Below, in pieces: positions 1-64,000 of a stretch of 64,000 nt of DNA. Under the pieces are notes generated by a model, which saw only the letters and a list, made by a program, of their open reading frames with translations, was not told where the DNA came from and ran no database searches. The DNA is taken from contig NZ_JAPSLK010000006.1 in assembly GCF_031180885.1 (NCBI RefSeq), forward strand, positions 1 to 64,000. The letters are read 5' to 3'. The first letter of the stretch is position 1. Each line of letters starts with the position of its first letter. The stretch comes from Saccharothrix sp. GTDB taxonomy: Bacteria > Actinomycetota > Actinomycetes > Mycobacteriales > Pseudonocardiaceae. Made by a program: the position numbers and the translations under genes.

Positions 1-149
1 CGCTGTCCGGCGTGCTGATGCTCGGGCTGGTGGAGAACATCCTCCGGCTGCTGAGCGTCAGCGGGTTCTACATCAACGCCTCCTACGGCGCGGTGATCAT
101 CCTCGCGCTGGTCGTGACCCGTTACGCTACCGGCAAGGTGCAGGAGTGA
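1..149 (+). CDS. Sugar ABC transporter permease, C-terminal fragment (RbsC type)
   Basis: The window opens inside this gene, in the frame beginning at base 3. About 48 residues remain: a hydrophobic helix (GVLMLGLVENILRLL), the SGFYINASYGAVIILALVV stretch typical of the last membrane helix of ribose/rhamnose/xylose ABC permeases, then a short basic tail ending in a stop at 147-149. The protein would form part of an inner-membrane sugar import channel. The next gene starts 7 to 22 bases downstream on the same strand and encodes a sugar dehydrogenase, so transport and oxidation are probably one operon. The substrate cannot be read from this piece; a deoxyhexose such as L-fucose or L-rhamnose is inferred from the neighbours. 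Confidence 0.75.
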   Translation, partial: LSGVLMLGLVENILRLLSVSGFYINASYGAVIILALVVTRYATGKVQE

Positions 150-156
150 ACACGAC

Positions 157-1107
157 GTGGCAGGAGCTGCCGTGATCCCGTTGTCCCGCTTCGGTTTTGG
201 TGCCGCGCCGATCGGCAACCTGTACTCGGAGGTCACGCCGGAACAGGCGGTGGAGGCGGTGGACGCCGCCTGGGACACCGGCATCCGGTACTTCGACACC
301 GCGCCGCACTACGGTCTCGGCCTGTCCGAACGGCGGCTGGGCGCGGCGCTGGCCGTGCGCCCGCGGGACGAGTACGTGGTGTCGACCAAGGTCGGGCGAC
401 TGCTGGAGCCGATCGACGGCGACGGCGACGACCTGGCCAACGGGTTCGCCGTCCCCGCCACCCACCGCCGGGTGTGGGACTTCAGCGCTGACGGCGTGCG
501 CCGGTCGCTGGAGTCCTCTGTGGACAGGATGGGGCTGGAGCGAGTCGATGTCGTCCTGCTGCACGACGTGGACTTGCAGCCCGAGTTCCGCGAGCAGGCG
601 GCCACCGAGGCGTTCCCCGCTTTGGCGGCGCTGCGGGACCAGGGCGTGGTGCGGGCCGTCGGCGTCGGCTTGAACCACTGGGAGACCGCCGAGTGGTTCG
701 TCCGCGAGACCGGCATCGACGTCGTGCTCCTGGCCGGCCGGTACACGCTGCTGGACCAGTCGTCGGCGGACTTCCTCGACCTGTGCGTCGAGCGCGGTGT
801 CGCGGTCGTCGCGGCGGGCGTGTTCAACTCCGGGATGCTGGCCCGTCCCGAGGTCCCCGAGGACGCCACCTACGACTACGCCGCCGCGCCCGCCCACCTG
901 CTCGACCGCGCCCGGCGGATCGCCGCGGTGTGCGCGCGCCACGACGTGACCCTGCCGCAGGCCGCGCTGGCGTTCCCGTTCCGGCACCCGGCGGTGGTGT
1001 CGGTGCTGGTGGGGGCCCGGTCGGCGGCGGAGGTCCGGGCGAACGCGGCCCACCCGGCCGTGCCCGGGGGGTTGTGGGACGACCTGCGTGCGGAAGGCTT
1101 GTTGTGA
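157..1107 (+). CDS. Aldo/keto reductase (L-fucose/aldose 1-dehydrogenase-like)
   Basis: About 316 residues, the normal length for the aldo/keto reductase TIM barrel. The catalytic residues are visible: Asp and Tyr in YFDTAPHYG (about residues 46-54), Lys in VVSTKVGR (about 78) and His in VVLLHDVD. The family oxidises or reduces sugars with NAD(P); the best subgroup guess is D-threo-aldose/L-fucose 1-dehydrogenase or the related pyridoxal 4-dehydrogenases. GTG at 172 has AGGAG at 162-166 and is a strong alternative start that removes five residues; GTG 157 has AGGAG at 142-146. The stop overlaps the next start by four bases (GTGA). With the following lactonase it would convert a sugar to a lactone and then to an aldonic acid. 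Confidence 0.85.
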   Translation: MAGAAVIPLSRFGFGAAPIGNLYSEVTPEQAVEAVDAAWDTGIRYFDTAPHYGLGLSERRLGAALAVRPRDEYVVSTKVGRLLEPIDGDGDDLANGFAVPATHRRVWDFSADGVRRSLESSVDRMGLERVDVVLLHDVDLQPEFREQAATEAFPALAALRDQGVVRAVGVGLNHWETAEWFVRETGIDVVLLAGRYTLLDQSSADFLDLCVERGVAVVAAGVFNSGMLARPEVPEDATYDYAAAPAHLLDRARRIAAVCARHDVTLPQAALAFPFRHPAVVSVLVGARSAAEVRANAAHPAVPGGLWDDLRAEGLL

Positions 1108-1943
1108 TCGTCGACGCCCACCACCACGTGTGGGATCTGTCGGTGCGCGACCAGGACTGGATCACCGACCCGCCGATGGGTGCGATCCGCCGGTCGTTCG
1201 GGGTGGCGGACCTGGTGGCGGTGGCTCCCGAGGTGACCCGGACCGTGCTGGTGCAGACGGTGACCGTGGCCGAGGAGACGCCGGAGTTCCTGGCGCTGGC
1301 CGAGGAACACGAGATCATCGGCGCGGTCGTCGGCTGGACGGACCTGATGTCACCGGCCGTGGGCGACGCGTTGGCGGAGCTGGCGGAGGGTGCCGGGGGA
1401 CGGTGGCTGCGCGGCATCCGCCACCAGGTCCAGCGCGAACCGGACCCGGAGTGGTTGTGCCGCAAGGACGTTCGACACGGCCTGACCCGGCTGGCCGCCC
1501 AGGGACTCGTCTACGACCTGGTGATCCGCCCGCACCAGCTCCCGGCGGCCCGGCGAACGGCGGCGGCCCTGCCCGACCTGCCCTTCGTCCTCGACCACTG
1601 CGCCAAGCCGCCCATCGCCGGCGGGGGTTCGTCCAACGAGTGGGCGGAGGGCATCCGGTCGCTGGCCGCGCACGAGAACGTGACGTGCAAGGTGTCGGGG
1701 CTGGTCACGGAGGCGGACTGGCGGACGTGGACGGTGGCGGACCTGCGGCCGTGGTTCGAAGTGGTCCTGGACGCCTTCGGCCCGGAGCGCTTGATGTTCG
1801 GCTCCGACTGGCCGGTGTGCCTGCCGGCCGCGTCCTACGGCGAGGTTCTGAACACGGCGCGGGAACTGGCCGCCGAGCTGACCCCGGCCGAGCGGGAGCG
1901 GCTGTTCGCGGGCACGGCCGTCGAGGTCTACGGGTTGTCCTAG
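1104..1943 (+). CDS. Amidohydrolase-2 family lactonase (L-fuconolactonase-like)
   Basis: 279 residues beginning at a GTG that overlaps the stop of the reductase gene. Metal-binding signatures of the amidohydrolase-2 family are present: DAHHHVWD at residues 4-11, LDHCAKP in the middle and MFGSDWPV near the C-terminus. Relatives are L-fucono-1,5-lactonases, L-rhamnonolactonases and 2-pyrone-4,6-dicarboxylate hydrolases. Coupling to an aldose dehydrogenase makes sugar-lactone hydrolysis the most likely role. The dehydratase and aldolase needed to finish such a pathway are not visible; they may lie left of the window. Confidence 0.83.
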   Translation: MIVDAHHHVWDLSVRDQDWITDPPMGAIRRSFGVADLVAVAPEVTRTVLVQTVTVAEETPEFLALAEEHEIIGAVVGWTDLMSPAVGDALAELAEGAGGRWLRGIRHQVQREPDPEWLCRKDVRHGLTRLAAQGLVYDLVIRPHQLPAARRTAAALPDLPFVLDHCAKPPIAGGGSSNEWAEGIRSLAAHENVTCKVSGLVTEADWRTWTVADLRPWFEVVLDAFGPERLMFGSDWPVCLPAASYGEVLNTARELAAELTPAERERLFAGTAVEVYGLS

Positions 1944-2013
1944 GGACATCCCCACCGCCGGACCGGGGGCTTCCCGGATGGATCTTGGTGGGTGCCGGCG
2001 GCAGGCTGCCCGC

Positions 2014-3096
2014 ATGCGAAAACTCCTGCTGATCCCGTTGACGGCCCTGGCTTTCACCGCCGTGCCCGCCCAGGCGGCGACCGTGCCGCCGCTGAAGCCC
2101 GAGGCGCTCGCCGCGGCCGTCCAGCCCGGTCCGGACGCGTCCGGCGCGCTCGCCCGGGTGTCCGGCACGGCCGGGGCGTGGCGGGGCAGCGGCGGGGTGG
2201 CGCGGATCGGCACGTCCGCGCCGGTCCACCCGGACGGCCGGTTCCGGGTCGGCAGCATCACCAAGCTGTTCACCGCGGCGGCGGCGCTCCAGCTCCAGGA
2301 GCGGGGGACGCTCGACCTCGACCAGACCGTGCAGCACTACCTGCCGGACCTGCTGCCGAAGACGTTCGTGCACCCGATCACCGTCCGTCAGCTGCTCAAC
2401 CACACGCACGGCATCGCCGGGCACGGGTTGCCGCACAAGGACCCGGCGTGGTTCTTCGAGCACCGTTACGACACGTTCGACCCGGTGGAGCTGGTGCGCA
2501 TGGGTGCGGCGGCGGGTCCGCGGTTCGTGCCGGGCGAGCGCCAGGAGTACGGGAACATGGGGTACCTGGTGGCCGGTCTGGTGATCGAGGAGGTGACCGG
2601 CCGGCCGTACGGTGACGCCGTCCGCGAGCTGGTCCTGCGCCCGTTGCGGCTGCACGACACGTACCTGCCCGGTGCCGAGACCCGCATCCGGGGCGTCCAC
2701 GCGCGTGGCTATGAGGCGACGGCGGACGGGTACGTGGACGTCACCGAGGTCAACCCGACCCTCCAGTGGGCGGCGGCGGAGATCATCTCCAGCGCCCGCG
2801 ACCTCGACCGCTTCCTGAACGCCCTGTTGCGCGGCCCGTTCCTGACCGACCGCGCCCGAGCGGAACTGATGACCGTGCCGTTCGAAGGCGCGTCCCACGC
2901 GCTGGGCATCTCCCGCCTGGACCTGGGCGGCGGCCTCGTGGTGTGGGGCAAGTCCGGTGACCGTCCGGGCTACAACAACGGCGTGGCCGGGACCCTCGAC
3001 GGTTCGCGCACCCTGGTCTACTCGGTCAACACCCTCCGCATGGGCGGCGACCGCTCCCCGACGGCGATGCGGATCATCGCCGCCGCGTTCAGCTAG
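2014..3096 (+). CDS. Secreted serine hydrolase (class C beta-lactamase / DD-carboxypeptidase family)
   Basis: 360 residues from ATG 2014. An N-terminal signal peptide is clear (basic MRK, hydrophobic core, APAQAA-type cleavage near residue 21). The penicillin-binding fold signatures appear in order: SITK at about residues 81-84 (nucleophile Ser and Lys), YGN in EYGNMGYLVAG at about 170, and KSG in WGKSGDRPGY near residue 315. Members include the Streptomyces R61 DD-peptidase, esterases and D-aminopeptidases, so the natural substrate cannot be assigned. It acts outside the cell. It stands 70 bases after the lactonase gene and seems to be transcribed alone; the next gene is convergent, with its stop 5 bases away. 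Confidence 0.87.
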   Translation: MRKLLLIPLTALAFTAVPAQAATVPPLKPEALAAAVQPGPDASGALARVSGTAGAWRGSGGVARIGTSAPVHPDGRFRVGSITKLFTAAAALQLQERGTLDLDQTVQHYLPDLLPKTFVHPITVRQLLNHTHGIAGHGLPHKDPAWFFEHRYDTFDPVELVRMGAAAGPRFVPGERQEYGNMGYLVAGLVIEEVTGRPYGDAVRELVLRPLRLHDTYLPGAETRIRGVHARGYEATADGYVDVTEVNPTLQWAAAEIISSARDLDRFLNALLRGPFLTDRARAELMTVPFEGASHALGISRLDLGGGLVVWGKSGDRPGYNNGVAGTLDGSRTLVYSVNTLRMGGDRSPTAMRIIAAAFS

Positions 3097-3100
3097 GGAC

Positions 3101-3775
3101 TCAGGCGAGGTCGGACAGCCACTGCTCGACACCGGCCACGTGGACCGTCGACCACGAACGGGCCAGCTCGGTCTGGTGAGCTGCCAGGGCGTCGACGATG
3201 GCGCGGTGTTCCGCCACGGTGCGGTCCACCGCGCCGGCCTGCGTGATGCCGCGCCAAATGCGGACCCGGACGGTGGGGCCGGCCAGGGTGTCCAGGAGTT
3301 GGGCGAGGTAGGCGTTGCCCGAGCACTGGGCGATGGCGCGGTGGAACTCCAGGTCGTGCTCCACCAGCTCCTCCACCGACCGCGCGTGCTCGGCGGCGTC
3401 GCACAGGGTGCGCAGGGAGGCGATCTCCTCCGCTCCGACCCGTTGGGCGGCCATCGCCGCGGCGGCCGGTTCGAGGATGCGCCGGACCTGGAGGACCTCC
3501 AGCACCGAGTCCTCGCCCCGGTGGAGGTCCAGCACGAACGACAGCGCGCCCAGCAGGTCGTCCGCGCGCAGGCTGGAGACGTAGGTCCCGTCGCCCTGCC
3601 GCACGTCCAGCACCCTGACCAGCGACAACGCCTTCACGGCCTCGCGCAGCGAGTTGCGGGACAGGCCCAGGCGCTCGGCCAGGTCCGCCTCGCGCGGCAG
3701 TCGGTCGCCCGGCTTCAGCTCACCGGACGTGATCATTTCCTTCACGCGCAGGATCGCGTCGTCGGTGACCGCCAC
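3101..3775 (-). CDS. FadR-type GntR transcriptional regulator
   Basis: 224 residues if started at GTG 3775, which has GGAGG 7 bases upstream; an upstream in-frame ATG at 3823 adds 16 residues without a better ribosome site. The N-terminal winged helix contains READLAERLGLSRNSLREAVKAL. The C-terminal helical FCD ligand domain shows the metal/ligand residues in HDLEFHRAIAQCSGN and VAEHRAIVDAL. FCD regulators usually respond to small organic acids or sugar acids. It is divergent from nagA but could instead control the sugar-lactone operon further left; an aldonate ligand would suit that. The palindrome at 3887-3901 is a possible operator. Confidence 0.85.
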   Translation of the reverse strand: MAVTDDAILRVKEMITSGELKPGDRLPREADLAERLGLSRNSLREAVKALSLVRVLDVRQGDGTYVSSLRADDLLGALSFVLDLHRGEDSVLEVLQVRRILEPAAAAMAAQRVGAEEIASLRTLCDAAEHARSVEELVEHDLEFHRAIAQCSGNAYLAQLLDTLAGPTVRVRIWRGITQAGAVDRTVAEHRAIVDALAAHQTELARSWSTVHVAGVEQWLSDLA

Positions 3776-3886
3776 GCCGGAACCTCCGTAGACCTCGGAT
3801 GTCTGGCCCCAAGTATGAGCCAACCGGTGACGGTCGTGCGCCCAGGCCCGTGTTAAGAGACTTGATGACTTTTGGGACGTATATTC

Positions 3887-3901
3887 GGTTATCTTCTAAC
3901 C
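3887..3901. promoter_or_regulatory. Candidate operator palindrome between fadR-type gene and nagA
   Basis: GGTTA TCTTC TAACC is a perfect 5-bp inverted repeat with a 5-base spacer in the most AT-rich piece of this divergent intergenic region (about 3850-3900). A TATATT at 3880-3885 could be a -10 element toward nagA. The palindrome could bind the adjacent FadR-type regulator; this is inferred only from position and symmetry. Confidence 0.35.
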
Positions 3902-3932
3902 ACGCGTGACGCCGCCCGCCGCTTCCGGCCAT

Positions 3933-3948
3933 AATGGTCTGGACCATT
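3933..3948. promoter_or_regulatory. DasR operator (dre) before nagA
   Basis: AATGGTCTGGACCATT has seven-base inverted arms and matches 13 of 16 positions of the Streptomyces dre consensus ACTGGTCTAGACCACT. It ends 12 bases before the nagA start codon and just before the AGGAGG ribosome site, where bound DasR would block transcription. In Streptomyces nagA is an established DasR target released by glucosamine-6-phosphate. Confidence 0.85.
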
Positions 3949-3960
3949 TGAGGAGGGACC

Positions 3961-5160
3961 TTGGACACGGTTGTCGCAGCTCCGCGAGCACTGCTCGGTC
4001 GCACCATCACCGGTCCCGCCAGCGTGCGCATCAGGGCGGGACGGGTGGTCGAGGTCGTGACGGGCGAACCGCCCGCCGACGCCGAGGTGCTGGCCGACGG
4101 GCTGCTCACCCCGGGCCTGGTGGACGTGCAGGTCAACGGGGCGGTGGGCGTCGACTTCGCCGAGGTGGACGACGAGGGCATGCGCGTCGTCGCCAAGGCC
4201 TTCCCGCAGACCGGCGTGACCCGCTTCGTGCCCACGCTGATCACCGCGCCCGTCCCCGAGGCGTTGCGCCAGGCCCGGGCCGTGCTGGCGGCTTCGGCCG
4301 CGCTGCCCGCCGGCTCCGGCGCGGTGCCGCTCGGGGTGCACCTGGAAGGGCCGTTCCTGTCGCCCAAGCGCGCGGGCGTGCACGACCCGGCGCTGATGGT
4401 GGACCCCGGGCCGGGCGAGATCGACCTGCTGCTGGCCGACGACCTGCGCGGACACCTGCGCATGGTGACCCTCGCGCCCGAGCAGCCCGGCGGCCTGGAG
4501 GCCGTGCGGCGCTTGTCGGAGGCGGGCGTCCTGGTCGCCGTCGGGCACAGCGACGCGACCGGCGAGCAGACGCGGGCGGCGGCCGAGGCCGGCGCGCGCA
4601 TGGTGACCCACCTGTTCAACGCCCAACGCCCCCTCGGGCACCGCGAACCCGGCGTGCCGGGCGTGGCCCTGGTGGACGACCGGTTCACGTTGGGCCTGAT
4701 CGCCGACCTGGCCCACGTCGGCCCCGACGTGTGCAGGTTGGTCTTCAACGCCGCCGGCCCCCGGGTCGCCCTGGTGACCGACGCGGTCGCGGCGGCCGGG
4801 ATGCCTCCGGGCCGCTACCAGCTCGGCGGCGCGGACGTGGTCCTGACCGAGGACGGCGTGCCGCGCTCGCCCGAGGGCACCATCGCCGGCAGCGCCCTGA
4901 CCCTGGACCGGGCCGTGCGCAACATCGTTTCGGTCGGCGTGGACCTGGCGGACGCGCTGGCGTCGGCCACGATCGTCCCGGCGGACGTGCTCGGCGAACC
5001 CACCCTGGGCCGCCTGGCGCCGGGCGCGGTCGCCGACCTGGTCTGGTGGGACGACCACCTCAAGCCCCGCAAGGTCTGGGTGAACGGCGAGGTCGTCTTC
5101 GACGCAACGGCCGACACCTCGATCGACGTGACCACGGAACTCGCCGCCGCCCGCCAGTAA
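3961..5160 (+). CDS. nagA: N-acetylglucosamine-6-phosphate deacetylase
   Basis: 399 residues, full length for NagA. The start is TTG 3961 with AGGAGG at 3951-3956; no ATG or GTG nearby fits. Amidohydrolase-fold landmarks are present: LEGPFLSPKRAGVHDP (metal Glu and substrate residues), VAVGHSDAT, THLFNAQRPLGHREPG and the catalytic Asp in LVTDAVAAAGMPPG. It removes acetate from GlcNAc-6-phosphate to give glucosamine-6-phosphate, the step between uptake and deamination, and the product is the known effector of DasR. It is monocistronic here, with a dre just upstream and a strong hairpin terminator 8 bases after the stop. Confidence 0.95.
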   Translation: MDTVVAAPRALLGRTITGPASVRIRAGRVVEVVTGEPPADAEVLADGLLTPGLVDVQVNGAVGVDFAEVDDEGMRVVAKAFPQTGVTRFVPTLITAPVPEALRQARAVLAASAALPAGSGAVPLGVHLEGPFLSPKRAGVHDPALMVDPGPGEIDLLLADDLRGHLRMVTLAPEQPGGLEAVRRLSEAGVLVAVGHSDATGEQTRAAAEAGARMVTHLFNAQRPLGHREPGVPGVALVDDRFTLGLIADLAHVGPDVCRLVFNAAGPRVALVTDAVAAAGMPPGRYQLGGADVVLTEDGVPRSPEGTIAGSALTLDRAVRNIVSVGVDLADALASATIVPADVLGEPTLGRLAPGAVADLVWWDDHLKPRKVWVNGEVVFDATADTSIDVTTELAAARQ

Positions 5161-5167
5161 CCGCAAA

Positions 5168-5198
5168 GGCCCGCACCCTCGGGGAGGGGGTGCGGGCC
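5168..5198 (+). terminator. Rho-independent terminator of nagA
   Basis: A perfect 11-bp GC stem (GGCCCGCACCC at 5168-5178, complement at 5188-5198) with a 9-base loop starts 8 bases after the nagA stop codon. There is no U tract, as is usual in high-GC actinomycetes. Confidence 0.8.
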
Positions 5199-5500
5199 GC
5201 GCGCTTCAGCGCCGAAGGCGCAGCTTTTGGTCGGGCTGCCAAGCCACAGGAAGGGTCTCGGTTCGTCCCCCGTACGGCCTGGGCGCAGCCCAACCGCGCT
5301 TCGCCCTTCTTGGCAACCAGCTTTACCGGTTGCCAAGAAGGGCGAAGGGTGGTTGCCTCCGGCAGGCCGTACGGGGGACGAACCGACGCCCTTCCACCCC
5401 CCGGGGGCCTGCCGCGCGGCGAGCGCCGCTTTTACGCTTCAAGCTTTTGATCTTGAAAGCGCGCCGGCGCGTCCATCCCGAAAGCGCGAAGCGCCAACGA
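5199..5500. repeat. Convergent intergenic region with long imperfect palindrome (5249-5395)
   Basis: No credible gene. Between the convergent nagA and SIS-domain genes lies a palindrome about 147 bp long. The inner stem is about 20 bp and perfect (5298-5318 against 5328-5347, core CTTCTTGGCAACC); the outer arms pair CGGTTCGTCCCCCGTACGGCC at 5259-5279 with its complement at 5365-5385, flanked by paired GGAAGGG/CCCTTCC. It could terminate both genes, but its size, two-tiered arms and interior mismatches look more like a mobile palindromic repeat. The stretch to 5500 has further short hairpins around AAGCTTTTGATCTTG. Confidence 0.65.
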
Positions 5501-6544
5501 TCAGCGGGTGCGCGTGACCTTCTTCAGGCCGCGCGGGCTGTCCGGGTCGCCGCCGCGCGCCAACGCCAAGCCGTGGGCCAGGCGCTGCACGGGCAGGATC
5601 TCCAGGATCGGCGCGACCTCCTCGGCCGTCTCCGGCACGGGGATGCGCAGCACCGCCGACACCTCGTCCGCCGCCGACCCGACCGCCACGACGTCCGCGC
5701 CCCGCCCGTGCACCACGTCAAGGACGTCGTGCAGCGCGTCCCCACCCCGCCCGGCACTGGTGATCGCCAGCACCGCCGTCTCCGGGTCCACCGCCGCCAC
5801 CGGACCGTGCAGCAGGTCCGCCCCCGAGTACGCCCGAGCCGCCAGGTAACTGGTCTCGGCCAGCTTCAAAGCAGCCTCCAACGCGGACGGCAGCGAGTAC
5901 CCCCGGCCAGTGGTCAGCACCCGGTCCACGAACCGGTAGCGCTGCACGGCCTCGGCCACCGCGTCCGCCGACAGCTCCAGCGCCGCCGCGGCCTGGTCGC
6001 CCAGCGCCGCCGCGTGCGCCCCATTTCCACCACGGATGGCGTCGACCAACAAGTACAGCGCGAGCAGGGTCGCCGAGTACGTCTTGGTCGCCGCCACGGC
6101 CTGCTCGACGCCCGCGCCGACGTCGACCGACAGCTCCGCCGCGCCGTTCAACGGGGAGTCCGCCGTGTTGGTCACCGCCACGGTCAGCGCCCCGCGCGCC
6201 CGCGCGGACTCGGTGACCTCCAGCAGGTCGGGCGACCCGCCGCTCTGGCTCACCGACACCAGCAGCACGTCGCGCAGGTCGGGCTGCGCGCCGTAGAGCG
6301 TCGTGGTGGAGGGGGACACCAGACCGGCGGGCAGTTGGAGCAGCACCTCGGTCAGGTACTTCGCGTACAGGGCCGCGTGGTCGGACGAGCCGCGTGCCGC
6401 GAGCAGCACGAAGCGCGGCTGACGGGCGCGGATCGCGTCCGCGACGGCCGCGATGGAGGAGCGCCGGGCGACCAGGTCCGCGAAGATCGCGGGCTGCTGG
6501 TCGATCTCGGCCGCCATGTGCCTGCCGGGCTGGTGGTCGGTCAT
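5501..6544 (-). CDS. Double SIS-domain protein, probable glucosamine-6-phosphate deaminase (NagB-II/AgaS type)
   Basis: 347 residues from ATG 6544. Two sugar-isomerase (SIS) domains can be seen, about residues 30-165 (LLAARGSSDHAALYAKYL, SVSQSGGSPDLLE) and 200-335 (TTGRGYSLPSALEAALKLAETSYLAA). The C-terminus DSPRGLKKVTRTR resembles the end of the isomerase half of GlmS. There is no glutaminase domain. Such proteins deaminate glucosamine-6-phosphate to fructose-6-phosphate (NagB-II) or handle related amino sugars. It is the last gene of the dasABC-like operon, 12 bases after the GH3 gene, the position that nagB holds in Streptomyces coelicolor, so it probably replaces classical NagB. Confidence 0.8.
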   Translation of the reverse strand: MTDHQPGRHMAAEIDQQPAIFADLVARRSSIAAVADAIRARQPRFVLLAARGSSDHAALYAKYLTEVLLQLPAGLVSPSTTTLYGAQPDLRDVLLVSVSQSGGSPDLLEVTESARARGALTVAVTNTADSPLNGAAELSVDVGAGVEQAVAATKTYSATLLALYLLVDAIRGGNGAHAAALGDQAAAALELSADAVAEAVQRYRFVDRVLTTGRGYSLPSALEAALKLAETSYLAARAYSGADLLHGPVAAVDPETAVLAITSAGRGGDALHDVLDVVHGRGADVVAVGSAADEVSAVLRIPVPETAEEVAPILEILPVQRLAHGLALARGGDPDSPRGLKKVTRTR

Positions 6545-6556
6545 CGGAGCCCTTTC

Positions 6557-7969
6557 TCAGCTGGCGGCGATGCGCTCTGCCGCGGCACGCAGGCACACCC
6601 GTGAACCGCCGTGGGTGTTCACGCGGGCAGCGGTGCCCAGGTCGGGACCCGGCACGCCGGTCTCGACGTGCACTAGGTCTAGACCAATACTAACCAGCGA
6701 GAGGACCAGGTCGCGAGCCCACGGGTGGCGATGTGCCTCTCTCGTCACCACCACGATGGTCCTCCCGTCCGCCTGCGCCGCAACCTCGTCGACAGTCCTG
6801 GCGTTCGACGTGACAGTCCCCGGCACCAGCTCGGCCAGGTACGGCCCCAGCCCCCACGGCACGTCCCCCACCGCGATGGACGGCTCGACCGCCAGGTCCA
6901 GCACCAGCGGCGCCCCGGACAGCGTCAACGACCCGGTCACCTCGATCGCCCGCCGCGCCGCGCGCATCCCGATCTCCGGGTCGTGCCCGTCCACGGCCGC
7001 CGGCGGGGTGCCCAGCGCCGCCGTGCGCCGCGCCGCCTCCTCCAGCCGCTCCCGGGACAGCTCGCCCCGCTCCACGGCCGCCACGATGCTGTCCACCAGC
7101 CACTGGATGCCCGCGTCGTCCAACGGCTCGCCGCCCAGGCACAACGCGTCCACCCCGGCGACCAGCGCCCGCACGGACCCCTCCGCCAGGTCACCGCCAA
7201 CGGCCTTCATGTCCAGCCCGTCGGTGATGATCGCCCCGGTGAAGCCCAGCTCGTCGCGCAGCACGGCCACCGCGCGCGGGTTGAGCGTGGCGGGCGCGTC
7301 GCCCCACGCCGGCACCACGAGGTGCCCGGTCATGATCGACCGCACCCCCGCCTGCACCGCCGCCCGGAACGGCACCAGCTCGACCTCGCGCAGCTCCTCC
7401 TCCGTGCGCGGCAGCACCGGCACGGCCAGGTGCGAGTCCACACTGGACGCGCCGTGGCCCGGGAAGTGCTTGGCGCACGCAGCCACGCCGACCGCCTGCA
7501 TGCCCTCCACGAACGCCGCCACGTGCGCGCCCGCCTTCGCCGGGTCCGACCCGAACGACCGCACGCCGATCACCGGGTCCTCCAGCGTCAGCACCAGGTC
7601 CGCCGAGGGCGCCAGGTCCAGGCTCACCCCGCACGCCGCGAGCCGCGCCCCGACCGACGCCGCCACCTCGCGGGTCAGCGCGAGGTCGTCCGCCGCGCCC
7701 AGCGCGTGGTTGCCCGGCACCTCCGACCCGCGCCCCGCGTCGAGCCGGGTGACGTCGCCGCCCTCCTCGTCGATGCCGATCACGACGTCCGGCCGCACCC
7801 CGCGCAACGCGGCCGTCAGCGCCGTGACCTGCTCGTCGTCCACGACGTTGCGGCCGAACAGCACCACCCCGCCCAGTCCGTCCGCGACCCGCTTGAGCAG
7901 CCAGTCCGGTGCGGTCGTGCCGTGGAAACCCGGAAGCAGCACAGCTGCGGCGAGCTGGTGCAACGACAT
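6557..7969 (-). CDS. Glycoside hydrolase family 3 beta-N-acetylglucosaminidase (NagZ/DasD-like)
   Basis: 470 residues, no signal peptide, so intracellular. GH3 signatures: GGVVLFGRNV, VIGIDEEGGDVTRL, the NagZ-type loop AKHFPGHGASSVDSH (about residues 165-179, with the His/Asp pair that acts as acid/base) and the nucleophile Asp in ITDGLDMKAV (about 250). A C-terminal domain of about 120 residues follows the barrel. It would release GlcNAc from imported chitooligosaccharides or muropeptides. It lies between the permeases and the SIS-domain gene in one operon (4-base and 12-base gaps). A perfect GGTCTAGACC lies inside its 3' coding region. Confidence 0.88.
   Translation of the reverse strand: MSLHQLAAAVLLPGFHGTTAPDWLLKRVADGLGGVVLFGRNVVDDEQVTALTAALRGVRPDVVIGIDEEGGDVTRLDAGRGSEVPGNHALGAADDLALTREVAASVGARLAACGVSLDLAPSADLVLTLEDPVIGVRSFGSDPAKAGAHVAAFVEGMQAVGVAACAKHFPGHGASSVDSHLAVPVLPRTEEELREVELVPFRAAVQAGVRSIMTGHLVVPAWGDAPATLNPRAVAVLRDELGFTGAIITDGLDMKAVGGDLAEGSVRALVAGVDALCLGGEPLDDAGIQWLVDSIVAAVERGELSRERLEEAARRTAALGTPPAAVDGHDPEIGMRAARRAIEVTGSLTLSGAPLVLDLAVEPSIAVGDVPWGLGPYLAELVPGTVTSNARTVDEVAAQADGRTIVVVTREAHRHPWARDLVLSLVSIGLDLVHVETGVPGPDLGTAARVNTHGGSRVCLRAAAERIAAS
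6673..6688. promoter_or_regulatory. Intragenic dre-like site in the GH3 gene
   Basis: The palindromic core GGTCTAGACC (6676-6685) is identical to the dre core; the 16-mer matches 12 of 16 consensus positions. It lies near the 3' end of the GH3 gene, about 130 bases before the SIS-domain gene, and encodes GLDL. Bound DasR could act as a roadblock or control an internal promoter for the last gene; chance in coding DNA is also possible. Confidence 0.5.
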
Positions 7970-7973
7970 GCGC

Positions 7974-8792
7974 CTACCCCTTCACGGCACCGGCGGTGAC
8001 ACCGGTGACCATCTTGCGCTGGACGACGAGGAAGAACACCAGGACCGGCAGCGTGAACAGCGCCGACGCGGCCATCGCGCCGCCCCAGTCGGTGCCGAAC
8101 GCGCTCTGGAACCCGGAGAGCCACACCGGCAGCGTCTCCTTGGTCTGGTCCTTGATCAGCGACAGGGCGTAGAGGAACTCGTTCCACGCCGTGACGAACG
8201 CGAACACCGAGGTGGCCACCAGGCCCGGGCCGAGCAGCGGCAGCGTGACGCGGCGGAACGCGCCCCACCGGCCGCAGCCGTCGACCATCGCGGCCTCCTC
8301 CAGCTCCAGCGGGATGCCGTTGACGAACCCGCGCAGCGTCCACGCGCAGAACGGCAGGGTCACCGCGAAGTAGATGAGGATCAGCGACGGCAGCCGGTCC
8401 AGCAGCTCCAGGTCCCGCATCATCAGGAACATCGGGATCAGCAGCGCCTCGAACGGCGCCATCTGCGCGACCAGCATCAGCAGCACGAACTGCTTGCGGC
8501 CCTTGAACCGCATCCGGGACATCGCCAGCGCGGCGAGCAGGCCCACGACGATCGACGCGACCACCGCGCCCAGCGTCACGAACAGGCTGTTGCCCATCGA
8601 GCTGAGGAACCCGGGCTTGTTCCACGCCGTCGCGAAGTTGGTCGCGGTGACCGACAGCGGGATCAGGTCGTAGTCGGTGGACACCAGGTCCTTGGTCGGC
8701 TTGAACGCCGAGGACAGCATCCAGTAGACGGGGAACGCGAAGAACACCGCCAGGACGATGCCGACGACGTTGGCCGTGACCTTCTTCGTCAC
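7974..8792 (-). CDS. ABC sugar permease, MalG/DasC-like
   Basis: 272 residues from GTG 8792, which overlaps the preceding permease stop (GTGA) and follows AGGAGG. Six membrane helices are predicted. The EAA loop that contacts the ATPase is visible as ELEEAAMVDGCGRWGAFRRVTLPLLGPG (about residues 168-195). This is the second permease of a carbohydrate uptake type 1 system. No ATPase gene lies in the operon, which is normal for systems served by a shared MsiK-type ATPase. The context (DasR, GH3, NagA) points to chitobiose or GlcNAc as substrate. Confidence 0.88.
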   Translation of the reverse strand: MTKKVTANVVGIVLAVFFAFPVYWMLSSAFKPTKDLVSTDYDLIPLSVTATNFATAWNKPGFLSSMGNSLFVTLGAVVASIVVGLLAALAMSRMRFKGRKQFVLLMLVAQMAPFEALLIPMFLMMRDLELLDRLPSLILIYFAVTLPFCAWTLRGFVNGIPLELEEAAMVDGCGRWGAFRRVTLPLLGPGLVATSVFAFVTAWNEFLYALSLIKDQTKETLPVWLSGFQSAFGTDWGGAMAASALFTLPVLVFFLVVQRKMVTGVTAGAVKG

Positions 8793-9772
8793 AGTGACCC
8801 CTCCTGGCGGAGCAGGCGGCGCAGGTACTGGAAGGTGAGCAGCCCGAGCAGGACCATCATCACCACCGACACCGCCGCGGCCACGCCGAAGTGGCTCTTG
8901 GAGATGCCTTCCAGGTACTGGTAGACCGGCAGCGTGGTGCTCGCGCCGTCCGGGCCGCCCTTCTTGAACGCCCAGATCTGGGCGAAGACCTTGAAGTCCC
9001 ACAGCAGGGACAGGAACGTGACCATGAGCAGCAGCGGGCGGATCTCGGGCCACGTGACGGCGCGGAAGGTCTGCCACGCGGACGCCCCGTCGATGCCGGC
9101 CGCCTCGTACTGCTCGCGCGGGATGCCGATCACGCCCGCGTACAGCGAGAACGCCAGGAACGGCACCGCCTGCCACACGATCAGCAGTCCGATCACGGAC
9201 AGCGTGGACGTGCCGGTGGTGAACCACGAGAACCCGGCGAAGGAGTCGAAGCCCAGCTTGACCAGGGTCTTGTTGAGGATGCCGTACTGCTGGTCGAAGA
9301 TCCACTGGTAGACCGTGGTCGCCGCGAGCAGCGGCATCGCCCAGGCCAGCAGCATCGCGACCTGCAGCGCGATCCGCACCACCGGGCTGATCTGCCGCAT
9401 CAGCAGCGCGATCAGCAGGCCCGCCACCACCGAGACCGCCACCACGGCCGCCGTGAACACCACGGTGCGGACCGTGATCGTCCAGAACTCCGGCTCGGCG
9501 AAGATCTTCGCGTAGTTGTCGACGCCGACCCAGACGACCTGGCCCCGGGTCAGCTCCTTGAGGTTGAGCTGGCGGAAGCTCGTCACGAGCAGGGACAGGA
9601 CCGGCCAGCCGATCAGCCACAGGATGGCGACCAGCGCGGGGGCCAGCAGCAGGTAGGGCAGCGTCCGGTCGAAGGCGCTGCCCCGCCGGCGCGGCGCGCC
9701 GCCCGGTGCGGCACGCCGCGGTGCCGACGAGGTCGTCGGCACCGCGGCGTCGGTGGTGTGGACCGCCGTCAT
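8789..9772 (-). CDS. ABC sugar permease, MalF/DasB-like
   Basis: 327 residues from ATG 9772. An N-terminal cytoplasmic tail of about 35 residues rich in Ala, Pro and Arg precedes six membrane helices. The EAA loop reads REQYEAAGIDGASAWQTFRAVTWPEI. It pairs with the following permease to form the channel for the binding protein encoded just upstream (7-base gap). The stop codon overlaps the start of the next gene, indicating translational coupling. Confidence 0.88.
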   Translation of the reverse strand: MTAVHTTDAAVPTTSSAPRRAAPGGAPRRRGSAFDRTLPYLLLAPALVAILWLIGWPVLSLLVTSFRQLNLKELTRGQVVWVGVDNYAKIFAEPEFWTITVRTVVFTAAVVAVSVVAGLLIALLMRQISPVVRIALQVAMLLAWAMPLLAATTVYQWIFDQQYGILNKTLVKLGFDSFAGFSWFTTGTSTLSVIGLLIVWQAVPFLAFSLYAGVIGIPREQYEAAGIDGASAWQTFRAVTWPEIRPLLLMVTFLSLLWDFKVFAQIWAFKKGGPDGASTTLPVYQYLEGISKSHFGVAAAVSVVMMVLLGLLTFQYLRRLLRQEGSL

Positions 9773-9779
9773 GCTGAGG

Positions 9780-11063
9780 TCATCCGCCCAGGGTCTTGGA
9801 GAGGGCGGCGTTGGCGTCGGCCGTGGCCTGGTCCAGCGACTTCGCGCCGGTCAGGTAGGCGGTCAGCATGTCCTTCAGCGGGTTCTGGCCGGCCTCGACC
9901 GCGGCCCAGGCGGGCGTGGTCGGGGTGACCTTGCCGTTCGGGGCGGACTCGGCGAGCGCCTTGCCCAGCGGGGTGGTGGCGAGCTTGGCGGTGTCCTTCG
10001 AGGTGCCCGGCACCGCGCCGCCCTCGGCCAGCATGTCCTGGTACTTCTTGCTGCTCAGCAGCTTCAGGTAGGCCTTGGCCAGGTCCTGGTTCTTCGAGCC
10101 CGCCGGGACGGCCAGGTTCGAGCCGCCGAGGAAGACCGGCGCGGTCTTGCCCGAGGTCTTGGACGGGATCGGGAACGCCGAGGTCTTGTCCTTCAGGGTC
10201 GGGTCGGCCTTGACGGCGCTGCCCAGCTCCCACGGGAGGCCGATCATCATCGCGGTCTTGCCCTTGGCGAAGACCTCGAACTGCTGCGGGGTGGCCTCGT
10301 CGGCGTCCTTCGGGGCCTTGGTGCCGGAGGTGTCGACCAGCTTCTTGTAGAAGTCGACGCCCGCCTTGGCCTCGGGGGTGTTCAGCGCGCCGGCCCACGC
10401 GGAGCCCTGCGCCTTGGCCACGTCGCCGCCCTCGTCCCAGATGAAGGACAGCAGCGCGTACCAGGACTGGCCCGGCAGGTACAGGGCCTGGAACTCCGGG
10501 TCCGCCGCGTTGGCGGCCTTCAGCTTCTCGATGGCCGCGACCCACTCGTCACGGGACTTCGGGGTGTTCTCGACGCCCGCGGCCTTGAACAGGTCGGTCC
10601 GGTAGATCACCGTGCGGTTCGCGGCGTAGAACGGCATGCCGTACTGCTTGCCGTCCCAGGTCAGGGAGTCCTTGAGGCCGGACAGCCACTGGTCGCCGTT
10701 GAGGGTCGAGACGTCGCCGCTCAGGTCGAGCAGGGTCTCCTCAGCCGCGAACTTCGCCGTCTGGGTGTTGCCCAGCTCGATGACGTCCGGCGGGTTGTTG
10801 CTGGTCAGAGCGGTGGTCAGCTTCTCCTGGATGCCGTTCCACTTCTGGATCTCGTACTTGACGGTGACGCCGGGGTTCGAGTCCTGGAACTCCTTGTGCA
10901 ACGCGTCGGTCAGGGTGGTCGGCGCGGAGCCGTCCATCAACCAGACGGTCAGCGTCTTGGGTTCACCGGAGTTGCCGCTGCCCTTGTCGGTGCTCGTGCC
11001 ACATCCGGCCACGGCCACCGCGAGTGCGGCGGCACCTACGGCCAGTCCTCTCCAGCCCTTCAC
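9780..11063 (-). CDS. dasA: ABC sugar-binding lipoprotein, DasA-like
   Basis: 427 residues from GTG 11063; starting further up would place extra polar residues before the signal peptide. The signal peptide ends in the lipobox VAGC (Cys about residue 18), so the mature protein is membrane anchored. The body is a family 1 solute-binding protein (TVWLMDGSAPT, ANRTVIYRTDLFKAAGV, GLPWELGSAVK). First gene of the operon and divergent from dasR, exactly as dasA lies beside dasR in Streptomyces, where DasA binds chitobiose. The dre in the shared intergenic region supports control by GlcN-6-P. The ligand is assigned by context, not by residues. Confidence 0.85.
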   Translation of the reverse strand: MKGWRGLAVGAAALAVAVAGCGTSTDKGSGNSGEPKTLTVWLMDGSAPTTLTDALHKEFQDSNPGVTVKYEIQKWNGIQEKLTTALTSNNPPDVIELGNTQTAKFAAEETLLDLSGDVSTLNGDQWLSGLKDSLTWDGKQYGMPFYAANRTVIYRTDLFKAAGVENTPKSRDEWVAAIEKLKAANAADPEFQALYLPGQSWYALLSFIWDEGGDVAKAQGSAWAGALNTPEAKAGVDFYKKLVDTSGTKAPKDADEATPQQFEVFAKGKTAMMIGLPWELGSAVKADPTLKDKTSAFPIPSKTSGKTAPVFLGGSNLAVPAGSKNQDLAKAYLKLLSSKKYQDMLAEGGAVPGTSKDTAKLATTPLGKALAESAPNGKVTPTTPAWAAVEAGQNPLKDMLTAYLTGAKSLDQATADANAALSKTLGG

Positions 11064-11111
11064 GTGTGCGCCCTTTCCCAATGCCCCGGTCCCGCTGACC
11101 GGAACGACCAA

Positions 11112-11127
11112 AGTGGTGTAGACCAAT
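11112..11127. promoter_or_regulatory. DasR operator (dre) between dasA and dasR
   Basis: AGTGGTGTAGACCAAT fits the dre consensus except for a G in place of C in the left half. It lies 49 bases before the dasA start and about 200 before dasR, so it mainly covers the dasA promoter and could also report on dasR. The same arrangement exists in Streptomyces. Confidence 0.8.
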
Positions 11128-11325
11128 GCGGCCTAGAGTGTGCCTCGCCACAGGACCTGTCAAGGACGTTGCCGAGACGTTGCAAAGTCATCGGACCAAT
11201 TCGCGGCTCGCGGACGGGGGTCTGGAGGACGATGTCGGGGGTTGTCCGGGGGTTCGAGGACACGATCCGAGGTGGACAAGGCATCCTGTTGTGTGGGAGA
11301 GCACTGACCGGTCGAGGAGGAAGGC

Positions 11326-12087
11326 ATGCTGGAGACGAGCCCGGCAACCGGCGTCGACGCCAGGTCTCGCGCACAGCGCGAGCCGAAGTACTGGGGCCTC
11401 AAGCGGCACCTGCTCGACCTGCTGCGCGCGCTGCCGCCGGGATCACCGATCCCGACCGAGCGCTCGCTCGCCGCGGAGTTCGACGTGTCGCGCACGACCG
11501 TGCGGCAGGCCCTGGCCGAGCTGACCGTCGAAGGACGGCTGCTGCGCGTGCAGGGCAAGGGCACGTTCGCGGCGGAACCCAAAGTGGCGCAACGACTTCA
11601 GCTGTCGTCGTACACAGAGGACATGAAGGCACAGGGCCGGCAGCCGTCGTCGCGGTTGATCGAGGCGTCGGAGATGCCCGCGGAGGCGGAACTGGCGCGG
11701 CTGCTGGGTGTGCGGGCGGGCGCGAAAGTGTTGCGCTTGCACCGCCTGCGGTTGGCCGACGGTGAGCCGATGGCCATCGAGACCACGCACTTGGCGCTCG
11801 GGCGGTTCCGGGGGCTGCGGCGGTACCTGGCGCCGGGGGCGTCGCTGTACCAGGTGCTGCGGGAGCGGTTCGGGGTCGAGATGGGGCACGCCGAGGAGAC
11901 CATCGAGACGGCCCTGGCGTCGCCGGAGGAGGCGGAGCTGTTGGGCGCGGACATCGGCCTGCCGATGCTCCTGCTGTCCCGGCACTCCTTCGACACCGAG
12001 GGCAACCCGGTCGAGTGGGTCCGCTCGGTGTACCGCGGCGACCGCTACAAGTTCGTGGCGACCCTCAACCGCCCGGTGTCCGACTGA
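11326..12087 (+). CDS. dasR: GntR/HutC-family regulator DasR
   Basis: 253 residues from ATG 11326 with GAGGAGG at 11314-11320. The N-terminal winged helix (about residues 20-90) reads [28 protein letters not shown] and [21 protein letters not shown]; the C-terminal UTRA ligand domain contains [36 protein letters not shown] and [19 protein letters not shown]. As far as I can recall the Streptomyces protein, these blocks match it closely. DasR represses amino-sugar uptake and catabolism, and elsewhere antibiotic and chitinase genes, until glucosamine-6-phosphate binds. It is divergent from the dasA operon. Autoregulation through the dre at 11112 is possible. Confidence 0.93.
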
Positions 12088-12283
12088 TCGTGTCGGACCG
12101 CGCCGCCCCCCGGCTCGGGCGGGGTTGTCGGCGGCGGAATTGTCGGTGGGGCGTGGGACCATGGCGTCGGGGGCCGGAGGCCGGCGGCGGTGTCGGTGTA
12201 GGTGGCCGGCGGCGGTGTCAGGTGGCCGGCGGCGTCGGGGCCGGAGGCCGGCGGCTTGATCGGGCGAAGGCCACAATGGGGCT
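12088..12283 (+). repeat. 3' element copy 1 followed by GC-rich repeats
   Basis: After the dasR stop come a weak hairpin (12103-12122) and copy 1 of a recurrent element: TTGTCGGTG at 12140-12148, eight bases, GACCATGG at 12157-12164, then GGGGGCCGGAGGCC at 12170-12183. The remaining 100 bases are variants of GGTGGCCGGCGGCGGTGTC. The first part also resembles the actinobacterial PafBC (RecA-independent DNA-damage) promoter, TTGTCRGTG-N8-TAnnnT, although the -10 is poor. The MFS gene starts 120 bases downstream. Confidence 0.55.
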
Positions 12284-13741
12284 GTGGCGAACACGGTTGT
12301 CTGGGGTACTCCGCGGGCTAGGGCCGTGCTCGCCGCGACCATCCTCGGGTCCGGCATGGCGATGCTCGACAGCACGATCGTCAACGTCGCCCTCCCGCGC
12401 ATCGGGGCCGAACTCGACGCGGACGTCGCCGGGCTCCAGTGGATCCTCGACGGCTACCTGCTCTCCCTCGCCGCGCTGATCCTGATCGCGGGCTCGCTGG
12501 GCGACCGGTACGGCCGGCGCCGCGTGTTCGTCTTCGGCGTGGTCTGGTTCGGCATCGCGTCGCTGCTGTGCGGGCTCGCGCCGAACACCGAACTGCTGGT
12601 CGCCGCGCGGGTGTTGCAGGGGGTCGGCGGGGCGCTGCTCACGCCCGGGTCCCTGGCGATCATCCAGTCCGCGTTCGTGCCGGACGACCGCGCCCGCGCG
12701 ATCGGGGCCTGGTCCGGTCTGTCGGGTGTCGCCACGGCGGTCGGGCCGTTGCTCGGCGGGTTGCTCGTGCAGGTCTGGTCGTGGCGGCTGGCGTTCCTGG
12801 TCAACCTGCCGGTGGCGGCGGTGTGCGTGTGGCTCGCGCGGGCGAAGGTGCCCGAGTCGCGGAACGACGAGATGACCGGCCGGCCGAACGTCGTCGAGTC
12901 AGTAGTCGGAGCTTTGGGGTTGGCAGGCATCACCGGTGCGCTGGTCGAAGCACCCGCCCGCGGCCTCGACCCGCTGGTGGTCGGCGCGGCGGTGGTGGGG
13001 GTCGTCGGGCTGGTCGTGTTCGTGCTGCTCCAGCGGCGCGGCCGGGACGCGCTGGTGCCACCTCAATTGTTCAGCGATCGAACATTTGTGCTGGCCAACG
13101 CCCTGACGCTCCTGGTGTACGCGGCGCTGGGCGGGGTCATGGTGCTGATGGTCCTGCAACTCCAGGTGTCTCTCGGCTACTCGCCGATGGCGGCCGGATT
13201 GGCCGGTCTGCCGATCACCGCGCTGATGCTCGTACTGTCCGCCACGTCGGGCCGGGTGGCGCAGCGGATCGGGCCACGCGCACAGCTAGTCATCGGACCT
13301 TTACTCGTGGCAGCTGGAATGCTCCTGCTTCGGCTCGCCGAACCCGGGGCGAGCTACCTGACGGGCGTGCTGCCCGGAATCCTCGTGTTCGGAGTGGGCC
13401 TGGCGGTGGTGGTGGCACCCGTGACCGCGACCGTGCTGGCGGCGGCTCCGGACCGTTTCGCGGGCGTGGCCTCCGGGGTGAACAACGCGGTCGCACGCAC
13501 CGGCAGCCTGCTCGCGGTGGCTGTGCTGCCGGCGGCGGTGGGGCTGACCGGCGACTCGTACGCCGATCCGGTGGCGATGACCAACGGGTGGCAGATGGCG
13601 TTGCTGCTGTGCGCGGTGGCGTCGGCGATCGGCGGGCTGCTGGCCCTGGGCACCGACAACAACGTCCTCCGCCCCCAGGAACCCGGCCAAGAGTGCCTCT
13701 CCTGCGGCGTAGACGCCCCACCACCCCGCGTCCGCAGCTAG
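12284..13741 (+). CDS. MFS drug:H+ antiporter, DHA2 (EmrB/QacA) family
   Basis: 485 residues from GTG 12284, about 14 hydrophobic helices, the count expected for DHA2. Motifs: LDSTIVNVALPRIGAEL in helix 1 (the DHA2 motif D1), GSLGDRYGRRR in the 2-3 loop (motif A) and GVGGALLTPGSLAI in helix 4 (motif B region). It would export hydrophobic compounds or antibiotics using the proton gradient; the substrate is unknown. No TetR/MarR regulator gene is adjacent. The upstream element at 12140 resembles a DNA-damage promoter but is probably one of a family of 3' elements. Confidence 0.9.
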   Translation: MANTVVWGTPRARAVLAATILGSGMAMLDSTIVNVALPRIGAELDADVAGLQWILDGYLLSLAALILIAGSLGDRYGRRRVFVFGVVWFGIASLLCGLAPNTELLVAARVLQGVGGALLTPGSLAIIQSAFVPDDRARAIGAWSGLSGVATAVGPLLGGLLVQVWSWRLAFLVNLPVAAVCVWLARAKVPESRNDEMTGRPNVVESVVGALGLAGITGALVEAPARGLDPLVVGAAVVGVVGLVVFVLLQRRGRDALVPPQLFSDRTFVLANALTLLVYAALGGVMVLMVLQLQVSLGYSPMAAGLAGLPITALMLVLSATSGRVAQRIGPRAQLVIGPLLVAAGMLLLRLAEPGASYLTGVLPGILVFGVGLAVVVAPVTATVLAAAPDRFAGVASGVNNAVARTGSLLAVAVLPAAVGLTGDSYADPVAMTNGWQMALLLCAVASAIGGLLALGTDNNVLRPQEPGQECLSCGVDAPPPRVRS

Positions 13742-14249
13742 AACACCACCCCGCCGGCCGCCGGATTTGTCGTACCCCGGTGGGACAATGGAAACCGGGG
13801 GCGGCAGCCGGCCCACGCGCACCCCGCCGCCGCGCAACCCCGCCTCGCCCCCCGGCAGCGCCCCTGCGGGCAGCGCCTGCCGAGCCTCCCCGCCGAGCTG
13901 TGCCGCCGCCCCCTCGCCGCGCCTCCCCGCCCTGCTGCGCAACGCTGCTGCGCCCCAGCCGGCAGCGTGCGCCCGGGCAGCGCCTGCCACGCCGCCTCGC
14001 CGAGCCGCCGAGCCGCCGAGCCGAGCCGCGTCCCGAGCCGCGCCGCGGCGCCGGCCGCCGCGCCGTCGCCTGCGGCTGGAGCGCCGCCGCCCTGCCGCCG
14101 CCCCAGCCGCCCCGCCGCCCTGCCGCCGTCCCGAGCCGCGCCGCCGTCCCGAGCCGCGCCGCGTCACGGCGCCGGCCGCCGCGCCGTCGCCCGCGGCTGG
14201 AGCGCCGCCGCCCTGCCGCCGCTCCAACCGCCCCGCCGCGTGTTCGCAC
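13742..14249. repeat. Gene-free GC-rich region with element copy 2 and a 70-bp direct repeat
   Basis: Copy 2 of the 3' element begins 25 bases after the MFS stop: TTGTCGTAC at 13767-13775, eight bases, GACAATGG at 13784-13791, then GGGGGCGG from 13797. The rest to 14249 is GCC/CCG-rich with no believable reading frame (every frame gives Arg/Pro/Ala runs). A segment of about 70 bp at 14047-14116 is repeated at 14168-14237 with few changes (offset 121). The region ends at the stop of the convergent dehydratase gene. Confidence 0.6.
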
Positions 14250-15170
14250 CTAGAGCATCGTCGCGAAGACCTCCGGGTCGACGTTCCCGCCCGAAACCAC
14301 CGCCACCGTCCGCGCCGACGGCGACTTCAGGTACGCCGCCGTCGTCACCGCCCCGCTCGGCTCCACCACCAGCCGCGCCTGCCGGGCCAACCGCCCCACC
14401 GCCGCCGCGATCTCCGCCTCCGACACGGTCACGATGTCGTCCACATACGACCGGATGTGCGCGAACGTCAGCTCCGACGGCTGCGCCCGCAACCCGTCTG
14501 CCCCGGTCCGCTCCCGGTCCGCCGCCGACCACCGCACCAGCTCGCCCGCCCGCAACGAGGCCGCCGCGTCCGCCGCCAGCTCCGGCTCCACCCCGACCAC
14601 CCGGGCCGCCGGCCGCAGGGCCTTCACCGCCGTCGCCACCCCGGAGATCAACCCACCGCCGCTCACCGGCACCAGCACCGTCTCGACGTCCGGCAGGTCC
14701 GCGACGATCTCCAGCCCGACCGTGCCCTGCCCGGCGATCACGTCCGGATGGTCGAACGGCGGCACCAGGGTCGCCCCGCGCTCCTCGACCAACTCGTACG
14801 CCCGCTGCTCCCGCTGCGCCATCGGCACCTGCACGACCTCCGCGCCGTGCGACCGGGTCGCCGCGACCTTCACCGCCGGCGCGTTGTCCGGCACCACGAT
14901 CACCGCCGGCACCCCGAACAGCCGCGCCGCGTACGCCACGGCCTGCGCGTGGTTGCCGCTGGAGTACGCCACCACACCCCGCGCCCGCACGTCCGGCGCG
15001 AGCCGGGCCAGCGCGTTGTACGCACCCCGGATCTTGAACGCGCCGACCACCTGCAGGCTCTCCGGCTTGAGCATGAGCCCCTCGTCGAACCGCAGCAGCG
15101 GCGTGCGCACCACCGCGCCCTCCAGTGCGGCGGCGGCGGAGCGGATGTCGTCGATCGTCACGAGTCGCAT
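14250..15170 (-). CDS. PLP-dependent threonine/serine dehydratase-like enzyme (fold type II)
   Basis: 306 residues from ATG 15170. The PLP lysine lies in VVGAFKIRGAYNAL (about residue 48), with SSGNHAQ (about 72-78) binding the substrate carboxylate and PVSGGGLISG (about 165-174) binding the PLP phosphate. There is no C-terminal ACT regulatory domain, so it resembles catabolic threonine dehydratase, serine racemase or threo-3-hydroxyaspartate dehydratase rather than biosynthetic IlvA. The product would be an oxoacid and ammonia, or a D-amino acid. It is monocistronic, and the divergent neighbour starts 58 bases away. Confidence 0.87.
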   Translation of the reverse strand: MRLVTIDDIRSAAAALEGAVVRTPLLRFDEGLMLKPESLQVVGAFKIRGAYNALARLAPDVRARGVVAYSSGNHAQAVAYAARLFGVPAVIVVPDNAPAVKVAATRSHGAEVVQVPMAQREQRAYELVEERGATLVPPFDHPDVIAGQGTVGLEIVADLPDVETVLVPVSGGGLISGVATAVKALRPAARVVGVEPELAADAAASLRAGELVRWSAADRERTGADGLRAQPSELTFAHIRSYVDDIVTVSEAEIAAAVGRLARQARLVVEPSGAVTTAAYLKSPSARTVAVVSGGNVDPEVFATML

Positions 15171-15228
15171 GGAGACGATCCTCACGGGAAACCAACCGCC
15201 CGCGCCGGCTACCCGTCCACCGGAGGAG

Positions 15229-15759
15229 ATGGTGGACCAGGACAAGAAGCTGGAGATCAAGCCCGCGCAGGTGGTCGCGGGCGCGTTGGGCGCGGTCACC
15301 GCCGCCGTGCTCGGGGCGCGGCTCGACCTGGCGGGGACCGTGGTCGGGGCGGCCGTGGCGAGCGTGGTGAGCACCGTCGGCGCCGCGCTCTACCAGCACT
15401 CGATCGAACGGACGCGGGTGCGGTGGGCGGCGGCCGGGTTGAGCGCCGCGCTGGTGTTCGTGGTCGGGGTCGTGGTGTTCGGCGGGGCCGAGCAGGTGCG
15501 GGGGACCGCCGTGCCGAGCCCGGTGCCGACGACCCGCCGGCAACCCGTCCCGGAACGGGTCGACGTACCGGAATCCACGACGAGCACCACGATCACTGCC
15601 CCGAGCACCACGACTACGGCGCCGAGCCCCACGACGACCACCGGGTCGTCCGTTGCGCCAACCACGACACCGCCGACGTCGACGACTACTCCGACGACCA
15701 CGGCCAGTTCTCCTGCCTCACCCGATCGTCGCAGCAGCGTTCACACTCCAGGGCCATGA
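15229..15759 (+). CDS. Small membrane protein with Ser/Thr-rich tail
   Basis: 176 residues from ATG 15229. GTG 15232, one codon later, has better spacing from GGAGG (15222-15226). After DQDKKLEIKPAQ come two hydrophobic segments (about residues 15-55, containing a Gly/Ala/Val-rich stretch, and 67-88), then a tail of about 80 residues dominated by Thr, Ser and Pro. The tail looks like a disordered extracytoplasmic linker. No recognised domain; function unknown. It is divergent from the dehydratase gene and followed by a 435-base noncoding region. Confidence 0.6.
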   Translation: MVDQDKKLEIKPAQVVAGALGAVTAAVLGARLDLAGTVVGAAVASVVSTVGAALYQHSIERTRVRWAAAGLSAALVFVVGVVVFGGAEQVRGTAVPSPVPTTRRQPVPERVDVPESTTSTTITAPSTTTTAPSPTTTTGSSVAPTTTPPTSTTTPTTTASSPASPDRRSSVHTPGP

Positions 15760-16194
15760 AGCGCCGGAGTCCTCACTTCTGGCAAAACACCCCAAATCGG
15801 TGATCGTCTCATTACCTTGAGTGAGAGTTAACTGTCAAACGCTACACAGCGCAGTCAAACCGTCGTGAGCTGTGACACACTTCGCGCTCAGATGGACTGT
15901 GCCGTCATAGGTAACAGCCTGATAACGTCGCTCGAACGGGCGACTACTGGTCAGTAGCGACCGGGAAGGGAGGCGCCACGTGCGGGAGCTGCGAGCGCCC
16001 GGTGCCCGGGTCGAGCGCGACGTGACGACGGCCGTGGTGCGCGTGACGGGAAGAGCCCGCACCATCGGAGAAAGAAAAGGGGTGGGGCGACCCCTGCCGC
16101 CGCCCCACCACCCGTCCCCCTAAGAGCCCCCGAGAGCGGTCCCTGCAACCAGGCTCTCGGGTTCCCTGCACCCGAAGATGAGGGAGACGCCTAA
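15760..16194 (+). promoter_or_regulatory. Long leader region of the secreted protease gene
   Basis: This 435-base gap holds several signals. An inverted repeat CTACTG-GT-CAGTAG lies at 15944-15957, preceded by GATAAC at 15921-15926 that could be a -10 element. A possible 47-codon reading frame follows (15980-16123). A 9-bp hairpin (CCCGAGAGC at 16129-16137 paired with 16153-16161) sits just before the ribosome site. The protease gene therefore seems to have a structured leader of about 200 bases. No riboswitch family is recognised. Confidence 0.45.
15980..16123 (+). CDS. Possible 47-residue leader ORF
   Basis: GTG 15980 is preceded by AAGGGAGG (15967-15974) at good spacing and opens a 47-codon frame ending TAA, six bases before the hairpin at 16129. 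The peptide begins MRELRAPGARVERDVTT, is basic and resembles no family I know. Its placement between a candidate promoter and the protease gene would suit a leader peptide, but codon composition alone cannot prove it is translated. Confidence 0.25.
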   Translation: MRELRAPGARVERDVTTAVVRVTGRARTIGERKGVGRPLPPPHHPSP

Positions 16195-17361
16195 ATGAAC
16201 CGCACGAGTGCGGCCCGCCTCGCCGCGGCTGTCTTGCTCGCCACCGGCGCGGCTACAGCTCTCAGCGTACCGGCGATTGCGGGCCCTGCCGCCCCCTATG
16301 GCACAACCGCGTCCGACACGGAGAGCTACCCGGCCGAGTTGCTCCAAGCGGTGCAACGCGACCTCGGCCTGAACGCGGAACAGGCCAAGGTCCGTCTGGC
16401 GAGTGACGCCAGGTCGGGTGAAGCCGAGGCGAAGGTCCGCGAGGCGCTGGGCGACGCGTTCGCCGGCGCGTGGATCGACTCCGCCACCGGCAAGCTCACC
16501 GTGGGTGTCACCGACGCCGCGAAGAGCGACGCCGTCCGCGCGCACGGCGCGGAAGCCCAGGTCGTCCCGTTCTCGCAGCGCGCGCTGATCGGGACCAAGA
16601 CCGCCCTGGACACCCTCTCCGCGCCCCAGGCCATCACCGGCTGGCGCGTCGACGACAAGAGCAACTCCGTCGTGGTCGAGGTCAACCGCCACGTCTGCGA
16701 CGCGGCGGCGGACCAGTTCCTCGCGGCCGCGAAGGCGGTCAGCCCGGCGGTCCGGGTCGTCGAGGTCGAGCACTCGCCGACCACCCTGTACGACACCCGC
16801 GGTGGTGACGCGTATTACATGGGCAGCGGCGGCCGGTGCTCGGTCGGCTTCTCGGTGTCGGGCGGGTTCGTCACCGCCGGGCACTGCGGCCGGGTCGGCA
16901 CCACCACCAGCGGCTACAACCGCGTGTCCCAGGGCACGTTCCGCGGCTCGTCGTTCCCCGGCAACGACTACGGCTGGGTCGCCACGAACTCCAGCTGGAC
17001 CTCGCGGCCGTGGGTGAACCGCTACAACGGCACCAACGTGATCGTCCGCGGCTCGTCGGAGGCGGCCGTCGGCGCGACCATCTGCCGCTCCGGCTCCACC
17101 ACGGGCTGGCGCTGCGGCACCGTCCAGGCCAAGAACTCGACGGTGAACTACCCGCAGGGCACGGTCTACGGCCTGACCCGCACCAACGCCTGCGCCGAGC
17201 CGGGCGACTCGGGCGGCTCGTGGGTCGCGGGCACGAGCTTCGGCCAGGCCCAGGGCGTGACCTCCGGCGGTTCCGGCAACTGCTCCTCCGGCGGCACCAC
17301 GTACTTCCAGCCGGTCAACGAGATCCTGAGCGTCTACGGCCTGCGCCTGACCATCGGCTGA
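16195..17361 (+). CDS. Secreted S1 family serine protease (alpha-lytic protease / streptogrisin type) with propeptide
   Basis: 388 residues from ATG 16195. A signal peptide (about residues 1-29, ending AIAG) is followed by a propeptide of about 165 residues of the alpha-lytic protease type, which acts as folding chaperone. The mature protease probably begins near DTRGGDAYYMG (about residue 200). The catalytic triad is visible: His in FVTAGHCG, Asp in GNDYGWV, Ser in EPGDSGGSW. Paired cysteines flank His and Ser as in streptogrisins and Nocardiopsis NAPase. It would degrade extracellular protein; the specificity pocket is not resolved here. A strong terminator follows. Confidence 0.93.
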   Translation: MNRTSAARLAAAVLLATGAATALSVPAIAGPAAPYGTTASDTESYPAELLQAVQRDLGLNAEQAKVRLASDARSGEAEAKVREALGDAFAGAWIDSATGKLTVGVTDAAKSDAVRAHGAEAQVVPFSQRALIGTKTALDTLSAPQAITGWRVDDKSNSVVVEVNRHVCDAAADQFLAAAKAVSPAVRVVEVEHSPTTLYDTRGGDAYYMGSGGRCSVGFSVSGGFVTAGHCGRVGTTTSGYNRVSQGTFRGSSFPGNDYGWVATNSSWTSRPWVNRYNGTNVIVRGSSEAAVGATICRSGSTTGWRCGTVQAKNSTVNYPQGTVYGLTRTNACAEPGDSGGSWVAGTSFGQAQGVTSGGSGNCSSGGTTYFQPVNEILSVYGLRLTIG

Positions 17362-17413
17362 CGCACTTGAGGCGCGCGGTCACTTCCCCCTGCGGACCGC
17401 GCACCGCGTGAAA

Positions 17414-17458
17414 GCACCCCTCGGGCCTGTCCCTCCTCCCCTCAGGCCCGAGGGGTGC
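17414..17458 (+). terminator. Rho-independent terminator of the protease gene
   Basis: A perfect 16-bp stem (GCACCCCTCGGGCCTG at 17414-17429, complement at 17443-17458) with a 13-base loop lies 53 bases after the protease stop codon. Confidence 0.85.
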
Positions 17459-17506
17459 TGCGGTGTTGGATGGCGCGCCTCCGGCGCGGGGCTCAGCCGC
17501 CCGAAA

Positions 17507-17579
17507 GTCGGCTCGTCGCGCCGCGTTTCCCGCCGATCGGAAAGGTTGATCGTCGGGAAAGGCGACGCGACAAGCCGAC
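17507..17579. repeat. Palindromic repeat, copy A
   Basis: A 73-bp palindrome: GTCGGCTCGTCGCG at the left end is answered by CGCGACAAGCCGAC at the right, with TTTCCCGCCGATC / GATCGTCGGGAAA inside and a 9-base centre. A second copy, alike at most positions, is at 24074-24144. It starts 13 bases after the stop of the minus-strand dioxygenase gene, so it may serve as that gene's terminator, but sequence identity between copies suggests a REP-like element. Confidence 0.7.
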
Positions 17580-17592
17580 GACGGCCTCGCGG

Positions 17593-18348
17593 TCACGAAA
17601 ACTGCACGGACCTCTTCGAGAGGCCGTACCAGAAGCCCTCGACCGTCGTCGCTGCTTCCTGATCCGCGCTCGCGCCCAAAGACACGAAGAGCGGGGCGAA
17701 GTGCTCGGTCCGCGGGTGTGCGATGCCGGCCGCCGGCGCCTTGTGCTGGAAGTCCAGCAACGCGTCCACGTCACCGCCGACCAGCGCCCGCCCCGCCCAG
17801 TCGTCGAACTCCGCCGACCACGACGGCGGCGCGCAGTCCGGCCCCTGGCGCATGTCGACGCAGCTCAGGTTGTGCGTCATGAACCCGCTGCCCACGATCA
17901 GCACGCCCTGGTCGCGCAGCGGCGCCAACCGGCGGCCCACCTCGAACAACCGGCGCGGGTCGAGGGTCGGCATGGACATCTGGAGCACCGGGATGTCCGC
18001 CTCCGGGAACATCTCCTTCAACGGCACGTAAGCGCCGTGGTCGAGCCCGCGCGCCTCGTCCTGGTACACCGGCTCGTCCACCAGCTCGGCCACCGAAGCG
18101 GCCAGCTCGGGCGCGCCCGGGGCCTCGTAGGTGACCTCGTAGTACCGCTGCGGGAAGCCCCAGAAGTCGTAGGTCAGCGGCACGGTCGTGGTCGCGCCCA
18201 GGGTCAGCGGGATCGCCTCCCAGTGCGCGGACACCACGAGGACCGACTCCGGGCGCGGGAACGTCGCGGACCACGACCGCAGCTCGCCGGTCCACCGCTC
18301 GTCGTCGGCCAGCGGGGGAGCCCCGTGGCCCAGGTACAGCACAGGCAT
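17593..18348 (-). CDS. LigB-family extradiol dioxygenase (YgiD/DODA-like)
   Basis: 251 residues from ATG 18348. The class III extradiol dioxygenase fold is recognised from [13 protein letters not shown] (metal His), VVSAHWEAIPLT (second His), GLDHGAYVPLKEMFPEADIPVLQMS and GSGFMTHNLS. Relatives such as E. coli YgiD are zinc enzymes with 4,5-DOPA dioxygenase activity; the physiological substrate is usually unknown. The ATG overlaps the thiE stop by one base (TGATG), so translation is coupled to thiE, an unexpected partner. Confidence 0.85.
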   Translation of the reverse strand: MPVLYLGHGAPPLADDERWTGELRSWSATFPRPESVLVVSAHWEAIPLTLGATTTVPLTYDFWGFPQRYYEVTYEAPGAPELAASVAELVDEPVYQDEARGLDHGAYVPLKEMFPEADIPVLQMSMPTLDPRRLFEVGRRLAPLRDQGVLIVGSGFMTHNLSCVDMRQGPDCAPPSWSAEFDDWAGRALVGGDVDALLDFQHKAPAAGIAHPRTEHFAPLFVSLGASADQEAATTVEGFWYGLSKRSVQFS

Positions 18349-19016
18349 CACGCCTGCGACTGTACGCCCTTTAGTTGAAGTTTCAACGATGTGGCGGCGG
18401 CCTTCGGGTCCTCCGCGTCCGTGATGGCGCGCACGACCACCACCCGCGACGCCCCCGCGTCCAGGACCTCGGGCAACCGGTCCCGGTCGATGCCGCCGAT
18501 GGCGAACCACGGCCGGTCCGTCGTACCCGCCGTCGCGCGGACCAGGTCCAGGCCCGGCGCGGGGCGGCCCGGCTTGGTCGGGGTCGGCCAGCACGGGCCG
18601 GTGCAGAAGTAGTCCACGCCCGGCTCGACGGCCGCCGCCCGCGCCTGGTCCACGTCGTGCGTCGAGCGGCCGATCGCCACGTCGTCGCCGAGGATGCGGC
18701 GGGCGGCCGGCACCGGCAGGTCGTCCTGGCCCAGGTGCAGCACGTCCGCGCCCACGGCGTGCGCGACGTCGGCCCGGTCGTTGACCGCGAGCAGCGCGCC
18801 GTGCCGGGCGCACGCCTCGGCCAGCACCTCCAGCGCCGCGATCTCCTGCTTGGCCTCCAGGCCCTTGTCGCGCAACTGCACGACGTCCACGCCGCCCGCG
18901 AGCACCGCGTCCGCGAAGTCGGCGAGGTCGGGCCGCGTCGGCGTGCAGAGGTAGAGCAGCGAGTCGGCGAGCCGCCGCCTGATTTGCGTTCCGTCGAGTC
19001 CTGGCACGCCCGGCAC
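18348..19016 (-). CDS. thiE: Thiamine-phosphate synthase
   Basis: 222 residues, standard length. TIM-barrel motifs of Thi[63 protein letters not shown] and [11 protein letters not shown]. It joins HMP-pyrophosphate and the thiazole phosphate to make thiamine phosphate in the cytoplasm. It is divergent from thiO-thiS-thiG; the TPP riboswitch between them is on the opposite strand, so thiE itself has no visible riboswitch. The last codons overlap the dioxygenase start. Confidence 0.93.
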
Positions 19017-19057
19017 GGTAACCGCCGGCCGGAATCGTGCGCTACGGTGGACGTGGT

Positions 19058-19147
19058 CCGCACGGGAGCCTGGAGATCACCGGGCTGAGAGGGAGCGTGG
19101 TTCGCTCCGACCGTCGAACCTGATCCGGGTCATGCCGGCGCAGGGAG
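19058..19147 (+). ncRNA. TPP riboswitch (THI element) before thiO
   Basis: Conserved THI-box segments are present in order: CGGGAGCC, GGGCTGAGAGGG (19082-19093), a variable hairpin GGAGCGTGGTTCGCTCC, then CGAACCTGATCCGGGTCATG (19114-19133) and CCGGCGCAGGGAG at the 3' end. The thiO start lies immediately after the aptamer, so the ribosome site is within or next to the switch; thiamine pyrophosphate would most simply block translation initiation. Confidence 0.95.
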
Positions 19148-19148
19148 C

Positions 19149-21129
<1,981 letters not shown>

Positions 21130-21180
21130 TGCGTTGATCACCCGACGGGCGGTGGCGGTCCTCCGCGCACCCGGCATGAT

Positions 21181-21193
21181 GGATGCTTCATCC
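21181..21193. promoter_or_regulatory. Candidate MarR operator
   Basis: GGATG CTT CATCC is a perfect inverted repeat 27 bases before the marR-type start and just before its ribosome site; the surrounding ATGATGGATGCTTCATCCC is also partly symmetric. MarR proteins usually bind such sites in their own promoter. Confidence 0.4.
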
Positions 21194-21219
21194 CATCCTT
21201 CATGTCAGTAGGAGGTGCG

Positions 21220-21651
21220 ATGGCCGCCGAGCAGGTCGAGGACGCCACCGCCCGGCTGTACCTCGCGATCGGCAGGCTGTCCCGGCTGCTGCGCCGAACC
21301 GGCTCCCCGGGACTGGGCCCCGGCGCGGTGTCCGCGCTGGCCACCCTCGCCCGCTGCGGCCCCATGCGCCTGGGCGACCTGGCCGCGAAGGAGGGCGTGG
21401 CGCCGCCGACCCTGTCGCGCATCGTCGCGGCCCTGGTCGAGGCCGGTTACGTCAAGCGCGACCCGGACCCCCAGGACGGCCGCGCCTGGCTCGCCACGCC
21501 CACCCCGGAGGGCGTGACCATGGTGTCCGGCGTCCGCTCGGCCCGCGTGCAGGAGTTGCAACGCCGGATCGAGGAGCTGTCGCCGGAGCACCGCACGGCC
21601 CTGGTCAACGCGTTGCCCGCCCTGGAGGAACTGGTCGGCGAGGTCGGCTAG
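21220..21651 (+). CDS. MarR-family transcriptional regulator
   Basis: 143 residues from ATG 21220, with AGGAGG directly upstream. Winged helix: MRLGDLAAKEGVAPPTLSRIVAALVEAGYVKRDPDPQDGRAWLATPTPEG, followed by a dimerisation helix (QELQRRIEELSPEHR). No target is evident; the gene is monocistronic and convergent with a START-domain gene. Both stop codons lie in one CTAG palindrome (21648-21651). Confidence 0.88.
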   Translation: MAAEQVEDATARLYLAIGRLSRLLRRTGSPGLGPGAVSALATLARCGPMRLGDLAAKEGVAPPTLSRIVAALVEAGYVKRDPDPQDGRAWLATPTPEGVTMVSGVRSARVQELQRRIEELSPEHRTALVNALPALEELVGEVG

Positions 21652-22082
21652 GCGCGTCGCTCGGCCTCGGCCTTCAGGGCCCGGTTGAACGCGTCGAACT
21701 CCGCCGTGAGCACGTCCTTGCTTTCCGCGTACACCGCGTCGGCCAGCGCCCCGCTCCACACCTCGCGGTTCACCAGGCGCGTCCGCGCGCCCTCGTCGCT
21801 CAACTCCCAGCGGTGCCGCCCGAAGAACAACTCCGGGTCCCCGCCCTCCGAGGCGAGCAACCCCGGCGGCTCCACCGTGGTGATCCGGCCTTCGAACTCG
21901 CGCTCCGCGGGCGACCCCCACGCCGCACGCGTCCGCACCTCCGCCCCTTCCTCCGCCTCACCGGACACGTACTCGATCAGGTCGTTCCACTCCCGGTACC
22001 GGCTGAAATCGGTCAGCACCGCCCACACCACCGCCGCCGGGGCGTCGATGACGACCTCGGTCCTCAGCTCATTTTCCTGCAT
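21648..22082 (-). CDS. SRPBCC (START-like) domain protein
   Basis: 144 residues from ATG 22082. The helix-grip fold is recognised from RTEVVIDAPAAVVWAVLTDFSRYREWNDLI, ITTVEPPGLLASEG and a C-terminal helix (ESKDVLTAEFDAFNRALKAEAERRA). These proteins hold hydrophobic ligands or act as cyclases; no catalytic residues can be named. Divergent from a TetR gene that may control it. Confidence 0.8.
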   Translation of the reverse strand: MQENELRTEVVIDAPAAVVWAVLTDFSRYREWNDLIEYVSGEAEEGAEVRTRAAWGSPAEREFEGRITTVEPPGLLASEGGDPELFFGRHRWELSDEGARTRLVNREVWSGALADAVYAESKDVLTAEFDAFNRALKAEAERRA

Positions 22083-22158
22083 GGTCGTGCAGGTTAATGA
22101 CGGCGGCCCGCGCCCGCACCCGGATAAACTCCCCCGCATCGCAGGGGTCAAGGGGCAG

Positions 22159-22686
22159 GTGCAGAAGCGCGGCGTCGAGCGGCGACGCGCGATGGTCGAC
22201 GCCGCGATCGAGCTGTTCGGGCAGCAGGGTTACGCGGGCACCGGGGTCGCCGCGATCGCCGCGCGTGCGGGCGTGACCCCGTCGGCGGTGATCCACCACT
22301 TCGGGTCCAAGGAGAACCTGCTGCGGGCCGTCCTCGACGAGTTCGACGCGCGGGCGGCGGCTCGGGTCTCCGGACACCTCGACGGCGGCAAGGGAGGCCT
22401 GATCGCGGCCCTGTTGGCAGACGCCGAGCACACCGCGCAGCACGCGGGTCTGGCCACGCTGCACATCGTCTTGCAGGCCGAACACCTCGCGGCCCTGGGC
22501 TCCGAGGTGCGCGAACGGTTCCTCACGCGCAGCCGTGCCCTGAGGTCGGCGTGTGCCGCGTTGCTGGGCGAGGAAGCGGCGGTCGAACTCGCGGCGTTCC
22601 TCGAAGGCGCGGTCACCTTGTGGCTGCTGGATCCCGAACGGGTCGATCTTCCGGCGCTCTACGCGCGCTATCTGTCGCGGCTGTGA
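22159..22686 (+). CDS. TetR-family transcriptional regulator
   Basis: 175 residues if started at GTG 22159 (weak ribosome site AAGGGG); an in-frame ATG at 22081 would add 26 residues and overlap the neighbour's start. Helix-turn-helix: RRRAMVDAAIELFGQQGYAGTGVAAIAARAGVTPSAVIHHFGSKENLLRAVL. The C-terminal domain is of the TetR_C_6 type by general look only. Its last 74 bases overlap, on the opposite strand, the 3' end of the VanZ-like gene. Confidence 0.85.
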   Translation: MQKRGVERRRAMVDAAIELFGQQGYAGTGVAAIAARAGVTPSAVIHHFGSKENLLRAVLDEFDARAAARVSGHLDGGKGGLIAALLADAEHTAQHAGLATLHIVLQAEHLAALGSEVRERFLTRSRALRSACAALLGEEAAVELAAFLEGAVTLWLLDPERVDLPALYARYLSRL

Positions 22687-23173
22687 TGAGCCATCCCGCC
22701 AGCACGGCACCGGCCGCGCCCACGGTGTTGTTCGCGAAGTCCTGCGCCTCGCACACCCCGAGACCGGTCGTGGCCTGCGCGAATTCCACGACACCGCTCA
22801 ACCCGGCGGACAGCGTGAGGACGGTCAACGGGCGCTTCGTGGCGATGGTCGCGAAGAACGCGAAGGGGACGAGCATCAGCAGGTTGAGGCGCTGCAACGA
22901 CCCGGTGAGCGAGAACTCGTTGGCCACGCACCAACCGATCGGGTCGGTCCTCAGCACGCCCGCGTCCAGCACACCCGGTCTGCCCAGCGTGACGGCCAGC
23001 GCCAACGCCAACCCGAACCCCGCCAGCGCCGCCGGCACCGGCCGCCACCCCCGCCACCTGGCCAGGAACACGGCCACCGTGCCGAACCCCAGGCACCCGA
23101 GGAACAACCCGGCGACCACTTCGGGTTGGCTCAGCACCAGCTCCGCGATGTAGGCGTCCTGTCGTGCGCTCAT
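22613..23173 (-). CDS. VanZ-like membrane protein
   Basis: 186 residues from ATG 23173, about four to five membrane helices (AGLFLGCLGFGTVAVFLA, ALAGFGLALALAVTL, LLMLVPFAFFATIA, AAGAVLAGWLITA). VanZ-family signatures include NLLMLVPFAFF and GVVEFAQATTGLGVCEAQDFANNTVGAAGA. VanZ relatives occur in teicoplanin resistance, but most have no known role. It overlaps the methyltransferase stop (ATGA), so the two are co-translated. The 3' end runs 74 bases into the convergent TetR gene. Confidence 0.75.
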   Translation of the reverse strand: MSARQDAYIAELVLSQPEVVAGLFLGCLGFGTVAVFLARWRGWRPVPAALAGFGLALALAVTLGRPGVLDAGVLRTDPIGWCVANEFSLTGSLQRLNLLMLVPFAFFATIATKRPLTVLTLSAGLSGVVEFAQATTGLGVCEAQDFANNTVGAAGAVLAGWLITAATDSARRAPEDRPVRDPAATR

Positions 23174-24021
23174 GCCATATGAGACGCACGAGTCTCCGAT
23201 CGGTTGGCCTGGAAGCGGTACCTGAGGATGCGGCCCACGTCCCGGAACCCCGGCAGCTTGGCCATGATCCGCAGCGGAACACGGCCCGAGGCGGGCATGT
23301 CCGCGATCTCCGGCAGCTCCAGGCTGCGCACGTCCTCGACCAGCGTGACACCCCACGCCTCGATCGCGCGCGGCTCGTCGAGGCCCCAGAACAGGGTCGC
23401 GCCGGACCTCCGCACGGCGGGCACCAGCTTCTGCATCCTGATCCCGAACGACCCGTAGACGTCGAACAGCAACTCGCCGCTCGGGAACCGGCCCACCACC
23501 CGCTTGATCAGCGCTTCGACCTCGCTCGGACGCAGGTACATGGTCAGGCCCTCGGCGACGACCACGGTGGGCCGGTCGTCGGGCACCTCGGCCAGCCACG
23601 CGTCGTCGGTGACCGAGGACGCGATGAGCCGGTAGTCGCCGTCCGGCACGGGGAGCAGCCGTTCCCGCAGCGTCACGACCTGCGGGAGGTCGACGTCGAC
23701 CCAGCGCGTGTGCGGGCCGGGGGAGAGCCGGAACACGCGGGTGTCCAAGCCGCAGGCCAGGTGGAGCACGGTCGCGTTCTCGTTGGCGCGCAGGAAGTCC
23801 CGCGTCCAGTCGTCCAACTTCTTGGCCCGCATGGCGACACCGGCCGCGCTGGAGGCGTTCATCCCCGTGCGCCGGAAGTCGTAGTCGATGCGCCTAACTG
23901 CGTCAGCCGCCGCAACGTCATTCAAGATCGGTTTGCGGGAACGGCTGTCCAACGCACGCCCATAAAGGGTGGCCAGCATCGTTTCAGGCGCGCCGGTGAG
24001 CGTGATCCGTTCACGGTCCAC
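23170..24021 (-). CDS. Class I SAM methyltransferase (PPM1/LCMT, TcmP-like)
   Basis: 283 residues from GTG 24021; ATG 23979 is an alternative. The leucine carboxymethyltransferase-like fold is seen in ATVLHLACGLDTRVFRL (SAM loop), TRWVDVDLPQVVTLRERLLP (acidic residue binding ribose) and PTVVVAEGLTMYLRPSEVEALI. Actinomycete members methylate small carboxylic acids, often in polyketide pathways, but there is no biosynthetic cluster here. It is followed immediately by the VanZ-like gene (ATGA overlap). Confidence 0.82.
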   Translation of the reverse strand: MDRERITLTGAPETMLATLYGRALDSRSRKPILNDVAAADAVRRIDYDFRRTGMNASSAAGVAMRAKKLDDWTRDFLRANENATVLHLACGLDTRVFRLSPGPHTRWVDVDLPQVVTLRERLLPVPDGDYRLIASSVTDDAWLAEVPDDRPTVVVAEGLTMYLRPSEVEALIKRVVGRFPSGELLFDVYGSFGIRMQKLVPAVRRSGATLFWGLDEPRAIEAWGVTLVEDVRSLELPEIADMPASGRVPLRIMAKLPGFRDVGRILRYRFQANRSETRASHMA

Positions 24022-24073
24022 GCTGCAGTGTTGCACGGCGCCGCCTCCGGCGTCGCGGCGAAGCCGCCATGGA

Positions 24074-24144
24074 GTCCGATCGTCGCGCCGATTTCCCGAC
24101 GATCGGAAAAGCTGATCGCCGGGAAATCGGCGCGACAAGCCGAC
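24074..24144. repeat. Palindromic repeat, copy B
   Basis: A 71-bp palindrome matching copy A (17507-17579): the right ends CGCGACAAGCCGAC are identical, as are CGTCGCGCCG, TTTCCCG and CGATCGGAAA. It begins 23 bases after the thiD stop on the minus strand, the same placement copy A has after the dioxygenase gene. Confidence 0.7.
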
Positions 24145-24166
24145 GCGGCTTCGCGACGCTAGCCCT

Positions 24167-24978
24167 CTACTCCTCCAGCCGCCACAGCGGCGACACCGGC
24201 CCGACGCCCCCACCCAGCGGGTACGCCGCAGCCACCGACTTCACGATGAACTCCTTGCCGAACGCCACCGCCGTGGGCACGTCCTCGCCGCGCGCCAACC
24301 GCGAAGTGATGGCCGACGCGAGCGTGTCACCGCTGCCGTGGGTGTGCTTGACGTCGTAGCGCGGCCCGGGGAACTCGATGAACTCCGAACCGTCGTACAG
24401 CACGTCCAGGCACCCCGGGTCGTCCCACAGGTGCCCGCCCTTGACCAGCACCCACTTCGACCCGAACCCCAGCAGCACCTCGGCCGCCTTCCGCTGGTCG
24501 TCGTGCGAGCGCACGTCGACGCCGGTCAGCAGCCGCACCTCGTCCAGGTTCGGGGTGATCAGGGTCGCGCGCGGGAACAGCTTGGTGCGCAAGGCGTCCA
24601 GGGCGTCGTCGCGCAGGAGTTGGTTGCCGTGCATGGACGCGGCCACCGGGTCGACCACGAACGGGATCGACCGTCCGATGTGGACCCGATCGCACGCGTC
24701 CGCCACCGCCTCGATGATCGCCGCCGACGCGAGCATCCCGGTCTTCGCCGCGTCCACCCCGATGTCGCCGGCCACGGCCTCGATCTGCGCCGCCACGGTC
24801 TCCGGCGGGATCTCGGTGTACCCGGTGACGCCCAAGGAGTTCTGCACGGTCACGGCGGTCACGGCGGTCATGCCGTGCACGCCGCACGCGAAGAACGTCC
24901 GCAGGTCGGCCTGCAGGCCCGCACCACCGCCGGAGTCGGACCCGGCGATGGTGAGGGCCTTCGGTGGTGCGACGGTCA

Positions 24979-24979
<1 letters not shown>
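24167..24979 (-). CDS. thiD: Hydroxymethylpyrimidine/phosphomethylpyrimidine kinase
   Basis: 270 residues from ATG 24979, which shares one base with the thiC stop (TGATG). Ribokinase-fold motifs: ALTIAGSDSGGGAGLQADLRTF, KTGMLASAAIIEAVAD, FVVDPVAASMHGNQLL, TLITPNLDEVRLLTG and the catalytic loop HTHGSGDTLASAI. It phosphorylates HMP twice to HMP-PP, the partner of the thiazole in the ThiE reaction. No fused ThiE or TenA domain. Confidence 0.95.
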
Positions 24980-26737
<1,758 letters not shown>

Positions 26738-26853
26738 TTGTTGAGTTGTCCGCCTGACCATAGCCAGGCCACCGCGCCGATGCCAAGGCCGGCCCGGTCC
26801 GGTCGCCGTCACGCGGATGCCAAGGGTGGCCCTTTGCGCGTACCTTTCTCCGC

Positions 26854-27606
26854 GTGGCTGATCACCAGCCCTTCCCGCCCGGTGCACGGCGCGTGGCGCG
26901 CCCCGCCGCGGTGTCGCCGTGCCCGTCGTGCGGCGAGCCGGCGGGCCGGAGCTACCCCGGCTGCCGGTACTGCGCCGAGCTGGTCGACCAGTACTGGCTG
27001 CTGGACTGGCAGGAGCTGCTGGCCGCGGAGAAGCTCGCCGAGGGCGGCGCGGGGGAGAAGGAGCTGGCCGAGCTGGTGCTGGCCGACGAGGTGGGCCGGC
27101 ACCCGTGGACCTGCACCGACTGGGCGATGACCCTGGTGACCTGCGCGCACTGCGGCGAGGAGCCGGCCACCGGTCCGGTGGACTGCGTGCGGTGCGCGAC
27201 GGCCGACGAACTGCGCTGGGCGTGGGACCACGCGGGCTACCCGCGCGCCATGACCGCCGGCGAGCACGCGTTGCGGGTGGCGCGCGCGGTGTTGCGCGCA
27301 CCGCACCGGCGGCGGGCGAGCGTGGTCGGGGCGTGGCGGTTGCTCCTGCCGTTCCTGCTGGTGGGAGAGCTGCCGACGGTCGGCCAGGTGCGGCGCATCC
27401 GGGCCCACGTCCTGGCCGGCGCGTACGCCGAACTGGCCGCCTGCACCACCCACGTCGAGCTGGCCGGGTTCCCGGAACTGCCGTGGCGCCGGTCAGCGCG
27501 GGTCGAGCACCAGCCGAAGCCCAAGCCCGACCAGCACGGCCCCGGACACCCGCTCGACCGCCCGCCGGACCCGCGCCCGGGACAGAAGGCCGCGGACCCG
27601 GTCTAG
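26854..27606 (+). CDS. Zinc-ribbon protein of unknown function
   Basis: 250 residues from GTG 26854. Four Cys pairs suggest two zinc ribbons: CPSCGEP with CRYC (about residues 23-40) and CAHCGEE with CVRC (about 98-115). The middle part is helical (LLDWQELLAAEKLAEGGAGEKELAELVLADEV), with a hydrophobic segment VVGAWRLLLPFLLVGELP. The last 37 residues are Pro/Lys/Arg-rich and read across 114 bases of the convergent LysE gene. I do not recognise the family. A nucleic-acid or protein-binding role is only a guess. Confidence 0.65.
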   Translation: MADHQPFPPGARRVARPAAVSPCPSCGEPAGRSYPGCRYCAELVDQYWLLDWQELLAAEKLAEGGAGEKELAELVLADEVGRHPWTCTDWAMTLVTCAHCGEEPATGPVDCVRCATADELRWAWDHAGYPRAMTAGEHALRVARAVLRAPHRRRASVVGAWRLLLPFLLVGELPTVGQVRRIRAHVLAGAYAELAACTTHVELAGFPELPWRRSARVEHQPKPKPDQHGPGHPLDRPPDPRPGQKAADPV

Positions 27607-28089
27607 GACACCCACGACGACCAGGTACCACAGCGTGTCGACGGCCACCCAGACCAGCGCGAACACCAGCAGCGCACCCCGCCCCGCGTCCGCCGGCAGG
27701 AACTGCGGCAGGAACGACAGCGCGAACGCGCCCAGCTTCGGGTTGGCCAGGTTCACCACCAGCCCGGCCCGGAGCGCGTGCCGGGCCGGTTCCGCCTCCG
27801 GCAGCGGCGCGCCTGCCTTGAGCAGGGCGGACACCCCGAGGTGGATCAGGTAGGCGGCGCCCGCGACGCGCAGCCCGTGGTAGGCGATCTCCGAGGCGGT
27901 GAGCAGCGCCGACAGCCCGAGCGCCGCGGCCACCGCCCACACCGCGACCCCGACCTCCATGCCCGCGACCGTGGCCAGCGCCCCCGCCCGCCCCCGGACC
28001 GACTGCCGCAGCACCAGCGCCGTACCGGGCCCGGGCGACAACGCGATCAGGAAGGACGCCGCCGCGAAGGCGACGATGCTGCTCCACAT
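27493..28089 (-). CDS. LysE/RhtB-family exporter
   Basis: 198 residues, about five to six membrane helices. Family signature: FLIALSPGPGTALVLRQSVRGRAGALATVAGMEVGVAVWAVAAALGL near the N-terminus, and NLANPKLGAFALSFLPQFL in the middle. Members export amino acids such as lysine, threonine or homoserine lactone; the substrate is not predictable. Its 3' end overlaps the zinc-ribbon gene by 114 bases. Confidence 0.88.
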   Translation of the reverse strand: MWSSIVAFAAASFLIALSPGPGTALVLRQSVRGRAGALATVAGMEVGVAVWAVAAALGLSALLTASEIAYHGLRVAGAAYLIHLGVSALLKAGAPLPEAEPARHALRAGLVVNLANPKLGAFALSFLPQFLPADAGRGALLVFALVWVAVDTLWYLVVVGVLDRVRGLLSRARVRRAVERVSGAVLVGLGLRLVLDPR

Positions 28090-28146
28090 GCAGCCATCGT
28101 CACCCTCTTGTCCAGGCGTTTTCGCCTTCCCCTGGACTCCTGGTGG

Positions 28147-28734
28147 TCAGTCGTCGTCTTCGTCGCCCGCGAAGGGGTCCGCGGAGGTCGCGGGGTCCCA
28201 GGACAGCCCCGGGACGCCCCACCCGTTGGCCTTGAGCATCTTCTTCGCCGCCCGCTTGTGCCGCCCCACGAGCCGGTCCAGGTACAGGTACCCGTCGAGG
28301 TGGTCGGTCTCGTGCTGGAGGCAGCGCGCGAAGAACCCGGTGCCCTCGACCTCGACCGGCTTGCCGTCGCCGTCGAACCCGGTCACCTTCGCCCACGACG
28401 CCCGCCCCGTCGGGTACGACTCGCCCGGCGCCGACAGGCAGCCCTCGTAGTCGTCGTCCGGGTCGGGCATGCCCAGCGGCACCTCGGAGGTCTCCAGCAC
28501 CGGGTTGACCACCACACCGCGGTGGCGGACGCCCTGGTCGTCGGGGCAGTCGTAGACGAAGACCCGCTTGTCGATGCCGATCTGGTTGGCCGCGAGGCCC
28601 ACCCCGTGCGCCGCCGCCATGGTCTCGAACATGTCGTCGATCAACGCGCGCAACTCGTCGTCGAAGACCTCGACCGGCTTGGTCGGGCGGTGGAGCACGG
28701 GTTCGCCGGCGATGACGATGGGGTGGACTGACAT
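28147..28734 (-). CDS. def: Peptide deformylase
   Basis: 195 residues from ATG 28734. All three deformylase motifs are present: [17 protein letters not shown] (metal Cys) and HETDHLDG (two metal His and catalytic Glu). The C-terminal extension (about residues 168-195, acidic end GDEDDD) is longer than in E. coli, as in mycobacteria. It removes formyl groups from new proteins. Divergent from the DUF3263 gene, the same order as Rv0429c-Rv0430 in M. tuberculosis. Confidence 0.95.
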
Positions 28735-28841
28735 GGCGACAAGCGTATCCGTCCACAGGACGCGCCGAGGCGATGAGACGACCCGGGCCAAGATCACGTG
28801 ATTGAATGGCACCGACGCACCAGGTAGGGCTGAGGAGCCAG

Positions 28842-29153
28842 ATGGACGCCGCAGAGGCACTGGCGCCGGCGGAGGGGCCGGACGACGGTTTGGACGACCG
28901 GGAGCGGGCGATCCTGGCCTTCGAACGCCAGTGGTGGAAGTACGCGGGCGTCAAGGAGCAGGCCATCAAGGAGCTGTTCGACCTGTCCCCGACGAGGTAC
29001 TACCAGTTGCTCAACGCGTTGCTGGAGAAGGAAGAGGCGTTGGCCGCGGACCCCATGCTGGTGAAGCGCCTGCGCCGGTCCCGGACCGGCAGGCAACGGG
29101 CCCGAGCCGCCCGCCGCTTCGGCGTTGAGCACCCGGGTGTCGAACGCCGATGA
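28842..29153 (+). CDS. DUF3263 helix-turn-helix protein
   Basis: 103 residues from ATG 28842, with GAGGAG upstream. The DUF3263 core is [51 protein letters not shown], which reads as a helix-turn-helix. The family is restricted to actinobacteria and lies next to a LytR_C protein (Rv0430-Rv0431 in M. tuberculosis). The next gene starts inside its stop codon (ATGA). Regulatory function is inferred. Confidence 0.85.
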
Positions 29154-29755
29154 GCACCCCGGAGCCCGCACGTTCCGCCCACACCGCCCGCGCCGCCGGC
29201 CTCGCCCTGATCGGCGTGGCCGCGGTCGCCCTGGTGATCGGCGTGGCCACCCTGTTCACCGGCGGCGACGAGGACCAGCCAGGCGCCCAGCCGTCCACCA
29301 CCGCGTCCCAACCGTCCGACACCCAGCCTCCCGGCACTTCGGACTCCGCCCAACCGACAACCGCTTCCCCCACGACCCCGCCGGCCACCACCACGTCCCC
29401 CTCGCCCGGCACCCCTGCCGCCACCACGACCCCGCCACCCCCGGTCACCCCGACCAACAAGCCCCCGGTGCGGGTCTACAACAACAGCAACATCCAGAAC
29501 TTGGCGGCCCGCGCGTCGGACGACGTCCGCAAGGTCGGCTGGGACGTCGTGGAGACGGGCAACTACTCCCAGGGCGTGATCCCCACGACCACGGTCTACT
29601 TCCGCCCGGGCACGGACGAGGAAGCGGCGGCGCAACAACTGGCCCGAGCCCTGCGCGCCGAGGTGAAGCCGCGCTTCGACGGCATCGAAGCCGCCCACCC
29701 CGGCATCATCGTCATCGTGACCAACGACTACCAGGGTCCTTCCGGCAAGATCTGA
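29150..29755 (+). CDS. Membrane-anchored LytR_C domain protein
   Basis: 201 residues. Helix at about residues 15-40 (AAGLALIGVAAVALVIGVATLF), then a Pro/Thr/Ser linker of about 60 residues, then a LytR C-terminal domain (about 105-200) beginning PVRVYNNSNIQNLAARASDDVRKVGWDVVETGNY. Such proteins lie outside the membrane and may take part in cell-wall polymer assembly; they lack the LCP catalytic domain. Coupled to the DUF3263 gene by ATGA. Confidence 0.85.
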   Translation: MSTPEPARSAHTARAAGLALIGVAAVALVIGVATLFTGGDEDQPGAQPSTTASQPSDTQPPGTSDSAQPTTASPTTPPATTTSPSPGTPAATTTPPPPVTPTNKPPVRVYNNSNIQNLAARASDDVRKVGWDVVETGNYSQGVIPTTTVYFRPGTDEEAAAQQLARALRAEVKPRFDGIEAAHPGIIVIVTNDYQGPSGKI

Positions 29756-30082
29756 CGCCCGGCAGCGGTGGCGGCGGACTCAAAACCCGTCCAGTGTGCG
29801 TTCGGGTCGCACCGGGCTACGTTCGAACCGCAGAACTGTCGTACCCCTCTGGGACAATGGCATTGGGGGCCGGAGGCCACGCCCACGAGGGCCGGTGGCC
29901 GCGCCCGGCGGCAGCGAACCAGCAGGCCGGCACCAGGGCAAGCGTTTGCGCCGCAGCCGTCCCACCCGCAGCCGCTCTTCTCGGGCCCGCTCCTCCCCAG
30001 GCCCAGCCCTCGTGCAGCCCAGCCCTCCGAAAGCCCAGCCCTCCGAAAGCCCAGCCCTCCGAAAGCCCAGCCCTCCTGAAGC
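29756..30082. repeat. Gene-free region: tRNA-like stretch, element copy 3, 16-bp tandem array
   Basis: Right after the LytR_C stop comes a tRNA-like stretch (29758-29821). Copy 3 of the 3' element follows: CTGTCGTAC at 29836-29844, eight bases, GACAATGG at 29853-29860, GGGGGCCGGAGGCCACGC from 29865. A tandem array of CCCAGCCCTCCGAAAG at 30018-30081 has three exact copies and one degenerate copy and ends at the stop codon of the convergent ATPase gene. The open frame through the region is low complexity and not a credible gene. Confidence 0.65.
29758..29821 (+). other. Degenerate tRNA-like sequence (possible tRNA remnant)
   Basis: The stretch has GCCCG near its 5' end pairing with CGGGC near its 3' end, an anticodon-arm-like GCGGACTCAAAACCCGT (loop would give CAA), and a T-arm-like GTGCG-TTCGGGT-CGCAC with a perfect 5-bp stem. 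The acceptor stem is incomplete, the anticodon stem has an A-C mismatch, the D arm lacks its normal loop, and the long variable arm of a leucine tRNA is missing. Probably a remnant or coincidence, not a working tRNA. Confidence 0.2.
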
Positions 30083-32245
30083 TCAGCTCTGGCGGGACTC
30101 CGCGTAAGCCTCCAAAGCCGCCAACTGCGCCGGGTCCAGCGAAGGCCGCACCGCCGCCCGCGCCCTCGCCAAGTGGTCCGAAGTCACCTCTGCCGCCGAC
30201 AGCGACTCCCGCATCGCGGTCAACGCCGCCTCCCGCACCAAAGCCGCGCAGTCGGCCGCCGAGTACCCCTCCAACTCCTCCGCCAAAGCCGACAAGTCGA
30301 CATCTCCGGCCAACGGCGTGTTCCGCGACGACGCCCGCAAGATCTCGGCCCGCGCCGCAGCGTCCGGCGGCGGCACGTACACCAAGCGCTCCAACCGGCC
30401 CGGTCGCAGCAGCGCCGGGTCGATCAGCTCGGGCCGGTTCGTCGCGCCCAGCACCACCACGTCCCGCAGCGGCTCGACGCCGTCCAACTCAGTCAACAGC
30501 GCCGCCACCACCCGGTCACCAACCCCAGAGTCCGACGACTGCCCCCGCCGCGGGGCCAACGCGTCCACCTCGTCCAGGAACACCAACGCCGGCGCGGCCT
30601 CGGCAGCACGGCGGAACAACTCGCGCACCGCCCGCTCCGACTCCCCGACGAACTTGTCCATCAGTTCGGCGCCCTTGACCGACAGCACGTTCAGCCGCCC
30701 GCTCCCCGCCAGCGCCCGCACCAGGAACGTCTTCCCGCACCCCGGCGGCCCGTACAGCAGCAAGCCGCGCGGCGGCGCGACGCCCAGGCGGGCGAACGAG
30801 TCCGGGTACTGCAGCGGCCACAGGGCGGCCTCGGTGAGGGCCTGCTTGACCTCGGTCATGTCGCCGACGTCGTCCAGCGTCAGCCCGCCGGTCCGCAACG
30901 TGTCCGAAGTGGACATCGAGATCGGCCGCACGGTCTCCAACGCGCCCAACAGGTCCTGCTGCGCCACGTGCGGCTCCGCGACGTCCCGCTGCCGCAGCGC
31001 CGACCGCACCGCCGCCTCCCGCCGCAACGCCACCAGGTCCGCCGCGACGAACCCGGGCGTCCGGTCCGCGACCACCCCGAGGTCCACGTCCGGCTCCAGC
31101 GGCACGTCCCGCAGCAGCACCCGCAGCAACTCGGTCCGCCCGACCCCGTCCGGCAGCGGCAGCACCAGCTCGCGGTCCACCAGCTCCGGCACGCGCAGCC
31201 GGGGGTCCACCGCCTCGGGGTGCGCACTGGTCACCACCAGCGCGAACCCGGGCCGCGACACGGCCTCCCGCAACGCGTCCAGCACGACCGTCGCCACCGG
31301 GGGCGGGTCCGCCGCCGGCAGCAGGGCTTCGACGTCCGTCAACAGCAACACCGCGGGCGACCCGGTCGACGACAACGCGTCGGTCAGCCGCGCAACGGTC
31401 GCGTTCGCCTCCAGCACCGCGATGCTCGGCGCGGCCACCTCGACCACCGCCGCACCGACACCTTGCGCGACCGCTCGCACCAAGGTCGCCTTGCCCACGC
31501 CCTCCGGCCCGCTGACCAGCGCCGCCAGCCGGGGCGCCGCGCCCAGCCGGGTCAGCAGCTCGGGGTGCTTGAACGTCAGGTCCAGCCACTCGGTGAGCCG
31601 GCGGGCCGCGTCCTGCTGCCCGACCAGGTCCGCGATCGGCACCGCTTCCACCGGCGGCGCCGGCGCGACCGGCTTCGGCGAGGGATCACCCGTCCGCGCC
31701 CCGTCCCGCCACCCGACCACGGTCGACGGCTGCACCGCCACCGGCCCGGCGGGGTCGACGGACGTGATCGTGAGCAGTTCGTTGGTCCACGTCATGCCGA
31801 TCGCGTTGGACAGCTTCCGCCGCGTCTCGCTGACGTCCACGCCCGGCGGCGGCGCGAGGTCCTGGGGCAGCAGCGACACCGCGTCCCCGACCGTCAGCAC
31901 CTTGCCGGTCAACGCCATCCGCAACGTCTCGGGCGTCAACGACGTGCTCGCCAGCCGCGACCCGGCCACGGTCACCACCCGCGCCCCGGCCACCTCGACC
32001 GGCGTGACCACGACCTCGGACCCCTCGACCACACCCAGGTTGGACAACGTCACGTCGTCCACGAACACCACCCCGGGCGGCCCGTCCCCGGCGGCGGCGA
32101 GGGCGGCGGACACCCGCGACCCGGTCAGCTTGACGGCGTCCCAGGCCCGCAACCCCAACGCGTCCAGCACCTCGGGGTGCATCCGCACCACACCGCGGCG
32201 CGTGTCGAGGGCGGAAGGCGACAGGCGGGCCGTCAACGTGATCAC
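30083..32245 (-). CDS. Tandem AAA+ ATPase, Cdc48/VCP-like (Rv0435c type)
   Basis: 720 residues. An N-terminal double-psi barrel/Cdc48-N-like region (about 1-160) is followed by two AAA modules. D1 (about 205-430) is degenerate: its Walker A is GPEGVGKAT and Walker B LLLTDVEALL lacks the DE pair. D2 (about 455-700) is intact: GPPGCGKTFL, LVFLDEVDAL, second region of homology ATNRPELIDPALLRPGRLERLVYVP. The family unfolds or remodels protein complexes with ATP. The homologue in M. tuberculosis lies beside pssA and psd as here. A 16-bp hairpin separates it from pssA, so it may have its own promoter. Confidence 0.92.
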   Translation of the reverse strand: MITLTARLSPSALDTRRGVVRMHPEVLDALGLRAWDAVKLTGSRVSAALAAAGDGPPGVVFVDDVTLSNLGVVEGSEVVVTPVEVAGARVVTVAGSRLASTSLTPETLRMALTGKVLTVGDAVSLLPQDLAPPPGVDVSETRRKLSNAIGMTWTNELLTITSVDPAGPVAVQPSTVVGWRDGARTGDPSPKPVAPAPPVEAVPIADLVGQQDAARRLTEWLDLTFKHPELLTRLGAAPRLAALVSGPEGVGKATLVRAVAQGVGAAVVEVAAPSIAVLEANATVARLTDALSSTGSPAVLLLTDVEALLPAADPPPVATVVLDALREAVSRPGFALVVTSAHPEAVDPRLRVPELVDRELVLPLPDGVGRTELLRVLLRDVPLEPDVDLGVVADRTPGFVAADLVALRREAAVRSALRQRDVAEPHVAQQDLLGALETVRPISMSTSDTLRTGGLTLDDVGDMTEVKQALTEAALWPLQYPDSFARLGVAPPRGLLLYGPPGCGKTFLVRALAGSGRLNVLSVKGAELMDKFVGESERAVRELFRRAAEAAPALVFLDEVDALAPRRGQSSDSGVGDRVVAALLTELDGVEPLRDVVVLGATNRPELIDPALLRPGRLERLVYVPPPDAAARAEILRASSRNTPLAGDVDLSALAEELEGYSAADCAALVREAALTAMRESLSAAEVTSDHLARARAAVRPSLDPAQLAALEAYAESRQS

Positions 32246-32264
32246 GACAAGAGCCTAGGACAGC

Positions 32265-32302
32265 GAACGGCCCCGGCGGGTGAGGTCCCGCCGGGGCCGT
32301 TC
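32265..32302 (-). terminator. 16-bp hairpin between pssA and the AAA ATPase gene
   Basis: GAACGGCCCCGGCGGG at 32265-32280 pairs perfectly with 32287-32302 around a 6-base loop. It lies 20 bases before the ATPase start on the minus strand and would terminate psd-pssA transcripts or structure the ATPase leader. Confidence 0.7.
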
Positions 32303-32304
32303 AG

Positions 32305-32352
32305 CGTGGCCTCCGGCCCCCGGTTCGATCATCCCGCGGGGTACCGACAAAA
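32305..32352 (-). repeat. 3' element copy 4
   Basis: Read on the minus strand: TTGTCGGTA (32350-32342), eight bases, GATGAT (32333-32328), then GGGGGCCGGAGGCCACGC. The spacing equals copies 1-3. It follows pssA on the same strand, after an array of 30-bp repeats, and precedes the hairpin at 32265-32302. Confidence 0.6.
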
Positions 32353-32492
32353 AGAGCTCTACAGCCGCTGGAGCCGACAAAAGGACTCCAGGGCCGGTGG
32401 TGCCGGCAAAAGGCTCTAAGACCGGTGGGTGCCGAACCAAAAAGGCTCCAGGGCCGGTGGTGCCGAAGCCAAAGGGCTCTAGGACCGGTGGT
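32344..32492. repeat. Five tandem copies of a 30-bp repeat
   Basis: Units begin at about 32344, 32374, 32403, 32432 and 32463 (periods 29-31) and share AAAAGGCTC followed by AGGGCCGGTGGTGCCG or close variants. The last copy enters the pssA coding sequence and supplies its final codons and stop. Confidence 0.7.
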
Positions 32493-33447
32493 GGCGGCGC
32501 AGGCCGATCTGCCGCCAGCCGCGGCGCTTGCCGCCCGGCTGGCCGTTGGTCTCCGCGGCCACCTGGGTCGGGTCCACGGTCCGGCGCGGCCGTCGAACGG
32601 CACGCATCGCCGCCCCCGCCACCCGGCCGCCCAACGGCTGCCGCAGGCCCAACCGCCGAGCCGCCACGCCGTGCGCCCGCTTGATCGCGCGACGGTCCGC
32701 CGCCGGCACCGACCACGCCTCCGGGTGCTTGGCCAGCCACCGGTACCGCCGCACCGAGTACGGCAGGTGCGCCAGGTACAGCAGCGACGCCGCGATCAGC
32801 GCCACCAGCGGGAACGTGATGATCGCCGCCGCCAGCAGCGCGACCCCCACCAGCAGCGGGGCGACCGCGCGCGGCGGGACCTTGATCGTCTTCACGGACA
32901 GCGTCGGGATGCGGCTGACCAGCAGCAGCGCGATCGCCACCGTCCACACCGCGACCACCCACGGCTCCGACCACCAGCCGCCGCGGCGGAACTGCTCGTC
33001 CAGGATCAGCGGCAGCAGCAGCAACAACCCGCCGGCCGGCGCGGGCACGCCGACGAAGAACTCCTTCGCGAACGGCGGCTGCTCCACCTCCAGCAGCGTG
33101 TTGAACCGGGCCAGGCGCAGCACCATGCACACGGCGAAGATCAGCGCGACGACCCAGCCCTCGCGGCTGGTGTCGAACTTCCACACGAAGATGACCAGCG
33201 CGGGCGCGACGCCGAAGGAGATGGCGTCGGCCAGCGAGTCCAGCTCGGCGCCCATCTTGCTGGTGGCGTCCAGCAACCGGGCGATCCGGCCGTCGAGGCC
33301 GTCGAAGACCGCCGCCATGGCGATGGACGCGATGGCCGCGCCGTAGAACCCGTTGATGGCGAAGTACACCGCCGACAGGCCCGCGCACATCGCCAGCACG
33401 GTGATGGCGTTGGGCAGCAGCCGGACCCCGGGGCCGCTGGGAGCCAT
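32479..33447 (-). CDS. pssA: CDP-diacylglycerol--serine O-phosphatidyltransferase
   Basis: 322 residues from ATG 33447. The CDP-alcohol phosphotransferase motif is DGLDGRIARLLDATSKMGAELDSLAD (about residues 47-72, pattern DG-x2-AR-x8-G-x3-D-x3-D). About seven to eight membrane helices follow. A basic C-terminal tail of about 60 residues (RRPRRTVDPTQ...) ends in RRHHRS, encoded by the first unit of a tandem repeat array. It makes phosphatidylserine from CDP-DAG and serine. Five bases after psd, whose product decarboxylates the lipid. Confidence 0.93.
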   Translation of the reverse strand: MAPSGPGVRLLPNAITVLAMCAGLSAVYFAINGFYGAAIASIAMAAVFDGLDGRIARLLDATSKMGAELDSLADAISFGVAPALVIFVWKFDTSREGWVVALIFAVCMVLRLARFNTLLEVEQPPFAKEFFVGVPAPAGGLLLLLPLILDEQFRRGGWWSEPWVVAVWTVAIALLLVSRIPTLSVKTIKVPPRAVAPLLVGVALLAAAIITFPLVALIAASLLYLAHLPYSVRRYRWLAKHPEAWSVPAADRRAIKRAHGVAARRLGLRQPLGGRVAGAAMRAVRRPRRTVDPTQVAAETNGQPGGKRRGWRQIGLRRHHRS

Positions 33448-33452
33448 CGGCC

Positions 33453-34163
33453 TCAGCCCTCCGGGAGTTCGGCGAGCACGGTCTCGCCGCCGATGGTCTT
33501 CTGACCCGCCTCGACCAGCACGCGGCTGCCCGCCGGCACGTACAGGTCGACCCGCGACCCGAACCGGATCAGGCCGTAGGTCTGGCCGGCCGCGACCTTG
33601 TCGCCCTCGGCCACGTGGCACACGATCCGCCGCGCCACCAGGCCCGCGATCTGAACCACCACGACGTCGTGGCCGTCGAAGGACCGCAGCCACACGGTGT
33701 TGCGCTCGTTGTCCTCGCTGGCCTTGTCCAGGTCCGCGGACAGGAACTTGCCGGGCCGGTAGGACACCTGCTTCACGGTGCCCGGCACCGGCACGCGCTG
33801 GACGTGCACGTCGAACACCGACAGGAACACGCTGATCCGGGTCATCGGGACGTCGCCCAGGCCCAGTTCGGCCGGCGGCACCGCCTCGACGACGTGGGAC
33901 ACCGTGCCGTCGGCGGGCGCCACGGCGATGCCGGGCCGGGTCGGCGTGGTCCGCTTGGGCTCGCGGAAGAACCACGCCACCCAGGCGGTCAGCAGGGCGC
34001 CGACGACACCCGCGCGCTTGGAGAACCGGCGCAGCAGGAGGGTGGCGACGGCCGCGCCCACCACGAACGGGCGACCCGCGGGGTTCATCGGGGGGACGAT
34101 CCCCTTGGCGAGGTCGAGGAAGTGGGAGACGGCACCACTGTTGTTGTCGCGATCGACGGTCAT
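33453..34163 (-). CDS. psd: Phosphatidylserine decarboxylase
   Basis: 236 residues from ATG 34163, of the short (PSD-A) class. One N-terminal hydrophobic region (FVVGAAVATLLL, GALLTAWVAWFF), conserved PADGTVSHVVE and ISVFLSVFDVHVQRVPVPG, and the self-cleavage site in LIRFGSRVDLYVP, where Gly-Ser cleavage makes the pyruvoyl group. It converts phosphatidylserine to phosphatidylethanolamine. First gene of psd-pssA. Confidence 0.94.
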   Translation of the reverse strand: MTVDRDNNSGAVSHFLDLAKGIVPPMNPAGRPFVVGAAVATLLLRRFSKRAGVVGALLTAWVAWFFREPKRTTPTRPGIAVAPADGTVSHVVEAVPPAELGLGDVPMTRISVFLSVFDVHVQRVPVPGTVKQVSYRPGKFLSADLDKASEDNERNTVWLRSFDGHDVVVVQIAGLVARRIVCHVAEGDKVAAGQTYGLIRFGSRVDLYVPAGSRVLVEAGQKTIGGETVLAELPEG

Positions 34164-34322
34164 GGCTCTCTCGGGTCGGGGCTCGTGTCATTCGACCGGC
34201 CACACGCTACGCCGGCGGCACCCGGCCCCGTCCGGCGTGCCCGTGCGTCCCCCGACGAACGCACGCGCACCACCGGACGAGTATGACTCGAGTGTAATCC
34301 GGGTCACATGGCGTACTCAATG

Positions 34323-34790
34323 TCAGCGTGTGAGCGCTCTGTCACACAACGCGCTCACTCGTTCGCGCACCATCGGCACGTTCGTAGCACCCTGAACGGC
34401 CGACGCGACCACTTCAGGTGTGTCCACCGTCGTCCCGTCCGCCAGCACGACCTGCCACGGCCCGCCCCAGTCCAACGGGAACTCGGCCCGGCCCGCGCGC
34501 ACCAACTCGTCCAGCAGCACCGCGCCCGGCAACCGGGTCACCACCTCGACCAACGCGTCGTCGTGCTCTTCGGCCGGCACGTCCTCGCTGAGGATCTGCG
34601 GCGCCAACTCCCGCAGCCGGCCCTGTTCGAGTCCGGTCAGCAGCTCGTCCAGCGTGCCCGACGGCGCTACACCGCTCTGCCAGCCCGCCTCGGCCGGCAT
34701 GCCCGCGAAGTGCGCCACGTGCGCCGCGCGCGCCAACCGGACGATCTCCGGCCACTCCGCTCGAAGCTGCTCGGCCCGGGTCAGCGGCAC
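34323..34790 (-). CDS. Hypothetical protein downstream of moeA
   Basis: 155 residues if started at GTG 34790 (GGAG upstream); an ATG at 34847 would add 19 residues read inside the end of moeA. The sequence is acidic and soluble: LTRAEQLRAEWPEIVRLARAAHVAHFAGM at the start, ending DGTTVDTPEVVASAVQGATNVPMVRERVSALCDRALTR. No domain is recognised. It follows moeA closely on the same strand, so it could be in that operon; no function can be stated. Confidence 0.6.
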   Translation of the reverse strand: MPLTRAEQLRAEWPEIVRLARAAHVAHFAGMPAEAGWQSGVAPSGTLDELLTGLEQGRLRELAPQILSEDVPAEEHDDALVEVVTRLPGAVLLDELVRAGRAEFPLDWGGPWQVVLADGTTVDTPEVVASAVQGATNVPMVRERVSALCDRALTR

Positions 34791-34818
34791 GCCCTCGGGC
34801 TCCGCGCGCAGCTTGAGC

Positions 34819-36024
34819 TCAGAGGAACCGGACGAGCACCTCGGCACCTTCGGCCAGCTCGGTCACCTCCTCGGGCACCTCGATCAGGCAGTCGCTGATC
34901 GCCAGCGCCGACAGCAGGTGCGACCCCGGCCCGCCCACGGGCGTGACGACCTGCCCGGACACCGGGTCGTACTTGCCGCGCCGGAACTGGGTGCGCCCCG
35001 CCGGCGAGGTCAGGCCGGCGCTCAGCCTGGCCATCGCCGTGGGCCGCTCGACCTGCGCGAACCCCATCGCCGCCCGCAGCGCCGGCCGGATGAACACCTC
35101 GAACGACACCTGCGCGCTCACCGGGTTGCCGGGCAGCGTCGCCACCGCGACCCCCTGGTAGCGGCCCGCGCCCTGCGGCCCGCCCGGCTGCATCGCGACC
35201 TTCGTGAACTCCACGCCCCGCCCGGTGAACGCGTCCTTGACCACCTCGTACGCGCCCGCGCTCACCCCGCCCGAGGTGAGCAGCAGGTCGAACTCCGCGA
35301 TCCGCGCGCCGACCGCCGCGTGGAAGGCGTCCACGTCGTCGGGCACGAACCGCAGCAGTTCCGCCTCGCCGCCCGCCTCCCGCACGGCCGCGGCGAGCAT
35401 CACGCCGTTGGACTCGTAGATCTGCCCCGGCAGCAGCTCGGTCCCCGGCGACACCAGCTCCGACCCGGTCGACAGCACCAGCACGCGGGGCCGCCTGCGC
35501 ACCGGCAGCACCGCGAACCCCAGCGCCGCCGCCAACCCCAGCTGCGCCGGACCCAGCGGCGTGCCCGCGGTCAGCACGGTCGCGCCCACGGCCACGTCGT
35601 CCGCCGCCGTCCGCACGTTCTGCCCGACGACCACCGACCGGTCCACCCGCACCGCCGCCGTCCCGCCGTCGGTCCACTCGACCTGCACCACGGCGTCCGC
35701 GCCGGGCGGCACCGGCGCGCCGGTCATGATCCGCTGCGCGGTCCCCGGCTCCAACGGCACCAGCGACGTCTTCCCCGCCGGGATGTCGTCGGCCACCGGC
35801 AGCGTCACCGGCACCTCGGCGACGTCGGCGGCGCGCACCGCGTAGCCGTCCATCGCGGAGTTGTCGAACGGGGGCAGGGGGATCGGCGCCACCAGGTCGG
35901 CGGCCAGCACCAGGCCCAGGCAGTCCGCGACGGGCAGGTCCGCCACCGGCATCACGCCGACCAGGTCCGCCACGCGCGCACGGTGATCAGCGACTCGCGT
36001 CAAGGGGTTCGACACGGCCACCAT
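34819..36024 (-). CDS. moeA: Molybdopterin molybdenumtransferase
   Basis: 401 residues from ATG 36024 (GTG 36021 and GTG 36015 are also in frame). MoeA landmarks: PPFDNSAMDGYAVRAADV, RIMTGAPVPPGADAVVQVE, RVLVLSTGSELVSPG, IYESNGVMLAAAVREAGGE, LLTSGGVSAGAYEVVKDAF and LPGNPVSAQVSFEVFIRPAL. It inserts molybdate into adenylated molybdopterin. The molybdenum hydroxylase operon at 52.8-58.5 kb in this window needs such a cofactor. In M. tuberculosis moeA2 is likewise beside psd-pssA. Confidence 0.94.
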   Translation of the reverse strand: MVAVSNPLTRVADHRARVADLVGVMPVADLPVADCLGLVLAADLVAPIPLPPFDNSAMDGYAVRAADVAEVPVTLPVADDIPAGKTSLVPLEPGTAQRIMTGAPVPPGADAVVQVEWTDGGTAAVRVDRSVVVGQNVRTAADDVAVGATVLTAGTPLGPAQLGLAAALGFAVLPVRRRPRVLVLSTGSELVSPGTELLPGQIYESNGVMLAAAVREAGGEAELLRFVPDDVDAFHAAVGARIAEFDLLLTSGGVSAGAYEVVKDAFTGRGVEFTKVAMQPGGPQGAGRYQGVAVATLPGNPVSAQVSFEVFIRPALRAAMGFAQVERPTAMARLSAGLTSPAGRTQFRRGKYDPVSGQVVTPVGGPGSHLLSALAISDCLIEVPEEVTELAEGAEVLVRFL

Positions 36025-36088
36025 CCTGCCGCGCCCGTGCGAAACTGCTCCGACCGGCCGCAGGGTGATCGCAGTAGGGGGGAGTCCG

Positions 36089-36733
36089 GTGCAGGTCCGC
36101 ACGCGACACACGCCGACGTTCGGGGTGGCCAGGCTGGTGCTCGCGCCCGCCGAGCCGGTGCTCGTCGAACGGTCGTCCCTGGTCGCGACCAGCTACGGCG
36201 TCGCCGTCGACACCAGGGGCAAGGCGCCCGGCGTCAAGGCCGCCCTGTGCACCGCGGGTCCCGAGGGGGGCTGGGTCGACGTCGCGCCCCCGCTGCCCGG
36301 CGACCTGCACGTCCTGGAACTCGACGGCACCACCGGCTGGTGCGTCGCCCGCAACACCTGGCTGGCGGGCGCCGTCACCGTCGCCCTGGACCCGGCCGCG
36401 CCCCCGGTGCGCGCCCTGCACGGCGGCGACAACGGCTTCCTGACCCACTTCCGCGGCACCGGCTCGGTCGTGCTCAGCTGCTACGGCACCCTCGACGTGG
36501 TCACCCTCGCCGCGGGCGAACTGGTCACCCTCGACGCCGGGCACGTCATCGGGTTCGCCGACACCGTCCAGTGCCGCCTGCGCGCCCTCACCCCGGACCT
36601 GCCGCAATCGGTCCGCACCGGCGACGGGCTCGCGTTCGACTTCGCCGGGCCGGGCCTGGTGCTGACCCGCACGCGCAGTCCGCGCGGACTCGTCACTTGG
36701 TTGCGCGACAACGGATTCAGCGTGCGCGCATGA
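36089..36733 (+). CDS. AIM24 family protein
   Basis: 214 residues from GTG 36089, with GGGGGGAG just upstream. The repetitive beta-sheet sequence resembles the AIM24/TIGR00266 family: GDLHVLELDGTTGWCVARNTWLAGA, GDNGFLTHFRGTGSVVLSCYGTLDVVTLAAGELVTLDAGHVIGF. The family has no known enzymatic role. Divergent from moeA and followed by cspA. Confidence 0.75.
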   Translation: MQVRTRHTPTFGVARLVLAPAEPVLVERSSLVATSYGVAVDTRGKAPGVKAALCTAGPEGGWVDVAPPLPGDLHVLELDGTTGWCVARNTWLAGAVTVALDPAAPPVRALHGGDNGFLTHFRGTGSVVLSCYGTLDVVTLAAGELVTLDAGHVIGFADTVQCRLRALTPDLPQSVRTGDGLAFDFAGPGLVLTRTRSPRGLVTWLRDNGFSVRA

Positions 36734-36812
36734 CTCCATAAGGAGGTATCGGCGAACCCCCTCGTGCCTCTAGCGTGGCGGTTTGCTCAGGTATTTCTCG
36801 AAGGAGGACGTC

Positions 36813-37019
36813 TTGGCTGTCGGCACGGTCAAGTGGTTCAACTCGGAGAAGGGGTACGGCTTCATCGCCGCCGACGGCGGGCCCGATGTCTTCGTGCACT
36901 ACTCGGCGATCCAAATGGAAGGCTTCCGCACGTTGGCCGAGGGCGACCGCGTGGAGTTCGAGATCCAGGCGGGCCGGGACGGCCGCAGCCAGGCGGCGGA
37001 CGTCCGGAAGGCATCGTGA
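36813..37019 (+). CDS. cspA: Cold-shock protein
   Basis: 68 residues. The start is TTG 36813 ([19 protein letters not shown]), five bases after AAGGAGG; an in-frame upstream ATG at 36783 gives a non-family extension. RNP1 (KGYGFIA) and RNP2 (VFVHYSAI) are intact. A single-strand nucleic-acid-binding beta barrel. The leader upstream is about 70-80 bases and unstructured to the eye. Confidence 0.93.
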
Positions 37020-37027
37020 ACCCCGCC

Positions 37028-37057
37028 CGGCCCGCCCCGCGGCGGGTCGGGCCGTTT
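37028..37057 (+). terminator. Terminator of cspA
   Basis: CGGCCCG-CCCCG pairs with CGGG-CGGGCCG (37028-37039 with 37043-37054, one mismatch), loop of three, followed by TTT. It begins 9 bases after the cspA stop. Confidence 0.75.
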
Positions 37058-37154
37058 CCCGCGACCGCCGTGACACCCGTCGTGACGCGTGTCGTGACCG
37101 GACTTACCCGGAACCGCCCGCACGCCCGTTCGGCCGGACGTTAGGCTGCCTCGC

Positions 37155-38390
37155 GTGTCGGAGGACCTGTCTGGGCGACGGCTGGGCCACTACCGCATCG
37201 ACGGGGTGCTCGGCCGCGGTGGCATGAGCGTGACCTACAAGGCCACGGACGTCCGGCTCGGCCGCAAGGTCGCGCTGAAGGTCATCGGCGAGCACCTCAC
37301 CGCCGACGCCGAGTTCCGCGAGCGGTTCGTGGACGAGGCCCGCAACACCTCGGCGATCGACCACGCCAACATCGTGCCGCTGTACGACTTCGACGAGGTC
37401 GACGGCCTGCTCTACATCGCGATGCGGCTGGTCGACGGCCAGGACCTGGCCTCCCACATCAAGGACGGCCCGATCTCGCCCGCCCGCACGCTCACCCTGC
37501 TCGGCCAGGTCGCCGAAGCGCTGGACATGCTGCACGGCAAGGGCCTGGTCCACCTCGACGTGAAACCGGCGAACGTGCTGGTCACCACCAAGGAAGCGTC
37601 CCGCGAGCACGTCTACCTCGCGGACTTCGGCCTGACCCGGCGCGGTGCCACCGGCCACCGCACCCGGACCGGCGACTTCCTCGGCTCCCCGACCTACGCC
37701 GCGCCCGAGCACCTGCGCGGCGAGCCCCTCGACGGCCGCACCGACCAGTACGCGCTGGCGTGCATGGTGTTCGCGTGCCTGTCCGGGCGGCCCCCGTTCC
37801 AGGGCGGTGTGCAGGACGTCATCCAGGGCCACCTCGGCCAGGAGATCCCGGCGCTGACCTCGCTGGTCGCGCTGCCGCCGGGCATCGACGACGCGCTGCG
37901 CAAGGGCACCGCCAAGAACCCCGACCAGCGCTTCGGGTCGTGCCAGGAGCTGATCTCGGCCGTGCGCACCGCGCTGGGCGGCGCGGCGACCGTGACCAGC
38001 TCGCCCCGCCGGGTCGACGCCCCCGTCTCGGGGCCGACCCCGGTCGTGGGTCCCCCGTCCGGTGGCATGCCGGCCCAGCAGCCGCCGCCCGGCTTCGCCA
38101 ACCAGCCCGGGTTCCTCGCCGAACCGGTGCGGCTGCGCCCGCCGACCCAGATGGGCGGCGCCTCGGCGTTCACCTCGACCAAGAAGGAGCGGCCCGCGTG
38201 GTTCGCGCCGGTGGTCGCGGGCGTGGTGGCGATCATCGCGATCGTCATCGTGGTGCTGATCCTCACGCCCAAGGACGAACCGCCGCGCCCGCCGCAGTCC
38301 ACCAGCTCCGGGCAGTCCATCGACGTCGGCGGCACCACGACCAGCTCGAAGCCGCTGCCCACCAGCGTGCCCGTCAAGACATCCCGGTGA
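37155..38390 (+). CDS. Ser/Thr protein kinase, membrane anchored (Pkn type)
   Basis: 411 residues from GTG 37155. Kinase domain (about residues 13-275): glycine loop LGRGGMSVTYKA, Lys in VALKVIG, catalytic loop VHLDVKPANVL (Leu replaces Arg of HRD), ADFGLTRRG and activation-segment end SPTYAAPEHLRGE. A Pro-rich juxtamembrane linker precedes one transmembrane helix (VVAGVVAIIAIVIVVLILTP, about 355-375), then a 35-residue Ser/Thr-rich outer tail without PASTA domains. The missing HRD arginine suggests it may not need activation-loop phosphorylation in the usual way. Sits between cspA and groEL2. Confidence 0.92.
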   Translation: MSEDLSGRRLGHYRIDGVLGRGGMSVTYKATDVRLGRKVALKVIGEHLTADAEFRERFVDEARNTSAIDHANIVPLYDFDEVDGLLYIAMRLVDGQDLASHIKDGPISPARTLTLLGQVAEALDMLHGKGLVHLDVKPANVLVTTKEASREHVYLADFGLTRRGATGHRTRTGDFLGSPTYAAPEHLRGEPLDGRTDQYALACMVFACLSGRPPFQGGVQDVIQGHLGQEIPALTSLVALPPGIDDALRKGTAKNPDQRFGSCQELISAVRTALGGAATVTSSPRRVDAPVSGPTPVVGPPSGGMPAQQPPPGFANQPGFLAEPVRLRPPTQMGGASAFTSTKKERPAWFAPVVAGVVAIIAIVIVVLILTPKDEPPRPPQSTSSGQSIDVGGTTTSSKPLPTSVPVKTSR

Positions 38391-38400
38391 CCTGGGGTTC

Positions 38401-38426
38401 TTGCACTCGACGGCGGTGAGTGCTAA
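38401..38426 (+). promoter_or_regulatory. CIRCE element 1 (HrcA operator)
   Basis: TTGCACTC-N9-GAGTGCTAA, close to the CIRCE consensus TTAGCACTC-N9-GAGTGCTAA, 185 bases before groEL. HrcA binds this to repress chaperonin genes until heat shock. Confidence 0.9.
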
Positions 38427-38434
38427 ACACGGTG

Positions 38435-38461
38435 CTGGCACTCGGAACACCTGAGTGCCAG
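38435..38461 (+). promoter_or_regulatory. CIRCE element 2 (HrcA operator)
   Basis: CTGGCACTC-N9-GAGTGCCAG with perfect nine-base arms, 8 bases after the first element. Two elements before groEL2 also occur in mycobacteria. Confidence 0.9.
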
Positions 38462-38580
38462 CACGCAGGCTGGGACGGTGAGGCGCACCCGGTGGTAACG
38501 GGTGGGTCGTCCGTCGCGGGCACCGAGCCTGGCCAAGCACCGTGTTCCGCTGCGGGCACCTGTCCGCAGTGGCCCCATGA

Positions 38581-40233
<1,653 letters not shown>

Positions 40234-40247
40234 TCCAAGCGGCACGA

Positions 40248-40277
40248 GGGGCCCGGTCCGTTCGCGGACCGGGCCCC
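40248..40277 (+). terminator. Rho-independent terminator of groEL2
   Basis: GGGGCCCGGTCCG at 40248-40260 pairs perfectly with 40265-40277 around a TTCG tetraloop, followed by TTC; 14 bases after the stop. Confidence 0.93.
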
Positions 40278-41243
40278 TTCGCCGTTCCCGGACGTGTTCC
40301 GGGGCGTGTTCCCGGTGCCTGTTCTCGGTGCCTGTACTCGGCGCCTGTTCCCAGGACCTGTTCTCTCGGCCTGTCTTCTGGGCCTGTCTTCTGGGCCTGT
40401 TTCCGGCTTTCCCGCGGCGTCGGGGCTTTCACGCACCGCTTTCGCTTTGCGCAATGCACGCGGCCAACCGGACAACCGGCCCTAACCCGCCCGCGCAGAA
40501 TTGCGGATTCCCCACCGGCCCTCTCCCGATGCACCCAAGCCGACCTCGCACCGCCCGCCGAGAGCCGCACTTCACCGGTATGCGCAAAAAGCCCGGACAA
40601 CCCCAACCCGCCACAACCACCCCACCCCTACCGCACTCAGCCCTCACCCCTGGCCGTCGCCCCGCCGCCCCGCCGCGTCGCCGCGTCGCCTCGCCTCGGC
40701 GCGTCACTGCGCCGCGCTACTGGGCCGCCGTGCTGCGGGCTGGTGCCACCGCGCCGTCGCTTGAGCCGCCGCCGCGCCGCCTCGCTGCGCCTCCGGCCCC
40801 TGGCCTTGCCTGCGCCCTCGCCGATCTAGGCCGGCCTGAACCGTTGGCTCCAGATTCGCTGGCGCAAGCCGGGCTCTGCCGGCCGAGCCCAGCCCCAGCC
40901 CTCGCCGTCCCCGGCCACCGACCGCAGCCGCCAGCGCCGCAACTGGCAGCTCAAGCCCTGCCGCCAGCCCCCCGTCCCGGCCGTGCCCTCGGCCCAGTCC
41001 GGCCCAGCCCAACCCAGCCCGGTCCAGCGCGGCCCAGCTCAACCCAGCCCGGTCCAGCGCGGCCAGGCCCGGCGCGGTCCGGTCCAGCCCGGTCCGGTCT
41101 GGCCTGGCCCGGCTCGACCCTGCGTTGCTCGCCCTCGCCCTCGCCCCAGGCCCGCCCCGTCCCCCCGCGTTCCTCACCTCACGGGACGCACGAGCCCGCA
41201 GTTGGTGCCGAAAATGACATCTCACACGATGGGGTGATGGCCC
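40278..41243. repeat. 966-base gene-free region with tandem arrays
   Basis: No believable gene on either strand. At 40314-40408 about seven units of 13-14 bp follow one another (variants of GGTGCCTGTTCTC). At 41006-41064 a 30-bp unit containing AACCCAGCCCGGTCCAGCGC occurs twice exactly, inside a longer CCAGCCC/GGTCC-rich stretch up to 41115. The end (41170-41237) has CCTCACGGGACGC and TCACACGATGGGGTG, shared with the region at 63571-63640. The convergent ltrA-like gene ends at 41244. Confidence 0.6.
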
Positions 41244-42481
41244 TCAGTGCTCCGCCGGCGCGTGGATGCGTTCGCGGATCTCGCGGCGCGCCCCGCCGTA
41301 AACCCGCACCTCGACAGCGATCCACAGCACGCACGCCGCCGTCAGGATCCCCAACGCCGCCCAAGCCGGAACCAGCAGCGCCACCGGGGTCAGGGCCACC
41401 AGGACCACGGCCATCGCCACCCGCACCCCGTTCACCGTCCCCAGGTTCCGCAGCCGGAACCCGATGTGCCCCAGCACGTACAGCAGCACGCCCCCGTACA
41501 GCGCGTACGGCCCCACCCCGTGCAGGTGCTCGCCCGGCGTGTGCCCGTCCGCCCCGCCCAGGTAGTTCATGGTCTTCTTCAGCCCCAGCGCGAGCAGGAT
41601 GATCCCCGCGATCATCGGCAGGTGCAGGTACGTGAACGAGTCCCGGGCCAGGGCGGCCCGCCGCGCTCCGGTCGCCGCGTGCAGTACGCGCTCCGCCGTC
41701 GGCGCCACGACGTCGAAGTACGCCCACCACAGCGCCGCCGCGATGATCAACCCGCACACGATCCCGAAGATGATCGGCCACGACACCGGCAGGTCCGCGA
41801 CGCCCACCCCCCACCGCCACGATCGACTCGCCCAACGCGATCAGCACGATCAGCGCGTACCGCTCGGCGAAGTGAACGGCCGAGTGCACCCGCCACCCGG
41901 ACACCCCGGTCAGCAGCACCCCGCCGTAGTCGACGGCCAGCGCCAGCGCCCACAGCGCCGTCTGCGTCAGCCCCGAAGTGAACGATGCCGAGACCAGGAC
42001 CACCGTGCCCGACAACATCGGCAGGCACGTCACCGCGAGCTGCCGGCGCAGGGCGGCGTCACCGTGCGAGAAGCGCCAGTACGACACCAGGTGCAGCACC
42101 CGCACGAACAGGTAGCACGCCGCGAACACCAGCGGACCGGGCAGACCTCCCGGCAGGTCGTCGAACGCCTCGGGGAGGGTCACCGACGCCACCAGCATCA
42201 CGGCCATCGCCGCGAACAGCACGATCCGCGCGCCGTCGTCGTCGGGCGTGCACCCGGTTGCCCAGCCACGAGTAGCAGCACCAGCACCACCAGAGCAGGG
42301 CGAGCAGCAGCATGCCGCGCACCACGCCACGGACCGTGGGGTCGGCGGCCATCAGCTGGGTCACCTGGTTGATCACGTACACGAACACCAGGTCGAAGAA
42401 CAGTTCGAGCGGTGTCACCCGGGCGCCCTCGTGGTCGACCCGGGCCCGGCGTGTGGACACGCCGGGAAGTGTGCCACCCAC
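41244..42481 (-). pseudogene. Low-temperature-requirement A (LtrA)-like membrane protein, two frameshifts
   Basis: The protein must be read in three frames. Frame 1 (from GTG 42481) gives VTPLELFFDLVFVYVINQVTQL, the LtrA start, to WLGNRV; one extra base near 42247 shifts to frame 2 (DDDGARIVLFAAMAVMLVAS ... HFAERYALIVLIALGESIVAVG); one extra base in a G run near 41807-41812 shifts to frame 3 (VGVADLPVSWPIIFGIVCG ... to the stop at 41244). Removing the two bases restores a protein of about 410 residues with about 12 membrane helices, the family length. Either a recent pseudogene or sequencing errors in homopolymers. LtrA function is poorly known. Confidence 0.82.
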
Positions 42482-42597
42482 CTGCGCGAACCCATGATCG
42501 GTTCGCTGACCGTGAACTGTTAACGACAGGCTGTGTATCCAGCGTAGATCTACTCACTCCTTATCTCATGACCGAACCTCGACCCGGGAGGAACGCG

Positions 42598-42636
42598 ATG
42601 GACAACCGAACCGACGGCCGGCGGCCGTCCCACTGA
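42598..42636 (+). CDS. Possible 12-residue leader peptide
   Basis: ATG 42598 follows GGGAGG (42586-42591) at ideal spacing and reads MDNRTDGRRPSH to a TGA stop. An in-frame ATG at 42568 lacks a ribosome site. It lies 72 bases before the strong hairpin that precedes the sigma gene, as a leader peptide would. Translation is not proven. Confidence 0.3.
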   Translation: MDNRTDGRRPSH

Positions 42637-42708
42637 CCACTCGGGGGAGGGGGGCGGCGAGTCCGGTCGGCTTCGAGGGGTGCCGATCGGACGCCGCCCG
42701 TGGTGAAG

Positions 42709-42745
42709 GGCGGTCCGCGGTGCGAGGGGGGCATCGCGGACCGCC
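42709..42745 (+). terminator. 15-bp hairpin before the sigma-factor gene
   Basis: GGCGGTCCGCGGTGC at 42709-42723 pairs along its full length (one G-T pair) with 42731-42745; loop of seven. It lies in the probable leader of the sigma gene and could act as attenuator, processing site or terminator of the short upstream frame. Confidence 0.6.
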
Positions 42746-42806
42746 GACACACGTGACGTGGAACGATCAGCTCCGGCTGGGGGATGTCGAGGAGGAGGTG
42801 ACGACC

Positions 42807-43412
42807 GTGGGAGAGCTGCGCACGGCTGGTGAGCGGCCACCCTGGGAGGGTCTGGACGGGACGGACCGGCACGCTGCCTGCGTCGTCGCCGCCCGCGACG
42901 GCGACCGGAGGGCGCTGGACGTGCTGATCGCGGACCTGACGCCGCTGGTCTGGCACGTCGCGCGCGGGCACGGCCTGGACCGCAGCACCGCGGAGGACGT
43001 GGTGCAGACGGTGTGGCTGGCCCTGCTGCGCCACCTGGACCGGTTGGTCGAACCCCGCGCGCTGGCGGGGTGGCTCGTCGTGGCGACGCGGCGGGAAGCG
43101 CAGCGCACCTGGACCCCCAGTCGTCGGGAAGCGGCGCTTTCCGACGAGCTGGCGGAGCAGTTGGAGAGCGAATACGGGTTGCCGGAGGACGCCGCCCTGG
43201 TCGACGACCGGGACCACCGGTTGTGGCGGGCCTTCGGCCGCTTGTCGCAGAAGTGCCAAGAACTCCTGCGACTCACCGTGCTGGCCGGGCGGGCGGAGTA
43301 CCGCGCGGTCGCCGAAGCACTGTCCATGCCACGCGGGAGCATCGGTCCGACCAGGGGCCGGTGCTTGACGACGTTGCGCGCACATCTTGACGCGGAAGGA
43401 GGATCGCGGTGA
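42807..43412 (+). CDS. Sigma-70 family RNA polymerase sigma factor (ECF-like)
   Basis: 201 residues from GTG 42807, with AGGAGG at 42793-42798; GTG 42798 overlaps that site and is less likely. Sigma region 2 (about residues 25-90): LDVLIADLTPLVWHVARGHGLDRSTAEDVVQTVWLALLRHLDRL. Region 4 (about 145-195): RLSQKCQELLRLTVLAGRAEYRAVAEALSMPRGSIGPTRGRCLTTLRAHL. No anti-sigma gene of the usual ZAS type follows; the next gene overlaps by four bases and may be the partner. Confidence 0.88.
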   Translation: MGELRTAGERPPWEGLDGTDRHAACVVAARDGDRRALDVLIADLTPLVWHVARGHGLDRSTAEDVVQTVWLALLRHLDRLVEPRALAGWLVVATRREAQRTWTPSRREAALSDELAEQLESEYGLPEDAALVDDRDHRLWRAFGRLSQKCQELLRLTVLAGRAEYRAVAEALSMPRGSIGPTRGRCLTTLRAHLDAEGGSR

Positions 43413-43894
43413 ACGACATCGACCCGCGCGATGACCGCAGAGGCCATGAGGACACCGCTGTCCTCACCGAGCTGAACCGGTTGGTGTACGAGCTGGACGC
43501 GCCACCGGCGGGGCTGGTCGAACGCATCCAGTTCGCGGTGGCCCTGGAGAACCTGGACGTGGAGGTGGCCCGCTGGGAGCGGGCGGGGTCGTTCGCGGGT
43601 GTCCGCGGCGGCAACCCGGGGACCATCACGTTCACGGTCGACAACCTGACCCTGATGGTGAACTTCACCTCGACCGGCGCGCGCCACCGCATCGACGGCT
43701 GGCTCGTCCCCGCGGGTGAGCACACCGTGGAGGTGCGGGTGGCCGAGCACGAGTCGAGCACGACGAAGGCCGACGACGGCGGCCGGTTCGTGCTGTCGGA
43801 CGTGCCCGCGGGCACCACGCAGATCGTGGTGCACCTGGTGAACTCCCGCGGCGAACCGGGCCGCACGGTGGTCACGCCGACGATCATGTTGTAG
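43409..43894 (+). CDS. Sigma-factor partner with C-terminal carboxypeptidase-regulatory-like domain
   Basis: 161 residues from GTG 43409 overlapping the sigma stop (GTGA). The N-terminal half is helical (TAVLTELNRLVYELDAPPAGLVERIQFAVALENLDVEVARWE); the C-terminal half is beta-rich (TITFTVDNLTLMVNFTSTGARHRIDGWLVPAGEHTVEVRVAEHESSTTKADDGGRFVLSDVPAGTTQIVVHL), like CarboxypepD_reg/SdrD-B modules. No membrane helix or zinc motif. It may sense or transmit a signal to the sigma factor; inferred only from coupling. Its end overlaps the convergent phosphoesterase by 11 bases. Confidence 0.7.
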   Translation: MNDIDPRDDRRGHEDTAVLTELNRLVYELDAPPAGLVERIQFAVALENLDVEVARWERAGSFAGVRGGNPGTITFTVDNLTLMVNFTSTGARHRIDGWLVPAGEHTVEVRVAEHESSTTKADDGGRFVLSDVPAGTTQIVVHLVNSRGEPGRTVVTPTIML

Positions 43895-44651
43895 GCCGCC
43901 ACCCACCGACGAGTGCCCCAACCGGCACGACGTGGGTGGCCCCGTCGGTGAGGTGCAGCAGGAACGCCGGTGGCTCGTGCAGGAAGCCCATCGGCCCGTC
44001 CGGCCGCAGCGTGAGCCTGCTCTGCCGGTGCGTGCTGGGGGCGACGCACACCACCGTGCCCGCGAACGGCGCGGTCACCGCCCGGTGCACGTGCCCGACC
44101 AGCACCCGCGCGACGTGGGGGTGCCTCCGCAGCACCTCCGCGAGCCGGTCACCGTCTTCCAGCCGGATGCCGTCGAGGAACGGGATGCCGACGTCGAACG
44201 GCGGGTGGTGCAGGCACACGAACGCGGGTTGCTCCCGAGAGGCCAGCACCTCGTCCAACCACGCGAGTTGCTCCGCGCCCAGCAGCCCGCCCGCGCTGTC
44301 CGGCCGCCACGAGTCGAGCACGATCACGCTGAAGCCCGCGTGGTCCACGACGTACCGCGTGTCGTGCGTGCCGCCGAGGAACGGTGTGCCGCCGAAGACC
44401 CGCGTCAGACCGGGCGCGTCGTCGTGGTTGCCCATCACGAGGTGGACGGGCAGCGGGTAGCCGTCGAGCAGGCCGGCGAGTTGGGTGTAGGCGTCGTGCC
44501 GGTACTCCGACAGGTCGCCGGTGATCACCACGCAGTCCGGCCGCGGGTCCAGCGCCAGCACGGCCCCGAGCGCGCGGTGCAGGGCGGCGGCGGGTTCGGC
44601 GGCGACGGCGTCGGTGCGCAGGTGCGGGTCGCTGAGGTGTGCGATCGACAT
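43884..44651 (-). CDS. Calcineurin-like metallophosphoesterase (CpdA/Icc type)
   Basis: 255 residues from ATG 44651. The five metallophosphatase motifs are complete: SDPHLR, VITGDLSEY, VMGNHDDAP, VCLHHPPFD and LVGHVHRA. Class III cyclic-nucleotide phosphodiesterases have this layout, so cAMP or another phosphodiester is a reasonable substrate. Monocistronic and divergent from cutC. Confidence 0.88.
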   Translation of the reverse strand: MSIAHLSDPHLRTDAVAAEPAAALHRALGAVLALDPRPDCVVITGDLSEYRHDAYTQLAGLLDGYPLPVHLVMGNHDDAPGLTRVFGGTPFLGGTHDTRYVVDHAGFSVIVLDSWRPDSAGGLLGAEQLAWLDEVLASREQPAFVCLHHPPFDVGIPFLDGIRLEDGDRLAEVLRRHPHVARVLVGHVHRAVTAPFAGTVVCVAPSTHRQSRLTLRPDGPMGFLHEPPAFLLHLTDGATHVVPVGALVGGWRPTT

Positions 44652-44732
44652 ACCCCCATCGCACCGCGACAGTCCGTTGAACGGACCCGGTTTCGCCCCC
44701 GGCGCAACCGTTCCACCGGCCCCGCTGACGAC

Positions 44733-44748
44733 TATGGTCTAGACCATG
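44733..44748. promoter_or_regulatory. DasR operator (dre) over the cutC start
   Basis: TATGGTCTAGACCATG contains the perfect palindrome ATGGTCTAGACCAT and the exact dre core GGTCTAGACC. The cutC ATG is 44746-44748, inside the site. TATGGT at 44733-44738 is well placed as a -10 box for a transcript starting at the A of ATG, so the gene may be leaderless with DasR bound across promoter and start. Confidence 0.85.
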
Positions 44749-45399
44749 CTTGAGGTTATCGCTCTCGACGCGGTTGATGCCGAAGCCGCCCAGGCCGGTG
44801 GAGCGCACCGGCTCGAACTCGTCACCGACATGGCCGCCGACGGCCTGACGCCCCCGCCCGCCCTGCTCAAGAGCGTGCTCGCGGCGACCGACCTGCCCGT
44901 CCGGGTCATGCTCCGCGACGCCGCCGGGTTCACGCCCGGCGACCTCGACGGCCTACGCCGCGCCGCCGCCACCGCGCGGGAAGCCGGCGCGACCGAATTC
45001 GTCCTCGGCTTCCTCGACGCCCACGGCAACATCGACGAAGAAGCCTGCCGCGCCGTCCTCGAAGAAATCGACGGCTGCGCCTGGACCTTCCACCGCGCCC
45101 TCGACAACTCCGCCGACCCCCGCCGGGCCTGGGACGTCGTCGCCGACCTCGGCTGCGACACCGTCCTCGCGGCCGGCTCACCCAAGGGCGTCGCGGACGG
45201 CATGGACGTCCTCGCAGACCTCGCCGCCCGCCGGCAAAGGGTCACGCTCCTCGTCGGCGGCGGCCTCAAGCAAGAGCACGTCGGACCGCTCAAAGCCTTG
45301 GGTGCCACGGCCTTCCACGTCGGGAGCGCGGTTCGGCCCGGCGGGTGGGCCGCGTCGCTGTCCGCCGATGCCGTCCGGACCTGGGCGAATCTGGTCTAG
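44746..45399 (+). CDS. cutC: CutC family protein in an amino-sugar operon
   Basis: 217 residues from ATG 44746; the start MLEVIALDAVDAEAAQAGGAHRLELVTDMAADGLTPP aligns with the normal CutC N-terminus, so no upstream start is needed. Further blocks: VRVMLRDAAGFTPGD, GFLDAHGNIDEEACRAVLEEIDG, TFHRALDNSADPRRAWD and AGGSP-like AAGSPKGVADG. A TIM barrel, linked to copper tolerance in E. coli although that role is disputed. There is no ribosome site. dre sites cover both its start and its stop, and the next genes are a sugar importer and a hexosaminidase, suggesting a role in amino-sugar metabolism. Confidence 0.9.
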   Translation: MLEVIALDAVDAEAAQAGGAHRLELVTDMAADGLTPPPALLKSVLAATDLPVRVMLRDAAGFTPGDLDGLRRAAATAREAGATEFVLGFLDAHGNIDEEACRAVLEEIDGCAWTFHRALDNSADPRRAWDVVADLGCDTVLAAGSPKGVADGMDVLADLAARRQRVTLLVGGGLKQEHVGPLKALGATAFHVGSAVRPGGWAASLSADAVRTWANLV

Positions 45400-45405
45400 A
45401 CCGTT
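45390..45405. promoter_or_regulatory. DasR operator (dre) over the cutC stop, before the second importer
   Basis: TCTGGTCTAGACCGTT with the exact core GGTCTAGACC (45393-45402). The TAG in its centre is the cutC stop codon. It lies 78 bases before the binding-protein gene, so it can control a promoter of its own for the transporter operon. Confidence 0.85.
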
Positions 45406-45482
45406 CGCGGACTCGGACACTAGCATCCCCGTTGCTTCCCATGAAATAGCCGTTGCACGTGACGCAACAAGGGGTCGACGAG

Positions 45483-46775
45483 ATGCGAGTTGCCAACAGG
45501 GTGGCCGCGGCGGCGGGGTTCGCCGCCGCGGTGCTCGCCGTGACGGGGTGCGCCCCGGTCCAGTCCGGCCCGGCCGCGACCGGCGCCGACCAGCAGACCG
45601 GGCAGCTCCGCGTCTGGCTGTTCGACGAGGTCAACCGGGGTCCCAAGGAGGCCGTGGTCAAGGAGGCGGTGACCGAGTTCCAGAACGCCCACCAAGGGGT
45701 CACCGTCGACGTCCAGTACATCCAGGTCCAGACCCGCGCCGAGCGCTTCAAGGCCGCCTTCAGCGACCCCAAGAGCGCCCCGGACGTCGCCGAGTTCGGC
45801 AACACCGACCTCGCCGGCTACGTCGCGGGCGGCGGGTTCACCGACCTCGACCTGTCCGGCTGGGCCGACGCCAAGGACCTCCTGCCCGCCGTCCTCGACA
45901 CCGGCAAGGTCGACGGCGAGGTCTACGGCCTGCCCTGGTACGTCGGCGTCCGCGCCCTCTACTACCGCACCGACGTCTTCAACGAACTCGGCCTCAAGCC
46001 CCCGACGACCCTGGACGAGATCGCGCCCATCGCCCGCAAGGTCCGCGAGTCCAAGCCGGACATGCTCGGCATCTCCGCCGGCGGCAAGTACACCTACGGC
46101 GCCATGCCGTTCGTGTGGGCCAACGGCGGCGACATCGCCCGCAAGGACGGCGACAAGTACGTCTCCACCATCGACAGCGCCGAGTCCAAGGCGGGCCTGC
46201 GCCAGTACACCGAGCTGATCGCCGACGACATCTGCCCGCCCGCCCAGTGCGCCGGCAACGGCGGCGACGCCAGCGTCGAGGCGTTCCGCGCGGGCAAGGC
46301 GGCGATGGTCATCGGCGGCGACTTCAACCGCAAGTCCGTGGACGCCTCCAGCGCCGCGGGCAAGTACGCGGTCGTGCCGCTGCCGGGCAAGACGGCCGGC
46401 TCCATCGCGCCCGCGTTCTCCGGCGGCAACCTGCTCGGCGTCATGAAGGGCAGTGAGCGCAAGACGCTGGCCAAGGAGTTCGTCCAGCTCCTGGGCGGCA
46501 AGACCTACCAGCGCAAGATGTTCGACGCCATGGGCAACATGCCGACCTTCGCCGACGTGCAGAAGGCGGTCGCCGAGTCGCAGCCCGCCGTCGAGCCGTT
46601 CATCAAGACCCTGAACGCGGGCACCAAGTTCGTCCCGGTCACCCCGAACTGGGCCAAGATCGACGCCCAGGCCGTGCTGCCGACCCTCATCCAGGAGGTG
46701 GCCGCCGCGGGCAACGACCTCGACGTCGCGGCCAAGAAGGCGGCCGACGCGATGAACGCGGCGTTCGCTTCATGA
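45483..46775 (+). CDS. ABC sugar-binding lipoprotein (second amino-sugar importer)
   Basis: 430 residues from ATG 45483. Signal peptide with lipobox AVTGC (Cys about residue 22). Family 1 binding protein: LRVWLFDEVNRGPKEAVVKEAVTEFQ, SAPDVAEFGNTDLAGYVAGGGF, GLPWYVGVRALYYRTDVFNELGL, KAAMVIGGDFN, GGNLLGVMKGS. Related in design to the dasA product at 9780-11063, but only moderately similar. Directly after a dre and followed without gap by two permeases and GH20, so chitooligosaccharides, GlcNAc or another HexNAc are likely ligands. Confidence 0.87.
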   Translation: MRVANRVAAAAGFAAAVLAVTGCAPVQSGPAATGADQQTGQLRVWLFDEVNRGPKEAVVKEAVTEFQNAHQGVTVDVQYIQVQTRAERFKAAFSDPKSAPDVAEFGNTDLAGYVAGGGFTDLDLSGWADAKDLLPAVLDTGKVDGEVYGLPWYVGVRALYYRTDVFNELGLKPPTTLDEIAPIARKVRESKPDMLGISAGGKYTYGAMPFVWANGGDIARKDGDKYVSTIDSAESKAGLRQYTELIADDICPPAQCAGNGGDASVEAFRAGKAAMVIGGDFNRKSVDASSAAGKYAVVPLPGKTAGSIAPAFSGGNLLGVMKGSERKTLAKEFVQLLGGKTYQRKMFDAMGNMPTFADVQKAVAESQPAVEPFIKTLNAGTKFVPVTPNWAKIDAQAVLPTLIQEVAAAGNDLDVAAKKAADAMNAAFAS

Positions 46776-47734
46776 CCGACGTCCACCTCGACCCGCGCCC
46801 CGCGACCGGGGTGCGGGTCGACCCCGAAGCGCCGCGCCGGCCGCGGTGGAAGAGGAAACGGGGCGACGGCCCGATCGCCTTCGCCTACCTGACCCCGGCG
46901 CTGCTGGTGCTGGTGGGCCTCATGGGCTACCCGATCTACCAGCTCGTCCTGATCTCGCTGTTCGACTACGGCCAGGAGCAGGTCAGCGGTGGCGCGCCGC
47001 TGACCTTCCTGGGGCTGGCCAACTACGCCACCCTGCTGTCGGACGCGAAGTTCTGGACCGTCCTGGGCCAGACCGTCGGGTTCGCCGCGGTGTGCGTGGT
47101 CGGGACGCTGCTGGTCGGCGCCGCGCTGGCGGTGCTGGCCACCCGCGTCCGCACGTGGGCGCGGATGACGCTGTTCCTCGCCGCCCTCGGCGCGTGGGCC
47201 ACCCCGGCGGTGGCCGGCTCGACGATCTGGCTGTTCCTGTTCGACGCCAACTTCGGCTTCGTCAACGAACTCCTCGGCACCACCGGGTTCTCCTGGACCT
47301 ACGACCGCTGGATCGCGTTCGGCCTGGTCGCGGCGCAGGTGATCTGGTGCTCGTTCCCGTTCGTCATGGTGACCCTGTACGCGGGCATCAAGTCGATCCC
47401 GGGCGAGGTGCTGGAGGCGGCGGCCCTGGACGGCGCGTCGACGTTGCGCACGGCCCGCTCGGTGATCCTGCCGCTGCTGCGCCCGCTGCTGATCGTGGTG
47501 ACCATCCAGTCGATCATCTGGGACTTCAAGGTGTTCACCCAGATCTACATCATGACCAGCGGCGGCGGCATCGCCGGGCGCAACCTCGTGCTCAACGTCT
47601 ACGCCTACCAGCAGGCGTTCGCCGCCTCGGAGTACGGGCTGGGCGCGAGCATCGGCGTGGTGACGACCGTGCTCCTGCTGCTCATCACGCTCGGGTACCT
47701 GCGGGCGCTGCGGAAGTCGGGGGAACAGCTGTGA
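46772..47734 (+). CDS. ABC sugar permease, MalF-like
   Basis: 320 residues from ATG 46772 (ATGA overlap). A basic N-terminal tail (PRRPRWKRKRGDG) and six helices; EAA loop GEVLEAAALDGASTLRTARSVILPLL. Forms the channel with the next gene. No ATPase gene in the operon, as for the dasABC-like system, implying a shared MsiK-type ATPase. Confidence 0.9.
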   Translation: MTDVHLDPRPATGVRVDPEAPRRPRWKRKRGDGPIAFAYLTPALLVLVGLMGYPIYQLVLISLFDYGQEQVSGGAPLTFLGLANYATLLSDAKFWTVLGQTVGFAAVCVVGTLLVGAALAVLATRVRTWARMTLFLAALGAWATPAVAGSTIWLFLFDANFGFVNELLGTTGFSWTYDRWIAFGLVAAQVIWCSFPFVMVTLYAGIKSIPGEVLEAAALDGASTLRTARSVILPLLRPLLIVVTIQSIIWDFKVFTQIYIMTSGGGIAGRNLVLNVYAYQQAFAASEYGLGASIGVVTTVLLLLITLGYLRALRKSGEQL

Positions 47735-48564
47735 GGCGCGGACTGGTCGAGGGCGTCACGGTCCTCATCGCGGGCGTGGTGGCGTTCCCGCTGTACTGGA
47801 TGGTGCTCACCGCGCTCAAACCCGAGCACGAGGTCATCTCCGCCGACCCGCGGCCGTGGACGCTCGCGCCCACGTTCGACAGCTTCGTGCGGGCGCTGAC
47901 CGTGCAGAGCTTCGGGCGGTACCTGGTGAACAGCCTGGTGGTGGCGCTGGCCGTGGTGCTGCTGAGCCTGCTGATCTCGTTCCTGGCGGCGACGGCGCTG
48001 ACCCGCTTCCGGTTCCGCAGCCGCACGACCCTGCTGGTGATGCTGCTGGTCGTGCAGATGGTGCCGGTCGAGGCGCTGACCATTCCGCTGTTCTTCGTCA
48101 TGCAGTCGGTGCGGGACGTGGCGCCCGCGTTCGGCCTGAACCACCTGGGCTCGCTGGTGCTGGTGCACCTCGCGTTCAGCCTGCCGTTCGCGATCTGGAT
48201 GCTGCGCGGGTTCGTCGCCGCCGTGCCGGTGGAGTTGGAGGAGGCCGCGACCCTCGACGGCGCGTCCCGCTTCCGCTTCCTGTGGCAGGTGCTGTTGCCG
48301 CTGGTCGCGCCGGGCCTGGTGGCGACGAGCGTGCTGTCGTTCATCCACGCGTGGAACGACTTCCTGTTCGCCAAGACCTTCATCATCTCGGCGGCGGAGA
48401 ACCAGACGCTGCCGCTGGCGCTCCAGGTGTTCATCAAGCCCGACCAGAACGACTGGGGCGCGATCATGGCCGGGTCGACGCTGATGACGATCCCGGTGCT
48501 GGTGTTCTTCGTCCTGGTGCAGCGGCGACTCGTCGCGGGACTCGCGGGAGCGGTGAAGTCGTGA
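47731..48564 (+). CDS. ABC sugar permease, MalG-like
   Basis: 277 residues from GTG 47731 (GTGA overlap). Six helices beginning LVEGVTVLIAGVVAFPLYWMVLTALKP; EAA loop PVELEEAATLDGASRFRFLWQVLLPLVAPGL. Overlaps the GH20 start by four bases, so the four genes 45483-49970 are one translationally coupled unit. Confidence 0.9.
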   Translation: MRRGLVEGVTVLIAGVVAFPLYWMVLTALKPEHEVISADPRPWTLAPTFDSFVRALTVQSFGRYLVNSLVVALAVVLLSLLISFLAATALTRFRFRSRTTLLVMLLVVQMVPVEALTIPLFFVMQSVRDVAPAFGLNHLGSLVLVHLAFSLPFAIWMLRGFVAAVPVELEEAATLDGASRFRFLWQVLLPLVAPGLVATSVLSFIHAWNDFLFAKTFIISAAENQTLPLALQVFIKPDQNDWGAIMAGSTLMTIPVLVFFVLVQRRLVAGLAGAVKS

Positions 48565-49970
48565 TCATACCCAAGCCGGTGTCCTTCAACCAGGGCAAGG
48601 GTTCCCTCGTCTTCGACGGCACGGTCGACGTCCGCCCGTACGACGGCCCACCCGAGTCCTACCGCCTGACCGTCTCGTCGGAGGGCGTCACCGTCGAGGC
48701 GGCGGACGCGGCCGGCGAGTTCTACGCGCGGCAGACCCTGCGCCAGCTCGGCGGCCCGGACGCCTTCCGCGCCGCGCCGATCGGCGGCCCGCCGACCCTG
48801 CCGGTGTGCGTGGTGGAGGACCGTCCCCGCTTCGCCTGGCGCGGCGTGATGCTCGACGTGGCCAGGCACTTCCTGCCCAAGCCGGACCTGCTGCGCTACG
48901 TCGAACTCCTGGCCGTGCACAAGCTCAACGTCCTGCACCTGCACCTGACCGACGACCAGGGCTGGCGGTTCGAGTCGAAGAAGTTCCCGCGCCTGCACGA
49001 GATCGGCGGCTGGCGCCCGTCCTCCCGCTACGGTGACCGGCGCTACGGCGGCCGGACGAACCGACCACACGGCGGCTACTACACCCAGGACGACCTGCGC
49101 GAAGTCGTCGCCTACGCGGCGCAACGGCACATCACGGTGGTGCCCGAGATCGACGTCCCGGGCCACAGCCAGGCAGCCATCGCGGCCTACCCGGAACTGG
49201 GCGTGCAAGGCGGTGGCGTCTGGACCGACTGGGGCGTCAACCCCAACGTCCTCAAGGCCGACGAGTCCACTGTGGACTTCTACCGGCAGGTTTTCGACGA
49301 GCTGCTGGACGTCTTCCCGGCAGAGGTGATCGGGCTGGGCGGCGACGAGGCCGAGGGCGGCGACGGCCGGTTCGTCCGGCGCATCGCCCAGCACCTGGTG
49401 CGGCGCGGCCGGCGGCCGTACGGCTGGGACGAGGTGCTCGGCGTCGGACCGCTGCCGACGAAGACGGTGATCGCGTCCTGGCGCGGCGAGGAAGCCGGCC
49501 TGACCGCCCTCGAGCGGGGCCACGACGTCGTCATGTGCCCGGAGAAGCACGTGTACCTGGACTACCGCCAGTCCGACCGCGACGACGAACCCATCCCCGT
49601 CGGCACCGTCCTGACCTGGGAGGACGTCTACGCCTACGAACCGGCGGCCGCGGATCGGGTGCTCGGCGCGCAGGCGAACCTGTGGACCGAGCACCTCGAC
49701 TCCCCGCGGCGGCTGGACTACGCGGCTTTCCCCCGCTTGTGCGCCTTCGCCGAGGTGGTGTGGAGCCCCGTACCCCACACCACCCCGGCAACCCCCTTGT
49801 CCCCCGTGACGTCCCCGAGCACCCCCGCGCTCCGCGACGCCGAAGAGTTCCGCTCCCGCCTGACCCACCACCACCTGCCGAGGCTGGACGCCCTGGGCGT
49901 CGAGTACCGGCCCCTGTCCGGCCCGCGCCCGTGGCAGATGCTCCCCGGTGTGCCAGGCCACCCCCGCTAG
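48561..49970 (+). CDS. Glycoside hydrolase family 20 beta-N-acetylhexosaminidase
   Basis: 469 residues from GTG 48561, without signal peptide, so it should cut imported oligosaccharides in the cytoplasm. An N-terminal GH20b-like domain (about 1-95) precedes the barrel: RFAWRGVMLDVARHFLPKPDLLRYVELLAVHKLNVLHLHLTDDQGWR and VVPEIDVPGHSQAAIAAYPEL. The catalytic Asp-Glu pair is in VIGLGGDEAEGGD; the usual His of the HxGGDE motif is Leu here. Late motifs: GWDEVLG, WRGEEAG, GAQANLWTEHL. It releases terminal GlcNAc or GalNAc. Confidence 0.92.
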   Translation: MIIPKPVSFNQGKGSLVFDGTVDVRPYDGPPESYRLTVSSEGVTVEAADAAGEFYARQTLRQLGGPDAFRAAPIGGPPTLPVCVVEDRPRFAWRGVMLDVARHFLPKPDLLRYVELLAVHKLNVLHLHLTDDQGWRFESKKFPRLHEIGGWRPSSRYGDRRYGGRTNRPHGGYYTQDDLREVVAYAAQRHITVVPEIDVPGHSQAAIAAYPELGVQGGGVWTDWGVNPNVLKADESTVDFYRQVFDELLDVFPAEVIGLGGDEAEGGDGRFVRRIAQHLVRRGRRPYGWDEVLGVGPLPTKTVIASWRGEEAGLTALERGHDVVMCPEKHVYLDYRQSDRDDEPIPVGTVLTWEDVYAYEPAAADRVLGAQANLWTEHLDSPRRLDYAAFPRLCAFAEVVWSPVPHTTPATPLSPVTSPSTPALRDAEEFRSRLTHHHLPRLDALGVEYRPLSGPRPWQMLPGVPGHPR

Positions 49971-50030
49971 TACGCCTCCCGGTTGGTACGCCTCCCCGGT
50001 TGGTACGCCTGCCCCCGTTAGTGCGCTTGG
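49968..50030. repeat. Short tandem repeat between GH20 and PspC genes
   Basis: Three to four units of 16-18 bp (TGGTACGCCTCCCCGGT and variants). The first unit contains the GH20 stop codon (TAG of TAGTACGCC) and the last degenerate unit contains the PspC stop codon on the other strand. Confidence 0.6.
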
Positions 50031-50254
50031 TCGACCTCCTTCTCCGGCACGAGAATCCACATGGCGAGGTAGAGCACCGCACCGGCGCCCACCCCGAAGA
50101 GCGTCGCGGCGACCAGCAGGATCCGCAGGATGGCCGCGTCCACCCCGATGAGCTCGGAAACGCCACCGCACACACCCGCGACCATCCGGTCGTTCCGGCT
50201 GCGGCGGAGCTTCTTGACCTTGTCGGTGGCCTGGTTGAGCACGTCGTGCGTCAT
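50018..50254 (-). CDS. PspC domain membrane protein
   Basis: 78 residues from ATG 50254. PspC signature LRRSRNDRMVAGVCGGVSELIGVDAAILRILLVAATLFGVGAGAVLYLAMWILVPE, with an amphipathic helix and a long hydrophobic hairpin. PspC proteins take part in envelope-stress signalling. Monocistronic and convergent with the GH20 operon. Confidence 0.9.
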   Translation of the reverse strand: MTHDVLNQATDKVKKLRRSRNDRMVAGVCGGVSELIGVDAAILRILLVAATLFGVGAGAVLYLAMWILVPEKEVDQAH

Positions 50255-50313
50255 AGCTCAATGGTGTTGTTCAGCGCCTTGCCGCACATCGGGGACACAC
50301 CCTGAACCCACCC

Positions 50314-51119
50314 TCAGGGTTCAACCACGACCTTCCCCCGGGTCAACCCCGCGCCCGCCCGGCGGTGCACCTCGGGCAGCTCCTCCAGGGTGCGCCGCTC
50401 GGACACGTCGACCCGCACGACACCCGCGTCCACCAGCCCGACCAGCGCGGCCAACTGCCCGGCGTCCCACCGCACGACCACGTGGGCGCCGGGCACGTCG
50501 CTCAGGGTCGCCGACACCGCCCGGCCGCCCAGGTGCGCGATCTGCGCGTCCGGCACGAGGTTCACCACCGCGTCGAACCGCCCCCGCGGCCCGTACCCGA
50601 CGACCTCGTCCGCCCCCAGCGCGGTCACTGCGCGCACCGACCGGGCACTCGCGGTCGCCGTCACGTGCGCCCCCGCGCGCCGCGCCAACTGCACCGCGAA
50701 CCCGCCGATCCCGCCACCCGCCCCGTTGACCAGAACCCGTTGCCCCGCTTGGACTTCCGCGTGCTCGAACACCATCTGCCACGCGGTCAGCCCGGCCAGC
50801 GGCAGCGCGGCGGCGTCGGCCAGCGGGATGCTCGTGGGCGCGTCGACCAGGCGGTCCGCCGGCGCGACGACGTACTCCGCGGCGGCCCTTCGACCCACCC
50901 CACCACCGCCCGGCCGTCGACCGTGCCCGCGACGTCCCACCCGAGCGTGTGCGGCAACGCGACCGGGAACCGCCCCTCGCGCACCGCGATCTCCGTGGGG
51001 TTGAACGACGTCGCCGCCATCCGGACGAGCACTTCGCCTTCGCCCGGTACCGGCACCGGGACGTCGTCGATGCGGATGACCGAGGGACCGCCGTGCTCGT
51101 GGATGCGCGCGCTTCTCAT
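50314..51119 (-). pseudogene. Quinone-oxidoreductase-like MDR enzyme with one frameshift
   Basis: From ATG 51119 the first frame gives MRSARIHEHGGPSVIRIDDVPVP ... ALPHTLGWDVAGTVDGRAVVGWVEG; a base is missing in the GGG run near 50889-50891, after which another frame continues AAAEYVVAPADRLVDAPTSIPLADAAALPLAGLTAWQMV, the Rossmann motif NGAGGGIGGFAVQLARRAG and the end LTRGKVVVEP. One added base restores an NADPH:quinone reductase-like protein of about 268 residues without zinc sites. It is divergent from an AraC regulator that probably controls it. Sequencing error is possible. Confidence 0.83.
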
Positions 51120-51195
51120 GGGTCCGGACGCTAGGTATCCACAGTTGGACGCTCAATGCGTTCGAGTCCGATTTTTTGTGTGATCGTCTGACACC

Positions 51196-52080
51196 GTGGA
51201 CATGCTCAGCGACGTCATCGCGGTGATGCGGACCGGACGGCCGGTCGCGGCCCGGGTCGGGTGGCGCGCGCCGTGGGCGCAGCGGTTCGACCGGGTCCCG
51301 GGGGCGTCCGGGTTCCACGTCGTGGTGCGCGGGGAGGCGTGGCTGATCCCGGACGACGACCTGCCGGTGCGGCTGCGGCAGGGGGACGTGGTGTTCCTGC
51401 CGGACGGGCGCGGGCACGTGCTGGCGGACCGGGTGGGCACGCCGGTGACCGCCGAGGCGTGCGCGCCGGGTTCGCGGGTGGCGTACGAGCAGCCGGAGGA
51501 CCCGACGACGGTGACGCTGTGCGGAGCGTACGAGCTGGCGGACGTCCACCCGTTGCTGCGGGGGTTGTCGGCGACCGTGCACCGGGGTGGTCCGGAGCTG
51601 CTGCGGACGGTCGACCTGCTGGTGGGGGAGCTGGAGTCGCCGGGTCCGGGGTCGTCGGCGCTGGTGGCCGGGCTGCTGGACGCGGTGGTGGTGCACCTGC
51701 TGCGGGCGTGGTTCGAGGCGTCGGGGGACCGGCGGGGCTGGTTGGCGGCGCTGCGGGACCGGTCGCTGGCGCCGGCGTTGCACGCGATCCACCGGATGCC
51801 GGGGGTGCCGTGGACGGTGGCGGCGCTGGCGGCGGAGGCGGGGATGTCGCGGGCGGCGTTCGCGGAGCGGTTCACGCACGTCATGCGGCAGACCCCGATG
51901 GCGTACCTGTCGTGGTGGCGGTTGGTGACGGCGGCGAAGTTGTTGCGGGACACGGATTTGACGTTGTCTGCGGTGGCGCGGGAGGTGGGTTACGCGTCGC
52001 AGTTCTCGTTCGCGGCGGCGTTCAAGCGCGAACACGGGCTCCCGCCGGGCCGCTTCCGACGAGCTGTGTCCGAGCGGTGA
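51196..52080 (+). CDS. AraC-family transcriptional regulator (cupin sensor)
   Basis: 294 residues from GTG 51196 (ATG 51202 also possible). N-terminal AraC_binding_2/cupin part (ASGFHVVVRGEAWLIPDDDLPVRLRQGDVVFLPDGRGHVL), C-terminal double helix-turn-helix (WTVAALAAEAGMSRAAFAERFTHVMRQTPMAYLSWWRLVTAAKLLRDTDLTLSAVAREVGYASQFSFAAAFKREHG). The pairing of such a regulator with a divergent oxidoreductase is common. 76 bases separate the two starts. Confidence 0.9.
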   Translation: MDMLSDVIAVMRTGRPVAARVGWRAPWAQRFDRVPGASGFHVVVRGEAWLIPDDDLPVRLRQGDVVFLPDGRGHVLADRVGTPVTAEACAPGSRVAYEQPEDPTTVTLCGAYELADVHPLLRGLSATVHRGGPELLRTVDLLVGELESPGPGSSALVAGLLDAVVVHLLRAWFEASGDRRGWLAALRDRSLAPALHAIHRMPGVPWTVAALAAEAGMSRAAFAERFTHVMRQTPMAYLSWWRLVTAAKLLRDTDLTLSAVAREVGYASQFSFAAAFKREHGLPPGRFRRAVSER

Positions 52081-52505
52081 AGCCCGAGGACACCCCCCAA
52101 CCCACCGGGGGCCACTTCCCAACCTCAACCCCCTCCCACCCAGCCCCGCTCAGCCTCAGCACCTGCCGAGCCCGCGCTCGCCGAGCCCGCGTGCTGACGC
52201 CGCAGGTGCCGAGCCCGCGCTCGCCGAGCCCGCGCGCTGACGCCGCAGGTGCCGAGCCCGCGCTCGCCGAGCCCGCGGGCCCAGCGGCCTCTGCTGGTGG
52301 CGCGTCCGCTGCCGGCCTGGTGTCCTCCTGCGCATGCACCGGCGGCTGTCCTCCACCTTCGGGCTCTCGAAGCCGCGGGGCCGGTGAACGCCGAAGAAGC
52401 CGAAGCTTCCCGGTAGCCCGGCACCGTCCCCAAGTACCGGCAGGACGTCCAGCGGGTCGTTTCGGCCAGTCTGCTGACTACCCCCGCCGAGCGCACAATC
52501 GCAGG
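52081..52505. repeat. Gene-free region with a 43-bp tandem repeat
   Basis: A 43-bp unit beginning TGCCGAGCCCGCGCTCGCCG starts at 52164, 52207 and 52250 (the third copy covers about 28 bp). The frames through it give only Ala/Arg/Pro/Ser repeats. The rest up to 52505 holds no recognisable gene or signal. Confidence 0.7.
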
Positions 52506-52865
52506 GTGACCGGGCCGCTGAACGGGCTCGTGGGGTTCGCGCACGCCTTGCGCGCGGACGGGGTCGAGTGCGGGCCGGACCGGGTGCGGGTGCTCCCAGG
52601 GGCGGAGGTGCGCACGCTCGGCACCCGGCTGACACCACCCGACAACTGTCGCGCCGCGACCCCGAGCAGCCGGCCGGTCGCCGCCGCGCGGGCCGTGCCC
52701 GGCCCGAGGGCGGGACGCGGTGGGGTGAACCCGCACGCCGGCAAGGACGGGTGCGCGCCGGTCCGGTCCGGCGTCGTCGCCGCCCGGCCCCGCCTGGACC
52801 GGTTGATCGTCGGGCATAGCCTGGACGCCCTGCGGCACCTGCTCGAGGAGGTAAGCGGTGCGTGA
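52506..52865 (+). pseudogene. coxE remnant with internal deletion
   Basis: The frame from GTG 52506 starts VTGPLNGLVGFAHALRADGVECGPDRVR and ends PRLDRLIVGHSLDALRHLLEEVSGA, which look like the first and last parts of CoxE, a protein of about 370-400 residues with a von Willebrand A domain that accompanies molybdenum CO dehydrogenases. Only 119 codons remain; the middle (about residues 35-90) is low complexity and the metal-binding VWA core is absent. The end overlaps the coxI/xdhC start by eight bases, so position in the operon is preserved. Identification rests on short end segments and context. Confidence 0.6.
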
Positions 52866-53970
52866 TGTGCTCGTCGAACTCGCCCGGCGCGTGGCGGCGG
52901 GGGAGACCGTCGGCGTCGGCACGGTGGTCGCCACGTTCAGCTCGGCGCCCCGGCCGCCCGGCGCGGCGATGCTGGTGGGCGCCGACGGCGAGGTCGTGGG
53001 CAGCGTGTCCGGCGGCTGTGTCGAGGGCGCGGTCTACGAGTTGGCCCAGGACGTCGTGCGCGAGGGGACGCCCGTCCTCCAGCGGTACGGGGTGAGTGAC
53101 GACGACGCGTTCGCGGTGGGTCTGACCTGCGGCGGGATCATCGACGTCTACGTGGAGGCGGTGTCGCGGGAGACCTTCCCGGAGCTGCCGGACGTGCTGG
53201 ACACGGTCCGGGCGGAGCAGCCGGTGGCCGTCGCGACCGTCGTCGAGCACCCGGAGTGGGTCGGCCGGCGGCTGGTCGTGTGGCCCGACCGGGTGGCCGG
53301 TGACGTGCCGTCCGCACGGGCGCGCGACGCCATCGCCGACGACGCCCGGGGACTCCTCGCCGCCGGCCGGAGCGCGACCCTGCACTACGGACCGGACGGG
53401 CAGCGGCGCGGCGAGGGCATGGCCGTGTTCGTGAACTCCTTCGAACCTCCGCCGCGCATGCTGGTGTTCGGCGCCATCGACTTCGCCGCCGCCGTGGCGC
53501 GGCTGGGCGCGTTCCTCGGCTACCGGGTGACGGTGTGCGACGCGCGGCCGGTGTTCGCGACCAAGACCCGGTTCCCGGAAGCGGACGAGGTCGTGGTGGA
53601 TTGGCCTCACCGCTACCTGCGGGCGCAGGCCGACGCCGGGCGGGTGGACGAGCGGACCGTGGTCGCCGTGTTGACGCACGACCCGAAGTTCGACGTGCCG
53701 TTGTTGGAGGTCGCGCTGCGGCTGAAGCTCGGTTACGTGGGCGCGATGGGGTCTCGGCGCACCCATGAGGACCGGATGCGGCGGTTGCGGGAAGCCGGGA
53801 TGACGGAGAGCGAGTTGGCCGGGCTGTCCTCGCCGATCGGGTTGGACCTGGGGGCGCGGACGCCGGAGGAGACGGCGGTGTCCATCGCGGCGGAGATCAT
53901 CGCACTGCGGTGGGGCGGCGGTGGCGAGCGGCTGACCCGGACCGATGGCGCCATCCACCGCTTGCCCTAG
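52858..53970 (+). CDS. XdhC/CoxI family molybdenum-cofactor maturation protein
   Basis: 370 residues from GTG 52858. The N-terminal XdhC domain has TVVATFSSAPRPPGAAMLVGADGEVVGSVSGGCVEGAVYE and GLTCGGIIDVYVE; the C-terminal Rossmann domain has MLVFGAIDFAAAVARLGAFLGYRVTVCDARP, VAVLTHDPKFDVPLLEVAL and YVGAMGSRRTHEDRMRRL. It binds sulfurated molybdopterin and inserts it into the hydroxylase. First intact gene of the operon; about 150 bases separate it from coxS. Confidence 0.9.
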   Translation: MRDVLVELARRVAAGETVGVGTVVATFSSAPRPPGAAMLVGADGEVVGSVSGGCVEGAVYELAQDVVREGTPVLQRYGVSDDDAFAVGLTCGGIIDVYVEAVSRETFPELPDVLDTVRAEQPVAVATVVEHPEWVGRRLVVWPDRVAGDVPSARARDAIADDARGLLAAGRSATLHYGPDGQRRGEGMAVFVNSFEPPPRMLVFGAIDFAAAVARLGAFLGYRVTVCDARPVFATKTRFPEADEVVVDWPHRYLRAQADAGRVDERTVVAVLTHDPKFDVPLLEVALRLKLGYVGAMGSRRTHEDRMRRLREAGMTESELAGLSSPIGLDLGARTPEETAVSIAAEIIALRWGGGGERLTRTDGAIHRLP

Positions 53971-54121
53971 GGCTCTTGGAGCACTGCCGATCGGCCTCGC
54001 CGCCGGATGACGGTGGCGGTGTGCGCCCGGCGGTGTGGTGTTCGGGGGCGAGGGTTGTTTGACGTGGCAAGTGGTAGCAGGCTCGCGTGTGACCCCCATC
54101 ACCAACGGGCTTGGAGGGTTC

Positions 54122-54660
<539 letters not shown>

Positions 54661-54664
<4 letters not shown>

Positions 54665-57021
54665 CGGTCGAAGTCGGCAAAGCCCGGCGGCGCAAGGAAG
54701 ACGCGCGGTTGATCACCGGCGCGGCGCGGTGGACCGACAACATCCGGCTCGCGGGCATGTTGCACATGGCCTTGGTGCGCAGTCCCGTCGCCCACGCGCG
54801 CATCACGTCCGTGGACGTCACGGCGGCGGTGCGGATGCCCGGTGTGCTGGCCGTGTTCACCGGGCGGGACCTGGCCGAGGAGCAGGGCAGCCTGCCGTGC
54901 GCGTGGCCGATCACCGAGGACATGCTGGCCCCGCCCGCGCCGGCGGTGGCCGTGGACGAGGTGAACTTCGCGGGTGAAGTGGTCGCGGTCGTGGTCGCGC
55001 GGTCCGCCGCGGAGGCGCACGACGCGTTGGAAGCGGTCGACGTCGACTACGACGAACTCCCGGTCGTGCTGGACCTGGAGGCCGCCGTGGCCGAGGGCGC
55101 GGACCTCGTGCACCCGGACCTGGGCTCGAACAAGAGCGCCACGTGGGTGTACGACTCCGCCGAAGCAGGTGCGGGTGGCGACGTCGAGCAGGCCATCGCC
55201 GAGGCCGAAGTCGTCGTGGCGCGGACGTTCCGGCAGCAGCGGCTGATCCCGGCGTTCATGGAGCCCCGGTCGGTCGTGGTCGACCCGACGCCGGACGCGG
55301 TGACGATGTGGTCGTCCACCCAGATCCCGCACATCCTGCGCTGGATGCTGGCCGCCACGGTCGGCGTGCCCGAGCACAAGCTGCGGGTCATCGCGCCGGA
55401 CGTCGGCGGCGGGTTCGGCGGCAAGCTCCAGGTCACGCCCGAGGAGGTGATCGCGCTGGTGGTCGCGCGCCGGCTGGGCAAGCCGGTGAAGTGGACCGAG
55501 ACGCGCACCGAATCCATGCTGTCCGCGCACCACGGCCGCGACCAGGTCCAGAAGGTCGTCGTGACGGCCAAGCGCGACGGCACGGTCACCGGGATGCGCG
55601 TCGAACTGCTCGCCGACATGGGCGCGTACCTGCGGCTGGTCGCGCCGGGCGTGCCGATCCTGGGCGCGTTCATGTACAACGCGATCTACAAGTTCCCGGC
55701 CTACAAGTTCATCTGCCACAACGTCTTCACCAACAAGACGCCCACCGACGCCTACCGGGGCGCGGGCCGGCCGGAAGCCACGTTCGCCGTCGAGCGGATC
55801 ATGGACGAGTTGGCCGCCGAACTCGGCATGGACCCGATGGAGCTGCGGCGGAAGAACTGGATCAACCACGACGAGTTCCCGTTCGACACGGTCGCCGGAC
55901 TCACCTACGACAGCGGCAACTACGAGGCCGCGACCGCGCGGGCCGTGGAGCTGTTCGGCTACGAAGCCCTGCGCAGGGAACAGAACGACCGGCGCGCCAA
56001 CGGTGATCCCGTGCAACTGGGCATCGGCATCTCCACCTACACCGAGATGTGCGGGCTCGCGCCGTCCCGCGTGCTCGGCGCGCTGCGCTACGCGGCCGGC
56101 GGGTGGGAGCACGCGGCCATCCGGATGCTGCCCACCGGCAAGGTCGAGCTGATCACCGGCACCTCGCCGCACGGGCAGGGCCACGAGACGGCGTGGAGCC
56201 AGATCGTGGCCGACCGGCTCGGCGTGCCGTTCGAGGACGTCGAGGTGCTGCACGGCGACACCCAGGTCGCCCCGCGCGGCATGGACACCTACGGGTCGCG
56301 GTCGCTCGCGGTCGGCGGCACGGCGATCGTGCTGGCGGCGGAGAAGGTGCTGGCCAAGGCCCGGACCGTGGCCGCGCACCTGATGGAGTGCGCGCCGGAC
56401 GACGTCGACTTCAGCGCCGGCACGTTCTCCGTGCGCGGCACGTCCACCACGATGTCGCTGGGTGACGTGGTCGTGGCCGCGCACGTCGCGCACGACCTGC
56501 CCGAAGGGGTCGAACCCGGGCTCGACTCCGACGCCGCGTTCGACCCGGACAACTTCTCGTTCCCGCACGGCACCCACCTGTGCGCGACGGAGGTCGACAC
56601 GCGGACCGGGCGGGTGACCATCCGCAAGTACGTGTGCGTGGACGACGTCGGCAAGGTGGTCAACCCGCTGATCGTGGAGGGCCAAGTGCACGGCGGGCTC
56701 GCCCAGGGCATCGCGCAGGCCCTGTTCGAAGAGGCCGTGCACGACGAGGGCGGCACGCTCACCACGGCCACGTTCGCCGACTACCTGCTGCCGTCGGCGG
56801 CCGACCTGCCGCACTTCGTCACCGACCGCACCGAGACGCCGGCGGAGTCGAACCCGTTGGGCGTCAAGGGAGTCGGCGAGGCGGGCACCATCGCGTCCAC
56901 CCCGGCGGTGGTCAACGCGGTCGTGGACGCCGTGCGGCACATGGGTGTCGACGACGTCCAGATGCCGTGCACGCCCATGCGGGTGTGGAAGGCGTTGCAG
57001 GCCGTGGGAGGTGGCGCGTGA
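54661..57021 (+). CDS. Molybdenum hydroxylase large subunit, form II CODH-like
   Basis: 786 residues from ATG 54661, full length. Landmarks: [34 protein letters not shown], the active-site loop [43 protein letters not shown] with the catalytic Glu. The loop AYRGAGR marks form II; true aerobic CO dehydrogenases (form I) have AYxCSFR with the copper-binding Cys. The enzyme therefore probably hydroxylates an aldehyde or heterocycle rather than oxidising CO at high rate. Confidence 0.94.
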
Positions 57022-57872
57022 TCCCGGCGGCGTTCGACTACGTGGCGCCGACCTCGGTCGAGGAGGCGGTGCGGGCGCTGGCCGAGGGCGGTGAGGACGC
57101 GAAGGTGCTGGCCGGCGGCCAGAGCCTGATCCCCGTGCTGCGGATGCGCCTGGCCGCGCCGACCCTGCTGGTGGACCTGTCCGGGCTCACCGAGCTGACC
57201 GGCGTGCACGACGAGGGCGATTCGCTGCTCATCGGGGCCATGACCAGGCACTACGAGGTCCAGCGCGACCACCTGGTCCGCGAGCACGCCCGGCTGCTGT
57301 GCCTGGCCACCGACACCGTCGCGGACCCGCAGATCCGGCACCGGGGCACGTTCGGCGGCGCGCTCGCCCACGCCGATCCGGCCGGCGACCTGCCCGCACC
57401 GGCACTAGCGTTGGACGCCGTGATGGTCTGCGCTGGTCCGCACGGGACGCGGGAGGTGCCCGCGGCCGAGTTCTTCGTCGACTACTTCACCACCGCGCTC
57501 GCCCCCGACGAACTGCTCACCCACGTCCGGGTGCCCAAGCTGCCCGGCTGGGGCGCGCACTACGAGAAGTTCAACCGGGTCGCGCAGGCGTGGTCGATCG
57601 TGGCGGTGGCGGCGGCCGTGGAGGTGTCCGGCGGGGTGATCGCGCAGGCCAGGGTGGGTCTGACCAACATGGGACCGACGCCCGTGCGGGCGCGGGGCGT
57701 GGAGGAGGCGCTGGTCGGGCAGCCGGCCACGGCCGAGGCCATCACCACCGCCGCCACCCGGGCCGCCGAGGGCACCGACCCGACGACCGACGGCAACGCC
57801 GACGCCGAGTACCGCGCCCACCTGGCCCGGGTGCTGACCGAACGGGCCGTGACCGCCGCGGTGGGCGCATGA
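57018..57872 (+). CDS. Molybdenum hydroxylase FAD subunit (CoxM type)
   Basis: 284 residues from GTG 57018 (GTGA overlap). FAD-binding motifs: KVLAGGQSLIPVLRMRLA (about residues 32-49) and RHRGTFGGALAHADPAGDLP (about 105-124). A C-terminal CO_deh_flav_C domain contains FNRVAQAWSIVAVAAAVEV. Transfers electrons out to a carrier or quinone. Confidence 0.95.
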   Translation: MIPAAFDYVAPTSVEEAVRALAEGGEDAKVLAGGQSLIPVLRMRLAAPTLLVDLSGLTELTGVHDEGDSLLIGAMTRHYEVQRDHLVREHARLLCLATDTVADPQIRHRGTFGGALAHADPAGDLPAPALALDAVMVCAGPHGTREVPAAEFFVDYFTTALAPDELLTHVRVPKLPGWGAHYEKFNRVAQAWSIVAVAAAVEVSGGVIAQARVGLTNMGPTPVRARGVEEALVGQPATAEAITTAATRAAEGTDPTTDGNADAEYRAHLARVLTERAVTAAVGA

Positions 57873-58498
57873 GGCTGGCACACCGGTTCACCGTCCCCGC
57901 GCCCGTGCCGGACGTGTGGGCGGCCCTGCTCGACCCGGCGCGGGTGGCGCCGTGCCTGCCGGGCGCGACCCTGACCGAGGTGGAGGGGCCGAAGTTCAGC
58001 GGCACGGTGAAGGTCAAGCTCGGCCCGGTCACCCTGCTGTACAAGGGGTCCGGGCAGTTCACGTCGGTGTCGGAGGAGGCGCACGCGGCCGTGATCAAGG
58101 CCTCGGGCAAGGACAGCCGGGGCAACGGCACCGCGTCCGCGACCGTCACCGTGACGCTCAACCCGGACGGGGGCAGCACGGCCGTGTCCGTGGTGGCCGA
58201 CCTGGCCGTCACCGGGCGGCCGGCGCAGCTCGGGCGCGGGCTGATCAGCGAGGTCAGTGGCCGGATCGTGGGTGAGTTCGCGGATTGCCTGGCGACGAAG
58301 CTCGTGCCGGGGGAGGCTGAGGGGGTGACTGCTTCCCCGACGCCCGCTTCCCGCCCGCCGCTGCGGGCCGTGCCGGACCAGCCGGTCGACCTGCTGGAGA
58401 CGGCGGGCGTGCCGGTGCTCAAGCGCGTGCTCCCGGTCTTCGCCGCCGCCCTGGCGGTGGTGTTCGTGCTGGGCCTGCGGCGCAGGCGGCGGCACTGA
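57869..58498 (+). CDS. CoxG-like SRPBCC protein with C-terminal membrane anchor
   Basis: 209 residues from ATG 57869 (ATGA overlap). CoxG fold: HRFTVPAPVPDVWAALLDPARVAPCLPGATLTEVEGPKFSGTVKVKLGPVTLLYKGSGQF, ATVTVTLNPDGGSTAVSVVADLAVTGRPAQLGRGLISEVSGRIV. A linker and one C-terminal helix (VLPVFAAALAVVFVLGL) with an RRRRRH end follow. CoxG anchors CO dehydrogenase to the membrane in Oligotropha; the tail here suits that role. Confidence 0.92.
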   Translation: MRLAHRFTVPAPVPDVWAALLDPARVAPCLPGATLTEVEGPKFSGTVKVKLGPVTLLYKGSGQFTSVSEEAHAAVIKASGKDSRGNGTASATVTVTLNPDGGSTAVSVVADLAVTGRPAQLGRGLISEVSGRIVGEFADCLATKLVPGEAEGVTASPTPASRPPLRAVPDQPVDLLETAGVPVLKRVLPVFAAALAVVFVLGLRRRRRH

Positions 58499-58524
58499 GC
58501 GCGCTGGGCAGGCGGCTGGTCCCG

Positions 58525-59586
58525 GTGTGGCTGGCCGCCTGCCTCGTCACGGCCTGCACCGGGTCACCGGTGGTCATCACGTCACCGCGCCCGGCGCCCA
58601 CGACGTCGTCGGTGGCCCCGCTGCCGTCGTTCACCCTGGCGGCGGGCGGCGACATCCTGATCCACCCCGCGCTGACCGAGCAGGCCGACGCCGACGGCGA
58701 CCGCGACTTCGTCCCGCTGCTGTCCGGGCTGCGGGAGGCGATCGACGCGGACCTGTCGATCTGCCACCTGGAGACCCCGCTGTCCGCGCCGGGCGCGCCG
58801 ACGTACGGCTACCCGGCGTTCAGCGCGCCGCCGGAGGTGGCGACGGCCCTGAAGACCATCGGCTACGACTCGTGTTCCACCGCGTCCAACCACACGCTGG
58901 ACCGGGGTTCCGGCGCGATCAAGACGACCTTGGACGTCATGGACGCGGCGGGCCTGGCCCACACCGGCTCGTTCCGGTCGCCCGAGGAGTCGTCGACGCC
59001 GTTGCTGCTGGACGCGCGCGGGGTGAAGGTCGGGCACATCGCGTTCACGTACGGCTTCAACGGGATTCCGCTGCCCGAGCCCTGGATGGCGAACCAGCTG
59101 TCCGTCGAGGGCGTGCTCGCCGCGGCCCGAGCCGCGAAGGCCGCCGGCGCCGAGGTCGTGGTCGCCAGCCTGCACTGGGGCGCGGAGTACCGGCACGAGG
59201 CCACGCCGGAACAGCGCCGGATGGCGGCGGAGATCCTGGCCGACCCGGCGGTGGACCTGATCATCGGGACGCACGTGCACGCCGTGCAGCCGATCGAGCA
59301 GATCGGCGGCAAGTGGGTCGTCTACGGCATGGGCAACGAGGTCGCCCGCCACTCGGAGCCGCGGGGGATCACGGAAGAGGGCATCGTGACGCGGTTCAAG
59401 TTCGTGAAGGACGCTTCGGGGTGGAAGGTGGAACACGCGGAGTACGTGCCCACGCTGGTCGAATTCGGGCCGCCCATTCGGGTGGTGGACCTGACGCGGG
59501 TGGAGCGGACTCCTCGGCGTGCGGAGGCGTTGCAGCGCACGGAGAGCGTGGTCGCCAGCATGGGCAGCACGATCAAGCACCCGTGA
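58525..59586 (+). CDS. CapA-family lipoprotein (PgsA/calcineurin-like)
   Basis: 353 residues from GTG 58525. The lipobox LVTAC comes only 11 residues after this start, giving a short signal peptide; a non-ATG start slightly upstream (RRLVPVWLAACLVTAC) would make a normal one. CapA motifs: LAAGGDILIHPALTEQ, SICHLETPLS, SCSTASNHTLDRGSGAIKTTLDVMDAAGL, VVVASLHWGAEYRHEATPEQR, IIGTHVHAVQPIEQI, YGMGNEVA. The family is tied to poly-gamma-glutamate synthesis, but most members have unknown roles. It follows coxG by 26 bases. Confidence 0.87.
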   Translation: MWLAACLVTACTGSPVVITSPRPAPTTSSVAPLPSFTLAAGGDILIHPALTEQADADGDRDFVPLLSGLREAIDADLSICHLETPLSAPGAPTYGYPAFSAPPEVATALKTIGYDSCSTASNHTLDRGSGAIKTTLDVMDAAGLAHTGSFRSPEESSTPLLLDARGVKVGHIAFTYGFNGIPLPEPWMANQLSVEGVLAAARAAKAAGAEVVVASLHWGAEYRHEATPEQRRMAAEILADPAVDLIIGTHVHAVQPIEQIGGKWVVYGMGNEVARHSEPRGITEEGIVTRFKFVKDASGWKVEHAEYVPTLVEFGPPIRVVDLTRVERTPRRAEALQRTESVVASMGSTIKHP

Positions 59587-59589
59587 CGG

Positions 59590-60480
59590 TCACCAGTTCA
59601 GGCCTTCGCGCAGCAGTACCTCGCGGACGAGCGTGACGTGCCGGCTCGGTGTCGCGCCTGCCCGTTGGGCCAGGTAAGCGGTGTTGATCGGCGGGTCCTC
59701 CGGCGCGACCAGCGGCACCAAGGCGCCCGAGGCCAGTTCGTCCGCGCACAGGTAGCGGGGCAGCACGGTGACGCCCGCGCCCGCCACCACCGCGGACAGC
59801 ACGCCGCGCAGGTCGGGCATCACGACCGCCGCCTGCGTGGTCAGCCGCACGCCGAACACGTGCCGCCAGTACCGGCGCGCGATGGGCAGGTCCTCGGCGT
59901 AGGTCACCAGCGGCGCGTCACCCAGGGTCTCCTCCGTCAGCCGGGACGCCCACGCGGGTGCCGCCACCAGCACGAACTCCTCGTCCATCAACGGCACGGC
60001 GGTCAACGTGCGCCCGCGTGGCCGGAGCGTGGAGATCACCAGGTCGAACCGGCCCGCCCGCAGCCCCTCCAGCAGGTCGTCGGTCAGCCCGGTCGTGATC
60101 CGCAGCCGCAGGCCTTCCGCCACGTGCGGCGCCAGCGCGGGCAGCACCCGCAGGCACAGGACCTCCGCCGGCCCGGCCAGGTGCACGGGTTCCGGCGGGG
60201 CCGTCGGCCGGCCCCGGTCCAGCACCGCCGCCAGGTCGTCCAACGGCCGCGCCACCTCGGCGGCCAGTTCGTCGGCCACCGACGTCGGCCGCACCCCGCG
60301 CGGCAGCCGTTCGAAGAGCTGGCGTTCCATGCGCTGCTCCAGCAACCGGACCTGGCTGGTCACGGTCGGCTGGGACAGCCCGAGCACGCGTGCCGCCGAC
60401 GTGAACGACCCGGACCGGTGCACGGCCAGGAACGTCCGCAGCAGCGCCAAGTCCAACCCATCAGCAGGCTTATGGGACAT
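59590..60480 (-). CDS. LysR-family transcriptional regulator
   Basis: 296 residues from ATG 60480 (ATG 60489 also in frame). Winged helix: LDLALLRTFLAVHRSGSFTSAARVLGLSQPTVTSQVRLLEQRMERQLFERLPRGV; a LysR substrate-binding domain follows (LRLRITTGLTDDLLEGLRAGRFDLVIST, AVVAGAGVTVLPRYL). Divergent from a DJ-1/PfpI gene, its likely target. Three bases separate its stop from the convergent capA-like gene. Confidence 0.93.
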   Translation of the reverse strand: MSHKPADGLDLALLRTFLAVHRSGSFTSAARVLGLSQPTVTSQVRLLEQRMERQLFERLPRGVRPTSVADELAAEVARPLDDLAAVLDRGRPTAPPEPVHLAGPAEVLCLRVLPALAPHVAEGLRLRITTGLTDDLLEGLRAGRFDLVISTLRPRGRTLTAVPLMDEEFVLVAAPAWASRLTEETLGDAPLVTYAEDLPIARRYWRHVFGVRLTTQAAVVMPDLRGVLSAVVAGAGVTVLPRYLCADELASGALVPLVAPEDPPINTAYLAQRAGATPSRHVTLVREVLLREGLNW

Positions 60481-60492
60481 GATGACCATCCT

Positions 60493-60506
60493 ATTGGTGC
60501 ACCGAT
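60493..60506. promoter_or_regulatory. Candidate LysR operator
   Basis: ATTGGTGCACCGAT is a nearly perfect 14-bp palindrome centred in the 51-base gap between the divergent LysR and DJ-1 genes, the usual place for a LysR box. Confidence 0.5.
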
Positions 60507-60531
60507 GGCAGTCCGGCCTACCGTCGAGGAC

Positions 60532-61209
60532 ATGGCAAAGATCCTGTTCGTGCTGACCGGCGCCGACCACTGGACGCTCGCCGACGGCACCCTCCACCCG
60601 ACCGGCTTCTGGGCCGAGGAGTTCGCCACGCCCTTCCGGACGTTCACCGAGGCGGGTCACACCGTCGTCGTCGCGACCCCGGGCGGCGTGGTGCCGACCG
60701 TCGACAAGGGCAGCCTGTCCGCCGAAGCCAACGGCGGTCAGGCACAGGCCGACGCGATCGCGGCGGAGTTGGAAGGCGCTTCCCAGCTGCGGGAGCCGCT
60801 CAAGCTGGAGGACGTCGACCTGGCCGAGTTCGACGCCGTCTTCTACCCCGGCGGCCACGGCCCGATGGAGGACCTGGCGGTGAACGCCGACTCCGGCCGC
60901 CTGCTGGCCCGGGCCTTGGGCGAGGGCAAGCCGCTCGCCGTGCTGTGCCACGCACCCGCCGCGCTGCTCGCCGCCGGTGACGCGTTCGCGGGCTACCGGG
61001 TGACCGCGTTCACCAACGAGGAGGAGAAGCTCGCGGGCTTGGCGGACAAGGCGAAGTGGCTGCTCCAGGACCGCCTGGTGGAGTTGGGCGTCGACTTCGT
61101 GGCGGGTGCGCCGTTCGCGCCGAACGTGGTAGTGGACCGGAACCTGTACACGGGCCAGAACCCGTCGTCCTCCGGCCCTCTGGCCAAGCAGATGCTGGAA
61201 GTCCTCTAG
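60532..61209 (+). CDS. DJ-1/PfpI family protein (Hsp31-like)
   Basis: 225 residues from ATG 60532, with GAGGA upstream. The nucleophile elbow is LAVLCHAPAALLAA (Cys about residue 144), with the neighbouring acidic residue in YPGGHGPMEDL and TGFWAEEFATPF near the N-terminus as in Hsp31/YDR533C proteins. These act as glyoxalase III, deglycase or chaperone under electrophile stress. Probably controlled by the divergent LysR regulator. Confidence 0.9.
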   Translation: MAKILFVLTGADHWTLADGTLHPTGFWAEEFATPFRTFTEAGHTVVVATPGGVVPTVDKGSLSAEANGGQAQADAIAAELEGASQLREPLKLEDVDLAEFDAVFYPGGHGPMEDLAVNADSGRLLARALGEGKPLAVLCHAPAALLAAGDAFAGYRVTAFTNEEEKLAGLADKAKWLLQDRLVELGVDFVAGAPFAPNVVVDRNLYTGQNPSSSGPLAKQMLEVL

Positions 61210-61229
61210 CGGCTCACGCCGCCAGGGGG

Positions 61230-62162
61230 TCACAGGTTCCGCACCCTCGCCACGCGGTCCAACCACTTCCGCGTGGTGGCCTCATCAGCGGCGAACTCCG
61301 CGAACCGGTCGGGCACGGGCGCTTGCCGCAACACCGGCAGCGCCCCGTCCACCGGCACCAGGGAAGCGCTTGCCACGTCCCCGTCCAGCAGCGGCAGTGT
61401 GCCCAGGCCGCACGCGAAGTCCAGTTCCGGCAACGCGCCCGCCAGTGCGAGCCCGGCGGCCATGCCGACCGACGTCTCGACCGCCGACGACACCACGCAC
61501 GGCAACCCGCACGCCTCGGCGACCTCCAACGCCCGCCGCACCCCGCCCAGCGGGGCGACCTTGATCACCGCCACGTCCGCCGCGCCGGCGACCGCGACCT
61601 TCAGCGGGTCCTCGGCGCGGCGGATCGACTCGTCCGCCGCGATCCGGACGTCCACCCGCCGCCGCACCGCCGCCAGCTCCTCCACCGACGGACACGGCTG
61701 CTCGACGTACTCCAGCCCTTGCGCGGCCTTGTCCAGTTCACGAATGGCCCGGACGGCCGTGTCCACGTCCCAGGCCGCGTTCGCGTCGACCCGCACAGCG
61801 CCCTTGGACCCCAACGCGTCCCGCACCGCCGCGACCCGCTCCAGGTCGTCGGACAGCGGCGTGCCCGGGTCGGCGACCTTCACCTTGGCCGTCGAACACC
61901 CCGAGGCGGCAACGATCGCGTGCGCACGCTCCGGCGACACCACCGGCACCGTGCAGTTGACCGGAACGGACTCCCGGACCGGCTCCGGCCACCCGACCTC
62001 CGCCGCCTCGACCGCCGTCCGCCACCAAGCCACGCACTCGGCGTCCGAGTAGTCGAGAAAGGCGCAGAACTCACCCCACCCCCGCGCCCCTTCGACCAGG
62101 ACACCTTCCCGAACGGTGATGCCCCGGAACCGATTGCGCAGCGGAATCGAGTAAACCAACAC
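61230..62162 (-). CDS. menC: o-Succinylbenzoate synthase
   Basis: 310 residues from GTG 62162 (TTG next). Enolase-superfamily signature: substrate Lys in TAKVKVADPG, metal ligands in VRVDANAAWD, LEYVEQPCPS and RIAADESIR, second Lys in VAVIKVAPLGGVRRA. The N-terminus MLVYSIPLRNRFRGITVREGVLVEG fits actinobacterial MenC. It dehydrates SHCHC in menaquinone synthesis. No other men gene is adjacent in the window. Confidence 0.9.
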   Translation of the reverse strand: MLVYSIPLRNRFRGITVREGVLVEGARGWGEFCAFLDYSDAECVAWWRTAVEAAEVGWPEPVRESVPVNCTVPVVSPERAHAIVAASGCSTAKVKVADPGTPLSDDLERVAAVRDALGSKGAVRVDANAAWDVDTAVRAIRELDKAAQGLEYVEQPCPSVEELAAVRRRVDVRIAADESIRRAEDPLKVAVAGAADVAVIKVAPLGGVRRALEVAEACGLPCVVSSAVETSVGMAAGLALAGALPELDFACGLGTLPLLDGDVASASLVPVDGALPVLRQAPVPDRFAEFAADEATTRKWLDRVARVRNL

Positions 62163-62221
62163 CCGCCGACCCTAAATCCCTCCACTCCCCGGATCGGATC
62201 GAGGGCTGGGCCGGATCGAGG

Positions 62222-62983
62222 CTAGATCGGGTCAAGCGCAGCCACCCGCCGCAACGCCCTCTCCGCCAACTCGGGATCGGTATCGCCGACCTCCGCGGCA
62301 ACCTCCTCAACGGCGATCCGCAAGGCAGCCGCGAACTCGTCCACCCGCCGATCAAGTTCCGCCAACGCCCGCGTCGACTCGGCGATCTCCGCCGCCAACC
62401 CCACCCGGTTCTCCGCGCGAGCCAGGGCGTCCCGCACCACAAGGCTCTCCCTCAGCGCGACCAACGCCCGCCACAGCAACACTTCCACGCCCCGCAGGCA
62501 AGGTGAGTCGGACACCTCCGCGACCGCCAGGAAGTGCTCACACATCCGCCGAGCCCGCCGCCGCTGCTCAAGGTCGGAGAACTGCTCGCAGTGCACGACA
62601 TCCCGATCGGATGCCGCCACCACCACATCCCACTCAGAAACCCGAGGCCGAACCCAACCCACCACGCCGAACCCCACCAGCACCGCCCCCACCAGCCCGA
62701 CTTTCCAGCCCGGCGACGGCACCACCACCCCGATCACGCCACACAACGCCACCCCAACCCCCGCCAATAATCGCCCCCGCCTCCCCCGAGCCCGCCGAAC
62801 AGCCCGCGCAACAGCCGCCCCCCGCCCAGCCGCCCCCACACCGGCCTGAGCCCACCCATTCGCACCCCGCCCAGCCCCAGCCGCACGCCGCTCTGCCCCA
62901 GGCCGCCCAGCCGCATCCACCTCAGCCCCAGGCCGCCAAACCCACCAGCGAGGCACCGGCCGAAGCCGCACCACCACCGTCAT
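62222..62983 (-). CDS. Membrane protein with coiled-coil C-terminus, unknown function
   Basis: 253 residues from ATG 62983. An Arg/Ala/Gly-rich N-terminus (about 1-68), two membrane helices (LLAGVGVALCGVIGVVVP and VGLVGAVLVGFGVVGWV, about 70-110), then a soluble domain of about 140 residues (WDVVVAASDRDVVHCEQFSDLEQRRRARRMCEHFLAVAEVSDSPCLRGVEVLLWRALVALRESL) ending in heptad-like helices. I do not recognise the family; the membrane-plus-helical-domain layout is the only support. Confidence 0.65.
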   Translation of the reverse strand: MTVVVRLRPVPRWWVWRPGAEVDAAGRPGAERRAAGAGRGANGWAQAGVGAAGRGAAVARAVRRARGRRGRLLAGVGVALCGVIGVVVPSPGWKVGLVGAVLVGFGVVGWVRPRVSEWDVVVAASDRDVVHCEQFSDLEQRRRARRMCEHFLAVAEVSDSPCLRGVEVLLWRALVALRESLVVRDALARAENRVGLAAEIAESTRALAELDRRVDEFAAALRIAVEEVAAEVGDTDPELAERALRRVAALDPI

Positions 62984-63651
62984 CCCGCAGCCACCCACCC
63001 AGCCCCGGCGCAACCGACCCCTCAACCTAGCGCCCCCTCATTCCACCCCCTCCGCCCACTCACTCCCCACCGGCCCCGCGACCTCCTCCTACTCCGGGAC
63101 GCGCGACCCCCACCCCGGTTCCCAAACCCGCATGTCCCCCGATCGTGTACTCCCGCCCCCGCCCCTCTTCACTCGCCGCACCCACCCCCAATCTCCTTCC
63201 CACCGCGGCCTCCCAACCACTCCCACCCAGCGCAATCCCTCCCACCGCGACACCGCAACCCGCCTTGTCCACGGCAGGGCGCGTTAGTGGCGGGGTGCGC
63301 GGCGTGGCGGATGCGGTTGTGTGGGTGATGCGGCGCGCAGCCGGGCTGGCGGCGCGGCGAGGGCGCGGCACGGGGAGGGCGCGGCGGAGGCGCGGGAGTG
63401 GCGGGCGCGGTGCGGTGGGCGCGGTGGGGCGGGTGCGGCGAGGGCGGCGCGGTGCGGCGGGCGCGGTGGGGCGGGTGCGGTGTGGCGGCGTTGGGTGCTT
63501 CGTGGCGCGGCTCGTGCGGGGTGGTGGCGGGTAGGGCAAGGGGGCGTGGGGTGGTTGGGTGGCCGCGCGACCCTTCCTCACATCACGGGACGCGTGAGGT
63601 GAGGAAGGGTTCCGGATTCTGCATGTCACACGATCGGGTGGCCGCCCGGGG
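62984..63651. repeat. Gene-free region with skew switch, direct repeat and long hairpin
   Basis: To 63280 the plus strand is C/A-rich; from 63285 to 63540 it is almost pure G/C/T with G dominant. In the G-rich part a 34-bp sequence at 63405-63438 recurs at 63447-63480 with one change. A hairpin of 16 paired bases with one mismatch (63571-63587 with 63593-63609) ends the region near the helicase 3' end. CGGGACGCG and GCATGTC motifs occur at 63094/63130 and 63586/63621. No credible gene. Confidence 0.6.
63571..63609 (-). terminator. Hairpin terminator of the XPB-like gene
   Basis: CCCTTCCTCAC-A-TCACG (63571-63587) pairs with CGTGA-G-GTGAGGAAGGG (63593-63609), loop GGACG. On the minus strand it begins 43 bases after the helicase stop codon. 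Confidence 0.75.
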
Positions 63652-64000
63652 CTACGGGACCTCGGGGAGCTTGGGGCCCAGCAAGTCGTCCGCGTCCACG
63701 ATCTTGTAAGCGTAACCCTGCTCCGCCAGGAAACGCTGCCGGTGAGCCGCGTAGTCGGTGTCCAAGGTGTCCCGCGACACCACCGAGTAGAAGTGCGCCT
63801 GCCGCCCATCCCCCTTGGGCCGCAACAACCTCCCCAACCGCTGCGCCTCCTCCTGCCGCGACCCGAACGTGCCCGACACCTGCACCGCCACCGACGCCTC
63901 CGGCAGGTCGATGGAGAAGTTCGCCACCTTCGACACCACCAAGGTCCGAAGCTCGCCCCGCCGGAACGCATCAAAAAGCGCCTCGCGTTCCTTGTTCTTC
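63652..64000 (-). CDS. XPB/Rad25-type DNA helicase, C-terminal fragment
   Basis: The gene runs off the right edge; about 116 C-terminal residues are visible. They start KNKEREALFDAFRRGELRTLVVSKVANFSIDLPEASVAVQVSGTFGSRQEEAQRLGRLLRPK, containing helicase motif V and motif VI (QRLGRLLRPK), and end with GYAYKIVDADDL. This is the superfamily 2 XPB helicase of actinobacteria and archaea, linked to nucleotide excision repair. Confidence 0.93.
   Translation of the reverse strand, partial: KNKEREALFDAFRRGELRTLVVSKVANFSIDLPEASVAVQVSGTFGSRQEEAQRLGRLLRPKGDGRQAHFYSVVSRDTLDTDYAAHRQRFLAEQGYAYKIVDADDLLGPKLPEVP

Follow-up and report, generated by a model that had tools for sequence, protein, structure and literature searches.

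The window analysed here, a 64,000-nucleotide stretch of a Saccharothrix sp. genome, carries a gene of the CutC family that is associated with two dre-type operators and followed by genes for a sugar importer and a β-N-acetylhexosaminidase (Table 1). The coordinates confirm the claim of the earlier note that one dre covers the cutC start codon and a second covers the stop codon. The same note described four coupled genes after cutC, encoding a sugar-binding protein (SBP), two permeases and a GH20 enzyme, and this was borne out by Pfam matches and by a 4-base overlap at each of the junctions from the SBP gene to the GH20 gene. The GH20 protein displays no signal peptide by eye and is thus probably cytoplasmic. 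In a genome-wide search, this cutC is the sole PF03932 match. The codon-usage gene caller placed its start at 44830; the open reading frame start at 44746 was taken for the alignment, fold and Pfam scans.

Table 1. Features of the window that relate to cutC and amino-sugar use
Feature	Position	Strand	Basis or remark
nagA, GlcNAc-6-P deacetylase	4045-5160	+	TIGR00221 240 bits, over cut-off 225.65; start may be further upstream
dre upstream of nagA	3933-3948	.	dre pattern match
SIS-domain protein, nearest GlcN-6-P deaminase NagB-II	5501-6544	-	199 bits, under equivalog cut-off 430
dre-like site	6673-6688	.	~130 bp upstream of SIS gene, within 3′ end of GH3 gene
GH3, β-N-acetylhexosaminidase type	6557-7942	-	Pfam GH3 231 bits; NF003740 189 bits, under cut-off 207
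dasABC-like importer: SBP and two permeases	7974-11018	-	homology
dre between dasR and dasABC	11112-11127	.	dre pattern match
dasR, presumed regulator	11326-12087	+	323 bits to S. coelicolor DasR structures 9i0v, 4zs8
dre 1, TATGGTCTAGACCATG	44733-44748	.	PWM 22.2; last three bases are the cutC ATG start
cutC, divergent actinobacterial subfamily, 217-aa TIM barrel	44746-45399	+	Pfam PF03932, 121 bits vs cut-off 23.3
dre 2, TCTGGTCTAGACCGTT	45390-45405	.	PWM 17.0; spans cutC TAG stop 45397-45399
Sugar ABC binding lipoprotein (SBP)	45483-46775	+	SBP_bac_8 and SBP_bac_1; start inferred (ATG 45483), ORF open from 45453
ABC permease 1	46772-47734	+	BPD_transp_1
ABC permease 2	47731-48564	+	BPD_transp_1
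GH20 β-N-acetylhexosaminidase	48561-49970	+	Glyco_hydro_20, 322 bits

The site at the cutC start has no mismatch to the dre 12-mer and the site at the stop has one. Dre 2 ends 77 bases ahead of the likely SBP start; since it falls at the beginning of the 83 bases that separate cutC from this gene, it is most likely the operator of the SBP gene rather than of cutC. That dre 1 includes the start codon points to a direct block of initiation by DasR. A simple promoter scan found no sigma-70-type promoter near cutC, and transcription of the gene may be leaderless. Divergent to cutC is a gene for a calcineurin-like phosphoesterase (43884-44651, minus strand), whose start is 81 bp from dre 1 and which could therefore share this operator. 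Among the 87 loci described below that do not belong to the Streptomyces group, only two have such a gene directly upstream of cutC.

The dasR gene is ~33 kb from cutC in the same window. A dre-type operator at cutC and a DasR encoded in the genome, two of the features that mark membership of the DasR regulon, are both present. At the nagA end of the window, genes for an aldo/keto reductase, an Amidohydro_2 protein and a GntR-FCD regulator adjoin nagA (172-3775), a trio that is presumably fucose-catabolism-like. A trio that resembles it by eye comes after cutC in another actinobacterial locus (L118). The two occurrences, beside nagA and after a cutC, give a hint of joint fucose and GlcNAc use.

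The 16-base dre pattern, with up to three mismatches, matches six times in the window against 0.49 expected, and none of 100 shuffles reached six. The exact 12-mer is present at six places in the 9.46 Mb genome. With one mismatch allowed there are 35 places vs 31 for a backwards-pattern control, and one-mismatch sites are therefore not proven by counts alone; the genome-wide one-mismatch count was set aside as uninformative and replaced by cross-species conservation and gene context. Eight of ten inspected dre loci outside the window, among the 35 places, adjoin amino-sugar or chitin genes (PTS enzyme I, EIIB/EIIA, GlmS-like, GH18, GH19, LPMO_10 and GH20). Ten proteins were scanned, from L002, L004, L005, L008, L010, L012, L014 and L016, with two each from L004 and L012; one GH18 is below its cut-off, with CBM_2 above cut-off. 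L003 and L007, each with an exact dre, display no obvious amino-sugar gene as judged by eye.

Conservation was surveyed in 161 cutC loci, consisting of the window and 80 loci from each of two genome sets. The Streptomyces group (L023-L096) comprises 74 loci, all labelled Streptomyces except three Kitasatospora and two labelled ‘Actinobacteria bacterium’. The remaining 87 divide into 58 with a short divergent CutC and 29 with a canonical CutC. One of the 58 (L164) is by gene order probably also from a Streptomyces genome and carries both CutC types, and two near-identical cutC pairs (L018/L141 and L022/L153) are each counted twice. With the codon-usage caller and an iterated search, cutC was seen in all 161 loci; these superseded a third-codon-GC caller with a single-pass search, which had found cutC in merely 120.

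Outside the Streptomyces group, a start dre with at most two mismatches is present in 41 of the 58 short-CutC loci, and in 23 of the 58 a dre is exactly at the stop codon. Seventeen of the 58 have no start dre. One locus (L150) displays the stop-codon site only. Eight loci of one genus (L098-L105) have neither a start dre nor HexNAc neighbours, and three of these carry a two-mismatch site just past the stop; by eye, their short CutC adjoins a large histidine-kinase-like protein and nitrate/taurine-type binding proteins. In eight others (L119-L125 and L129) a GH84-like gene is beside cutC or one gene off, and a dre was not seen. No dre was found at Nonomuraea cutC.

Forty published dre, selected from the PMC4398421 table, were used to build a position weight matrix (PWM); repeats, sites inside genes, sites of antibiotic or development genes and a few weak sites were left out. 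The 40 sites score 16.3-24.6, and the usual Streptomyces cutC site, ATTGGACTAGACCTGT, scores 23.7. The best site from -150 to +60 of each cutC was set against the 99th percentile reached by 2597 other genes of these loci. The test is conservative, since some of these background genes are neighbours with the same upstream region as cutC. The 99th-percentile level is exceeded by 72 of the 74 cutC genes of the Streptomyces group, by 27 of the 57 other short cutC genes (window excluded; 40/57 at the 95th percentile) and by none of the 29 canonical actinobacterial genes, although the loci are not independent, given the conserved synteny around groEL and the relatedness of the genomes. The survey for dre sites at actinobacterial cutC that the earlier note had proposed was thus positive for the short subfamily across genera and negative for canonical cutC. 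The exact 12-base core is present in 69 of the 74 Streptomyces-group loci, where the unanchored adjacent bases are also kept (A 100%, T 97%, T 91%) but the flanks are not. The exact 13-mer of the Streptomyces cutC site occurs once in each of four of five genomes and is absent from the fifth.

The cutC sites might be real operators that are bound by another HutC-type GntR regulator, whose inducer may differ from that of DasR. Seven UTRA-domain matches are found in the Saccharothrix genome. One of them is on contig C39 (L200, L012), where a second HutC-type GntR regulator is by genes for PTS EIIB and EIIA, with a dre between and an EIIC recognized by eye; this regulator could share the DasR operators. 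The main table of the S. coelicolor DasR ChIP-on-chip study, Table 1 of PMC4398421, taken without supplements, has no site with the Streptomyces cutC sequence. However, the cutC sites are within the score range of published DasR sites and dasR is in the window, and control by such a regulator has a low probability.

Hexosaminidase genes accompany the short cutC genes. In 44 of the 58 loci, cutC has a GH20 or GH84 gene no more than five genes away, GH84 being assigned by sequence clustering and reading of the sequence. Of the 87 loci that do not belong to the Streptomyces group, 35 contain an SBP cluster. Twelve amino-sugar and N-glycan families were also searched with reference proteins. For the 58 loci, matches are in 45 of 579 near genes vs 7 of 492 farther genes. 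The Streptomyces group displays no enrichment (3/672 near vs 43/567 farther genes), and its 46 matches are all MurQ-like; in eight examples these are 3.7-8 kb off, too far to count as cutC neighbours. With canonical actinobacterial CutC there is also no enrichment (4/288 near vs 6/223 farther genes; 4/29 loci). The idea that Streptomyces cutC belongs to a HexNAc operon fails, as none of the 74 loci has a hexosaminidase nearby. The second half of the proposed survey, that for HexNAc genes near cutC, therefore held for the short subfamily outside the Streptomyces group, and failed for that group and for canonical actinobacterial CutC. In L060 and L093, a MurQ-like SIS protein is beside an RpiR-type regulator in the same locus as the Streptomyces cutC.

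Seven loci (L097, L109, L115-L118 and L164) have a dre at cutC without an ABC operon. The order is dre, cutC, an O-methyltransferase-like gene and GH84 in L097; dre, cutC and GH20 in L109; and dre, cutC and a divergent GH20, secreted by eye, in L118. The dre travels with cutC and not merely with the importer. This bears on whether cutC is a hitch-hiker, in which case the start dre would belong to the importer operon as its distal operator, and CutC would have an unrelated housekeeping role. Conserved synteny around groEL could hold neighbours together without function. Against this, cutC has its own dre where there is no importer, in 72 of 74 Streptomyces-group loci and in the seven just listed; the hexosaminidases that come after cutC differ (GH20, GH84); and canonical CutC of other phyla is found in unrelated HexNAc loci, described below. 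A hitch-hiking cutC is considered quite improbable.

CutC proteins occur in a number of bacterial phyla, and the structure of the human homologue has been solved; to our knowledge, the family has no agreed function. The short subfamily forms one clan (support 100/99; 35 vs 45 rows) whose branch measures 1.47 changes per column; the canonical row L186, also long-branched, falls beside it with uncertain placement. Residues near-invariant in both groups include R22, E24, G33, P36, R57, G88, D97, H116, D120, G144, G173 and H191. Most of these are at or just behind the C-terminal ends of the predicted strands, and TIM barrels bind substrate at these ends. The two groups differ at two cysteine positions, which we take to be those proposed for copper in human CutC. 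Position 5 is Cys in 27 of 45 canonical rows and in none of 133 subfamily rows (Ile in 132), and position 26 is Cys in 40 of 45 and in 4 of 133 (Val in 115); the window protein has I5 and V26. The L195 CutC was dropped from these counts because of a doubtful open reading frame start. The window protein also fails the NCBIfam equivalog for copper homeostasis CutC, NF008603 (96.3 vs 311 bits).

A copper function is what the family annotation states, and CutC is counted in copper surveys, e.g. in the portion of PMC6769254 consulted. If CutC handles copper, its place in the DasR regulon would be incidental or would serve chitin-active copper enzymes (LPMOs). The best evidence for the copper name is that 20 of the 74 Streptomyces-group loci have a CopA-type ATPase gene no further than five genes from cutC, in 19 cases on the opposite strand; two of the ATPases were scanned and have HMA and E1-E2 ATPase domains. 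In addition, an LPMO_10 gene of the window genome is adjoined by an exact dre, and LPMO_10 proteins are copper enzymes. On the other hand, both cysteine positions are lost in the subfamily. The copA side also has its own palindrome, apart from the cutC operator: in four intergenic copA-cutC regions (L074, L075, L087 and L031), palindromes of the kind TATACCCC..GGGGGTAT or a variant, presumably CsoR boxes, lie towards copA, and a dre-like site lies towards cutC. Old copper phenotypes may be explained by an sRNA in the cutC 3′ end. In cutC regions of the E. coli type, the 3′ end indeed encodes an sRNA, according to the excerpt available (PMC6358824), and another CutC that lacks one essential cysteine was judged unlikely to bind copper, in the part of the article seen (PMC4993169); both weigh against copper. 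Overall, a copper function of this CutC appears very improbable.

The AlphaFold2 model of the window CutC (pLDDT 95.2) displays the CutC fold, with TM scores of 0.95 to 4r9x and 0.89-0.92 to 3iwp. The nearest non-CutC folds detected with Foldseek are MfnB (TM 0.80-0.83) and ribulose-phosphate 3-epimerase (TM 0.64-0.68), followed by a putative phosphonomutase, hexulose-phosphate synthase (HPS) and PdxS. Phosphate-binding TIM barrels have glycine loops after strands 7 and 8 and a short helix after strand 8. In the predicted structure, G171-G173 follow the strand 167-170, G193 follows 190-192, and a helical turn is at 194-196. The loop glycines are present in at least 132 of 133 subfamily rows, and canonical rows have mostly Ser, Thr or Ala at 193. 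In the model, both glycine loops resemble a phosphate site. No second Pfam family was found in the window CutC, even in a low-threshold scan, so that the link with sugar phosphates comes from the fold.

Canonical CutC of other phyla was followed in a plasmid collection with 39 CutC records. Eighteen were examined; of the 21 left out, 15 are from Escherichia, Salmonella, Klebsiella or Proteus. Ten of the 18 loci clearly have amino-sugar or N-glycan enzymes near CutC; this sample has no control for background and may over-represent catabolic islands. In three Hymenobacter loci a glycosylasparaginase gene overlaps CutC by 4 bases with a GH92 gene near, and one of these also has nagB and GH18. Persicobacter has a PNGase F open reading frame 12 bases behind CutC, and also GH92. 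NagA, nagB and ROK genes are found in Paracoccus, MurQ and ROK genes in Qingshengfaniella, and GH20 and GH38 genes in Photobacterium. Peteryoungia and two Rhizobium loci have GH20, with M81 in Peteryoungia and in the one Rhizobium scanned. Three further loci are suggestive: Asticcacaulis (BadF-type ATPase, GH2, GH3), Alkalihalophilus (L-asparaginase II, fucosidase, ROK) and Phocaeicola (fucosidase). The other five loci, from Parabacteroides, Enterococcus (two), Fusobacterium and Nonomuraea, yielded no such genes; Fusobacterium and Nonomuraea were assessed solely by eye. Next to canonical CutC or near it, M81 (MlrC-type) metallopeptidase-like genes are found repeatedly (L133, L134, L157, L160, L163, L188, L189, L195 and L197), often with ROK or peptide ABC genes. 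A Xanthomonas CutC is part of a predicted VirK interaction network that contains N-glycan genes, in the section of PMC5700972 seen.

These neighbours raise the question of whether CutC acts at C1 of an unphosphorylated sugar, as a GlcNAc mutarotase or as a glycosylamine hydrolase that follows glycosylasparaginase, PNGase or hexosaminidase. The 4-base overlap in Hymenobacter, the closely spaced PNGase F in Persicobacter and the BadF-type or ROK kinase-family genes adjacent or close to CutC are consistent with such a reaction. However, the fold neighbours are mostly sugar-phosphate enzymes, and the MurQ and NagA/NagB contexts require no such step; a C1 reaction is regarded as unlikely.

The interpretation favoured here, and considered likely, is that this CutC is a cytoplasmic DasR-regulon enzyme of GlcNAc/HexNAc catabolism and not a copper protein. 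Several results speak against it: the S. coelicolor table lacks the Streptomyces cutC site, 17 of the 58 loci lack a start dre, Streptomyces cutC has no hexosaminidase nearby, canonical actinobacterial CutC displays no enrichment, and 20 of the 74 Streptomyces-group loci have a CopA-type ATPase near cutC. A function in amino-sugar catabolism is well supported by context. Action of the protein on an amino sugar or an amino-sugar phosphate is plausible, a phosphorylated amino sugar being the probable substrate. The arrangement of operators and genes, its conservation, the lost cysteines and the predicted fold are observed; DasR occupancy, the role in the pathway and the substrate are what we infer, as follows. 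DasR on dre 1 would block transcription at the cutC start codon, and DasR on dre 2 would block the importer-GH20 unit. As amino-sugar phosphates rise, the two units would open together; the importer would take in HexNAc oligosaccharides, GH20 would cleave them and CutC would handle the monomer pool. CutC may bind a phosphorylated GlcNAc derivative (GlcNAc-6-P or GlcN-6-P) via the GGG and G-S loops of strands 7 and 8, and might isomerise the bound sugar to its anomer or epimer by means of E24, R57, H116 and H191, invariant residues located at the barrel mouth. Substrate and reaction are proposed from the fold and the conserved residues; the isomerase reaction, taken on its own, is speculative and rather doubtful.

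A broader hypothesis is that all CutC proteins, from bacteria to the human homologue, are misnamed amino-sugar enzymes with a phosphate-binding TIM barrel, of which the actinobacterial subfamily was captured by DasR. This is possible but somewhat less probable than its opposite, and it is weakened by the lack of enrichment near canonical actinobacterial CutC. Part of the same hypothesis, and just as tentative, is that GlcNAc from chitin, N-glycans and peptidoglycan is the source that CutC as a whole processes.

If the favoured reading is right, CutC, now counted in copper surveys, would be re-annotated, and the DasR regulon would gain a gene. This regulon ties chitin feeding to development and antibiotic production. 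The regulatory and genomic link with GlcNAc provides a short, testable list of substrates for CutC. The earlier note knew of no description of CutC as a DasR target, and none came to light: in the literature searched, mainly open-access texts without supplements, no paper names cutC as such a target or links CutC of PF03932 with DasR or GlcNAc, and the words are absent from four DasR or chitin papers searched by term, among them PMC12370203, PMC11180011 and PMC11076491.

With the CutC structures of PF03932 (3iwp, 1twd, 4r9x and 2bdq), the window protein has the TIM barrel in common, at 25-30% identity in structural alignment, and with canonical CutC rows it shares R22, E24, R57, H116, D120 and H191. 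It differs from canonical CutC in that it belongs to a separate long-branch clan and lacks the cysteines and the RPR motif. MfnB (MJ1099) and ribulose-phosphate 3-epimerase have a like fold at about 17-22% identity, a comparison by fold and not by catalytic residues. Features common to the Streptomyces DasR regulon and dasABCD are the dre consensus, dasR, and an ABC importer with an intracellular β-N-acetylglucosaminidase (PMC4398421; PMC12370203, in the part seen), as well as nagA, PTS and chitinase targets, as far as the portions seen describe them. Unlike Streptomyces dasABCD, the window has a second importer-GH20 unit, headed by a cutC gene with its own dre.
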